A stretch of 64,000 nt of DNA from Eucommia ulmoides (lineage: Eukaryota > Streptophyta > Magnoliopsida > Garryales > Eucommiaceae), in NCBI GenBank assembly GCA_016647705.1, contig CM028328.1:11092614-11156613 (forward strand), read 5' to 3'. Made by a program: the position numbers and the translations under genes. The notes under the pieces are model-generated. The model saw nothing but the letters and a program-made list of their open reading frames with translations, ran no database searches and was not told where the DNA came from. Below, one piece after another: positions 1 through 64,000 of the stretch. The first letter of the stretch is position 1. Each line of letters begins with the position of its first letter.

Positions 1-148
1 TTGCCCCTGAGATTCTATTAGTTTTAATGGAATCTCTAACGGAGGGACGAATTTGAAACGTTATGATACGTAGAGGGCTTAAAATGAAACGTTTAAACTT
101 AGAAGGATCACTTAGAAATGTATCAATAGTTAGAGGGTCTAAATTGTA
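1..148. mobile_element. Right end of a Mutator-like element (rest off window)
   Basis: This stretch matches, with decay, the right terminal inverted repeats of the MULEs at 37032..38157 and 2500..16075. It has the same order of phrases: GAGGGCTTAAAATGAAACG, AGAAATGTATCAATAG, AGAGGGTCTAAATTG and a terminal TTTTCCC. The partner end would lie left of the window, so the element's contents are unknown. No coding sequence is seen. Confidence 0.7.
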
Positions 149-349
149 CTTTTCCCTATTATTTTTTATTTAATTTCTGTAAATTCAATATTTCAATATT
201 ATTACTAAATTTAATGTGCATATATTATTTCTATAATTTCGTGTAAATTTAATATCCATAATTTTTTATATATTATATTTTCTCTATTATATTATTTTTT
301 TAATTTAATTTTCTCAAATTTAATGTTTTCGTATTATTACCAAATTTAA
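149..349. repeat. AT-rich tandem array, part 1
   Basis: Repeats of phrases such as AAATTTAATGT, TATATTATTT and AATTTAATATTCATAATTTT recur about every 65-140 bases. The same phrases resume at 2184..2499 and 16076..16450, so one array was apparently split by the MULE insertions. No gene is visible. Confidence 0.6.
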
Positions 350-2183
350 GGGATAAAGACCTTTTTGGTCCCTAACAAATGGCTTGGGTGTCCAATTGGC
401 CTGAGTGTTCAATTGGCCCTTAACTTTTGCAACTCGACATATTTTCCCTTAACATTTCAAAATCATTCTAAATTGGCCCTTGGGTTAGGTTCCATTAGTA
501 AAATTTGGGAAAATTGAATAGAAAAAATCACGTGACAAGCACATGACATTTGGTCAAAGGTCCATGCATAATTTCATTCTTACTAATGAAATGGGACCTA
601 TTTACATATTTTGTAAAACTTAAGGGGTAAAATATGTTTTTTTCTTTAATTTTTTTTAGGTCTTCTTCTTCCTCTGCACTATCGCCCCAAACTCCACCAC
701 TCTATCGTCGCCTTCTGCTGAGCAACCACCGTAGCCATTTCCGCCACTGCCACCTCCTTTCACAAGTCTCCACCGCTGCTTTCTCTCACCATCGCCAACG
801 CCTCCTCTTCTTCCCTCGCCAACGGCACCTCCGATCCCTCCGCCACATCGACGACGTGTGCTCTGATCCTTCGTTCACCTGCGTCGTCTTCTCCACCACG
901 TTCGTCATCTTCGTCTTTTTCTCTATTTCGATTCAATTTCGAAACCCTGTTCGAAATCGAAACCCTGGTTCGTTCACCTGCGTTGTCTTCGTCTTCTTCT
1001 CTATTTTGATTTCGATTTCGAAATCGATTCCAATAGTGTTCTTCATATTGTTGCCGTCATTATCGATTTCGTTTGCTTATAGGTTTCGATTTCAATTGGA
1101 GTTTAGAGTTCGATTTCGATTTCAATTTCAATTTCGATTAGGGTTTAAGATTTCGATTTCGATTGTGATTTAGAGTTTGATTAGTTTGATGATTTTTCGA
1201 TTGTGGTTTCAATTTGTTGTTTGAGATTAATGTATTTTTTTCGTTCATATAATAGAACACAGATTGAGTTTCTATTTATTTTTTTAGATCTGTATGTACG
1301 TTTTATTTTTTATAACCTGCTGATTTTTTGAAATTATATTGGTTAAATATGTGAAGTATGTATTGTGTTATTGATTTGTCTAAACCGCTGTGTATAAAAG
1401 AGTGTCATTTATAGGCACCATTCGGTACCGAAAGCTCTTGTAAGTATTTTTTTTATTTTGATTAAAATGGTTAATTGAGTAAATAATTCTTCTACTTAAA
1501 AAGTGTTTGATAAGGTAGTGATGACATCTTTGTCATCTGTATAGACAATTTCTTAACTGAAAATAATTTCTTAGAGGGTTAAGAAAATTTGGGTATAGAG
1601 GTCATAGTTCATCAATCTATTGATCTATGAAAATTGAATAAATGAACAATTAATTTTTTGCCATAAGTAATTTTATTTTCTTGATTTTTAAGAGTGTTTT
1701 TTTTTTAAAGAGCAAAATAAAGGATGCTTATATTTTTAATTATTTTTTCATGTATAAGCAAAAAATTAATTAAAAAAAATGTTATCAAAGTGTGGCTTAC
1801 GCAAAATTAGTCTAGAATAAACATAATATTGCAAAAAATAAATTAGAGATTGTATTACGGAAAAATAAATTAGAAATTGATTAGAAATTGTATCGTGGAA
1901 AACTAAATTAGAAATTGTGTAATTTTTCTAATAAGAAGAAGAGACAAAATTAAAAGAAAAAAATATTTTAAGTTTAGATGACTTTTCAAAATTAACCCCA
2001 TTAAATAAAAAGACTAAAATATCCTTAATGAAACGTTGACCTTTAGTTGATTTAACGGAATCTGTTTCAGGGGCCAATTTGGAACGATTTTGAAATGTCA
2101 AGAGTAAATGTGTCGAGTTGCAAAAGTTAAGAGTCAATTAGACACCCGAGCTATTTGTCAAGAACCGAAAAGGTCTTTATCCC
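350..2183. mobile_element. Non-autonomous Mutator-like element with long TIRs
   Basis: Terminal inverted repeats of about 150 bp begin GGGATAAAGACCTTTT at the left and are mirrored at the right end (about 2035..2183). Shared phrases include CTTAACTTTTGCAACTCGAC and CAAAATCRTTC. The flanks are CAAATTTAA (341..349) and TAAATTTAA (2184..2192), an 8 of 9 match that fits the 9-bp target duplication of MULEs. Inside are a pyrimidine-rich part (about 640..900) and a degenerate TTTCGA-type repeat (about 905..1210) that creates an open frame with no recognisable domain. No transposase is seen. Whether a host gene piece was captured cannot be told by eye. Confidence 0.8.
905..1210 (+). repeat. Degenerate TTTCGA-type microsatellite
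   Basis: Hexamer-like runs of TTTCGA and TTTCAA repeat through this interval inside the 350..2183 MULE. They explain the long Phe/Ser/Arg-rich open frame over 634..1173, which I do not regard as a gene. Confidence 0.6.
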
Positions 2184-2499
2184 TAAATTTAATGTCTATA
2201 TATTATTTTTATAATTTGTGCAAATTTAATGTTCACAATTTTCATATATTATACTACTTTTTTATATTGTTATTTTAATTTAATTTGTATAAATTTAACG
2301 TTTCAGCATTATTGTTAAATTTAATATCCATATATTATTTTTAATTTAGTTTATATAAATTTAATATTTTAGTATTATCACTAAAATTAATATCTATATA
2401 TTAGTTTTATAACTTTAATAATATAGTATTATTAATAAATTTAATGTATATTTCTATAATTTTGTAAATTTAGTATTTCTTTATTATTATTAAATTTAT
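2184..2499. repeat. AT-rich tandem array, part 2
   Basis: This continues the array seen at 149..349, with the AAATTTAATGTCTATATATT phrase repeating at intervals of about 65-140 bases. It lies between two MULEs. No gene is seen. Confidence 0.6.
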
Positions 2500-2807
2500 G
2501 GCAAAATACATTTTAAACCCTTTAACTATTGACTCGTTTCTATGTAGTGTAATAAGTTTTTTTTATTTCAGTTTAAATTTTCTAAGTATGTACTCAGTTT
2601 TAAATGCTTCTTCTATTAGATTTTTATCCAAACTAACAGAAATAACCTTTTTGAACGGGTAAAATAGTAATTTTATATATATATATATATAGATATTGTT
2701 TTTTTTTTCTTTTTTTTTTTCTCAATATCATCCTCTCTTTTTTTTCTCTCTCTCACACACACACACGCTCTCACAGAGCAACAATGTCCTCTCGAAAGAA
2801 CTCTCAA

Positions 2808-2991
2808 ACAATGGCCCCTCTCACACCACACTCTCTCTCCACCCCTCAAGCTCACCCCCGATCGCCTCTTGAAACCCCTCCAATTCTCCACCTCCTCTGC
2901 CGCACCCAAAATCTCTGCCACCATTTTTGTTGGAGACAACCTCCCCGACACCACCCTCTCCTACTTTGACTCATACAATGATCTCATGTAA
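2808..2991 (+). pseudogene. Captured 5' piece of a peroxiredoxin-2E (PRXIIE)-like gene
   Basis: The frame starting at 2830 reads LKPLQFSTSSAAPKIS and then ATIFVGDNLPDTTLSYFDS before a stop at 2989..2991. This matches the end of the transit peptide and the first strand of chloroplast type II peroxiredoxins (VGDKLPDATLSYFDS in relatives). Those enzymes reduce peroxides with thioredoxin or glutaredoxin. The catalytic PGAFTPTCS segment is absent, and the ATG at 2811 is in another frame, so the piece cannot make an enzyme. It lies directly inside the left TIR of the 2500..16075 element, which is where Pack-MULEs carry captured sequence. The family call rests on remembered similarity. Confidence 0.7.
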
Positions 2992-3120
2992 AGAATTTTA
3001 CTAAACCCATAATCCTTCAAACTGTAAAGAATCTTATTCAGTCACAGGGTTTTAAACAAAAAATCAAAGATTTTTCTTTGTATGGCACCCCCAAATTCAA
3101 TGATGGTGTAGTACCTAGTC
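2992..3120. other. Pack-MULE interior, nothing recognised
   Basis: Short stretch between the peroxiredoxin piece and the foldback element. It reads weakly like coding sequence, but I cannot assign it. Confidence 0.4.
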
Positions 3121-3508
3121 CTTTACCCATTTGGGTCTTTAAAGATCGAAAATAACAAAAATGGATTCCCTTTTATCTTATTTGCGAGATTAGGTCTTCC
3201 CGGCCTTGTGAATATCGATCTTTTTTTTTTTTTGAAACTTGCCTTGTCGCCAGTTTCTAAAATGGGGGCTACTACCATGGCGGCCCCTCCCCCTCCTCCC
3301 ACCCCACTCTCCACCCTCCCGCAATTATTTATATTTATAGTTTTATAATTTGTATATAATTATAATTTGTAATTAAAAATTATAATTTGTATATATAATT
3401 TTTAATTTTAAAATATTAAACAAATTTTAAAATTATATATATATAAATTATTCAAACCATACCCCCAACCTCTGCTCCCCCCCTCCCAAATGGTTAAGTG
3501 AAATTATA

Positions 3509-3589
3509 ATTTCACTTAACCTCCCCCCAAACCAAATTCGGCCCTGGCAAGGCCGGATTTGGTTTTTGCAGGAGGGGGTTAAGTGACAT
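3509..3589. repeat. Small hairpin inside the foldback's left arm
   Basis: This stretch is absent from the right arm and is itself an imperfect palindrome: TTCACTTAACCTCCCCCC pairs with GGAGGGGGTTAAGTGA around the core GGCCCTGGCAAGGCC. Similar CCGGCCTTG/CAAGGTCGG hairpins occur at 8836..8855. Confidence 0.6.
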
Positions 3590-4932
3590 TAATAAAAATG
3601 ATTTTATTTGTCATTGTATCAAAACTAGGGGACAAAAAATGTAGTTTTTCTATATATTTATTTTTTACACTTGTTCGGGCATTACTCAACCTATTTTTAT
3701 CATTTTTTATTATATTATAATAATAATAATTTTTTTTTAACAAAGTTAATTTTTTTTTCTATGCAGTCTGTACACTACAATAATTTTTTCTGAAGTCCAA
3801 ATTTATTGTACTATATAATAGTCACTATAATTTTTTCATATAAAAAATTACAATAACTTTTATGGCATATAAAAAAATTTGGGGGTATGGTTTAGGGGTT
3901 GGGGGTATGGTTTGAATTAAATTTTTTTTATACGCCATAAAAGTTACTGTAATTTTTTATATGAAAACATTATAGTGACTATTACATAGTACAATAAATT
4001 TGAATTTTTGAAAAAAAAAATTATTGTAGTGTATGGATCACATGGAAAAAAAATTAAGTTTGTTAAAAAAAAAATAATTATCTATTATATAAAATATGAC
4101 GGTTTTTTTTGCTGATTAGGATAAACTTATAACTAGAATAAAAAAAAATATGATTAGGACAAACAAAGTTGCTGACAAGACCAAATAAATTTGCTGACTA
4201 GAATATTTTAGCGACATTAATTAAGGATTATTAAAGGAAATTGGGTTTGTCGAAAAGGAAACAGACACGGATTGAGGGTATAATTTACTCAACTTCCTCT
4301 AATTAAAATTCTAATTTAATTAATCAATCCTTTAATTACTTCCATAAATAACAATTTCTCCTCTTTATGTTAGCTTCTGTTTTTGCTTCATGTTTCTTTC
4401 CCTCTAGGTTAGTAACGTTTGTTCTTCTCTATTTATTGTGGCCGTCACTCTCCTCAATCTAAACCCTCAACAACTTATCAAACCCCCCTTTTTCTTCCTC
4501 TCTCCATCTGCCATCTCGGTTCCATCGTCGTCTCCATGCCATCACCATCACTGCCACATTGCCCTTTGGTCGCACGTCGCCATCGTCATAACCAATAACA
4601 ATACATCCATAATCTCTCTCACCATCAGCCGCTACCCACATGTGCTATTTCCCTCCATCACCAGATCCATCTATCCCTCCATCGCTACTAAGCTGCCATA
4701 TCCGACATCAAATTCTCTCTCTTTCTCTCTGTGGAATCCATCTATGGAAATCGCGATTTCCATCTCATCGATTTCCTCTCTCTCTCTCTTTATGGAAATT
4801 TTATTTATCTCTCTACAAAAGTCTCAGTATTCTACCCTAATTTTCAATCTTAGATTCTGCCCTAGCTCACCTTGCGTTCCTCTTCTGTGGCAACGATGGG
4901 TGTGTTAGTAGAGCGAGGAATTGAAGAACAAC

Positions 4933-5425
4933 CATCTTCAGATTTGACTTTGGTTGATTCGGTAAGTTTAAACATCTTGATTGATTTTGTTTGTAATGTT
5001 GTATAGTTGTATTTTTGTTGATTGATTACTGATTTTGTTTATTATCAATGACGTATTGATAATAATTTTGTCAATGCGAAGGAACTTGAGGTTCTTAACT
5101 CTCCAGTTGTGGTAAGTGTTCAAGCATTAGCTAGATAAATCTTTATTAATCCGAATTTCTTCTTTTGCAAATTTTAGTTAGTTTAATTGGACGTAGATTA
5201 AAGACCATCTCCATCGTTGATGCTCACGCAACACACTTTCCATCGCTAAACATTTTCAGATCTGACGTTGGTTGATTTGGTAAGCTCAAACATCTTCGTT
5301 GATTTTGTTGGTACTGTTGTATATCTATATTGTTGTTGATTGATTTTATGTCACCTGGTACTGATTTTGTTTGTTATCATGGTTGGTTCCAATTTGTCAA
5401 TGAGATTGAACTTGAAGTTCTTAAG
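4933..5425 (+). repeat. Direct duplication inside Helitron 1
   Basis: The block 4933..5099 recurs, with decay, at 5251..5424. Both copies start with CAT(C/T)TTCAGAT, run through GGTTGATT(C/T)GGTAAG and TTGTTGATTGATT, and end near GAACTTGA(G/A)GTTCTTAA. The GGTAAG suggests a duplicated exon-intron border of a captured gene. The gene is not recognised. Confidence 0.6.
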
Positions 5426-6712
5426 CTCAAACATAGGTGGCGTTTGTTTAATGTTTCATTTCCAAGCGATCGTAGGAGAAGCGTTTTAATTATTAATTAG
5501 TATTAAAATATCAGGATTATCCCTCACATGATCTTAGATTAAAAGATGCTTTTGGAGCATGCGAAGTACAACATTGTTATAGGAGAGTGGAGAAACTTGC
5601 ATGCAGAAGATTTTCACAATTGAGGAAGGTTATACCTGGATCGTATTCAAAATACGACCTCTCCAAAGAAAATTTGACGTATCGGGATTTGGATTATTCA
5701 ATTTGAAGCTTTTCTCTCTCAGTGTTTTGGCCATTCCCTCCACCCACAATGCCAACCATCTCAACCACCGTCAACAACAACTGAATCGTAGCTCAATTTC
5801 CTTACATCTAAACCCTAACCAGGCGAGTGTTTAGAATGTTTAATTATTTTGATTTATTCTTTTTATCTATCAAACCTTGCTTCCTGAGGGAGATTGGGAC
5901 ATTGGGTTCAGAAACAATGTATTGGGCTGCCAGGATGAAGTGTACTTTGTCCCAAGCAAGGTTCCTGAACCTTAGTATCTGTTATTCCTTCAGAAACAAT
6001 GTACGAGGCTTGGCCTGTTTTGATAAAGTAACATTTCTCAATTTATAGGAAATACACTATCAAAATAGTTCTCTATCAATTTGCCGCCAAGTCCAATCTC
6101 CCACCTTTTGCTTGCTATTTCTATCATTTTTTTTTATCCAAGAGGAATTACTCCCACACATCTTCAACTTATTTTGTAGTCATTGTTATTTTGCTTTAAT
6201 TATTCTCATTTAGTATTATAATAATTGCTTTCCCAAATTATCGTAGGAGGCTTATTATATAGGTTGTTATTCATTTGACATCGTTGGAGGACTTCGGTGG
6301 AGTGCCACCGTAAAAACACTACGCCGCCACGGTTATTCACTGCTGGGTCGCAAACAGAGCCCATTGTGCACATGGGGGGAAATAGGATGAGTGATTTTTT
6401 TTCAAAATGATTCATATTTTGAACAACCATAATTCAAAATAAAGAAAGGTTTTTAGGTCCAAATTATTTAATTGCGAAAATGGGCTTAGAAATTATTGGA
6501 TTTCTTAATTATATCATCAACTTATCTTTGTTCCTTCCTTTTAAATTAATTGAAATTACTTTCTTAATTTTATGTTAAAAATGACAATTATTGTATTAGA
6601 AATGACAATTGTTGTATTTGTTTCTCAATTATCTTTGTAAGTTTTTATAGGTAATATGTTGATTATTTGTTAGTGATGTGTTCATTTCAAATTAAGTTGT
6701 CTGTTTTAGTAC

Positions 6713-6740
6713 GTGCCTTCAGGCATGGGTTATACGCTAG
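6713..6740 (+). other. Helitron 3' terminal hairpin and CTAG end (Helitron 1)
   Basis: Stem CGTGCC/GGCATG with a TTCA loop, then GGTTATACGCTAG. The terminus is shared with those at 8790 and 15893. Confidence 0.85.
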
Positions 6741-6962
6741 TAATATAATAAAAATTGATAAAAATGGGTTGAGTAATGTCCAAACAAGTGGAAAAAACAA
6801 ATAAATAGAAAAATTACATTTTTGGTCCCCTAATTTTGATACAATGACAAATAAAACCGTTTTCATTAATTTCACTTAACCATTTGGGGGGTGGGGGTAT
6901 GGTTTGAATCATTTATATATATAATTTTAAAATTTTAAAATTTGTTTAATATTTTAAAATTA

Positions 6963-7009
<47 letters not shown>

Positions 7010-8036
7010 TTAGTTATATATACAAATTATAATTTTTAATTACAAATTATAATTATATATATAAATTATAAAACTATCTATATAATAAAATAGGATGGCT
7101 TTTTGGCTGATTAGGATAAACTTATGATTAAGACAAACAAAATACTGACGAGAACAAACAAATACTGACTAGGACAAATATAAAAAAAATCAATTTTGGT
7201 AAAAGGTTAAATCAATTTTCCTTAATTAATTTAATTACAGAATTGAACGATTACACAATTCCTTAATTAAACATAACAATTAGTGAGAATATAAAAGTAG
7301 ATTAATTAGTGAGAATTGATTAATTAATATAAAAAAAAGAATGGTTTATTGAGTTATAAAAAAAGAAACATACATTTTTTATATATTTCTTAATTCTTTA
7401 AATATTGAGAAAAAAACAAAACTACCTATTAATTTATATCATATTTAATTTATTCCTTAATTAAATAATATTCCTTAATCATTTAATTAAATGTTTCTAA
7501 TTAAAATTTGCATCGTTGTCTGTCTCGGCTGTCGGCACTATACTTCGATTTCAACTGTTTCTTCGATTGCTTATTACTTCGATTTTTTATTTTTTTTTTG
7601 ATTTATTTCTTATTCAATTTTAGAATCTCCAATTGATGCTTGGACGGTGACCCCTGGAGTTGAAGCAGTGTCGTTTCTTAATTAACATACCATTTTTTAG
7701 GTATGTTTAACTAACCTCAACCTTAAGTTTCGAATCCCCAAACAATTTTTTTTTCTCTTTTTGTTACAATACTTTTGTTTATGTTCCTAGAAAACTGAGA
7801 ATACAAACTAAAATTTGGGACAGAAACACTACGGTGGTATTTCTTTAGCGTTTTTGCTCTTCAATTTATGTTTTTGTTCCTCCAAAAATCACTTAGGTAG
7901 CATTTGTTTTATTGCGAATTGGAGTTTTCGAATTGCAATTAAAAATGAACGTATGTAAAAATCTGAAACGTAACCGAATTATTCCATTTTGCCTCCAGAT
8001 TATCAATACTAAATTTTTTCCCCTTTTGTACAGATG

Positions 8037-8150
8037 ATGAACAATATCAATCTCGGGGTGGAGGTGGCGAGGGCCCACGGGATGGTGGCGAAATATGATC
8101 AGGGCTCATCTCTTGCCCTCTTCACCGATGTCACCAACTCCAAGTACTCT
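8037..8150 (+). pseudogene. Unidentified captured exon in Helitron 2
   Basis: After an intron-like acceptor (CTTTTGTACAG), the frame reads MNNINLGVEVARAHGMVAK and then YDQGSSLALFTDVTNSKY, running into a CT microsatellite. The composition is much more gene-like than the surroundings and the sequence is open through this stretch. I do not recognise the protein. It probably comes from a host gene captured by the Helitron. Confidence 0.4.
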
Positions 8151-8759
8151 CTCTCTCTCTCTCTCTCTCCAAATTTGCATTATTGGTGTATCAATATGTG
8201 TGCTAATGTACATTATTTGTTTGATTTTAATGGATGCTCAATTTGTAGGATGGATTCATACTGCTTTGTTACCACTATCATCATTTAAGTATTGTGCTTT
8301 GTGGTAATGCTTAATTGGGGGAAAACTAATACGTAAATTGTTGATTGGAATGGCGTTTTATTTGCAAATAGTTAAAATTTGCAAGTAGATTTTAGTGGTT
8401 TAGTCACAAGTTGATTCTAATATTTAAGTGGTTTTAGTCCGAAGTTGATTATAATATTGTTGTTAATTTTTTTATTTTTTGTTGTGCGCACCTGCGGCTC
8501 AGTGATTGTTTTTTATATTTAAATTTGTATTGTATAGTTTTGTTTTGTTTTTTGTGCACTTGCGGCTCATTGATTGTTTTTTATATTTAAATTTGTATTG
8601 TATAGTTTTGTTTTAATTACTATTTTGAGACAGTGAGATTTGGGAGTGTTGGAAAAATTAAGAGAATTTTGTTAATAAACTTAGTTATTTTTTGTATTTA
8701 ATAAATAATATTATTTTTATATTAAATTAATTATATATTTAATAATAATAAATTTAAAA

Positions 8760-8790
8760 CCCGTGCCTTCAGGCACGGGGTATACGGTAG
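8760..8790 (+). other. Helitron 3' terminal hairpin (Helitron 2)
   Basis: Perfect 8-bp stem CCCGTGCC/GGCACGGG with TTCA loop, followed by TATACGGTAG. Same family as 6740 and 15893. Confidence 0.85.
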
Positions 8791-8991
8791 TAAATATATA
8801 TAATTGGGCGAGGGTGAGGAGTGGGAGCTGCCCTTTTAGAAACCGGCCTTGTCAAGGTCGGTTTAAAAAAAAAAAAAAAAAAGAAAAAAAAAAAGAGCCC
8901 TTCATAAAGTCGGAAAGACCCAATCTCGCAAATAAGATAAAAGGTGATCCATTTTTGTTATTTCAGATCTTTAAAGACCCAAATGGGTAAA

Positions 8992-9582
8992 AGAAATCTG
9001 TGTGGTACCAGAGGAACTTCTGGAAGAGCTTCGGAAGAAACAGAGGGACTTAAAAGAGAGAATAAGTTACTATGTGCGTGAGAGAGAGATTTTTCTTCTT
9101 CTCGTCCATCGCCGCTGCCGATGCGATTCTTCTTCCTCTCCTCTATCGCCGCCACCGACGTGATTCTTAATGTTGGAAAGTGGGTGAGATTTTTCAGTGA
9201 ATCAGCTTAATCGATCATTTGGGTACTTCCATTGCTGCTACTTTGCACAACTTTTTTATTTCAACAATGGTGATTAATTACTCTAAAATAGGAAACCCAT
9301 AAGACGAAATAAAGGGTTTTCGGTTGGAAGGTAAAGAATCAAATATGTTCTTTTTGTCACAAATTTCGCTCTCAGTGCTTATTAAATCTCTACCGTCTGA
9401 TGCAAACGAGTGGTTTTTGAGAGGGCAAATGCATTTGCTGAGGAACATTGTGAGGATGAAGCACTATAGAATGGTATTTATATGACCCCGATCAAATTTT
9501 GGCGTCTCCTGATGTCTTCGTCTTCTTCATCGGGAGCGACCTTGCTCTCTCTCTCTCTATACATATACCCACAACTGCAGAT
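8992..9582 (+). other. Pack-MULE interior with coding-like but unnamed stretches
   Basis: Right of the foldback the sequence contains two coding-like bits: VPEELLEELRKKQRDLKERI (about 9005..9065) and SLPSDANEWFLRGQMHLLRN (about 9385..9455). Neither is recognised. They may be further captured exons of the Pack-MULE; no complete gene is present. Confidence 0.35.
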
Positions 9583-9744
9583 ATGGTAGTGAAGGAGAAT
9601 TCGACGCCCACGGTAGAGATAAACAAGTTGAGATTCACCTATACATGTATCGACGGTCACCCTCCGCCGGGATCCAAACCTCTCATCAACGATTTTTCTC
9701 CGACGCTCAACTCCGGTAACCGTTGCCTTCTTATCGGATCTAAC
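9583..9744 (+). pseudogene. Captured first exon of an ABCI19/20-like ABC ATPase
   Basis: The frame from ATG at 9583 reads MVVKENSTPTVEINKLRFTY, then CIDGHPPPGSKPLINDFSPT and SGNRCLLIGSN, the N-terminus of plant soluble ABC proteins of the ABCI19/20 type (relatives: TVEIRKLTFTYPGIDGRPPP). The similarity stops at GSN, just before the Walker A lysine (GAGKTT in the family), so no ATP-binding site remains. The break falls where an exon end is plausible. The piece lies just inside the split right TIR of the 2500..16075 MULE, consistent with capture. Function as an ATPase is excluded; a short peptide could still be made. Confidence 0.75.
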
Positions 9745-9905
9745 TGCACTAGCTCAATCCCTATTCCTTTGTATTTGAGCTTAACCAATTAATTTCATTA
9801 CAAGATAAGGTGGCATTCAGGCTGATGTGTTTGGCGAATATGAAGGGAAGTGAATACTTAGAGGCCATTGTTGCTGTGTGTGAGAGAGAGAGAGGGGATG
9901 ATATG

Positions 9906-9937
<32 letters not shown>

Positions 9938-10177
9938 TATAATAAATCAGCTCATTTATATCCAGGACCGTTGGATCAAGACATAAACATGAAAGACATT
10001 CGTAGCCATTGGATTACTTTTATCTTATACAACATATATTTTAGGGTTTGGAGCCGCAGCCTCTCACTCTCTTCCCCAACCCTCTTCCTCTCTCTCTCTC
10101 TCTCTCTCTCCCACCTCCGACGTCGCCGTTGAAATCGGCCAACTGCAACCATGGCCATTGCCACCGCCACCGCCACT

Positions 10178-10420
10178 GCCATCGCCATCGCCGTCTCCGT
10201 CGCTCTCGACTCCACCCAATCCACCATCGGTTCCTACCTCCCTCAACGACGGTGGCCGGATTACCCTCGGTTCCTCCCTCCCTCGACGATAGCGGCGAAT
10301 CGCCACCGCCATCGCCGTCTCCGTCGCTCTCAACTCCACCCAATCCACCCTCGGTTCCTACCTCCCTCGACGACGACGACTGGATCACCCTCGGTTCCTC
10401 CCTCCCTCGACGATAGCGGC
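10178..10420 (+). repeat. 119-bp tandem duplication, CT/GC-rich
   Basis: Units 10178..10296 and 10302..10420 share CCATCGCCGTCTCCGTCGCT, CTCCACCCAATCCACC and CTCCCTCGACGATAGCGGC. The duplication and a CT run before it create several overlapping open frames on both strands that look like artefacts of composition. Confidence 0.85.
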
Positions 10421-10871
10421 CAAATCTTCGGCCATATCTCCATCGATTTGGACAGATCTAGCCAAATTGAAGTTCCCTGTGCAGCTACCAACACTGTCAT
10501 TCCCCTTTGCAGGTACGCCCTCTCTTTCTCTGCCTTTACGCCATTTATTGTTCATTTTTCTCTTAGAACCTAGGTTGTGTAAAATCTAATTTGGCATGAT
10601 CTGGTGACCAATAGCTGAGCTTCAATAGTTGAATGCGCTGCTGTTGTGGTGCATTTCGCTTCAGTCGATTTGTTTGCTAAAACGAAACACATTTTCGAGG
10701 GCCTGTTTTGGTTTTTCATTATTTTTGGGACGTTTGGCGATTGAAATTAGGGTTTATGTATGGATTTTAGTATTTTTGGGATTTGAAATTAGAGGAGAAG
10801 TGCATGCACATGTCTTTTTTTTATACGTATTTGTTGTTTATGTGCTTTTGGGATATTGTAGGGCAATAACG

Positions 10872-10961
10872 AGCAACGAAGAAGAGAAGAGGTATCCCCT
10901 TTGTGAGGAGGAGATGGACTGGACGGATCTGCAATTTAAGCCCTGCCAATGTGGTTATCAG
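10872..10961 (+). pseudogene. Captured RING exon piece of a NOT4 (CCR4-NOT subunit 4)-like gene
   Basis: The frame reads SNEEEKRYPLCEEEMDWTDL then QFKPCQCGYQ, followed by a possible splice donor (CAG/GTTTGG). This resembles the start of plant NOT4, whose RING begins CPLCAEEMDLTDQQLKPCKC. NOT4 is an E3 ubiquitin ligase of the CCR4-NOT complex. Here the first zinc-binding cysteine is tyrosine and the rest of the RING is absent, so the piece is not functional. Its place inside a Helitron fits exon capture. Confidence 0.75.
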
Positions 10962-12159
10962 GTTTGGAGTTTGAAATCATATAGGCTCTAGAATAAATTC
11001 CCTTCCCCCTCTCCCATTATATATATGTTTTGGTAATGGGATTTGCTATTTTGCCTAAATAATAATTATTTTATATATTATTTCAATGTTCTTTTTTTTT
11101 TTTAATTTAATTTATGTTCTATTGTAGAATTAGAGGAAAGAGAGACAAGCTAGCGACGAGGGAGGGAAGCAGCTATAGAATCAGGTTAAATCTTTGTTCT
11201 GTGTTTCTGTTCCCGTTTGTTCTGAAATGTTAAGACCTAAGTAGAAACATGATTTTTAGTTGCATTGAGCAAGAGTGCTTTCAATGAAAATATCAATGGC
11301 ATATTCATTTTGTTCAGATATTCATTGTGGCTGTTGGTCAACATAGGATGAAGGTAATATTTCTTTAGTTGCTTCTTTTTGATTGGGTGTTGGTGTGCTG
11401 ATTCGTCTAAAATTTTGCCTCTAATTGTTGTTTTTTATTCTGGTATGAAGCATTTACGAACTCTTGCACACCACCTGTTTATGTAGGGTCTTTAATGAAA
11501 TTCACAGTGCCCTAACTCACAATGCCTTAACATGTCCATTTGTTCATTAGAAAGTGCTTTACAGTTATGCATATATATCTTTCGCCTCTGAAAACCAATG
11601 AATCGGATCCTTGCTCCTACAACCATAGCTTCAATTAGCGGCTTATGATGGTAAATTTCAATCATTTCTTCGATTTGTATATTGGAAATTTCTGGATTAT
11701 ACCATTGACTATGTTTTTTTCCTCCTGTTGCTGGGGATGAGCTGTTTTTCACTCCACTTCTTCAGTTTCTGTTGTATTTCTTTCGAGAACACATAACAGT
11801 ACAGAAATTGTCGATCAGCTTTTGCTGCGCTCATGGAGAGTGAAGGATCGTAGTTCAAATAAGGGGGAAGAAATTGTCGATCAGTCTGATTTGTACTCCT
11901 ACTAAACATTGAGGTAAAGAACAAAGAAATTGAAATACAAAAATTGCATTTTTCTAATTTATGATTCTGTTTTTTTTCCTTGGGCTGCATTATTTTTTCT
12001 TCTTCAGTTTGATAAATCTTAGAGATGGGTATTGCGAGATTGTTTATTTTAGTTTTTGGTCTGCATTATTCTTCATATTTGTGATTTGGGATTGTTTTAA
12101 TATCCATTCATAAGTCCAAGAACTCACCAGGAACTGACCATTTCTCAATTCTTCTCCAA

Positions 12160-12279
12160 TTAGCTAAGAAACCTATCCTCAAAGCTGCGGATCCTCCCAA
12201 AAAGGTTGTTTCCCCTCCCAATAAGGCGGCTGCAGTTGCATCTAAGAATGGTCACAAAGCTTCAAAATTGACTTGAAGG
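12160..12279 (+). pseudogene. Lys/Pro-rich exon-like piece, unidentified
   Basis: An open stretch reads AKKPILKAADPPKKVVSPPN and then KAAAVASKNGHKASKLT before a stop, flanked by AT-rich intron-like sequence. It resembles the basic tail of a nuclear or nucleolar protein but I cannot name it. It is probably another captured piece in Helitron 3. Confidence 0.35.
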
Positions 12280-15180
12280 TAAGGTAAGAACTTTGATTCT
12301 AAAAAATACGTTGTATGTAGTCGAGTGATTCGGCGAAGGTAATTTTTAAGTTCTCCAACTGATTGTTGTTGTAATATTTTTCTTTTGGGTCAAATTATTG
12401 TTTTAATTAAGCTGGACAAACAGATCCTCAACTATAGTAGTTAGTGAAACTCATGAAAAACAATTTGAGTAGGTTCAAGTGAGTGCTGATAAGAATGGCT
12501 CTGTTGCATGTATATTTCGGTTTGATTACTTTTCTCCATATATATTTCAGTTTGTTTGTTTTGGTTTATGTTGTGTGATGAGAAAGATCAATCTCGAGTG
12601 CATGTTGTTCCAGCATTTGCTCCCTATTATGCTCCTTAGGCAGAAGTACTTTTACTTACATTTATTTCCCTTGATGATATATAGTTTTCTCTTCCCTTTC
12701 TATTTGCTCTTTCCATTCTTTCATTTTCATATTCTATAATTCACTCATTTTTTATTGCTGGTTATGCACAGTGTAGTTATCGCCTTCAAGCCATGGATGC
12801 TATTTTGTGATGCACTCCAGTGTGGTTATGGTTTCAACTGGTTATGCACAATGTGTTTATGGTCTTCAAACTAATGAAAACAACCTTGCTTTGAGCCTGT
12901 TTAGCACAATGCAAGAGAAAGACACCGTATCACCGAACATTGTCATAAGTTGCATTTGATTGGTAAGAGTTGTTTTTAATTTTCAAGGTTTTGAGACATT
13001 GGCTTAATGGAAGGTTAATTTACTATTTGATCTAATTCATTTCGAGGTAATTCCTATAATAAAGTTTTTCCGGCTTTGAGAAATCCAGATATATATTGCA
13101 TGTACTGTTTCCGTAATATTTATTATTCTTTGTTTCAATTGTTTTTTTTTTTTTTTTTGGGTTTTGTTGTTGATCTGTTATGGATTTCCTGCAATTTTTA
13201 TATATTTGTCAGTTTGAATCTGTTCCAAATTCGTTAAAAAATGGTTATAATTTGTTTCAAATAATGGTTATATAATTTCAATTTGGTGATCCTCCTTTCT
13301 TGATTCATAAGTGATAATTCCTCGCCCTTTTCCTCTTTATTTATTTTTTTTTTTAATCTACTTAGCTTTGGAATATTTTCATCAATTTTGTTTTATATGC
13401 ATCCTTTTGTCTGTTACTTGAGCATAAAATGATACAATGGAGTTTGGTTGAAGATTGGTGTAATTGTTCCATACATTTCATGCCTTTGGCTGATTTTTTA
13501 TCCCTTTCTGCAGTTTTTGTTTGATCAATTTTTATTTTTGATCAATAGCTTATTTAATAAAAAATCTGCATATTTTAAGCTGACAAAATGCATTACCTAC
13601 TAATTTTTGTTGAACATTAAATTGATATATATCCATCGGTGGTTATGATATATATCCATTTTATTATTATTGTTATGTTGCCAGTTAAGATTTGTTGATG
13701 GTAACGATCTTATATCTACGAGCAATAGAAATTGCGCATGGGGACCTTCGCCATGTTGACCACTTAATTGAAACATATGAATTTATTAGTACCTTTTAAC
13801 CACTACTAACCACAATGCTGACCACTTAATGCTGACAAATAAATTCATCTGTTTCAGTTCATCTGATTAGTACCTTTTAATCACTACTAACTTTTAACCG
13901 CTTAATAATGAATCCTGTAGCAGAATTTTGTGTATGCAAATATCAATGCTGACCACTTAAATGAAAAAAATAAAGTTACAAATCAAAATTACATATTATT
14001 TTAGTTGCATAAACACTGTTATATCATATAAGCCACAAAAATATTGGCAGTTTACTGTAAATAAGCCAAGCAGTTGCGTTTTGTTGCTATTTCTGTGTCA
14101 GGTCATTTGAGATTTAGTTTATAAATTAATTATTTGTCTCAAGTACTATATTTATTCATCTATGTTATTATCTAGGTGAGTTTTTAAATTTTTTTCCTAT
14201 TAAAGATTTTTTTTTTCTTTGATTGCATAATTATATTATGAACCATGATATTAAAACTTACACATGTTTTAGTTTCAAAACATTTAGGCGGGGCAATTGC
14301 AACATATTGATGATATCTACTGTGCAAGAACGGAAGGACCTTGAAATCCCAGAACTAGAACCACTAGATCTCTCCCGCTCCTGGAGTCATGTTTTAAATG
14401 GTACCTCTCTCTCAAATCTACTGCATTTAATTTTCAATTTGCTTTTTTTTTTTTTTTTTTTTGCAACCACTGGATTTTGTTTAGGGATTTTTATTTCATT
14501 TATCTTAAGGAATTAATTTGATTTAGTTTTATGAATTTTGATTCCATTTCTTCATTCTAGGAATTTAATTTATTTTAGGGATTGTGTCCCATTCTTGATT
14601 TGATTCTTCATTCTACTCATTTTATATGCCTTGAGTGTCGGGCATTGTTGCGAAACTCTACAATTTGGTTGCCGAGAGATCAAAACACCAGATTGGAAAG
14701 GCTTTACGACCGGTACTGTAACAATCTTTCTTTGTTCCCGGCTGTGTTCTTCAGATTCTGGTTGAGGTACGAAGAAATTTAATCTTCTTCAATGGTTTTT
14801 CTATATGCATTTAGATCTACTGAATTGGGTTTTTGATTAGGGTTTTATGAGTTTTTCTCAATTTGATTATCATGCACAGAATTCTCTTCTTTGTTGAATT
14901 GATTCTAATTTCATTACATTGATTTCATTTCATATAGATGACCCGTTTGGTTGTTTTTCAATTCAGTAAATTCGACTATTTTTTTAATATTTGACAATTT
15001 TGTGAATTTGTTGAATTTAAAATTTGGCTGTAAAAATTAAAAATGTTCAAGTTAGGTTAATATCACAGGTTCATCCAGGTGTAGACGACAGTTTTGCAGT
15101 GTGGGACGGTCTCTTATCCACTTTCAGCTGTAAGGTAGAGGTTTTGATGCTCCGAGCCCGCTGTCTTTCGAGTGCAAATA
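12280..15180 (+). other. Helitron 3 interior without recognised genes
   Basis: AT-rich sequence with short exon-like bits (about 14280..14400, reading RKDLEIPELEPLDLSRSW, and about 14640..14720). No family is recognised and no complete gene is supported. Confidence 0.4.
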
Positions 15181-15214
15181 AATGATGCATGGTGAGTTTG
15201 ATCTGGTGGTTTTT

Positions 15215-15360
15215 TGTTTCTGTTTCTGTTCTGTTCCCTGTTTCGGTTTTTGTTTCTGTTCCCTGTTTCTGTTTCTGTTCCCTGTTCCCTATTTCTGTTC
15301 TGTTCCCTATTTCTGTTCTGTTCCCGTTCCCTGTTTCTGTTTCCGTTTCTGTTCTTAACA
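15215..15360 (+). repeat. Pyrimidine-rich CTGTTTCTGTTCC microsatellite
   Basis: Irregular repeats of CTGTTTCTGTTCC and CCTATTTCTGTT. They account for the repetitive open frames on both strands here. Confidence 0.75.
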
Positions 15361-15862
15361 TTAGGTGTTGGTTAGTGGTTATATTGGTGATTGTTTATTT
15401 GTACTCGGGTATATTGATGATTGTTTCTCATTAATTGAATGGTTATTGAACCTTTTGTATAAGATTAATCAGATCAAATTAATAGTGAGTTGAATGTTTT
15501 TTACATAATAATACTACCGAAGAGGTTAAGAAAATATTGGGGAAGGGCCATGGGTAAGTGAAACGCCATCTTAATGTATAAAAGCATTCATTAATTTCGT
15601 TGATTGTTGTACGAATTGGGTGAAAAAGTTTTACATTGGTGGAGATATTATAAGGTAATTAAGTTATTGTTATTTGTTTTAGTAATGTTTGTTTCAGGCA
15701 CGGATTTGTTGTCTTTGAAAACACGTGTTAACAATTTAAATTCATTATTGTTTTTTATGTTTGTGGTTGTGGTTACTGGCAGTATATTCTGTAATGTTTT
15801 TTTTATGTTGGGTCTGTTGATTTTTCTACTTAATTGCGTAAGTATTAGGTTTTCTTTTTTCG

Positions 15863-15893
15863 CCCGTGCCTTCAGGCACGGGTTATACGCTAG
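15863..15893 (+). other. Helitron 3' terminal hairpin and CTAG end (Helitron 3)
   Basis: Perfect 8-bp stem with TTCA loop followed by TTATACGCTAG. It is the least decayed of the three copies. Confidence 0.88.
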
Positions 15894-16075
15894 TATATAT
15901 ATATAATATGACTATTTTATCCCTTCAAAAAAGCTATTTCTTTTATTTTTTATAAAAAATCTAACAGAATGATAATTTAAAACTGAGAATATATTTAAAG
16001 AGTTTAAATTGAAATGAAAAAAATCTATTAGACTATATAGAAACGTGTTAATAGTTAGAAAGTTTAAAATTAATA

Positions 16076-16450
16076 ATTTATGTATACTATGTTTTTCTTT
16101 TATATTATTTTTTTATTTAATTTTTATAATTTTAGTATTATTACTTAATTTAATATATATAAATTAAAAAAAAATTAATATACATAATTTTTACATATTA
16201 TATTTTCTATTTATATTATTTTTTTAATTTAATTTTATAAATTTAATATTTTAATATCATTACTAAATTTAATGTGCATATATTATTTTTTTAATTTTTT
16301 AAAATTTAATATTCATAATTTTTATATATTATATTTCTTTTTTATATTATTTTTTGTAATTTAATTTTTATAAATTAATATGAATAGTAAATTTAATGTC
16401 ATTATATTATTTCTATTGATTAATATATACAGAAAAAAATATTCTCTTCT
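16076..16450. repeat. AT-rich tandem array, part 3
   Basis: The same repeat phrases as at 149..349 and 2184..2499 (AAATTTAATGTGCATATATT, TTCATAATTTTTATATATTA), right of the Pack-MULE. No gene is seen. Confidence 0.6.
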
Positions 16451-16757
16451 CAATTATATTAAAAATTGTATTCTCTCTCCTTAGGTATAAAATATATAAA
16501 ATTAAATAAAAATATAGTTTATATTCATATTAATTTAAAAGATCAATCCGAACCATTTTTTATGTATAAGATAAAGAATGATTTAGAATATTTATTTCCG
16601 TAGAACTATTTAGAATGTTTATTTCCGTTTGTTTTATTATATAGATACGTAAACAGCTTATTTTAAGCTCACAATTTTATTGGTACACAAATTGGGCTCC
16701 AAAAAACTCCTGAAGAAGAAAGAATGTTCCCAAAAAAATTTGACAATTTTGACATTA

Positions 16758-19718
16758 TCAAAAATCATGAACCCGAATATTGAGCCTTCGGAGCCAAATA
16801 GAATGAAGAATCATATGAAACAAATCAAACCTTTTTGGTTGTCCATTTATTGCAAAATGCCTTTGCACTTGCTTCACCCTCCTATGCATCCTCAAGTATT
16901 GACTTTGGGACACCGCCCTCAATATCCTCTTTATGTTCCCTATATCCTTAACCTCCACCACTATCGAGAACGCCCTCCAATTGATGACGTCACTGAACGG
17001 CGGCACGTACCCGTTGGAAATCAGCACCGGCACGCACTCCGCGTAAATGGCCTCCACTATCCGGGGACTGGCGACTTCATATCCGCTAGGGCAGAGGCAG
17101 AACCGGCTCTTTTTCATCATCGACTCGTAAGAAACGCCGGCGGGCAGGGAATCGTAGACCTGTACGTCTTGGTCTTTGCCTTTCCAGTGGTCGAGGAGGA
17201 GGGATCGGATGTGGCCGTGGAGGCGGCCGGCGAAGAAGGCGAGGATTGGACGGAGGCGAGGGGAGGGGCCGCCGAGAAGTCCGGCGATTTCGCCGGTCTT
17301 GAGGTGGATTTCTGGTAGCGAAACGTCTTTGAGGGGGTTGAAGCCTTCGGAGGTGTTGGCGTTGCAGAGGACTCTGATGGAGTGGTTGAATAGTTGCGGG
17401 ACATAAGATGATGAATATGGCCCCTGAAAATTAAATTTTAAAAATAATAAAAATTAAATCAAAATACAAAAGGAGCAAAAAACCAATATTAGCATGAAAC
17501 ACTATTATTTTTATTTGAATATCTACTCTAATAGTAATGGTAAATTAGCGTGTTATTTTTTTTTTTATTCAAATTAAAATTAACCAAATAAAACTAATTC
17601 AATCCAATCTAACCCAAATAAAATAAAATTAACCAATTAATCTAACTCAAATTACTCAACGTAAGTAAAATAAAATTAATAAACTAAACTCTATCAAACT
17701 TAATTAAACACAAATAAACACAACTTATTTAAACTCAAATCAAATTTAATTAACCAAAATTATAATAAATCTAACAAATCCTAACCCATCCTATCAATCC
17801 AACCGTATTTAAACCCAAATTAACTAATTAACCTACTCGCCCACTAACCCAACATTTTTTGCTCTTGTTTTGCATGTGTCATATTTGACACATGCAAGGC
17901 ATCTGTATCAAAATGGTACACATGATAACACATTTATTGGAATGCATTTTGATTTCAAAATAGTTAAAAATTGAGATGACACAAAGAATAGCACAACCCT
18001 CGGAATTATTCAATTTGAACTTTTTTTTGGTTACCCAATCATGGCAGGAGAGCATGAAATGGTCGGCGCCAAGGCTCCGGTTCCAGAAGATGTGTCTGGA
18101 GGAAACGACGTCGATGTAGTCGGCGACGGTTCTGCCGATGGCTTGCCTGTCAGGAGTCCCCGGCTCGTACAGGTATTGAACCATCACCACCACGCTGAAC
18201 GGCAAGAAATAAACAAAGGCCTCGTTTGGATCGCGCGTTCTGTAAAAATTGCCTTTCTCCATCTCATGAATGAACCTCCCCTCCGTCGAGTATATGCTTC
18301 TGCATGGTCCAGTGTGGAACATCGGAAGCTCCCCTTCTTCGTACACGTATATCTTGAACACCTTCTCCATTTCCAAATAGCTCCTAATCATTTAAAAATA
18401 AAAATAAAAAATAGTGATAACTAACAGCTCAAGCGACAAGACACGTTTGAGTTAAAACAGTTGAGGGATCTCTGCAAAGTCAGAAATTCGAGTCTGCAGA
18501 AAGACACTTGTTGGGAAGGGCAGCCACAGAATCCCAAACGAGATTAGTTTCACACCCTGTATGGGAGTTAATATATATAATCTAATACCCATATTTAGGT
18601 GCGATTCTCATAGATTATTTGACAACGAGATAATGATAAAATATATTAAACCCATGATTGCACAGATGATTTGATTACGAAAAAAGGAGAAATTAATTCT
18701 TATAAATAATTTTAATATCATTTTAAGACCGATTAAAATAACTCCTAGAAATATTCGAACTATCAACAAATAACTTACACTTTATAAAAATATAGTTAAA
18801 TTACACCATGTACCCTTGAAGTTTAACTGCAAGTTTCATGCTGTTTTTAATTTTTAAAATTTTGTACATTAGTCCTTATTCTTTTATTTTATTGTTAATT
18901 GACCTAATTCTACACTGCAAAGGGGGATAAATTATTGGTTGGAAATTTGAATTGGATCAATTAGTACCGATGAAAAGCATTGGCGTTATGGTAGATGGGA
19001 CCCTGCGGAACATAATCCGGATCCTGATGAATCGATTTCATGGCGGTGCTTCGATTTTGAGTAGCTTCTCTAATTGAAGAACGTGCTTTTGCCAAAATCG
19101 CTTCCACCCTCTCCAACGGCCTGTTTCTGCTTTCACCCCTCCTGATATCTTGCTTCTCTTCCTATTATATCTCAATCAAAAGATACAAAATCGTTAAAAA
19201 TTGGGGTCCTAATGAATATAACATGAAATTGCGAGGTCGAATTTGAATTTTTACAAGTGTAAAATGATATTTTCAATTTTTTTTTAATACTTTTCAACAA
19301 AAAATGCCCTAAAAAACTTTATCATTCAAAGTTTTTTTTTACCAAAAAGAAGATAAAAAAATCCACAAAAATAAAATAAAAAAATATTCGCAGCTCTTAC
19401 CGATTGGGGTTGAACACCAGTTGCATTTTCAGCTAGCATTTTTTGGTGAGACCAGACCTCCGACAAGGAGGAACTATTTGTTGAAGATTCATCCTCCATA
19501 ACCAAATCTGAAGGCTTATTGCTTTCTTCTTTGCTATAAGCAAGAGAACGAACACTCAAAATATTAACAGAACTCCACGCCCATGGAGGTGACAAAGAAA
19601 CCAAAGATCTCTCATGGCCAAAATCACCGAAACCGAACACAATCACAACCAACAGAGCCAAACCCAGGAACAGTGAAGAAGAGCATGAACTCAAATGGAG
19701 CTTTCTTAAAACCCACAT
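16758..19718 (-). CDS. Exostosin-family (GT47) glycosyltransferase, four exons, intact
   Basis: I read exons 19401..19718, 18968..19161, 18035..18383 and 16758..17423, all with GT-AG borders and matching phases, giving 508 aa and a stop. Residues about 15-31 are one membrane anchor after a short basic start, so it should be a type II Golgi protein. The exostosin domain (about 172-460) begins YLEMEKVFKIYVYEEGE and includes LPFSVVVMVQYLYEP, LSCHDWGPY across an exon border, NTSEGFNPLKDVSLPE and the conserved SPRIVEAIYAECVPVLIS (about 406-423). Relatives act on cell-wall polysaccharides; the exact substrate is not known from sequence. It is closest in style to the Arabidopsis At5g03795/At5g25310-type group. 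Length is normal for the family. Exon 4 is GC-rich in its first half. Confidence 0.93.
17570..17850. repeat. G-poor tract in intron 3 of the GT47 gene
   Basis: On the plus strand this stretch is A/C/T-rich and almost without G, with recurring AACCCAAA, TTAACCAA and AAATAAAAT phrases. On the transcribed strand it is therefore U/G-rich with very little C. No gene is seen; the intron runs 17424..18034. Confidence 0.55.
18421..18600 (+). mobile_element. Possible tRNA-derived SINE in intron 2 of the GT47 gene
   Basis: The sequence has an A-box-like AGCTCAAGCGACAAG and, about 60 bases on, a B-box-like AATTCGAGTC, the spacing of a Pol III promoter. A SINE-like unrelated tail and an AT-rich end follow. 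It lies antisense to the host gene in its largest non-terminal intron. It could also be a chance match. Confidence 0.4.
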
Positions 19719-20145
19719 TTTCGTTTTCTTTAAAGAGACTGAAAATCTCTTTGGTTTTGAGGTAGAAGAAGAGGGAGGAGTATTCCAACTATTTGATGCA
19801 TTGCTTGGGTGAAAGTTATTCTTTGCGGCTCATGGGGTGACCTTTTTTTTGGATTAATTAAATGGGCAAAAAGGGTATATGGATTGGTAGCTTTTATGGG
19901 GATGAGTACAGCCATGCAAAGATAGCATAAAGATGAAAACTTGAAACTCTTTTGGGCTCTTGATTTTTGTGATATTTTTTGGGAAATTGCTTTATATTTT
20001 TCAACGCCATCCATAAATTAATGAGGAAAAAAAAAAAAAAATTTATGTACAAGTTGGCATTAATTGAACCATGTTATGTAGATACCAGTATAGAAGTAAA
20101 GAATAATTTTGATCTTCGATCGTTTATTTAAGAAAATAATAATAG
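19719..20145 (-). other. 5' flank of the GT47 gene
   Basis: Upstream sequence of the glycosyltransferase gene. It is AT-rich with no other gene; the promoter should lie here, but I see no decisive TATA box or element. Confidence 0.5.
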
Positions 20146-20149
20146 AGAT

Positions 20150-20460
20150 CTCTGCATAGCACCCCTGAAATTTTGGAGAAATCTTACTTTAGTGTTTGTA
20201 CTTTTAATTTGAACATATTAAACCTGGAAGTATCTAAATCGTGTCAAGTCGATATAAATCGGTAACTCTGTCATTTTTTATGATGGAAAGGAGCTACGTG
20301 TCAAATACGAAATCATCCACGTGGTTGAATTCCGACATGAAAAATAACGGAATGACCGATTTGGTACAATCTGGATACTTTAAAGTTTAATGTATTCAAA
20401 TTGAAAGTATAAGGGCTAAAGTGAAATTTTATATAACTTTAGAGGTACAAAGTGCAAAAA
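20150..20460. mobile_element. MITE with long imperfect TIRs
   Basis: The left half, starting near TGCATAGCACCCCTGAAATT, is mirrored by the right half ending GAGGTACAAAGTGCA. Shared phrases include ACTTTAGTG/CACTTTAGC, TACTTTCAATTTGAAYA and ATTAAACY. The ends, length (about 310 bp) and lack of coding sequence fit a MITE, perhaps MULE-derived. It lies about 430 bp upstream of the GT47 start codon. Confidence 0.65.
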
Positions 20461-20484
20461 GATCATAATAATAAGAAGAAGAAA

Positions 20485-20552
20485 AAGGGGAATGGTTAGA
20501 ATGCTCAACATGGAAGGTAAGGGGAATGGTTAGAATGCTCAACATGGAAGGT
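20485..20552 (+). repeat. Exact 34-bp tandem duplication
   Basis: Two identical adjacent units, beginning AAGGGGAATGGTTAGAATGC and ending ATGGAAGGT. Confidence 0.95.
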
Positions 20553-20635
20553 ATGTTGTGGGAGAAGGAATGAAGTGAGAAAGAAAAAAATAGATTGAGA
20601 CCTGTGATGAAATGAGATAACATATGCTCATTACA

Positions 20636-20905
20636 AGGCGGACGCATAAAGTTTACTAAGCGGGAACATTTTATAAATTATAAAATGAAATATTATAAAA
20701 AATTAAACAAAAAACTATAAAAAATAAAATTATACTTACTTGAACAAATCAACTTTAATAATTTACTCAAACGTAGTAACTAAATTATTATTAAGAGAAT
20801 TTATCAGTTTTTGTAAATTTATAAATTTAAATTAAATTAGTTTATATCGCATTCTAAAAATATTTATTTTATCATAAAATTATTCTTTTTACTCATACAA
20901 GCGTG

Positions 20906-20941
<36 letters not shown>

Positions 20942-21050
20942 GATTTTTACATTAATTAGACAAAAAATTTAACTATAATGTATCATTAAAAAAAAAAAAA
21001 ATGAGTAGGGGCCAAGCCCCTACTTGACACTACCTAGATCCGCCCATGGC
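20636..21050. mobile_element. Possible short inverted-repeat element
   Basis: The ends carry GGCGGACGC and GATCCGCCC in mirrored order, and the right end contains AGGGGCCAAGCCCCTA, a small palindrome. CTCATT occurs just outside both ends. A TA run lies inside. The borders are tentative. Confidence 0.35.
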
Positions 21051-22821
21051 TCATTTTTCAAAAAATATTTTTTGCAAAAAATGGTTTTTCATTAATTAGA
21101 ACATAAAAAAATTGATTTTTGTCCTAATTGTCTTTTTACTAAATAGTTGTCAAAATATTTTTTTAACTCGATTTAAACAAATATTATTTTAAGTAGCCAT
21201 GTATGACCTCAACTTTGAATATGGAATGCAAAAGTTATAACTTATGTATTGTAAAGAACTCCTTATTATACCGCCATTTTAAATCTTAAAATTGTTTGAT
21301 GTATCCATCACTCCAAAAATTTAGAAATGAAGGGAAAATGACATTTTTACCCCGTATAATTTATGTGAATTACTTATTCTCTTCTATTAGCAACACAAAT
21401 CTACCAAATTATCCCACAATTTTTCAATTGAACCAAATAGTCCTCAATTTCCGATATTGTGTTACTGAGTAATCCTAAATTTAAATTTGAAATTAGATAT
21501 GGACGAATTTCCCTTCCGCAATTCATTCATTGATCTATAATTATGGATCGTAATTATAGGATTAGGAATAATTACCAAATTAAAATTAAGCAACATTTTA
21601 AATCTATATTTATGGGCACGATATCATTGGCTTCAAAATAATATACATAATTTTTTTTTTTAACAAATGTGAAAAATGAGGATTTTAATTTTCCACAATA
21701 ACAATGGAGACTTGGAAATTGGACCCTACATGTATGTAGACTAAAATGCGGATGCTCCAAGATTGCAGTTGGGCGGGTCCGTCACCGTGACGCAGAAGAA
21801 CCAGATCTAATTCCCAATCGACTTTCGTGCAAGTTTGGGTAATTGGGTTACATTTTGATTGTTCTTTGGGCTGATTTTTAGTGCTAAATCCCCAATAAAA
21901 TTTTAGGAATTTTTGACCTAGCTGAAGCAGCGATCTCATACTTTATCTAAACAAAGACGGGTCTCGTAGTTGATCCTTTATTTGGAAAGGACTAAACCAA
22001 GGATGCTTTGTTGTCCGCCGCCTCAGTGAAACGAGGGCAAAATCTTTCATCGATTAACTATCACTATTTAGTTTCAGACGCAGCCTAAAAGGTAAGAAGA
22101 AATGGATGGAAGAGAATCCGGATCTACCAAGTATCGTATGCCGAACCCAAAAAAGAGAAATTTTGGATAGCTGAACTCACTAAGTATAAGATTTTAATTA
22201 AAATGAGTAAGTGGGTATATGTATTTGTTAAAGTAGTGAGTGTTTAGATTTTTAAGATTTTCATTGATTAATTTTCTCATGCAATATATATATTGGATCT
22301 TTGGTTGATTAATTAATGATAGTAGGGATAAAACGTAAGTATTTATGTGTTTTTGCAACCTAAAATAATTTACCTTAAATTTTAAACTTGTTCGTTATGG
22401 TTGTAATTTATGCCACTTAGGTAGTTTTTCTTTGTTTTTTTACTTACATAAAAATATTTAGTAAATGATTATTTTCTATTCCTAAACTAAATTTAAAAAT
22501 CCCGAATCGAAGTTTGTTTGTAATGAATTCTTTGTGTTAATTATTATTTTTAAAATAAATTTTAATTGAAATTTAATTAGATCTAAATTATATATATATA
22601 TATATATATATAATACCATTAGAAAGTGTGCTCAAGTCAAACTAGTGCTGACGTTGAGATTAATCTTTGGGAAATTTAATGTATTGTGCTCCAAAAAGTT
22701 AGAGGATATTTTTTTATTCTCATTTTTCATTTTATTATTTTTATATTAGTTTTTAAAAACATGTTATTTTCAGTCCTTTATCTATTTCTTTATAATTTAG
22801 TTGGCCATTATACTATTTTGC
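21051..22821. other. AT-rich intergenic DNA
   Basis: No gene, RNA or complete element is recognised. A stretch near 21320..21560 has the style of a decayed MITE, but I could not find two matching ends. Confidence 0.5.
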
Positions 22822-25271
22822 GTCTTGATCCCAAGATTTTGATGGATAATTATATATTTATATTTTTCGTGGAACTAATAAGTCTATTGAGTATTTCAGT
22901 GTAAATATTCTATTATTGATGTTATCGTGAAGTAATTGCTAAGGATGCAAAGAGACAGACAAAAAGACGGATATTAAAAATTGAAGATTCTGAAGAATCT
23001 AGGTGAAAATAACTCAAGTTATTTTTTACTCTGAATGTATCCCGATTAGGATCACACATAATACAAAAATGATTTATATTTATATATGTTTTTATTAGAA
23101 TCCTAATTAGTTCACATATTTGCTCCAATGTGAAATTGAAAAAGAAAAATTGACATGAGAGAGACTAGTATTTAAAATTGATTAATAATGTCATTTAAGT
23201 TAACCGAGAAAAGATATCGATTAAAAAGTCAAAAACGTTGAAAATTAGAGTTGAAATATAATTGAGAAGGAGTGATCCAACATTGATCGATCAACTGATT
23301 ACAAGAAGACCTGTAAATCGATTGGTAATGGCTAGAAAGTAGAGAAGTCTCTGAATCGATTGGTCAACCAACCAAGAGAGATTGGTCAACCGATGGCTGA
23401 GAAGTAAACTCTCTGAATCCATCGGTCAACCGACCATGGCCGAAAAATGGCCTAGGGAGCATCCTGAATCGATCTGTCAACTGCCCTATGGAGGATCAGT
23501 TAACTGACCCATAGGGGATCGGTCAACCGACCAACGTATGAAAATTGCTTGGGTTACAACCTGAAACGATCGGTCGACCGATGGGGCAATTTCAATGTTT
23601 GAGGGTTTTCGAGATTTGATCTAAAACTAACAGTTACTAACTGTTTTTTTGGTTGATATCTTGGAGATATTCTGGGGATTTGAACATATTATAGATATAT
23701 CATTCGTACTTACATATCTATATAGATATGGTATACTTATTTTAAGTGTTTCTCAATTTAATCTATTTTAATACTTCTTATCCTTTTTTAAGAATGTAAA
23801 ATAATTTGAGGATTAAATTGAATGATTTAAAAGTTATATTCAAGTGAATTGAATCAGGATTGAGTAATATTGATATATGGAGTCTATATGAGTATTTAAA
23901 TGTCATATCTTGTGGGAACTAGCCATTAGAAGGCATGTTTCAAATCTATTTAAATAGACATGCGAATTTCACATATCTATATCTCACTTCTATCAAGAAC
24001 TAATTTTCCTGAGTTTTCTAAGAGTTATCATTTTGATATTTTATTGAGCGATCATTGTGAGATCATTCTATGGTTGAAGTTTTTGAGTTAAAGTGCTAAG
24101 TGATTTGATATTACCGATCTAAGTTGTCTTGCGATTCGTTTTTAATCTTTCAGTGTTTTCCTGGTGAGATCGTTCCAAACTTTTGTTCTTTATTGTGATT
24201 ATATATTATTACTGCTTTCTTGGATATAAGATCTTGTAAAATCGTTTTTGAACTTTAAAAACATAAAAATTATTTTAAAATAATTTTTGTGATAATTTGA
24301 TTACGTGCTTATTTTTGTGCTACTTATATCTATTATAATCATATTTTTATTTCCTCTTATAAATTCTATCACTAGTAAATTTGGGACATTAATTGAGTTT
24401 AAATTTATTTGAGGTAGTAGAAATTTCGAGTGGGAAGAAATTTATCAATTTTTGTAATTGGTGAGTTTTGTGTGAATAAGATATTGTTGGGAATATCTAA
24501 TCAGGGGTAGCAAGGGTTTCAATCTCTTCCAGTAAAGAGATTGATGTTTAATCTTTACCTAAAGTACAAAAAAGTTAGGTTACTATTTTCCCATGAAAAG
24601 AGTTAGGCGTGATTTTTCCTGATTAGAATTAATTGTGAGTGAATTATAAATGTTTCATCCTTACCTAGGAAAAAGATACTTGGAGTGTTTTTGGTGATGT
24701 TTGATTCTTAGCCTAAGATATAAAAGAATTAGGTTTGATTCTTAACCTGTGAAAGGATTAGGTTAGTCTTGAGCATAAAAAAAAAGATAAGGTTATTCCT
24801 GCGCATAGAAAAATGATTAGGTGATGATTCTTCCTGTAATAGAATTATGTTAATCTTTAGCCTGGAAAAAGATATAGGTTATTTCTTAATCTGCGAAAAG
24901 AGAATTGTAAATGTTGATTTTGAGCATGTAAAAGAATCATTGTGTAAATGTTTGATTCCTACTTGTTTAAAGGAATCTTAGTGGTTTAGTGAGTGTGAAT
25001 CTTTGTGGGGGCTTGGAGGACTAGATTAGTCCGGAGTAACTTGGTGAATCAGGATATATTGAGGTGTTCTGCATTGTTACTTTATTTATTTATTGTTATT
25101 TGGATGTGTACCTAGAGCTAATTACACTTATCTGCTACTATATAAAAATAATAATTAATTTTGGATTAAATTAATTATTTGAAAATTTAAGTGTTGAAAG
25201 ATAATTATTTTCTTTAATTTGTATGACTACCCAATTCACCCTCCCTTTTAGGTAGATTACTAGGCCAACAC
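22822..25271 (+). mobile_element. Solo LTR related to the Copia LTRs at 46-58 kb
   Basis: It starts TCTTGATCCCAAGATTTTGA and ends near ACTAGGCCAACACG. In the opposite orientation it matches the whole plan of the LTRs at 46213..48479 and 56060..58313: the AATAAGTCTATTGAGTRTTTCAG start region, the GGTCAACCGACC-rich middle (about 23280..23590), the repeated 'AAAGATTAGGT' phrases (about 24500..24990) and the CCAATTCACCCTCC end. No internal coding region adjoins it, so it looks like a solo LTR. It is much diverged from the 46-58 kb copies, hence older or of a sister family. Confidence 0.75.
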
Positions 25272-25835
25272 GTGTGTCAAGTGAATTTTATAGGGAAATT
25301 TTGTTATGAATTTTTTTTTGTCTGTGATTCACGTATACCATCTTTGTTTGGCCGACATTTTTTATTTTTATTTTTTATTTTGAATTCATTTTTTTCCTCT
25401 TCTTTGTCTCTTTGTTCGTCATACAATACATGCACGGAACCGATGTACGAAATAAACCAATATAATTAACGTTATCTATCCAGTGTATGAGCTGAACTAA
25501 TGTAGTTAACATTAACTAAGCCATGTCTCACTATTTAAAGTCAACTGATCTATTTCACTCGTTAATCTCAACTACTCTCTCTCGCTAAATATATACACAC
25601 ACACACACTAAGTGCAAGAAACTGGTGGATGAATTGAACCCTTGTAGTTAACGTTAACTCTCACTAGTTAACGTCAATTGTCTTATACTAATTAACATGA
25701 GCTTGTGTTTCATTGGTTGATGTTAACTAAAGAGTACTTTATATCAATCAAATTTGATATATTACATGACTGATTAAGGTATAGTTTATGCTAACTAAAA
25801 TTATACATTACGAAGGTATATATCATTCTTATTCG
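25272..25835. other. Intergenic DNA with TTAACGTTAACT-type motifs
   Basis: AT-rich, with scattered GTTAACGTTAAC phrases leading into the dispersed repeat. No gene is seen. Confidence 0.4.
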
Positions 25836-26190
25836 AAAATTAAAGTTAACAAGTGTCATTTTTTTTTTTTTAAACAAGAAGACATGACATATGGATCTCA
25901 AAATGATGAGAGACAATTACTTATGATAATTTTTGTTGGTTTCAAATCTCTAGTTACCTTTACAAGACATTATTATGGTGATTTTAATTAATTCCAAATG
26001 CTTAATGAACATTATCATTCGTCTTTTTAACTTTAGTTGGTGTCATGATTTTTTTATCGAAAAGTAGGACATATGAATATCAAAATGAAGATGAAGACCA
26101 GAAATTAATATAGTGATTTTTGTTGGTTTCAAATGCCGAGTGAACGTTAATTAGGATGATTTTTTATTGGTCGGGTTTTTTTCTACTGGT
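25836..26190. repeat. Dispersed repeat, two tandem copies
   Basis: Copies at about 25836..26000 and 26020..26190 share GTTAACAAGTGTCAT/TTAGTTGGTGTCATG, AAGACATGACATATGGAT, ATCAAAATGA and ATTTTTGTTGGTTTCAAAT. A third copy lies at 36811..36980. No coding sequence is seen. Confidence 0.75.
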
Positions 26191-26200
26191 GTTGCAGATC

Positions 26201-26432
26201 TAGTATTTTCCAAATGTAGAAACACTTTCGTTTAATGACAATGGTAATTCTTTTTTTAATATGATAGTAAGAAAAGGGATAGCATCTCGAGAATGCATGG
26301 TGGTAGTTTTTTAATTTAGTATTTTTTAAATGTAGAAACATGTGGATTTAATGACAATGGTAATTTTCTTTTTTCAATATGATACCAAGAAAAGGGATAG
26401 CATCTCGAGAATGCATGGTGGTATTTTTTTAA
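26201..26432. repeat. 116-bp tandem duplication
   Basis: Units 26201..26316 and 26317..26432 share TTTAATGACAATGGTAATT and AAGAAAAGGGATAGCATCTC with GAGAATGCATGGTGGTA. Confidence 0.9.
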
Positions 26433-26546
26433 ATAACGCATCAGGAACTTAAAAATAATTTATACTGATTATTGACCAAAGATTAATAGGTTGAAAAAAA
26501 ATACTAATCCCGAGAACTTAAAAAAAAAAAAAAAACCTTACCATGC

Positions 26547-28830
26547 TGATGTTGCAAAAAAATCCCTCACCCATGTAAAGGTTCCGTCACGTGACAAAAA
26601 TCTCTGCAACATGTAAATTTAACATGCAAAACCGATTAGTTCTAAGGGAGCACCGGTGTAGTGTCGCCAAAAAATCTTCGGTGTGAGAATAGGTCAGTCT
26701 ACTTTAAGCTATTAGGCAAAAGAGTGAAATGTAAATATTAATGTGATATCTTTCCCTTATTTATAGACTTTGTTATCTCCCGTGAGTTACATCCTTTCGA
26801 CTCCCTATTATGTTGTTATTTAGTGGGGAGCTACATGGGAGTTACACCTTTTTGGCTTTCCACTAAGCAAAAATTTTTCCCACATTTGCCTCCCTGACCT
26901 GATTATTGATTGGAAGAAGCGAGACGAAAGATCAACTTCACTTCATATACTTAGTTATTGCTCCGATGTGTTTTTGTCAGTTTGTTCTTACAAATGTTTA
27001 CTTTGACAAATTGATCTGAGCAGCTTAGTTTTCAGTTTTCGAAACTTGGTGATTTGTCAACAACCATCTTTGGACGAACTGATCTAAGCAACTCAGTTTC
27101 GTTGACGAACTGATCCAAGCAACACGGTTTTATTAACGAACTGATCTAAGTAGCTCGGTTTCGTTGACAAATTGATCTAAGAAGCTTGGTTTCATTGACG
27201 AACTGATCTAAGTAGCTTGATTTAGTTGACAAACTTATCTAAGCAGCTTGGTTTAGTTGACGAACTGATCTAAACAACTCAATTTAATTGACGAACTGAT
27301 TTAAGCAACTTGGTTTTGTTGACGAATTAATCTAAACAACTCGGTTTGTTGGATGAACTGATCTAAGCAGCTCAGTTTAGTTGACGAACTAATCCAAGCA
27401 GCTCGGTTTATACTTTACACTTAGTGATTTTTATTACTGCAAGTGTTTCATTATTGGGGAGTTATTCTCAGACCCGTCTTCTGCCTTGGAGTTATCCTCT
27501 ACCCAAGGAATTTGTTCCTACAATTTCTTTAAAGATGATCCTGACCCCATGCTTATTCCTCAGGCATTAAGTTCATCATAGAACTTAGTCTTCTTCGCAG
27601 ATTTTCATTTGATTTAATTTCTTCATAATTGATTTCCTTAGGGAGTGCTAAATTTTTCTCTCATTTCTATATCCTTCCGGTTACCCCTTTGTTCATGGGA
27701 TTTAACCGGGATATGTAGTTTTTTAACCTGCTTTATAAGAATCGCAGTTCGTATGATACATAATAATCTTTAATGAACAAATAGTTGCATTCTTCAGGAA
27801 GTAATACAAATTCATATTTCTATGAATATTCGGGTTACAAGTCGAATTGGGTTTGAACCCTCAAAATTATCGTTTATCAACAACAAACACTCTCAGAACG
27901 AGTATTTGGTTTTTATTCATGCAATTTCAACTTTTAAGATAAGTTGTAATGGTGTAATTGCCCAAAGCATTTCCTGAGGTAAATTGCATTTTGTGATCTT
28001 AAGAATTTCTCCTTAAACTTTTAATGCCTGAATTTATAGTCTAACAAATTAATAATAACGCGAGTGAACTGTATATTTGTCACATCATCTAGTTATGCTA
28101 AGTGTTTCGTTGCACAACAAGTATTTTCTAATTGGAAAATTAGCTTTGAATCGATCTTGGACAACTCTTTTAAGCTCTTCCTCCATTTTTAGTATTTTTG
28201 TTCGGATCTTATCCAAATAATAAAAAAGTAGGGGTACAAACTGTAATTAAAAGCTTCTCTTGTATTATCTTTGAGGCAAGGTAAAGTTTGTTTCTAGCCA
28301 CTAATATTTGCATTTCACATGCAAAGTTTTGAGGGTACAAGTTGTATTTTTCAAAACCACAGGGTCTAAATGAATTTAACTCGATGGACACTAATTCCTT
28401 AGTATAATCGACTTCATCCAAACTTGTACACCTTTGGGCGTACTTGAATATTTTGAAATGCCAATAGCGCTCTCATAACATGTAATTTGTCGGAATAAAA
28501 TTTATAGGGGACAAAGTATAATTTTGCTAAGTCCTAGGATTTTGAATAATCCTTATCAAGTTTATGGGATATATTCTGCAATTATAATACGCTTCCTACA
28601 TTTATTTCTTTAGCAAATGTTAAACTTCCTCTTATTATCACATGTAGCACCATAAGTTCACGAGTTTAATTAAATAGATGCAAATTACAATTTCAATATT
28701 CTTTCAAGGCACTTTAAGTATTTAATCAAAAAATATAATTTTCTTCAATTCTTAATAATTTATCAAGATGTTATCAATAAATCATAAGCTTATTGCTAAA
28801 TAAAACTTGACAGGTTCTAAATGTAAATAT
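26547..28830 (-). mobile_element. LTR-like region of a minus-strand Gypsy-type fossil
   Basis: The first about 220 bases (26547..26765) match 36617..36810 in the same orientation: TGATGTTGCAAAAAAATCCC against TGATATTGCCAAAAAATTCC, then TGTAAAGGTTCC, CCGATTAGTTCTAAG, ACCGGTGTAGTGTCG and TTAGGCAAAAGA. At 36617 this sequence directly adjoins a Gypsy primer-site-like motif, so both stretches are likely LTR starts of one family. The remainder, up to about 28830, holds a 31-bp minisatellite and non-coding sequence. How far this LTR extends is an inference. Treated as a fossil. Confidence 0.5.
27067..27413 (+). repeat. 31-bp minisatellite, about 11 units
   Basis: Degenerate units of the form GACGAACTGATCTAAGCAGC followed by TCGGTTTAGTT recur without spacers. 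The period is 31 bases, as seen between successive GAACTGAT motifs. The units vary at several positions, so the array is old. Confidence 0.9.
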
Positions 28831-29130
28831 ACTTATTACCTCAAGGCCCTTAGTGTATTTCCCGCAATGTGCTAGTAGTGGATATGATATGCATTCCACC
28901 TGCTTTATTTCAAAATGTTCTTCCACGTGGCCATCGGCTTTGAGATCTCCATTACCTCCACAATTTTTCTTGCCGAGACGAATCCCAGCGTGTTCACATC
29001 TTGATTGGAAACGTCACCAATGTCGGTATCATGCTTATCGTCACAGTCCAAGCTGAATTTATCAGCTCACCTTTCGCAATTCTTGACTTATCAAGACTCA
29101 ACGATAATTTCTAATGATCGCACCGCAATT
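28831..29130. other. Unassigned coding-like stretch
   Basis: It is less AT-rich than its surroundings and open for about 40-50 codons on either strand (for example SCRDESQRVHILIGNVTNVG on plus at about 28970..29030). I recognise no family; it may be retroelement- or gene-derived. Confidence 0.3.
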
Positions 29131-29219
29131 TTATGATTTTATACCTCTAAATTTAGGTTTACTAATCGTTCGGATAGTGTAAATTATTATAATAAAAGTT
29201 ATTTTACTTATTTATGTAT

Positions 29220-29625
29220 GTTTATAATAATGGAGCAACGTGGCGTTAAGATGGGACAAATCAGATTAAAAACGAGTAAACTACGGAAAGCCGAACAAAA
29301 AACAAATAAACCGAAATGAATCGTTTGATCTCTTAACAATATCAAAAATTAATTTATTTTATATGGTTTTGTTGGTTTTTGAAAATAGAACAAAATGGCA
29401 TTGAGTTTGGGTAAATTGGATTAAAAACGAGTAAATCACACTAAGCCAAACAAAAATCGAACAAAAACCAAAGAAACTAAAATGAATCGTTCGATCCTTT
29501 AACAATATCAAAAATTGATTTATTTTATATGTTTTTATAGGTTTTTGAAAAACGAACTAAATAACATTGATTTAGAGTGAATCAGATCTAAAACGAGTAA
29601 ACCACAACGAGCCGAACAGAAAGCT
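29220..29625 (+). repeat. About 165-bp tandem repeats in the Gypsy LTR region
   Basis: Two and a half units start near 29220, 29377 and 29545. They share GGATTAAAAACGAGTAAA, ATGAATCGTTYGATC and AACAATATCAAAAATT. Confidence 0.8.
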
Positions 29626-30749
29626 GAAAGAAGATGACAACAGGTGCGAGCCACGCAATGACTGAGTGAAACAGAGAGAGAAGCTAAGCTCAGTTCGGCT
29701 TGCAACTCGGCTTCCATCCCACAGGCAACCGTGCAATGCGCGCGGCTTCTGGTGGCCAAGTGGGTTTTCCCACTTGGCCTCTTAGACCCCTCTTATTTTG
29801 AACCCTTGTCGTTTTTCACTCTACTTGCATTTGTTTTTTCCATTTTACCCCTAAAACTACCTTTTGTTGCCTATAAATACCCATAGATGCTTGAGATCAA
29901 ATACATACATATTTTAGATCATTTTCATAGATAATTTGTAGATAATCTTCAAATTCTTGGGAGGATACCGATCTTCATTAAGGTTTTGTTTCTTTTATTA
30001 TGTATTTCTAATTTTCCTTATATTAAGATTGAAGATAAAACTATGTGTAATTAATTAAGTTGTTATATTATGTTGATTCCAAACAATTTGTAATTAATGT
30101 TTATGATTTTTGTTTCAATTAAATAAATGATTTTATCTCTAATATCATGTAAAATTGATTGTTATGAATTATTTAAATGTTTCGATTTGTATTGTAAAAT
30201 AAGCAATATCTTTTGATTATATATTTTTCATTAATTTGTATACATATAATGCTTAAGAATTATATTTTCAATACAAATAAAAACCAACTTGAAATTTACA
30301 TCGGTCTTAATTTCTAAAACCTTAAGATGATAGTAAGATTGATTTATAAAACTATTAATAAAAATTTGGAGTCAACTCAATAATAGGAACTAATTAATTA
30401 TACATCGGTTGATTATGAAATCTTAGTATTTTTCCATTTTAAATCAAGTTAAATTAACTATTTCATTGTTTATCTAGTTTTCCATTTCGTAATCACAAAA
30501 CAAAAAAAATCACTTTCAACTAGATTATGATTAAATTCACTTGGATGAATTTAATATTTTTCCCTCTTATTACATTCCTCGTGGGAACAACCTTGCTTCC
30601 GTTAATCTTTACTACAACTTATTCGTGAGCTTGCAAGTAATAATTTAAAACGAGACAAAACAACTTTCTGTCTCCAACAAGTTTTTGGCACTATTGCCCG
30701 GGACTGCGACGAAAAAAGATTAGAAATCCAAGTTAATTTAATTCTTCTA

Positions 30750-30840
30750 CTAGTTTAATTATTATTAGTAGTAGTAGTACTATTAGTATTACTATATTAT
30801 TTTTATTATTATTACTACTACTACTACTACTATTGTTATT
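30750..30840 (+). repeat. Trinucleotide (TAG/TAC/TAT) microsatellite
   Basis: Runs of TAGTAGTAG, TATTATTAT and ACTACTACTACTACT in the leader of the Gypsy fossil. Confidence 0.8.
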
Positions 30841-30844
30841 ATTT

Positions 30845-31015
30845 CTGCTGAGTATCGGCTGGCTGAGCCACCAACTTCTTTTATTTAATTTATTTTACTA
30901 TCTTTATTTTCTGTTGAGTATCGGCTGGCTGAGCCACCAACCTCTTTTATTTAATTTATTTTACTATCTTTATTTTTTGTTGAGTATCGGCTGACTGAGT
31001 CACCAAATTCTTTTA
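30845..31015 (+). repeat. About 66-bp tandem repeat, three units, in the Gypsy leader
   Basis: Each unit carries GTTGAGTATCGGCTGGCTGA, CCACCAA and TTTATTTAATTTATTTTACT. Units start near 30845, 30912 and 30979. Confidence 0.85.
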
Positions 31016-34000
31016 TTTTTAATTTTTTTTAATTTATTGTTGGGATTGGACGGCCAGACTACCACTCTCATTGTTTATATAATTTTGATTTTATTTGTTA
31101 AAAAAAATTAAAATTAAAAATAAAATAATATAATAAAAAAATAAATTTTGTTGCAGGTTGTTTATGCATGCTTGGGAACGAGATTCAAAGAATTGTTTGG
31201 TTAGGATAATATTATCTTTAAGTGGAATTGCACGTGAAACTTTAATAACAATGGAAGAACATGTTGAGAACCCTGAAAGACTTGCAAATCCACAAGAACC
31301 AGAAAAAACTCTTCTTGAATACTTCTCTCTCATTTCAGTCGACCCTCCTTAGTGTATAGTTTTACTATAAACAACTGCTTCCCACTTTGAGCTCAAATCG
31401 TTCATCGTCCAACTTTTGCCATTTTTTTATGGATTAGAAAGAGAAGATCCTTACATGCATGTTAAGGATTTTCTTGAGATATGATCCACATTTCGATTCC
31501 AATTTTTTTCTGATAAATCAGTCCAACTTAGACTTTTTTTCATTCTCTCTAAAAGATAAGGCAAAAGCCTGGCCGAACACTCTTCCCCCGAGAATAATTT
31601 CCAGTTGAGAACAACTTGTTAACAAATTCCTATTTAAATTCTTTCCCATGTCAAAAACTGATCACCTTAGAGAGAAATATCTGAATTTTACCAAAAAGAT
31701 GGTGAAGAATTTTATGAATGTGAGGAAAGATTTAATGAAATAACTTGAAAGTATCCCTACCATGGTTTTGAAATTTGGAGACTTGTGAAGTATTTTTATG
31801 ATGGTTTAACTCCCATCAAATCATCAAATGATACAATCTATGCATGGTGGAAATTTTTTGCAATTATGTTGGCAGGAAACTTGGGAATATCTTAAAACAC
31901 TATCTGTCAACTCTGAACAATAGAATTGTCTAGATTCTAGAGTAAAACCCAATACACCGAAGATACGAGAAATTTATGAGGTAAGATATGATATTGATGT
32001 AAAAACAACCTAGCTAAAGTAGCTAGGAAAGTTGACTCATTAATCTTGAGCCAAAGCATGAATTCTAAAACTGAGATATGTGCCTTATGTCAAAATCCGT
32101 CCCACACCGTTCAGTCATGTCTATCATTACCAACTTTCCAAGAAGCCTATTCTGAACAAGTCAATGCAATCAATTCTTATGGGAAATCTTATGACAACCC
32201 ATTTGCTCCAACAAATAATCCAATTGGAGAAACCATCCAAATTTCTCATGGAGAGAAAATCAATCTGCAATAAACCAACCAGAGCCTCAAGTTAACACCT
32301 ATAACCAAAACTTTCATCATTCCAATCTGTAATACCCTTCAAGAAAACCATCTTTAGAGGAAACCTTACAATAGTTCATTAAGTCAACCCAACAATCTAT
32401 CTCCAAAATTGAAATGCAATTGGATCAACTGGCAATTGAGGTAAGAGAATGCTAAAAAAGAAAGTTTCCAAGTCAACCCGTCCCAAATCCAAAAGGTCAA
32501 TATGAGTTAGGATCATCAAACCCTAATGAGGAAGTTAAATCCACTACTACTCTTAGGTCGGAAAAACTTATTATCAAACCTGATCACCTACCTGAACTTG
32601 AGAAAGAGAGTCTTAAGAGCTAACCTAAAAATTCTGAATCCAAAGACTCGATTGACAATCAATCATTTCCTTACCTTCCAAAATCTCCACTTCCACAAAG
32701 ACTTGTTCCCAAAAAGAGAAAAGTACACAATATAGTGACATTTTAGAGCTGTTTAAGCAAGTTCGCATTAACATCCCCTTCCTTGATGCTATAAAACAAC
32801 TGTTTGCCTATTCAAAATTCTTGAAAGATCTTTGTACTTCGAAAAGGAAAACCAATGTTCCAAAAAAGACATTCTTAAATAACAAGTAATCTCCTTAATC
32901 CTACACAAAACTCTCGCCAAATACAAAAAAATTTGGTTTTCCATTAGTATCTTGTTTAATCGGTGATCAATAGATTAGTCGAACTTTACTTGACTTGGGT
33001 GTGAGTGTGAATTTATTGCCATATTCGGTTTATGAGTGACTCGGTCTAGGAGAGTTGAAACTCACATCTAAGACACTCCAATTAGCTGATAGGTCTGTGA
33101 AAGTTTCAAAAGGTGTCATAGAAGATGTTTTAGCCAAGGTTGACAAATTCCACTTTCCTGTAGATTTCGTAGTTCTTGATACCCAACCTGTTGGAAACTT
33201 GAATACTCAAATTCCTGTCATCCTGGGTAGACCATTCTTAGCTACTTCTAATGCAATCATCAATTGTCGTAATGGTGTCTTGAAGTTATCATTTGGAAAT
33301 ATGACTGTTGAATTGAATGTATTTAATGTTGCTAAATGTGTAGAACTGGATTATTTGTTTGAAGTGAATATGATTGAAACTGTTATCCATGATTTATTCT
33401 TACAAATAAATAGAAATGACCGTTTTGAAAAATATTTAACGCAGTTTGGCACGAACACGGCGTTGAAAGTTCAATTAGTGATGTAAATTCGTTGTTAGAA
33501 TCTACACCATTAAAGGATACTAAAGAATGGAAAGCCAAAATTGAACATGTTACACCGACTGAGTCTATCCATTCAAATTCTGTGTTACCATAGTTGGACC
33601 TTAAGCCCTTACCCGATATCCTAAAATATGTATTCTTAGAACCATCAGAAACCCTGCATGTTATCATGGTATCTAACTTAGATAACAAACATAAAGATAA
33701 GTTAACAGATGTCCTCAAAGATCATAAAGAATCCATAGGGTGGATAATTGGAGACATCAAGGGTATTAGTCCATCAGTGTGTGTGCATGGAATTCATTTG
33801 GAAGATAATTCCAAAACCAGTCGTGAGTTCCAAAGACGATTAAATCCAAACATGAAAGAGGTTGTTAGAGCTGAAGTAATTAAACTATTATATGTAGGTA
33901 TCATTTATCCTATTTCTGATAGTATGTGGGTCAGCCCTGTTCTGGTAGTTCCTAAGAAATCTAGTATAACAGTAGTAAAAAATGATAAAAATGAATTAAT

Positions 34001-35777
34001 TGCTACCTGAGTGCAAATTGGGTGGCGTGTTTGTATTGACTACGGAAAACTGAATGTTGTCACCTGAAAAGATCACTTTCCACTTCCTTTCACTAATCAA
34101 ATGCTTGAAAGATTGGTAGGTTATTCTTATTACTGTTTCCTTGATGGTTATTCCGATTATAACCAAATTTCTATTACCCTTGAAGACCAAGAAAAAAGTA
34201 CTTTCACTTGCTCTTTTGGAACCTTCGCCTACCGATGTGTGCCCTTTGGCTTATGTAATGCACCAGGTACTTTCCAACGATACATGATAAGTATTTTCTC
34301 TGATATGGTAGAGTGCCTTCTAGAAAATTTCATGGATTATTTTTCTGTGTTTGGGTCTAGTTTTCATGAGTGTCTGCACTATCTGAAATAAGTGTTAATT
34401 AGATGCAAAGAGAAAAATCTTGTGTTAAATTGGAAAAAATGTCATTTCATGATCAAGAAAAGGGATTGTTCTAGGATATGTTATTTCAAAAAATAGAATT
34501 GAAGTTGACAAGGCAAAAGTTAACTTAATTTCTAATCTTCTATCTGCACGACCAGTGAAAGAAATTCACTCATTTTTAGGTTATGCTGGGTTTTATCGCA
34601 GGTTCATTAAAGATTTTAGTAAGGTTTCTCGACCTTTGTGTAGTTTTCTTGCAAAAGAAACCCCTTTTGTCTTTGATGATTCATGTTTTCAAGCATTTGA
34701 AAAACTGAAACACTTGTTGACCTCTATTCTGATCATTCAACCTCTCGATTAGAACCTCCCTTTTGAAATCATGTGTGATACATCTGATTATGCTATAGGC
34801 GTTGTTTTAAGCTAACATGTGAATAAGTTACCACATGTGACCTATTATGCAAGTAAAACTCTCGTTGATGCACAACTGAATTACTCAACCATTAAAAAAG
34901 AATTAATTGTTGTTGTGTTTGCTCTAGACAAATTTTGATTCTACTTGATTGGTTCTAAAATCATTGTTTATTTTGATTATGCTGCATTAAAATACATTCT
35001 TTGAAGAAGGATTCTAAAGCTTGTTTGATTAGGTGGATTTTATTGTTACAAGAATTTGATTTAGAAATTCGTGATAAGAAAGGATCTGAAAATGTTGTTG
35101 CTAATTACTTGTCTAGGTTGGTAGAAGAGTCTGATGATGAAAAATTGCCTATCAAGAAACTTTTCCTGATGAACAGCTCATGTCTATGTCTCAATTTTCT
35201 TGGTTTGCTGATATAGTCCATTATCTTGTCACTGGTCATATGCCTAATCATTGAAGTCACCAAGATAAAACAAATTTTTTTTATTGAGGTAAAGAAATTC
35301 TTTTGGAACGATCCTTATCTGTTCAAATATTTCCCTGATCAAATCATTAGGAGATGTATTCTTGAGAGCAAAAAACAAAGTGTTATTTCATTTTATTTCA
35401 TTTTTTAATGATCATGCATGGTGGAGGTCATTTTTCCTCAAAGAAAACCGTTGCAAAAATCTTGCAGTGCAGATTTTATTAGCCCACTCTTTTCAAAGAC
35501 ACTTATTTGTATTTTCGTTCATGTGACCGATGTCAAAGATTAGGAAGTTTTTCTCATAGGAATATGATGCCCTTGAACCCAATTCTTATTGTTGAGTTAT
35601 TTGATATTTGAGGTATCGATTTCATGGGTCCATTTCCTAACTCTTTTGGTAACCTGTACATTTTTGTTGCTGTTGACTATGTGTCAAAGTGGGTAGAAGC
35701 CATTGCTTGTAAGGTAAATGATCAGAAGGTTATGCTAAAACTTTTAAAAGAAAATATTTTTTCCAGAAAGACTTGAT

Positions 35778-36810
35778 CTGCTAATTCATCACCAACGAAT
35801 TTCAAAGTCCAAAGTTTCGGCGACACCTCCAATAGCGTTATCACAATCGGGGGCCTTTTGCTGGCGTTCAAACTCCGATAGATCTATCTGATGAATGTTT
35901 GAGTTGGCAAACACTAATCGGTCTTCCTTTGCTTCGATTTTGGCCAAATTGCTCTGAAGCTGTTTTGCACCGAATCTGGCCATCGACGCTGCCTCTTCGC
36001 CGATCTCCTTTATCTAGATTTGGTCGACACTTTATCGCACTTTTAGTCTTGATGAGATTGGATCGGTTTTTGGTCGGGGATCGATTATTGTAGTTTAGAT
36101 CGGAGACCTATGGTTGCAGTTCAGATCAAATCAACGGTGCAGTTCAAGTCAAATCTATTCATCGTCGATTGACGATTGCTTTTCATTGTCGTCTTATTTG
36201 GATTGATGATTATCTTTATTGCTTCGTCTTCTTCATCTTCGATTATCAATTATCGTCGATTATCAACGATTAATTCACCATATTGTAGATCTGTTCATCG
36301 TCGATTGACGATTGCTTTTCATCATCATCACTTTATATTGAAGATTCTTGAATAGCATTGGACGACATCAAATCGCATCTTGTAGTTCGATTATTTACAT
36401 TTAACTTCCCAGCAAGTTGAAGATGTAATAATTTCTCATTCTCTTTGGATTCTCTATCTAATGGTAAGTTGTAATCTCATCTGGATCTCTATTTGGATAA
36501 TTTCTTTCTTTCTGAATTTGAGGTTTTCTCGATAGCAATCGTAGAACTCGTCGGTGGTTTATGATGGTCACCGGCGATCATGTATTTTTGCTCGGTTTTC
36601 CATAGACGACACCAAATGATATTGCCAAAAAATTCCTCACCTGTGTAAAGGTTCCATCACATGCCAAAGATCTTCGTAACCGGTAAATTTAACCTGCAAA
36701 ATCGATTAGTTCTAAGTAAACATCGGTGTGGTGTCGGCCAAAGAACCTTCGACGTGAAAACAAGTCAAGGTATTAGGCAAAAGACTTAAATGCAAATGTT
36801 AATGTGATAT
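35778..36810 (-). mobile_element. Piece of a second Gypsy fossil, opposite orientation
   Basis: On the minus strand this reads outward from LTR-like sequence (36617..36810) through CATTTGGTGTCGTCTATG (36601..36618), which resembles the TTTGGCGCCGTCTGTGGG primer-site motif of plant Gypsy elements. A CT/GA-rich leader follows, then a gag-like start (about 35789..36000, MARFGAKQLQSNLAKIEAKE). It abuts the plus-strand Gypsy near 35778. Its LTR matches 26547..26765. Broken fossil. Confidence 0.55.
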
Positions 36811-36980
36811 CGTTTTTTCACTAGTTAACATTAACTAGTGTTGTGACTTTTTTACCGGAAAGTAAGACATGATTATCAAAATGAAGAAAGAGACGAGAGA
36901 TTAATATAATGATTTTTGTTGGTTTCAAATCCCTAGTGAATGTTAATCAAATTGATTTTTGGTTGATTAATTTTTTTTCT
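36811..36980. repeat. Third copy of the dispersed repeat
   Basis: Matches 26020..26190: ACTTTTTTACCGGAAAGTA/ATTTTTTTATCGAAAAGTA, ATCAAAATGAAG, AATATAATGATTTTTGTTGG. Confidence 0.75.
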
Positions 36981-36986
36981 ATTACG

Positions 36987-38607
36987 CTGCGTTTGGTATG
37001 TTGGAATGAAATGACAATATAATTGAAATTAGGAAAATGTACATTTTAAACCCTCTAGGTATTGACAAATTTCTAAAGGCCCCTCTCTATTTGAGTGTTT
37101 CATTTTAAACTCTTTAGGTATCAACTCGTTTTTATTCGGTCCTTCCATAAAAAAATCTGTCAAAAATAACAGAATAGAGGTGCAAATTTGTCTTTTTACA
37201 TATTTTTAATATTTTAATAATTTTTTATTTTTTTTATATCCTGCTCAACTCTCTCTCTCTCTCCTGCTCAAAATTATCTCTCTTTCTCCTTCCTTCTTTC
37301 TTCCTCTCTCTCTCTCTTCCTCACTCTCTCTCCCCGCCGGCCGAAACAAGGGTAGAACTACCCCCTATTACGGAACCACCTCGACCACCACCATCTCCTT
37401 CAATTGCTTGCCATCGAAAACCCAAAAGAAATAGAGGCCATCACATTCTTTTGCTTGCAATTGAAAACCCAGAAGAAATAGAGGTCATCTTCCTTTGCTC
37501 ACCATCGAAAACCCAAAAGAAATGGAGGTGGGACACTGCATGCACGTTTGCTAATTACTTAGAGCGGGAGAGTCTAGAGAAAGAATCTAGAGAGAAAGTA
37601 TACCAGAGCTTTGGATCGGCGATCGGATTGGGGACAGCGATGGAAGCTAGATTGGAATGGTGATGGTAACGGCGATGACAAGTTGGCACTCAGGCTGTAG
37701 AAGTTATGGCATTGGATGTGAGATATGAAAGAGATAAGGAGATCGGTAAAGATGGTCGACGGCGAAATGGTGGAGATAGCGACGACGATTGGAAAAGAAT
37801 TGAGAGGGTGAACCGTTAAGAGTAATGGAGAGAGAGAGAGGTTCCACCCCCCTGTTCTGGTTGGGGGAGAGTGAGGGAAGGAGGGAAGGAGAGAGAGGAG
37901 TAGAAAAAGAGAAATAGAAAGAGAGAAGGGGAATGAGGGAGAGAAAATAATAAAATAAAATAAATTAAAAAAAATTAAAAATGATTAAAAAATAAAATAT
38001 GGAAAAATACTACTTTACCCTCAAAATTCTATTAATTTTGACAGAAGGACTGAATAAAAATGTATTGATATCTAGAGGGTTTAAAATCAAACGCTTAAAC
38101 AAAGAGGGACCATTTAGAAATGTGTCAATACCTAGAGGGTTTAAAATGTATTTTTCCTTGAAATTAATATGGTAATGAAATATAATGGTCATTACCTTTC
38201 CTACGTTTGGTGACAAAAGGGACTACATGTGGTATTGGAATGATATCAAAAGATAATATAGTAATTTAAAAAAAGATTACATGTGGTATTGGAATGACAT
38301 CAAATGTTAAAATAGTAATTTAATTAAATTTTCAAATAGTATAATGGTTAATTTAATTTAATTTAATTCCAATTCAAATATTTGGCTAGTATTTGGTGTC
38401 CTTTTTTGATCGATGAATGTTTAAAACTTAATCGTATGTACTTGGGATTAACTAATACCAAGTTTATCTTGGTATTAGTTAATTTCATTTTTTGTGAGAT
38501 TAGAGAATCCTTGGTAATGGGATTTAATTCTATGTACCAAAAGTAATGAAAAAAATCATTTCACTGGTCATTCCAATCTTGTCTCGAATCCCATATACCA
38601 AACGCAG
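36987..38607. mobile_element. Inverted-repeat element (CTGCGTTTGGTAT ends) hosting a MULE
   Basis: Both ends carry CTGCGTTTGGTAT in mirrored orientation, followed within 40 bases by TTGGAATGA and GAAATGA. Without the nested MULE (37032..38157) the element is about 500 bp and non-coding, with a direct duplication of GATTACATGTGGTATTGGAA-type sequence near 38222..38312. This end type is common in PIF/Harbinger or hAT MITEs. A clean target duplication was not found. Confidence 0.65.
37032..38157. mobile_element. Non-autonomous MULE with perfect 9-bp target duplication
   Basis: TTGAAATTA stands on both sides (37023..37031 and 38158..38166). The TIRs of about 130 bp begin GGAAAATGTACATTTTAAAC and end mirrored in GTTTAAAATGTATTTTTCC. 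They match the MULE ends at 1..148 and 2500. The interior has CT- and GA-rich tracts mirrored near each end (37250..37335 and 37830..37940) and a middle part with the repeated phrase CCATCGAAAACCCAAAAGAA. No transposase is seen. Confidence 0.93.
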
Positions 38608-38612
38608 TCTTA

Positions 38613-39160
38613 CGGCTCGTTTGGTTGGACGGAATAGAATGAAGGTGGAATGAAATGGAAGAAGTAATAGAATGATAGAAGGAATAAAATGAAATTATCA
38701 ATGGAATCACTATTCTATTAACTTGTTTGGTTGGTATGGAAAGAAGGAAAAAATAGAATAATGAAATATAATAAAATTCTTATTATGCTCTCATAATGAG
38801 AATTTTATTATATTTAACTATTTTATTCATTCTCTTATTGATCCTTCCTAATTTTCATTTGCTTCTACCCATGATATTTGTTCAGTTTTTTATCTTCCGT
38901 TTCGGTGAATTTTGTTGCCTATTTTGTTAATTTTATTTTACGCCTTTATCGACGAGTTCTACTATTGTCAGCGCACTGTCGCTGGCACTGATCCAGCCTT
39001 GCTATTGCCCTTCCTCACAGGTGCTGCTGCTGTCCTGCGTTGTTTCCTCTCCCGCAGTAGTCCTGCCATGGTCCGACGACTTTACCGCTATTGGACAATT
39101 GTCTTTCCGTTGCTTTCTCGCAGTCGTTGTTGTTATCTAGTGGCTGTCCAACTGTTTTTC
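38613..39160. other. MITE-like start and intergenic DNA
   Basis: GGCTCGTTTGGTTGGACGGA at 38616 resembles a MITE terminus, and an internal copy TTGTTTGGTTGGTATGGA lies at about 38723. A matching opposite end was not found. The rest is unassigned. Confidence 0.35.
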
Positions 39161-39179
39161 CTACTTCTGCGGTTGTCTC

Positions 39180-39832
39180 GCAGCTGCTCACGACCCATTT
39201 GTCCCGCTGCTTTTCAATTGCGCGACCTTTTTATCTCGTAGCTTTTTATGTCTGTGGCCATTTATCCCGCGGCTTTTCAAGTATGCGACCCCTTTGTCCC
39301 AAGACTTTCCAAGCTTGTGGCCTCTTTGTCCCGCGTCTTCAAGTTCGCGACCCTTTGTCTCATGGATTTTCAAGCTCACGGCCCCTATGTCCTAAACTTT
39401 TCGAGTTCACGGCTGTTTGTCCCGTGCGGTGTTCAAGCTCGCAGCCCCTACGTCCCGCGTCTTCGAGTACGCGACCCCTTTGTCCTATAGCTTTCCAAGC
39501 TTGTGGCCTCTTTGTCCCGCATCTTCAAAATGGAAGAGGTGAATTAAGAGTAATATTTTGAATTCCAGCTCAATCAAGTAGAGTAGGAAAAGCTTCAATA
39601 TATATACGGGAAATGAAGGTTTGTTACAAGAATAACAACTCAACAAGAAGAATAACAATCTAACTAATTCTAGAAGTGAATTAGTATGCGGCCTTTATGT
39701 CCCGCGATTTTTCGAGTTCGCAGCCCTTTGTCCCATGGCTTTTCAAGCTCATGGCCTCTATCTCCTGCAGTTTTTCGAGTTCGCGACCCTTTATCTCGTG
39801 TGGTGTTTAAGCTCGCGGCCGTATGTCAACCC
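39180..39832 (+). repeat. GC-rich 30-33-bp minisatellite, interrupted once
   Basis: Units such as TTTTCAAGCTCGCGGCCCCT followed by TTGTCCCGCG recur from 39180 to about 39525 and again from about 39688 to 39832. The gap 39530..39685 is AT-rich and unrelated, so it looks like an insertion. Because the unit length varies around 30-33, long open frames arise; they encode repeated Phe/Cys/Pro/Leu motifs and are not gene-like. Confidence 0.85.
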
Positions 39833-40552
39833 CTTTGTCTCCATTAAAATTCTTCTCAATATATAATATTTCTCTATTTTATTTTATTCATTTCTTCTTT
39901 AGTTTATTTTCCCATCAATTCTAACAAATAATAAACTGATTTTTCTACTTATATAATTCTTATATGGATTTATAATTTATCAACTATATTAAAAAATCTT
40001 ATCCCAAAAAAATCTTAATATACAATACTAAAATTAATTTCACTTCCACTTCAGTACTAAACCTGACATCGGTGTAGATAATGAATAATGTACGTTATAA
40101 AATTTTGTATAGTGAAGCTACAACTTGAGATCCGTTTTATATGGGTTTCCTGCCGAAGTAAAAATTAAGCCCAAAAGACTGTAACTTCATTGGTATACAA
40201 AAGAATTTGAATAAAAAAAAAAAACATACATATACAGAACCTGGGAATTTAGAATTTCTCGGACTTATTGTGAAGATGCATTCTCGATTTTTTCAAATTC
40301 AAGGACAAAAGAGAAATTTTCACTTCCCAATGTGAGTGAGATCTTGAAATTAAGAAGTAAAAATTAAGAAAATGGGTACCCCAGATTAGTGAAAAAGATA
40401 TATAAAAAAACAAACAAAAATACCTCTCGAATTTCTATATCTGTCTTTCCAATTTTCTGTTTAATCAGAGAATAGATAAAAAGTGACTTTACTTTTTTTG
40501 AATATTGGAACAGATACATAAATACATATGAAAAAATATTGTTCCTAATAAA
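39833..40552. other. AT-rich intergenic DNA
   Basis: No gene, RNA or recognisable mobile element. Confidence 0.5.
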
Positions 40553-41045
40553 TTTTAACAACAACAACTAAGCCTTTATCTCAATTAAGTTGGATCGATT
40601 ATATAAATCTCTTTACGTCATAATGATCAATCAAGGGTCATCCTCTCAGTCATGTTTAATTCCATCAAATCAATTCTAATAGTTTCGTCTCAAATCTTCC
40701 TAGACCTACCTCTCCCTCTAGTAACCCCACACTTGAACTAAACTGCATTTTTTAACTAGTATTTCTATGAGCCTTTCTATGCATATGTCTAAGCTATCGT
40801 AACAATTTTCTCTCATCTTCTCTTCAATGGGTGCTATTCCTATATTCTTTCTAATAATTGCATTCTTAATTTTATCCATTCTCGTCTTTCCACTCATCCA
40901 TCGTATTATCCTCATTTCTGCCACACCAATTTTATAGACATGCTTACTGTTTATCGCCAAATATTCTGTACCATGCATAATCATCAGTCTTATTATAGTT
41001 TTGTAGAATAAAAATAGTTTTTTTTTTTTTTTTTTTACTTTGAAT
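40553..41045 (-). mobile_element. 3' end of an RTE-type LINE, 5' truncated
   Basis: On the minus strand the end of the reverse-transcriptase ORF is visible (about 40718..41010): AVAEMRIIRWMSG-like sequence reading VAEMRIIRWMSGKTRMDKI, then IGIAPIEEKMREN, as in plant RTE LINEs (relatives: MLRWMCGKTRKDKIRNEYI). The element ends in short GTTGTTGTTGTT-type repeats at 40553..40563, the usual RTE tail. The part covering the catalytic FADD motif is absent (5' truncation), and a later stop separates the last conserved segment (DLYNRSNLIEIKA) from the ORF. Decayed copy. Confidence 0.85.
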
Positions 41046-41639
41046 TTCAATGTATGCCCCCACTTATGCGAGAAAAAAAATAATTATCAATGGTTAAGGG
41101 TTGATATCTGAGTTCAGAGTATTCTTTGGATGTTCTCTGTTCTCAGACCTCTATCGGTTCTCCACTCCTACTTAGCAAAATGGGTACTCATACCAGAACG
41201 CCAAGGACCCCCATGAATAGAGTGTGTTGGTGGTTACGGTTAGTGATGATGGTAGCGGTTCATGGGTACAATCCAGAGTTTGGTAGTCAAAAATTGCACA
41301 AAACTAAAATCCCTCAAGCTAACTAACTTACTGAGCCTCAACATAAACATAGCAACTCTTTGTCTGAACATAAAATAGAGGATCTACAATTTATGTACAC
41401 TGAAACTACATGTAACGACCAAACACCACAAACAACTTGACAAAACCAAAATTCACTCGGCTTCTACGATTCAAATCAACTCTGAAGCCTACAGGCATGG
41501 ACACACGAAAAATACAAATCTAATGGTACAAAAGCATTTGCCTTGCTCCAGGATAGCTTCAAAATTCCTATAACCTTAAACCCAAATTAATAGATGATGA
41601 AGTTTTGATTTATAAAAGAATGCGGTGTTTATATGTAGA

Positions 41640-41830
41640 TCAATTATTTGATTTCGCTCGAAGAAATTTTTAAAAAAAAAACTCTCAACAGAGAGAGAAA
41701 GAATTGAACCTCAAACTCTTTGCATTTTAAACGCAAACTTCCAGCTGACCTACAATCAACACTTAAAGCATTATAGTTGTAGTTAATTAAATTTTGCACA
41801 TTAATCTCAGCCATCCATTTCGTAGGATAT
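41640..41830 (-). mobile_element. tRNA-like remnant (SINE head or tRNA pseudogene)
   Basis: The minus strand reads GTAGGTCAGCTGG (D-arm/A-box-like), then a possible anticodon stem TTGC...GCAA with a T/A-rich loop, then GAGGTTCAATTC (T-arm/B-box), and a T9 tract downstream of the tRNA-like part that could stop Pol III. The acceptor stem does not pair well, so a working tRNA is unlikely. Confidence 0.45.
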
Positions 41831-42548
41831 ATCGAGACCGCCAAAATATCTATCCGTCCTTATTTATATATAGATGTTAGTATTAAAGAAAACTGTTACA
41901 ATTACTACTAGCGAAGGTCCCCCTCATTTTTAGAAATTTTTATTCTCCTAGAAGCCTTATATTGGGGCAAAATAAAAGGGATGACACTTACACTTGAAAA
42001 GATAGATAAGTGAACCAAATATAGTCAAATAGTTTTGACTTTGATTTTATTTTAAAAATTAAAAATCAGAGCAATTTTGTCTTTGTTTTAACCAAACTAA
42101 ACCATTTACCTAAACCACAAATTGAACAGTGTAATCGTCATTTTAGACCTACATATTTTTTCTTGTTTTACAATTTTACCTACAAATATGTACTGGCATT
42201 TATCCACGGCACTATTTAAATAAAACAAAATATAAAAAAATAACAAAATTATTATGAGAATGAAAAATCATTCAAATCTCTAATAAATTACAAACTTGAG
42301 TCTAGAGTGAATTGAGTTGACAAGCAGACGATCAAGCACAATTACGAGAGAGATGCGGTACTAATGGGCTTTCACATAGGCCCATGAGGCCCAAAAGGCC
42401 CTGGATGTATTTAAATTAGCCCAAGGTTTTCAAAATTACTTCTTATCTTCAAAAATCCAAATGTGTAAATAAATATGTTGTTTGTTTATCATGATTTAAT
42501 CTGACACAAGTAAAAGTATAAAAAAAATCAAGATAGCATTGTGTTGGC
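41831..42548. other. Intergenic DNA before the hAT element
   Basis: AT-rich, no gene recognised. The last bases before 42549 (TGTGTTGGC) resemble the end of the adjacent Copia LTR family. Confidence 0.45.
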
Positions 42549-45500
42549 CAGGGGTGTTAAAAAAAACCGACCAACCGAAAAATCAAACCAAACTGACAAA
42601 AAAAAAAAAAAAACAAACTAGTGAAAAACCGATTGGCCCGATTTTTTTTTTGCGCCGAAAACCACATCCCCGGTTCGGCCCACGGTTTTAGAATTATGAA
42701 CCGCGGTTTAAACCGCACCGAACCGTACATATAAAACGACGTCGTTTTATATGTATATATATACACAGTTACACATAGATTAGCTAACCCTAGCCTTCAT
42801 TCCTCAAATTTTTGCCGCCTCCAAATTCGAAACTCTCCACAGGAGTGATAACTCTAGGCCTTCGTTCTCTCTCTCTTCTCTCCATTCCGTTCTCTCCTCT
42901 CTCCGCAAGCACAGAGCTTCGCCTTCTGCTCGGAGAATCATGTGTGCTCATAAAAATGGCGAACACAGAGCTTCGTCGTCGCTGCTGTTCAAACGATCGA
43001 AACTAAGATCCAAACAATTGCAACCGGAGCTGAGATCTCCCTCCTCATTCATATCGAAACCCTAGCCGCAACAGATCGAAAGGTTAGATCTCAACAGATC
43101 GAAACCCTAGCTAGAAGTGGGAGTTCCTCAAATTTCTTTTTCGGTGAGTATCACTCCCTAATTTCTTCTTTTTATGCGCACATATTTTACAGTTGTCATC
43201 ATATTTGATCGAAACCCTGGTGCTCTGTTTGATAATTTCTTCTTTTTCTTCTTTTGTTTTGTTGATGTTGGATTTGGATGTGTAAATTTTCTTAATTGTT
43301 AGATAATTGATGGCTGAAAATGTTGACAACACTCCTACGGTTGCTACCAATGATGAACGCCCACCACAATGTAAAGGAAATAAGAAGTCATTTGTTTGGA
43401 AACATTTCACATAATTGAAATCTGAGGAACGTGTAGGTTAGGGTTCCAGGACAGCTTGTAATTATTGTTCTAAAAATTTTGCATGTGATTTGAGAAAAAA
43501 TGGAACTAAGACAAGGGAAGTTCACCTAGAGCAAAGATGTGACAAATACCCGTTGAAAGTCCCAGATCCCAAACAAACAAGGATTGCCTTTAAAATGAAA
43601 TCAAATTGTAGTGGTACTGGTAGTGGTCAACTATGGTATTTTAGTGCAAAGGATTGTAGAAAAGCACTTGCTAGAATGATAATAATTAATCAATTACCAT
43701 TTAGGTTTGTTGAAAATGAAGGATTTAGGGACTTTATGCGTGTTACTCAACCTATGTGGGTGAATATTCCTTCATGCCCTACGATTGCTAGAGATTGTTT
43801 GGGACTTTATAATGAGGAAAATGAGAAGTTGAAATCTTTTATGAAGGGTAAGAGAGTTTTCCTAACAACTGATACGTGAACGTCTTTGCAAAATTTGAAT
43901 TACATGTGTCTTACCACATACTTCATTTATAATAATTGGAAATTATACAAAAAATCCTTAATTTTTTTTTAGTTCCAAATCATAATTGCAAAACTCTTGG
44001 TAACACAATTGAAAATTGTTTACTTGATTGGGGAATTGGAAAATTTCTTACTCTAACAGTAGACAATGCAAGTTTAAACAATGGTGCAATTAATTTCTTG
44101 AAGAGAAAGATAAAAAATCGGAAGGGTTTTGTATTGGAACATGAGTTTCTACATGTTAGATGTTGTGCACGCATTTTAAATCTTATTGTGTGCGAGGGTT
44201 TAAAAGAAATGGATGAGTCCATCCTCAAAATAAGAAATGTAGTAAGGCATGTGAGATTATCCCCATCTAGATTGGCAAGTTTCAAGGTTTGTGCCGAAAA
44301 AAAAGGTATTGATTGTAAGAGTCAAGTTTGTATTGATGTGCTAACTAGATGGAATGCTACTTATTTCATGTTGGAGAGGGCAATTAAATTTCAAGTAGCG
44401 TTTGACCGATTGGTGGAAGAGCGTGAACAAATGAATAGAGGTTTTGATGATGATGATGATGATGATGAAGATGATGTAGATGATGCTGAGAATGTGAGAG
44501 TAAAAAAAGCTAGAAGGGTTTTGGGTCCACCAACTAGTGGGGATTGGAAAAAAGCTAAGTTGTTTGTAAAAGTTCTTAAATTATTTTACAATGCAACTTT
44601 ATGGTTTTCTAGTTCCTTATTTGTCACGTCTAATAATTTTTTCATGGAGCTTATGATAATCCAAAATGGAATAAGTAACTTGGGTGCAAACTCCGATGCA
44701 TTTTTACAGTTGATGGCAATTGTAATGAAAGAAAAATTTAACAAATATTGGAAAAATACCGAAAAAGTAAATCCGTTGTTGCTTGTGGCGGTTGTTTTTG
44801 ATCCTCAATACGAGTTAAAGTATGTATAATGGTGTCTAGGGGATTGTTACGATAAATCCATTGTGCTTGAGTTAATTAATAAGTTGAAACGGTGTTTGAA
44901 TCAATTGTATACTTGGTATTCTGAAGATGGGACAGTAAATATAAGTAAATCCCAAGATAGAAGTGTATCCTCAATTGATTTAGATGTGGAAGAAGAGGAT
45001 GAACGTAAATCTTTCACTGCCAAATTTCAAAAATACCTAATAGAAGAGGGTGATATGAGTTACAAATCGGAAATGGATAAATTTTTACTTGATTCTTGTA
45101 AGAAGGAAAGTAAAAATTTTGATATATTGGGGTGGTGGAAGATAAACACGATGAATTATCCGATTCTCGCTCAAGTAGCGAGGGATGTGTTAGCCATTCT
45201 GGTATCTACCGTCGCTTCAGAATCTGCTTTTAGCACCGGTTGACGCATTCTTGATCCATTCCGAAGCTCATTGTCAACAAAGATGGTGGAAGCCTTAATT
45301 TGCACTCAAAATTGGTTGCGCCGGTCAACTTCTATCAATCTTCGAAAAACAATGGAACAAGTTGAACAACTTGATCTTATTGACGTTGAGGAAGCTAATA
45401 AAAAATAGAAAATGTTTGTTTACAATTCATAGTTTCTTTTCCTTGTTAATGCATTAATTTCTCTCATTTTTTAATTGTAGATCTTGGTCAATCTTTTTTT

Positions 45501-46212
45501 CCTGGAATCAGAGATTATTAACTAGTGATGGATCATCCTTTTGAAGTTGATATTCAGGTAATGTTAGTTTGATATGCAAATATCATATCAATTTTGATAT
45601 CTGAAATTGAGATAGGGCTTGTTTTTTTTTTTTTTTTTTTTTTTGTTTTTTGTTTTTTTGGGATTGTAAGTTATTTTTAATTTTTGTGTTGTATTGTGTT
45701 GTTTAAATGTGTTGTGTTGGTGAATTTTGCTATGTGCAATACTTGGATTGTAAGTTATTATGTTTTATTGGTTGGAATTTTGCTATGTGCAATGGTTTCT
45801 GTGTTTTATTGTGTTGTTTTGGTGAATTTTGGTAAACTGTCATAACAATGGTTGGGATTATAAGTTATTAATGAATTATAATTTTTGGACTATGAATTAG
45901 TGAATTGTATTTTATGGACTATTAAGAATCGTGTTGGTTAATGGGCTGAAATTGAATTTGGAATAATTCATTAAGGAATTAGGCTCTGGATTAAAATTTA
46001 AAAGGAATTGGGTTGTGGGTTGTGAAAAAATGAAAAAAAAAAATTCAAGTCCAAAATCGAAAACCGAACCGAAACCGAAAAAAACCACAGGGGTGGTTTT
46101 CTCCACTTATGAAAACCGAATTGTTAGGGAGCGGTTTTTATTTTATGAAAATCGAATTCTCGGTTCAAGGAGGAAAATTTGGCAAAACCAAACCGAACCG
46201 TGCATACCCCAG
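42549..46212 (+). mobile_element. hAT transposon (BED finger, RICESLEEPER-like), decayed
   Basis: The ends are CAGGGGTGT at the left and ATACCCCAG at the right, with subterminal CCGAACCG/CGGTTCGG-type motifs repeated at both ends (42560..42725 and 46060..46200), typical of hAT elements. The interior codes for a transposase on the plus strand (43310..45408). The expected 8-bp target duplication is not clear: GTGTTGGC and TGAGTTAC differ. Confidence 0.85.
43310..45408 (+). pseudogene. hAT transposase, BED zinc finger type, inactivated
   Basis: From ATG 43310: a BED finger (WKHF, then TACNYCSKNFAC and HLEQRC); the catalytic-domain pieces LTVDNASLNNGAINFLK (about 44060..44105), HVRCCARILNLIVCEGL (about 44150..44205) and TRWNATYFMLERAIKF; an Asp/Glu-rich insert (about 44445..44490); and the C-terminal dimerisation segment ARDVLAILVSTVASESAFST (about 45178..45240) followed by RILDPFRSSLSTKMVEALIC. 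It is broken by stops at 43412, 43439, 43877, 44827 and 45241, and by a frame change between 43879 and 43936, so it makes no working transposase. Order and length (about 690 codons) fit the ZBED/RICESLEEPER group. Confidence 0.88.
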
Positions 46213-48479
46213 TGAGTTACCCAAGAAGGGGGTGAATTGGATAGTAATAAAAAATTATCAAATAATAACAAATCAAATAATTAATGTTATCCTAAATTAA
46301 TTATTATCTTTATAGCAGCGAAAATATAATATTAACTAAGTGCACACCAAACAACACAAATATAAATAAATTAAATAATACAGCACACTAGAAATTTATA
46401 CTGGTTCACCAAATTATTCTTGGCTAATCTAATCCCTCAAGCTCCACGGAGAGTCGCACCCACTAATCACTATGATTTCTTTAACCAGGTAGGAACCAAA
46501 TCCTTACAAAATGATTCTTTTCGTAGGCTCAGAATCAACCTTTGTAATTTATTTTCACATGCTCAGGAATAACCCTATTTTTTTCACATGTTAAAGATTA
46601 ACCTAATTATTTTATACTTAGACTAAGAATTAAACCCCACACAAAAGACTTTAAGTAACATTTTACCCGGTAAGAATTGAACCGTTACAAATTCACTCAC
46701 AAATTAATTATATTAATGAAAAATTAACACCTAATCTTTTTATACTCTAGGCAAAGATTAAAACCTCAATCTCTTTACCGGAAGAGATTGAAATCAGCTA
46801 CCCCTTGATTAGACACTCCGAATAGTATCTAATCCGACACTCAACTTATCAATTACAAAATTGATAAGTGATTTTTCCACTCGGAACTTCTATCACCTCA
46901 GATAAATTTGAACTCAATTAATGTCCCGATACTAGTGATAGAAATATATTGAGAATTTTAAAATCTGATTTTAAACAAAAACAGGTAGCAAACAATTTAA
47001 CACGTAATCAGATTTTTTCAGGAAATCGTTTAAAAAATAATTTTCAATTTAAAATACAGGAAAATGATTTCAAAGATCAAATTTCCAAGTAATAGATAAT
47101 AATATCAAATAAAAATTAATAACAAATAACTTAGAACGATCTTACCAGGAATCCACCGAATCAATAATGATAAGTAATGAAACTTCAAGTCGACAATCAG
47201 TAATAATCTACTCCAAAATTTCTTAAGAATAAATCTCAAGAAAATTCTCACAATACTCTCAGTATAATCTCAGAATGATCACTCTTAAAAAGCACTAGAA
47301 CTGAATAGCTTTTCAGAATTGAATGATTGGGATTCTTGACACCTAAAAAATGCAAGCCTATTTATATGGGATTAGAACAAGCTCTCTAATGGCTAGTTCC
47401 CATATTTCATGACAAATAATTATTCCAATAGACCCCTTATATCATAAAGACTCAATTCTGGTATAATTCACTTAATTATATCTATTAGGATATCCAATTT
47501 AGTCCCTTAAACTTTTTCTCAATCTCAATTAGATAGGATAGAAATAATTTCATGAACCAAATTGAGAAATATCTAAAATACTTGAACCATATCTATAGGA
47601 ATACCAAAATATTAATCATATATCTTAAATTCCATCAGATCCCTAAGATATCTCTCATATCCTAACCATAATCGGCTACTTTTTAGATCAAAATCATAAA
47701 ATTCTCAAATCTTGAAACTATTTATCGGTTGACCGACCAGAAGGTATAAGTCGATTGCCCGATTCAGGACGCAACCTAAGCCAAAATCTCTTCGCCATAG
47801 GTTGACCGCCCTTTGTGTTTCTGTCGATCGGAAGATTCAAGGACTTTTATAGGTCGACCGCCTTATCAACCTAATGATTCAGAGAGTTCATATTTTAGCC
47901 ATAGGTCGACTTACCTGTCGACCGAGCAATTCAGAGCCTAAATTGTTTTCCCAACTCTTTCTTATCGGTTGACCGATCAACGTTGGTCAGTAGACCGATC
48001 CTGCTGGAACTTCTCTCCTTAAATAATTTTTTACTAAATTTCTTCGACGTTTTTGCCTCTTTAACTGATTTCTTTTCTCGGTTAACTCCACTAAATCTTT
48101 AAATTCAATTTTAATCAATTATCTTTCTTAAATCAATGTTTTTTCTTCAATTACACATAGGAACAAATATTTTAGCTAATTAGGATCCTATTAAAAAATA
48201 CACCTAATTGTAAAAATATTTTGTGTCGTGTGTGATCTTAATCGGGATACATTAAGAGTAAAAATTTAACCTGAGTCGTTTTTCCTTAGATTCTTCAAAA
48301 TCTTCAGTCTCTTAACATCCATCATCTTTGTCTGTATCTTTAGCATCCATTTATCATTTTTCTCAATTTCTTCATGATAATATCTTCACTGGAACAAATA
48401 AACTGAAACACTCAATAAAACCGTTAGTTCCACAAAAAATATCAACATTTAATTGTTCATCAAAATTTTAGGATCAATA
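46213..48479 (-). repeat. 3' LTR of the Copia fossil
   Basis: It matches 56060..58313 throughout. It contains GGTTGACCGACC-type motifs (47720..48000). Its outer end is bordered by the hAT element; the last bases of the LTR family (TGTGTTGGCC) appear on the far side of the hAT at 42540..42549. Confidence 0.88.
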
Positions 48480-48739
48480 ATCTCCCCATTTTTTATGATG
48501 ACAATTAATTTTGATGTTTTTGTCAAAATAATATGTAACCACACTCTCCCTAAATTCGAGGACGGGTTTTTAACTCAATAAAGCACAATTATGAAGAGAA
48601 TCATAAAATATTCAACAAAGCACAAAATACGATCAATAAATAATTCAAACTCCTCCTTAAGATATTCAATAAAACATCAATAAATTATCCCCCTTTGTCA
48701 TCTAAGAAAATGGGGAAGGGGAACCATAAATAAACACCA

Positions 48740-49260
48740 CTCTAGACAAATATCGTTATGCCTAGCCATTCCCAAACCAGGAATGATTTTCATAAACTGA
48801 TTTTCCGCTAAAGGTTTAGTAAAGATATCAACAAGTTAGTCGGAGGTATCAATATATTCAATGACAATGTCCCTTTTTCTGAATGTGATCACGAATAAAG
48901 TGATATCTAATCTCTATGTACTTAGTTCTTGAGTGTTGTATAGAATTCTTACTTAGACAAATATCATTTTTATTATCACAATAAATCGAGACTTCCTCCA
49001 TACATATTCCAAAATCATTTAATTGCTGTTAATATATAAAATTTGAGCACAACAGTTACCAATTTTCATATACTCAGCCTCAGTAGTGGGTAAGGCTATC
49101 GAATTCTGTTTCTTGCTTGACCAAGAAACCAAAACATATCCTAACAAATGACATGACCCACTTGTGTTTTTTCGCTCAACTTTGCAACTTGCAAAATCAA
49201 TGTCGGAGTAACTTATTAATTTAAAATCACTCCCCCTAGGATATCATAACCCTAGGTTAG
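48740..49260 (-). other. RNase H region of the Copia fossil
   Basis: Minus-strand reading shows Copia RNase H landmarks: SDFASCKVERKNTSG-like sequence, the ALPTTEAEY motif and DIFTKPLAE. Part of the 46213..58313 fossil. Confidence 0.75.
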
Positions 49261-49792
49261 TCATCCCCTTTAAATATCAAAAAATTTGCTTAACCGCAAT
49301 CAAGTGCGATTCTTTAGGATAAGACTGAAATTTAGCACATAAACAAACGCTATACATAATGCCAGGTCTACTAGCAATTAAGTACAACAAGCTACCAATC
49401 ATACCTCGATACATTTTTTCATTAACGTTTTCACCCGTGTCATCTTTGTCTATCTTTGTAGCTGTTGTCATGGGAGTTTTGTACTCTTTTTCACCATCCA
49501 ACCCATATTTCTTTAACAACTCCATGTTATATTTAGCTTGATTTATGAATATTCCTTATTTGGTTTGCTTAATTTGCAACCCAAGAAAGAAATTCGTCTC
49601 TCACATCATGCTCATCTCAAACTCAACCTGCATTATCTTGGCAAATTCTTGGCAAAGATCCTCATTAATAGATTCAAAAATAATATCAATATAAACTTGT
49701 ACTAATAGGGTATCAGAATCAGTTTGCTTAACAAATAACGTTATATCACAAATATCTCTTCAAAAACGATTTTCGATCAAATATCAGCTAAG

Positions 49793-50306
49793 GCCCCGTT
49801 TGGTAACCATTTCCATTCCAGAAATTCCCATTCCATTCCCAGATTTTTGGGAATTCTGTTTAGGAATAGCGTTTGGTAATTTTTGTTTCCGTTTCCATTT
49901 TATTCCCATTTGAGAATTGTGCCCACTTTTTTTCTTAAGAAATGAGAAACAAAAAAAAGTTGTTTCTCATTATTCTCATTCCATTTCTAAAATACATGGT
50001 TACTATTCATCTACCGGCTGACCACCGTCCACCGCCGGCCACTGTCGCCGGTCACCGTCCGCCGCCGCCGGCCATCTCCGGCGACTATTGCCAGTCACCT
50101 TTCCCCGCCGTCGCCGGCCATCTTCGGCGACCGTCGCCGTTCATCGTCCGGCCGAAAATTTTTCTGCCACTTTCGGTCGTCGCCGGCGACGACGCCATTA
50201 CCTTCCAGCCAGCGTCACCGGCGTCGATGCAGTCCGGTCATCGCCGGCGGGCCATCGCCGCCGCCGGCCAGCCGGCGACGGCGCCACTGCTATCAGGCCA
50301 AAACAG

Positions 50307-50349
<43 letters not shown>

Positions 50350-50510
50350 AAAAAAGATTTTAGGATAAAATCGTTACCAAACACAATTCCCTTCCCAAAA
50401 CAAAAAAAAAAAAAAATTATCGTTACCAAACGCGATTCTACTCCCAAAAAGAAAACAAAATTCTCATCCCACTGTTGGAATGGAAACAGAAACGGTTACC
50501 AAACGCCACC
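49793..50510. mobile_element. MITE-like element (GTTTGGTAACC ends) inside the Copia RT
   Basis: The ends read CCCCGTTTGGTAACCATTTC and, mirrored, GGCGTTTGGTAACCGTTTC. AAG lies just outside both ends (about 49790..49792 and 50511..50514), a possible 3-bp duplication as in PIF/Harbinger elements. The interior has a GC-rich CCGCCGGCCA-type repeat (50010..50290) and a long A tract (50308..50347); open frames across these are composition artefacts. Confidence 0.75.
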
Positions 50511-51006
50511 CAAGTCTCTCATATCAAGCTCTAGGAGCTTGTTTGACCCCATACAAAACCTTACGAAGTTTAAATACGTGATCGGAAAATTTATCACTTT
50601 TAGATCCCGAGGGTTGTTCCACATAAATTTTTTCTGCTAGGAAGTCATTTAGAAATGTACTCTTGACATCCATTTGATATAGTTTAAAATTACATGAGCA
50701 TGCAAAAGTGAGTAGCATTCTAATAACTTCTAATTTAGCCACAAGAGCATTAGTTTCATCATAATCAATTCATTCCTCTTGATTATTGTCCTGTGCTGTT
50801 AATCTTACTTTATTTCTAATTACTATACCAGATTCATCTTTTTTTATTTCGAAAAACCCATTTAGTACCAATAACAGGATTAAAATCCGGTCTAGGAACT
50901 AGACACCATACTTTGTTCCGCTCAAATTGAACTAACTCATCTTGGATTGCGAAAATCCAAGATTCACCAGTTAACGTCTCATTTACATTTTTAGGCTCAA
51001 TTTGAG

Positions 51007-51048
<42 letters not shown>

Positions 51049-52141
51049 TTTATTTTATCTCTAAGAGAGGAACGAGTATTTACACATCTTTCAAAATTAT
51101 CTAAGATTTCTTTTACCGAATATCCCGGTATTGTCTTTATAGTTAGTGGAAATTCCGAATCATTTTCCTTAGTCTCCTCATCTTTTTGAGATTCTTTTGT
51201 CACATTATCGCATTGGTTTTGGTTATTTGAAATACCTACATCATCATCATCTAAAACATTTCTCGACAAAAATGGGTCAGCTTCCTCAAAGACAATGTGC
51301 ATAGACTCCTCAACTACTATCGTACATTTATTATATACTTTATAGGCCTTACTGTTAGTAGCATATCCAAGAAAAATTCCATAATCACAATTTACCATAA
51401 AATTTACTTCGATTATCCTTATCATTCAAAATGAAGCATTTACACCCGAATACTTTAAAGTACAAAATGTTAGGAGTCTTACTTGTCACACCCCTCCCCG
51501 AGCCCCCATCGCCCGAGGTCGGACGTGACACCGACTTGACGTCACCTGACCAGTCAACAAATATATATATATATATACATGCATCACTATACATTTTGTT
51601 TTCAGAAAAAAAATATATAATATATTTACTTACTTCAAAATTTGGGAATACACATGTCCCAAATATTCACAACAAAACCACAAAAAGAAAATTGAACCTT
51701 CCACGGTTCACACTTGTCCAGCTCATCCTTCAAAATGACACCACCACCTGACTCTACCTAGTGCCTGTGGTAAACCTACTCCTAGCTGCGACACCTGAAA
51801 CCAAATATTTTATCGGTGTACTGCCTTCATAATATAAAAACATTTCATGGATTAAGTATAATTATCAAATACCACTTTTCCAAATATAATATAATATAAC
51901 CGTATACCAAGTCAGAATAAAATTCCACTGTCATCATTGCAATAAGATAATATATTTAAATCAACCAATCCAACATTTCGACATATAATAAAATACCGCA
52001 CTCATATTTCCTACTAGCCATAGGATCGTTTCACCTCACGATTAGGAGTTACGACAATACCGTAACCTGTACAACCGTGCCATCTAAAGTGACTATCAGT
52101 ATTAGGTCCATTTAATATCCCCAATGGTAGGGCAGCCACCC

Positions 52142-52300
52142 GCAGGATTTGCACTCCTGACAGGTCCACATATATTCACCCTGCAGGACTTGCCTGACAA
52201 GTAACAACAAATATTCACCCGACAGGACTTACCTGATATATAACAACAAATATCCACCCTACAGGTCTTGCCTGACAGGTAATCCACATCTAGCAGGACA
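52142..52300. repeat. Short tandem repeats in the solo LTR
   Basis: Three to four units of the type CAGGACTTGCCTGACAAGTA followed by ACAACAAATATTCACCC, with a period of about 40-46 bases. Confidence 0.8.
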
Positions 52301-52887
52301 TACCTTCTTGACAAGAAGACAACTATGGCATAGTCAGATAACAAAAGTACTTTCCACATTTAAAAATTTACTTGATCCACATAACGTTATAACACCGTCC
52401 ATTTTAATAAATATTTTTTCTAAAATTTAAAAAAAAATATATATAATTTGTTAATTTACATAAAAAACAATACACTCACCTCGATTTTTGTGCTTCCCAA
52501 AACACTGTCGTCAAAAGACTACGAGGGCGGCGTTACCTGTGAACCTAACAATGATAGGGCCTAAATTAATAATTTATTTAAAATAAACCTAATATGCAAT
52601 GCGTTATCCTAAAATTCACCATTTTCTATTCCCCAAATTTTGATTTTACAAAATTATCATACACCCTATTTTTTATGTCAATATTAGCTGTACGAAAATT
52701 ATTATAGTAACGATTACAAAATTTCGCGTCAATAATTTAATTTGTAGAAAAATATTAATCGACTGTTAAAATTTTTATTAGTTGACAAAATATTAAAAAT
52801 TGTCGTTTTAGTAAAATTTATAATTTTTATTTTAAACGGTATTCATCACAAATTAGATATTTCTATACCGACTGTATTTCTCGAACC

Positions 52888-52889
<2 letters not shown>

Positions 52890-52965
<76 letters not shown>
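52890..52965. repeat. (TA)n microsatellite
   Basis: Nearly pure TA dinucleotide run of about 75 bases. Confidence 0.95.
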
Positions 52966-52967
<2 letters not shown>

Positions 52968-55900
52968 ACATAAATATGCATGTACATCTGTCCGCATAAT
53001 TAGTCCCATAAATTAAACGTGTAATATATATTTTATGTCAAATTGTCTAGCCAGTAGTGGATCATGAGATAGAGTGTCGATAGGTGGGTTTAGGAACGAA
53101 GAAAAAAAAATGGAATTACTTGTTCTGTTCTTCCTCTTTTTTTTTCTTTTTTTTTTTTTTTCTTTTTTCAGCCAGCTAAAGTTCATGAGTTTTTATATAT
53201 ATTTTAAAAATGATAATTGGCCCCTATTTTTATTTTTTTTAAAACTAAAATTAATATTAACATATTACTCCCTAAAATTTTTAAAACAATTATTAAATGA
53301 CACAATTCACCTCGTTGTTTTCTAAATGTTCTAAAATGCAACTAACAATTATGCATATGTTACATTACTATTCCAGATTTCATATGGGGTTTTATTAAAC
53401 TCTCTACGAATCGATACCCGATTCACCATGTGACAAGTTGTACTTATTCGGCCCAGAAGTAGGTTAGTAATCGATTTTGATTAAGCATTGTTCTGACCAT
53501 CTCTTGAAGCGTCCTATTCTTCCTTTCCACAACACCATTTTACTGTGATGATCTTGGTACAGAAAAATTATAAGCATAACTGTGCTAATCACAATAATTG
53601 ATATCATCATCATTTTTAAACTCTCTTCCTCTGTCACTACGAATGTTAATAATAGAGCATTGCTTCTCATTTTGAACACGTTTACAAAATTTAGAAAACA
53701 TAGAAGCTATTTCACTCTTCTTAGTAAGGAAAAATACCCAGGTGAATCTAGAATAATCATCAACTATTATGAAAACATAAAACTTACCGCCGAGACTAGC
53801 AACAGAGTTTGGACCAAATAAATTAAGATGCAATAATTTAAAGACATGTAGATGTGGACGTATGCATCTTTTTCTTAAATGATAATCTAGACTACTTACC
53901 TAACTGACATACATCACATACTTTATCTTTCACAAATTTCAAATCAGGTAGACCACGTACGAGACTCTTCTTAGATAAATTAGAGATTAATTTCATACTA
54001 GCATGCCCAAGTCTCCTATGCCATAACCAACTATTCTCAGATAAAGCATTCAAACAGGATAAATTTTGAGAAGTAAAATCATCAAATGAACAAGTATAAA
54101 TATTCTCAAAACATGATGCAACTAACAGAATACTACCATCATGTCCATTCTCAATAATTCATTTATCATGATCAAATACGACACTATAGCCCTTGTCACA
54201 TAGTTGACTTATACTAAGCAACTTCTGTTTAAGACCATCAACTAGTAACACATCTTTAATAACAGTGGTACCATTATCGATATTACCTATACCAATAATT
54301 TTATCCTTTGCGTTGTCTCCAAATGTTACATGACCTCCATCTTTAGGTGTCAAAGATGTGAATTTTGCTTTATCTCCCGTCATATGTCGAGAATAACCGT
54401 TGTCCAGGAACCATATGTCTTTGCTTATAGATGCTTTTAGAATAACCTGCAATGATCACCTCAAATAGTTCTTAAGTGGTACCTAGTCTAAGTGGGTCTG
54501 ATCTTGTTAGTCGGGACAACCTTAGTTCCTTTCGAAACTCAAACTTGTCTACAGTTAGATAGTTTAGCAAAATATCTACAAATAGTATGCCCCACAAAAT
54601 CACATTTAAAACATCTAACAAGACCTTTGGTTTCAGAAAAGAATTTATGAAAACATTTTTGTTTAAGATGTTTTTGAAACCCAATACCGGCTTTATCAAA
54701 AATACCACGTGAACTTCCCAAAAGTATTTTCAAGTTATTCTCATCGCCGGTGAATTTGAGAACAATTTAATGTAAATCTAATATCTTGGATTTCAATTCA
54801 TTGTTTTTAGATTCATAGTCCATTACTAGCTTGTTTAATGTGTTAATTGTACTTTAAAGGGCATTTATTTTAAAATACTGGTTTTTATAATCATGTGTAA
54901 GTTCTTGATAAATATAAAACAATTCATCAAAATCTAAAGGACAAGAACTTGAACATTTTGTTACCTCATTACTAGTGGCCATCAATGCAAACATTGACGT
55001 TTATTTACTTTCTGATTTTTACGAACTACTCGATTCGGTATTATCCCAAGTAGCTTTCATAAACTTCTTCTTGCTCTTATTTCCTTTATTCCTTCTTCTT
55101 TTTTTCTTTATCCTTTTTCAATTCGGGACAATCAATTTAAAAATGACCGGTCTTGTGACAGTTGTAGTATTTCACATTGTTCATGTTGAAGTTTCTTCTT
55201 CCACGGAATGTACGTCGAATCATTCTTCTAAAATTCTTTGTGAGAAGCGCCATATCTTTTTTCTGCTCACTATCAAGGATTACATCGTCACTATCATCCT
55301 CTTCTTCAGGTTTCTGAGCCCTTAGTGTCAAGGATTTCTTTTTGCTATATCCGATGTCATCTTCATATCCTCGAATTGTCGTTTCATGCGTCATGAGGTT
55401 GTCGATGAGGTCATAAATTTTGTATTTGGTAAGGTCCTTAGCTTCCTCAATTACAGTCACCTTCGGCTCCCATACTTTGGTTAAATATCTTAGAATCTTC
55501 CGAACTTTGTCTTCCGTGGCGTACGACTTTCCAAGTTGGCTTAAGTGATTACAGATGTTATTGAATCGAGTGTACATATCTTGGATCGATTCATTTTCTC
55601 CCATTCTGAACAATTCAAGTGGCCTGATAAAAGCGTTGATTTTCAACTACTTCATTTGACTTGTTCCTTCGTGGGTAACCTGTAACTTATCCCACATGTC
55701 CTTTGCCGATTTACAACCTGAAACTCTCGAGTATTCATTAGCATCTAAAAAATAAAATAAAATATTAATAACTTGAGAGTTTATAGAAAGTTTCTGCTTA
55801 TCAGAAGCAATTAGCTATTCTTTCTTCTTCTCGACTTCGTTTTCCATAAGGAAAAACATACCATCCTCAATTGCTAGTCACATATCATAATTCGTGGCCT

Positions 55901-56059
55901 GAAGACAAACAATCATTTTGTCCTTCCAGAATGCAAAATTTTCACCTGCAAACAAAGGTGGTCGGTGCATAGACTGCTCCTCAGCTAGTGTGCCAATTGT
56001 GTGCGCTATGTGATCTTTGTTAGCTTAGTATATCTAGCTAAACCAACTCTAATACCAAT

Positions 56060-58313
56060 TGTGGCCCAGTAAAATACTCAAGAGAGGGGATGAATTAGGT
56101 AGTAATAAAAAAAAAATATCAAATAATAACACTTCAAAAATCAAATAATTAATTTTATCCTAAATTAATTATTATCTTTATAGCAACAGAAATATAATAT
56201 CAATTAGGTGCACACCAAACAACACAAATATAAATAAATGAAAGAATACAGCACACCAGAAATTTATACTAGTTCACTAAGTTATTTTTGGCTAATCCAG
56301 TCCTCCGAGCTCCGCGGAGAGTCGCACCCACTAATCAATATGATTCCTTTAACCAGGTAGGAACGAAACCCTTACAAAATTATTCTTTTCGTAGGCTCAG
56401 AATTAACCTTTATAATTCATTTTCATAAGCTCAGGAATAACCCTATCTTTTTTCACAGGCTAAAGATTGTCCTAATTCTTTTATACTTAGATTAAGAATT
56501 AAACCCCACACAAAAGACTCTAAGTAACCTTTTACCCGATAAGGATTGAACTATTACAAATTCACTTACAAATTAATTATATTAATGAAGAATTAACACC
56601 TAATCTTTTTATACTCTAGGAAAAGATTAAAACTTCAATCTCTTTACCGGAAGAGATTGAAACTAGCTACTCCTTGATTAAACACTCCCAATAGTACCTA
56701 ATCCGACACTTAACTCACTAATTATAAAATTGACAAGTGATTTTTCCACTGGGAGCTTCTACCAACTCAGATAAATTTGAACCCAATTAATGTCCCGATA
56801 CTAGTGATAGTAATACAATGAGAATTTTAAAATATAATTTTAAACAAAAATGGGTAGCAAACAATTTACTATGTAATCAGATTTTTTCAGGAAATCGTTT
56901 AAAAAATAATTTTCAATTTAAAATACAGGAAAACGATTTCAAAGATCAAATTTCCAAGTAATAGATAACAATATCAAATAACAATTAATAGCAAATAACG
57001 TAGAATGATCTCACCAAGTCGACAATCAACAATAATCCACTCCAAAATTTGTCAAGAATGAATCTCAAGAAAATTCTCATAATACTCTTAGTATAATCTC
57101 AGAATGATCACTCTTAGAAAGTACTAGAACTGAATAGCTTTTCAGAATTGAATGATTGGGATTCTTGACACCTAAAAAACGCAAGTCTATCTATATAGGA
57201 TTAAAACAAGCTCTCTAACGGCTAATTCTCATATTTCATGACAAATAATTACTCTAATAGACCCCTTATATCATAAAGACTCAATCCTGGTATAATTCAC
57301 TTAATTATATCTATTAAAATATCTAATTTAGTCCCGCAAACTTTTTCTCTATCTCAATTAGATAGGATAGAAAGAATGTCATGAACGAAATTGAGAAATA
57401 TCCAAAATACTTAAACCATATCTATAGGGATAACAAAATATCAATCATATATCTTAAATTCCACTAGATCCCTAAGATATCTCTCATATCTTAACCATAA
57501 AACGACTACTTTTTGGATCAAAACCATGAAATTCTCAAATCCTGAAACTGTTCATCGGTTGATTGACCAAAAGGTATAAGTCGATCGCCCGATTCAGGAC
57601 ATCGCCCAAGCCAAAATCTCTTTGCTATAGGTCGACCGCCCCTTATGTTTCTATCGACATGAAGATTCAGAGACTTTCATAGGTTGACTGCCCTGTCGAC
57701 CTAACAATTCAGAGAGTTCATATTTTATCCATATGTCGACCTACCTATTGACCGAGCAATTCAAAGTCTGAATCGTTTTCCCAACTCTTTCTCATCGGTT
57801 AACCAATCAGCGTTGGTCGGTTGACCGATCCTGCTGGAACTTCTCTCCTTAAATAATTTTTTACTAAATTTCTTCGACGTTTTTGCCCCTTTAAACTGAT
57901 TTCTTTTCTCAGTTAACTCTACTAAATCCTTAAATTCAATTTTAATCAATTATCTTTCTTAAATGAATGTTTCTTCTTCAATTACATATAGGAGCAAATA
58001 TGTTAGCTAATTAGAATCCTATTAAAAAAAAAAACACCTAATTGTAAAAATATTTTGTGTCGTGTGTGATCCTAATCGGAATACATTAAAAGTAAAAATT
58101 TAACTTGTGTCGTTTTTCCCTAGGTTCTTCAAAATCTTCAGTTTCTTAACATCCATCATCTTTGTCAGTGTCTTTAGCATCTATTTATCATTTTTCTCAA
58201 TTTTTTCATGATAATATCTTCACTGGAACTAATAAACTGAAACACTCAACAAAACCGTTAGTTTCACAAAAAATATCAACATTTAATTGTCTATCAAAAT
58301 CTTAGGATCAACA
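56060..58313 (-). repeat. 5' LTR of the Copia fossil
   Basis: In element direction it runs from TGTTGATCCTAAGATTTTGA (at 58313) to GGGCCACA (at 56060), next to the primer site. It matches 46213..48479 and, more distantly, the solo LTR 22822..25271. Confidence 0.9.
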
Positions 58314-58329
58314 TAATAAAAATTAAGTT

Positions 58330-58930
58330 AGGGATAATTGACAATTAGTCCCAAATAACGGATGTAATATGTCGTTAGTCCCTTTTAAAACATAAGTTTT
58401 GATTTAGTCCCACGTTTTAGATTTTACTTGCGTATTAATCCTGCATGTACTCACGTATTGCGCGAATATGTAGAGAGAATTTGGTGAGTAAATTCTTATT
58501 ATAGTGAATATTAGTTACATTAAATTAAAATTAGTTAAAACTTAATAATTAACTATATTATCTGTATAATATTAGTTACATGTACCTATGCACCATTAAT
58601 TGCACGTTACATATTAAATGTATTTGTATACACAAATATTACACACAAAAATTAATTTAATATTAGTTACATGTTATAAACTACATGTATTTGTATAATA
58701 TTTGTTACATCTAACAAATTTTTACACATAAATTAGTTACATGTTACAAATTTCAGTAATATTTATCACATCTAACAAGTATTTTACATACAAACTAGTT
58801 ACATGTAACTGCGCGAGTGCAGACACGTGTAGTGAGCTTTTCGCCTTTTTTAATATGCGGGACTAAAATATAAGTTATAATTGTTTATGAGACTTTTCTA
58901 AAATTAATAGTACACTAAGGGATTTGCCAC
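58330..58930. mobile_element. Possible MITE with degenerate TIRs
   Basis: The left part has repeated TTAGTCCC phrases (58348, 58376, 58407), mirrored on the right by GGGACTAA (about 58859) and CACTAAGGGA (58914). The middle holds repeats of TTAGTTACATGTAAC-type sequence (58510..58810). The borders are weak. Confidence 0.4.
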
Positions 58931-60640
58931 CGAAACACCCATTAAATTAATATTACAAAGCAATCACAATGCCAATGTGGCATTTCTAGACATGTTTCCA
59001 CAAAAAATTCTCCCATATTATGCCTCTATACCACTCCCCAAGCTCCTGTAAATACACGCCGATTAGTGTCGGTGTATCTTAATAAAAATACCAAATTATT
59101 TGGTTAAGATTAACAGAGTAATTCTCACATGTTTAATTTCGAATCTGAAATTTGTACGCATGTTGTCCAACAATTAGTCAATCACATCCACTGTTCTGTG
59201 GCACTAACACGATTTGTCACAACCTAAAGCCCACACACGCACCAAAAAAGAATATGAAATTTGACACACGCACGGCCAAAACCAACCTCGTTTTTATATT
59301 CAGGAAAAACATTAGACAACAACTCAAATTCCAATAAAGGGTTGCAGGCATAGACTCGCTGTTGAACCTAGATACTTAAAATTATAATTTAAAGAAGGAA
59401 GAAGGCAGCTGACAACCCTAACTGCTAGGAATATGAGCTGAAAATTGCTGGAGAGGTGTCTGGTCATGAATGCGTTGCAATTACTCTGCCTAATTTGTGG
59501 CCAAATTCAAGCAATGACTCCTACATGCCAAGCACGTGTACCAATCAACCCTTGCTTAGCTAATTTTATGCACCTTAACTACACATCAGTAACACCAAGT
59601 TGTCGAGCTAGTTTGCGCCCATCCCCCTTGCATCTCTCATCCTCTTTGCACCCAATGGCTTGCCATGTCACACACATGACTCTAACCAGAACTAGGTGTT
59701 GCGCCCACGTTCTGCCTGCCTTGGCTTGACCCCGTTCCAAGATCTTCCCTTTGTTTTATGTTGCGCCTATTTATTTTTTATTTTTGTCAAAGTGGTCTTC
59801 CTATTTGCATATGATTTTTTATGTGATCCTTCCGTAAAAAATAATAGTTAAATTAGACGGATTTCGGTTATGTGACTTGCACATGCAGTTCTTCGGGAAT
59901 GAAAATATAATTTGCCTTTTCTTTTTTCTCTTTTTCAATTTTTTCCTTTTTCGTTTGTTTATTTTTATTTTTTTCCTTCTTTCTGCCGCTTTCATCCAGC
60001 TTCATCCGGCATCCATGGCCGCTCCTCACCTGCTCATGCTCCCAGCCACGCAGGTACATTTGTCGGCTGGTGGTCGTTTTTACCTTTTTTCATTCCGGGT
60101 GGTGAAGACAATGGCATCTGTTGAATTTTGAGTCACTCTCTCTTCCTTACCCATATGAGTCACTTTCTCTCTCCTCTCTCTCTCTCTCTAGAAATTTAAT
60201 CGATTCACGGTTGAATTTTGCTTGAATCGAGCTCAGGATTTCATAATTGTTCGTTGTTGTTGCCCCCATTGTTGTTTCACGACAAGAGAACACTCCGTTT
60301 CAGTTGCAGCTCGCGTCAAGCAAGAGATTCGACGGTCACAACCATCACATTCAGCGTGTGTACGTCGGAAATCAAACGGCCGAGACGGAGAAGTTAGAGA
60401 GGTAGAGACAGGGCAGTTGGAGGCGGAGACGGGGCAGTTGGAGACGGCGCGTGTGTCCTGGAGAGTAGAGAGAGATTTGAGGGCGGTGATGGACAGCGCG
60501 GCGTTGTTTGAATAGTTGGGGAGGCGAAGGAAGAGGAGGTGGCGGAAGGGGCTGAACTCTGGAGGAGTTTGGTATTCCGTTCATCACGCTTCTCGCCAAG
60601 ACCAAGAGATCATTTTACAAATTACACTTTGTGCCCAAAT
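58931..60640. other. Intergenic DNA with possible gene pieces
   Basis: The part 59990..60610 is GC-richer, with CT runs (60130..60190) and a GGCAGTTGGAGACGG-type repeat (60410..60450). On the minus strand about 60372..60605 is open, but no domain is recognised. The open frame at 59445..59729 is likewise not recognised. Confidence 0.35.
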
Positions 60641-61353
60641 CTTTTGATATATTAACACTATGAGAGTTTCAATACTTTTTAATCATAAAATTACTATTCA
60701 CACATGATAAAATTGTTAGTTTTGTACTTTTTAGAGATTAGGGAATAAGATAGAGATATACTACAAAGGGTAAAAGGATACAAAAATAACCCCTAATATT
60801 TTATTATTTTTTTATTATTTTTAATTTTTTAGTTAACATTAACTAAATTGAATATATCACGTTGATGTTACTATTATTAAATTAAAATAATTTTTTTTTT
60901 TGTTAAAAGTTGAAACTAATTTGAGAATAGCAAATTAAAAAAAAAAAACTGATCACCATTTGGACACTAGGAAATCGTCATTGAAATTTATAATTTTAAT
61001 GTTCAGGCAACTCAAAATTAATATATTTATTTATTTGTATATTTTAATTGATAATTCAAAGAGAATTGGTGTATAAATGTGGGAAAACCCATTTTACGTC
61101 CAAAATCACTAATATCATTTATCAATTTTTTGAGATTGAAACAAATGTGAAACTTAAGAGGTAAAATGTGCAATTTGGTAAATCTTAAAGGTTAAAACGT
61201 GTAATATTCTCTTGATTATTCTAAGCTCCTCCCACCTTATAACCTCAATCCACCCCCTCTCCCTTCTCACTCCTCCTCTCTCTAACCAAAATCATACCAA
61301 TATCTTTATGTCTTCCATTTCTTTACTATTTAACCCAATTTTCAGTTTCTTTC
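60641..61353. other. AT-rich DNA, possible decayed MITE
   Basis: Phrases such as ATTACACTTTGTGCCCAAAT (60627) and a mirrored GTAAAATGTGCAATTTGG (61162) hint at inverted ends, but the match is poor. No gene is seen. Confidence 0.3.
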
Positions 61354-64000
61354 TGTTAGTTAGTGTTTGTTGAAACAAATAAGATAGAAAGATTTCATTT
61401 CAATTATTTCTTATTACACTATCACACTACATATATATACAATACAAGAAAAATAAGAAAATCTTGCATTTAATGAGTTTTACGGTGCATGGCAAAGGAA
61501 TAGAGATTGAGCATGAAAGTGAAAAATGATCTGAGCTGTAATTGTTGACATACAATTCACGTCAACACTCCCCCTCAAGTTCGTGCATATATATCTCGAA
61601 TGTCCAACTTTCCAAGTAAGTTGTAGAAGCTTCTGCTACATATAGTTTTTGTAAGTATGTCTGCCAACTGGTCATCAGATTTAACAAACAGGAATCGAAT
61701 TATCTTGGCCTCAAGATTTTGCTTCATGAAGTGCCGGTCTACTTCCACATGTTTGGTTCGATCATGCTGGATTGGATTATGAGAAATGTCAATTGCAGAC
61801 TTGTTGTCACATAATTTGTCCATCTCGCAGCCAAGAGAAAAGCCAATTTTAGTTAATAGTCTTCGAAGCCAGATAAGTTCACAAAGGCCCTTAACCATCC
61901 CACGAAACTCAACTCGTACTTGATAAAGCTACCACCTTTTGCTTCTTACTTATCCACGTAACCATGTTTCCTCCAACAAATGTGAAATAGCCTGAGGTGG
62001 ATTTTCTATCGGAAATATTTCCTGCCCAGTCAGCATCTGTGTAACCTTCCACCCATAGGAGATTGTTTCTTGTAAACATAAGTCATTTTTCGGGGAGAAG
62101 ACTTTGGTATCTGAGAATTCGAATCACCGCATTCATTTGATCTTCACTTGGATAGTGTATGAATTGGATTACTACACTCACTGCATAAGAGATGTCAGGC
62201 CGTATATGAGAGAAATAAATAAGTTTTTCAACTAATCTCCGGTACCTTCCTTTGTCAGTTGGCACTTGATTTGGGTATTCTCCAAGCTTGTAATTTTGGA
62301 TTATTGGTGTATCTGTAGGCTTACAATCCAGTAATTTAACTTCTGATAATAAATTTAGGATATATTTTCATTGGGGAAATGAATATGCCTTGCTTTGACC
62401 CAACAACTTCAATTTCCAGAAAATATTTGAGTCCTCCTAGACTTTTCATCTCAAATTCTGTGGCTAGTTGCTCTTGAAATCTTGTTATTTCCTCTGGGTC
62501 GTCTCTCGTAACGATCATATCGTTTACATAGACTTTCAAAGCTGTTATCTTACCTCGGTTATGCTTTAAGAATAGCATGTGGTCTGAGTTGCTTTGTTGA
62601 AAACCATATTTCCTCATTGCCAAGTTCAAGCGCCCAAACCATCCTCTAGGAAATTGCTTTAAGCCGTACAAATTTTTTTGTAGTTTGCACACAATCTTAG
62701 CTTTAGAGTTTGCAATATATCCTGGAGGGACATCCATGTAGATTTATTATTCAAGATCTCCATGGAGAAATGCGGTTTTAACGCCAAACTGGTGCAATAA
62801 CCAATCAAGATTCGCTGCAAGAGATAGTAGAACCCTGAAAGTATTCAACTTGGCCACAGGTGAGAACATTTCTTAATAGTTTACGCTATAGGTTTGCGTA
62901 TAGCCCTTTGCCACCAGTATTGCTTTGTATCTTTCAATTGATCCATCGATTTTGTACTTGATGGAGAATACCCACTTACACCCTACTGTTTTTTGACCTT
63001 CTAGTAGGGGAACAAGAGTCCACGCCTTATTTTTTTGTAATGCCTCCATTTCTTCCTTCATAGTATGAATCCACCTAGGGTTTTCCAGAGCCTCTTCAAC
63101 ACTTGTGGGAATATGATGTAAGTATAGTTCATTAATAAAGTTCTTGAGGGGTTTGGACAGCTTCTTTGTAGACACATAATTGGCAATTGGATATCTCAAT
63201 CTTTAGTTCTCCAGTTTTGGAGAATATCTGTTTGGTGGTTTGCCTTGATTGTGCCTGAAATATAATTAATTGCCAACATGAGTATCTATGTCATTAGAAA
63301 TGTGAGGTGTGGTAGAGGAGCTTACCTCAATGATATTCTCAAGAGCTAGGGCATTGGATACTGAAGAGTGGGGAGGTACTGCTACTTCAGCTTTTAGAGC
63401 CGAGAGTTCATGCCACCAATTGGGATACTTGTGAAGCTTGAATCAAGTCTCACGAGTATGCTTTGTACTCCCATAGTGAGAGCATTTAGTGCCATCAGTG
63501 GTGGCTCGGGATTTGGAGTTATAACTAGATTTGCCACCATGAAGAGAGAGGGAGATCCGGAGGATGCTTGAGGCTGTGAGCCATGCTTGAGACTATTGGA
63601 CGCTAGACCCGCTCCTAGTATATCATTGGGGTTACTTGTCATCATCACCGCTTGATGAAGAGATTCCCTCCGGACGTGTGCATAGGCTTTATCTATTGTT
63701 GGGAATGGCTTTATCTGCAGGACATCACTCCTAATATGGTCTAAGTGATCATCGAGACCATCCAAGAATACATATACTCGATTTTCTTGAATTAGGGTAT
63801 TGTAGTATTGAATATCGGTTGGGAATTCCATCGGGTTTGGACGACGTCGCTGGAGGTCAGACACCTGGGAGGTATCACTGCCATCAAAGTATGTAGTAGT
63901 AATTACATCCCACACCAACTTGGCTGTTGAGAAACAAATAAAGTTACTGAGAAGAGAAGAGTCCATGGAATTAATCAACCATCCTTTAACAATAGCGTTG
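61354..64000 (-). mobile_element. Second Copia retrotransposon fossil (runs off window)
   Basis: A short LTR (61354..61567, TG...CA) is followed inward by a purine tract (minus strand TTGAGGGGGAG). Minus-strand parts are RNase H (61575..61898, DNKSAIDISHNPIQHDRTKH), reverse transcriptase (62083..63199, with VYVNDMIVT, GLKQFPRGW and KWVFSIKYK) and gag (63394..63978). Not every Copia domain could be recognised and it has several breaks, so it is a fossil. It is a different lineage from the 46-58 kb element. The 5' LTR lies beyond the window, so age cannot be judged. Confidence 0.88.

Follow-up and report, generated by a model that had tools for sequence, protein, structure and literature searches.

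In a 64,000-nucleotide stretch of Eucommia ulmoides DNA (hereafter, the window), the arms of a foldback element and of an outer inverted-repeat transposon are split by later Helitrons, with the unsplit arm in each case providing a record of the site before insertion. As the right terminal repeat of the outer element is itself interrupted by a third Helitron-like insert, the locus is very probably a nest of DNA transposons, in which the outer element contains the foldback element and Helitrons are found in both. The arms pair across all three gaps, the inserts are flanked by A and T (with the 5' side of the third being ambiguous) and all three have a common 3' end. The arrangement is neat but ordinary.

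A foldback element interrupted by two inserts

The foldback element (3116-8999) consists of two long arms separated by a loop of about 40 bp and is split by two inserts, termed H1 and H2. The left arm (3116-3880, plus strand) is free of Helitrons and the right arm, on the minus strand, exists as three pieces, namely, 3919-4080, 6741-7076 and 8791-8999. Comparison of the region spanning 2701-9400 with the window revealed five inverted matches, corresponding to 3577-3717 and 6741-6881 (90%; E 2e-47), 3708-3880 and 3919-4096 (86%; E 2e-46), 3122-3231 and 8884-8991 (87%; E 1e-29), 3343-3470 and 6889-7032 (83%; E 5e-28), and 3325-3398 and 7014-7088 (92%; E 1e-23). These matches are collinear: as the left-hand members advance from 3122 to 3880, their right-hand partners retreat from 8991 to 3919. 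With H1 and H2 removed, the arms of the element alone agree at 566 of 627 aligned bases (90%). When 3096-3900 was aligned with 3901-9020, such that the loop and some 20 flanking bases on each side were included, and 4081-6740 and 7077-8790 were left out, the alignment was continuous from end to end, with 580 of 658 aligned bases (88%) being identical. The long palindrome described in an earlier, sequence-only reading of this region, in which the left arm pairs with three pieces of the right arm, is hence real, albeit that the extent given at the time (3121-8991) was slightly short of the likely element.

The same reading held that the rejoined right arm matches the left arm. This is so for 90% of the aligned bases but not for several local features. 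The left arm alone contains an extra small hairpin of about 85 bp (~3507-3591) that adjoins 15-bp direct repeats (GGTTAAGTGAAATTA at 3492 and GGTTAAGTGACATTA at 3577), a difference that could have arisen through insertion into the left arm or through loss from the right arm by slippage. In the middle of the outer part (~3235-3310), the arms are poorly alike, and the remaining differences comprise several simple-repeat indels.

H1 (4081-6740, plus strand; 2660 bp) begins with TC and ends with CTAG, while H2 (7077-8790, plus strand; 1714 bp) begins with TC and ends with GTAG. Both are preceded by A and followed by T, as had been reported earlier. The 5' TC of Helitrons is thus seen in H1 and H2. 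The 3' CTRR is found, as CTAG, in H1 and in the third insert, H3; the first base of the H2 end differs from the usual CTAG, so that H2 lacks the CTRR sequence. Still, the last 29 bases of H2 agree with those of H3 except for this base and one other, and H2 is probably a Helitron-type insert with a changed end base. H1 and H2 are alike over 113 columns at their 5' ends (78%) and over 32 bases at their 3' ends (91%), with no further match at E 1e-4 being detected between the two. As such, their earlier description as sister Helitrons applies to their ends and not to the sequences in between. The H2 peptide yielded no Pfam match.

A third insert in the outer element

The sequence-only reading missed the third insert, meaning that the observation is larger than first described. 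H3 (9942-15893, plus strand, with the 5' end falling between 9932 and 9942; about 5.95 kb) ends with CTAG and is followed by T. Its 5' end lies within a (TA)n run, where a TC start was not seen, and once past an A/T run, the 5' portion of H3 shows no alignment to H1 or H2. The 3' end common to the inserts recurs at 15865-15893. Directly after this point, 15894-16070 matches 2510-2685 in inverted orientation (81%), while on the other side of H3, 9876-9942 matches 2673-2760 in the same manner (74%). Upon removal of 9942-15893, the flanking pieces form a single inverted repeat spanning 254 columns (79.9%), showing that a third Helitron-like insert has divided the outer element's right terminal repeat into an inner piece (9875-9941, minus strand) and an outer piece (15894-16070, minus strand). 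Both pair with the left terminal inverted repeat (2510-2761, plus strand), which is the empty-site copy for H3. Within H3, a RING-type fragment was detected at 10863-10979 (Pfam zf-RING_4; E 3.2e-9). Helitrons commonly pick up pieces of genes in this way.

The outer element, which is probably Mutator-like, would extend from 2500, where its left end reads GGCAAAATACATTTTAAACC, to about 16074. These ends, which are proposed rather than proved, were set by likeness to a relative at 37032-38157, with which the end of the outer element shares 69 columns at 81% (38115-38182). The relative presents terminal repeats of 316 columns (74%), and its two sides carry TTGAAATTA, a perfect duplication of 9 bp, in keeping with a Mutator-like element. 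The ends of the outer element are accordingly related to those of an element flanked by a 9-bp duplication. The right end of the outer element appears to have been shortened by about 8 bp, and there is a possible weak duplication, AATTTAT, at 2493-2499 and 16075-16081 (7 bp, A/T only). Outward of 2510 and 16070, the inverted match does not extend (74 of 200 shuffles were as good). The proposed nest does not account for a pair of A/T-rich direct repeats (80%) situated beyond the two ends of the outer element, at 2183-2343 and 16263-16415, nor for another copy at 199-349. The stretch 2707-2988, considered as a captured piece resembling a peroxiredoxin, gave no Pfam match at E values up to 5 and no match to PDB sequences at E values up to 1, and this assignment was rejected.

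Precision of the junctions and structure of the 3' ends

The junctions were considered by testing 31 x 31 = 961 pairs of cuts around the trial ends of each insert, with the joined flanks being aligned to the other arm. For H2, the cut at 7077/8790 was at the top of the 961, tied with a 1-bp shift because both sides begin with T. For H1, the best cuts fell at offsets of 0 to 2 bp from the 3' end, whereas at the 5' end, 111 of the 961 cuts were better than that at 4081, with the best lying 7-9 bp further in, since the left arm has five extra bases in an A/T-simple run; nonetheless, the TC start of H1 is still backed by its match to the start of H2. For H3, the single best cut retained the 3' end and placed the 5' end at 9942, with the trial start at 9932 being surpassed by 84 of the 961 cuts. 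Entry between A and T, with no target bases duplicated, is seen to within 1 bp against the other arm for H2 and on the 3' side for H1 and H3, where the 5' side is off by 7-10 bp. The nest is supported by the pairing of the arms over the gaps, by the H2 cut being best (tied with its 1-bp shift) and by the presence, among the top-scoring cuts, of the 3' ends assigned to H1 and H3. It follows that the split at base precision claimed earlier holds for H2 and for the 3' end of H1 but not for the 5' end of H1, and that the earlier claim of proven Helitron ends is fully true for H2 and, in H1, at the 3' end; in the newly recognized H3, the proof likewise reaches the 3' end and not the 5' end. The underlying argument, namely, that the intact arm serves as an internal empty site, is sound and has now gained a third case in the outer element.

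A 3'-end pattern shaped by H1 and H2, and not by H3, was found on searching both strands with up to 5 substitutions at the ends of H1, H2 and H3 only. The definition of Helitrons given in PMC2267711 includes a 16-20 bp palindrome located 10-15 bp before the 3' end. Such a palindrome is present in H2 and H3, where perfect stem-loops lie 11 nt before the 3' end and fold better than 200 of 200 shuffles. By contrast, the H1 hairpin contains a mismatch, was missed by a general hairpin scan and folds no better than 52 of 200 shuffles. That scan found two of the three ends, yet six one-strand shuffles gave 0, 1, 0, 2, 2 and 1, such that the scan alone is too noisy and proves little.

Were the three inserts instead ancestral parts of the right arms that the left arms lost by deletion, the left arms would lack them at all three places, as is the case. 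Such a history is, however, highly improbable, as it would call for three independent and nearly precise losses of stretches that each end like a Helitron with T after, with the H2 gap being exact to 1 bp.

Identity of the foldback element and probable assembly of the nest

Long terminal inverted repeats fill most of 3116-8999, as in Foldback/Mutator-type elements, and judging from its sequence, the element likely belongs to this type. A probable target site duplication is found on the plus strand immediately outside its edges, at 3106-3115 (GTGTAGTACC) and 9000-9009 (GTGTGGTACC), with 9 of 10 bases matching and one mismatch. An equal or better score was reached by 21 of 400 random flank pairs, so that the near-duplication is, taken by itself, modest evidence. 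An open frame runs across the rejoined site. As the left frame also stays open some way into the element, and the frames on either side are likewise open without the join, the rejoined frame is weak support for insertion. The peptide spanning the rejoined site gave no Pfam match and five PDB rows, of which the best had an E of 0.13.

The palindrome could also be a local inverted duplication that is not a transposon and into which the Helitrons later came. In agreement with this, self-comparison revealed no second copy of 3116-8999 within the window, the arms agree imperfectly over their last bases and the flanking duplication is itself imperfect, at a level reached by the random flank pairs noted above. 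Yet the 10-bp near-duplication falls exactly at the edges, the open frame continues over the rejoined site and the module TTCAAACCATACCCC, present in the paired arms, appears again at the loop, a pattern known from foldback elements built of modules. Such elements, with arms of modular construction, have been reported as relatives of Mutator (PMC3169594, PMC4486113). A local duplication is, as such, unlikely, and a transposon of the Foldback/Mutator type remains the preferred reading.

The nest may thus be envisaged as having been assembled in three steps. A Mutator-like inverted-repeat element would have landed at what is now 2500 to about 16074. The foldback element, which measures some 1.5 kb once the inserts are removed, would then have landed inside the outer element, duplicating about 10 bp. 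Finally, and in whatever order among themselves, three inserts with related Helitron 3' ends would have arrived via rolling-circle transposition. Each would have entered a right arm where the sequence is very rich in A+T, coming to lie with A before it and T after; two are in the foldback element, and the third interrupts the outer element's right terminal repeat. The superfamilies named, the arrival of the outer element before the foldback element and the mode of transposition are those that the present sequences suggest. Points that weigh against this reading are the cuts that score better than the 5' ends assigned to H1 and H3, the GTAG end of H2, the imperfect hairpin of H1, the lack of alignment between the 5' part of H3 and the other inserts, the mismatch in the duplication around the foldback element, the degenerate right end and duplication of the outer element, and the direct repeats beyond its ends.

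A Pfam scan limited to 10 chosen pieces detected no transposase or Rep/helicase. The same scan gave Exostosin GT47, hAT-like and copia-type matches in the window, content that suggests a plant origin. Neither Rfam, at gathering thresholds, nor a tRNA scan using the bacterial code returned any hit in the window.

Do palindromes attract Helitrons?

It had been proposed that foldback DNA may attract Helitrons. This could come about, for example, if extruded arms expose single strands to the Rep nuclease. All three recognized 3' ends of the window indeed lie in inverted-repeat arms, all in the right arm and in one orientation. Counting as arms those matches of at least 60 columns with a partner within 6 kb, and leaving out the Helitrons, arms take up 5.5% of the Helitron-free sequence (2938 of 53674 bases) and contain 6.3% of its AT dinucleotides, giving a product of 0.00025 for three of three. 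However, 38, 34 and 38 of the 40 bases flanking the H1, H2 and H3 sites, respectively, are A or T, and of AT sites matched for flanking A/T, 36, 14 and 33% lie in arms. The product accordingly rises to 0.017 (about 0.015 when each own site is left out) and, within the nest, where 74% of AT sites are in arms, to 0.41. Moreover, the window was picked because of this very feature. Helraiser, an active Helitron, is described as preferring AT dinucleotides in DNA that is A+T-rich within about 20 bp (PMC4778049). With the coincidence being so small after matching, the A+T richness of the sites, together with the tolerance of a nest already in place, is explanation enough, and attraction by foldback DNA is improbable.

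Slightly less probable still is the narrower idea that long inverted-repeat arms are preferred landing places of Helitrons with a fixed arm and orientation, as the three of three in the right arm and on the plus strand might suggest. The chance of a shared arm is 1 in 4, as is that of a shared orientation, such that their joint occurrence, at about 1 in 16, is a weak lead. Such a preference would be expected were the Rep nuclease to choose its targets on a single strand laid bare when a palindrome is extruded or replicated. Among the matches listed in a literature search, titles and the beginnings of abstracts contained no report of Helitrons being directed to palindromes or foldback DNA. Targeting to palindromes gains no real support from this window and is a genome-wide question.

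What the nest does offer is a means of obtaining Helitron ends without a second genome, given that an inverted-repeat transposon with one interrupted arm retains, in its intact arm, the corresponding empty site on the very same molecule. Such comparisons could aid annotation in species for which one assembly exists, with three such cases occurring here in one nest.

Comparison with known elements

As described for MuTAnT (Medicago) and Tm1 (Meloidogyne), and for FARE (Arabidopsis) as cited with them, these elements resemble 3116-8999 in that the arms make up almost the whole element around a short loop, a module recurs and a duplication of about 9-10 bp, in 3116-8999 a probable one, is present. 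The Eucommia element differs in that its duplication is imperfect, no transposase was seen and it is found as a single copy in the window. With Mutator-like elements and Pack-MULEs, the outer element and 37032-38157 have in common their shared ends, their terminal repeats (254 and 316 columns) and, in the latter, the 9-bp duplication; the outer element departs from them in its shortened right end and weak duplication, and gene capture of the kind seen in Pack-MULEs finds no Pfam match at 2707-2988. Relative to the non-autonomous, rolling-circle Helitrons of plants, the inserts differ in the GTAG end of H2, the mismatch in the H1 hairpin, the 5' end of H3 being hidden in (TA)n and no Rep/helicase being seen in the 10 pieces scanned. 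They resemble plant Helitrons in the TC start of H1 and H2, the CTAG end of H1 and H3, the hairpin 11 nt before the 3' end of H2 and H3, and the placement between A and T.

Other Repeats and Domain Matches

Comparison of the window with itself revealed direct repeats of ~2.25 kb at 46208-48477 and 56065-58311 that match at ~90% and that are perhaps long terminal repeats. Inverted, diverged relatives were found at 22825-25267.

Positions 110-158 match, in reverse, 2497-2545 at the left end of the outer inverted-repeat element, with the longer stretches 13-349 and 2315-2641 matching at 63% in the same reverse orientation. The reverse-orientation relative of that left end at positions 1-160 is perhaps the end of another copy of the outer element. 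A/T-rich direct repeats (~80%) lie beyond either end of the outer element (2183-2343 and 16263-16415), as well as close to the window start (199-349).

Within the foldback element, a small hairpin adjoining 15-bp direct repeats was noted in a single arm (3492-3591); possibly, the opposite arm underwent slippage deletion of its counterpart across the hairpin.

Pfam matches included pieces of an Exostosin GT47 gene on the minus strand (16758-18391; E 6e-41 and 4e-15), a hAT-like transposase fragment (43936-44829; hAT-like_RNase-H, E 2.5e-15) and, within the Helitron-like insert H3, a RING-like fragment (10863-10979; zf-RING_4, E 3.2e-9), which presumably resembles NOT4.

Finally, the element at 37032-38157, which contains internal repeats at 37391-37529, presents a perfect 9-bp duplication (TTGAAATTA) together with inverted terminal repeats of ~300 bp, and fits a Mutator-like element.
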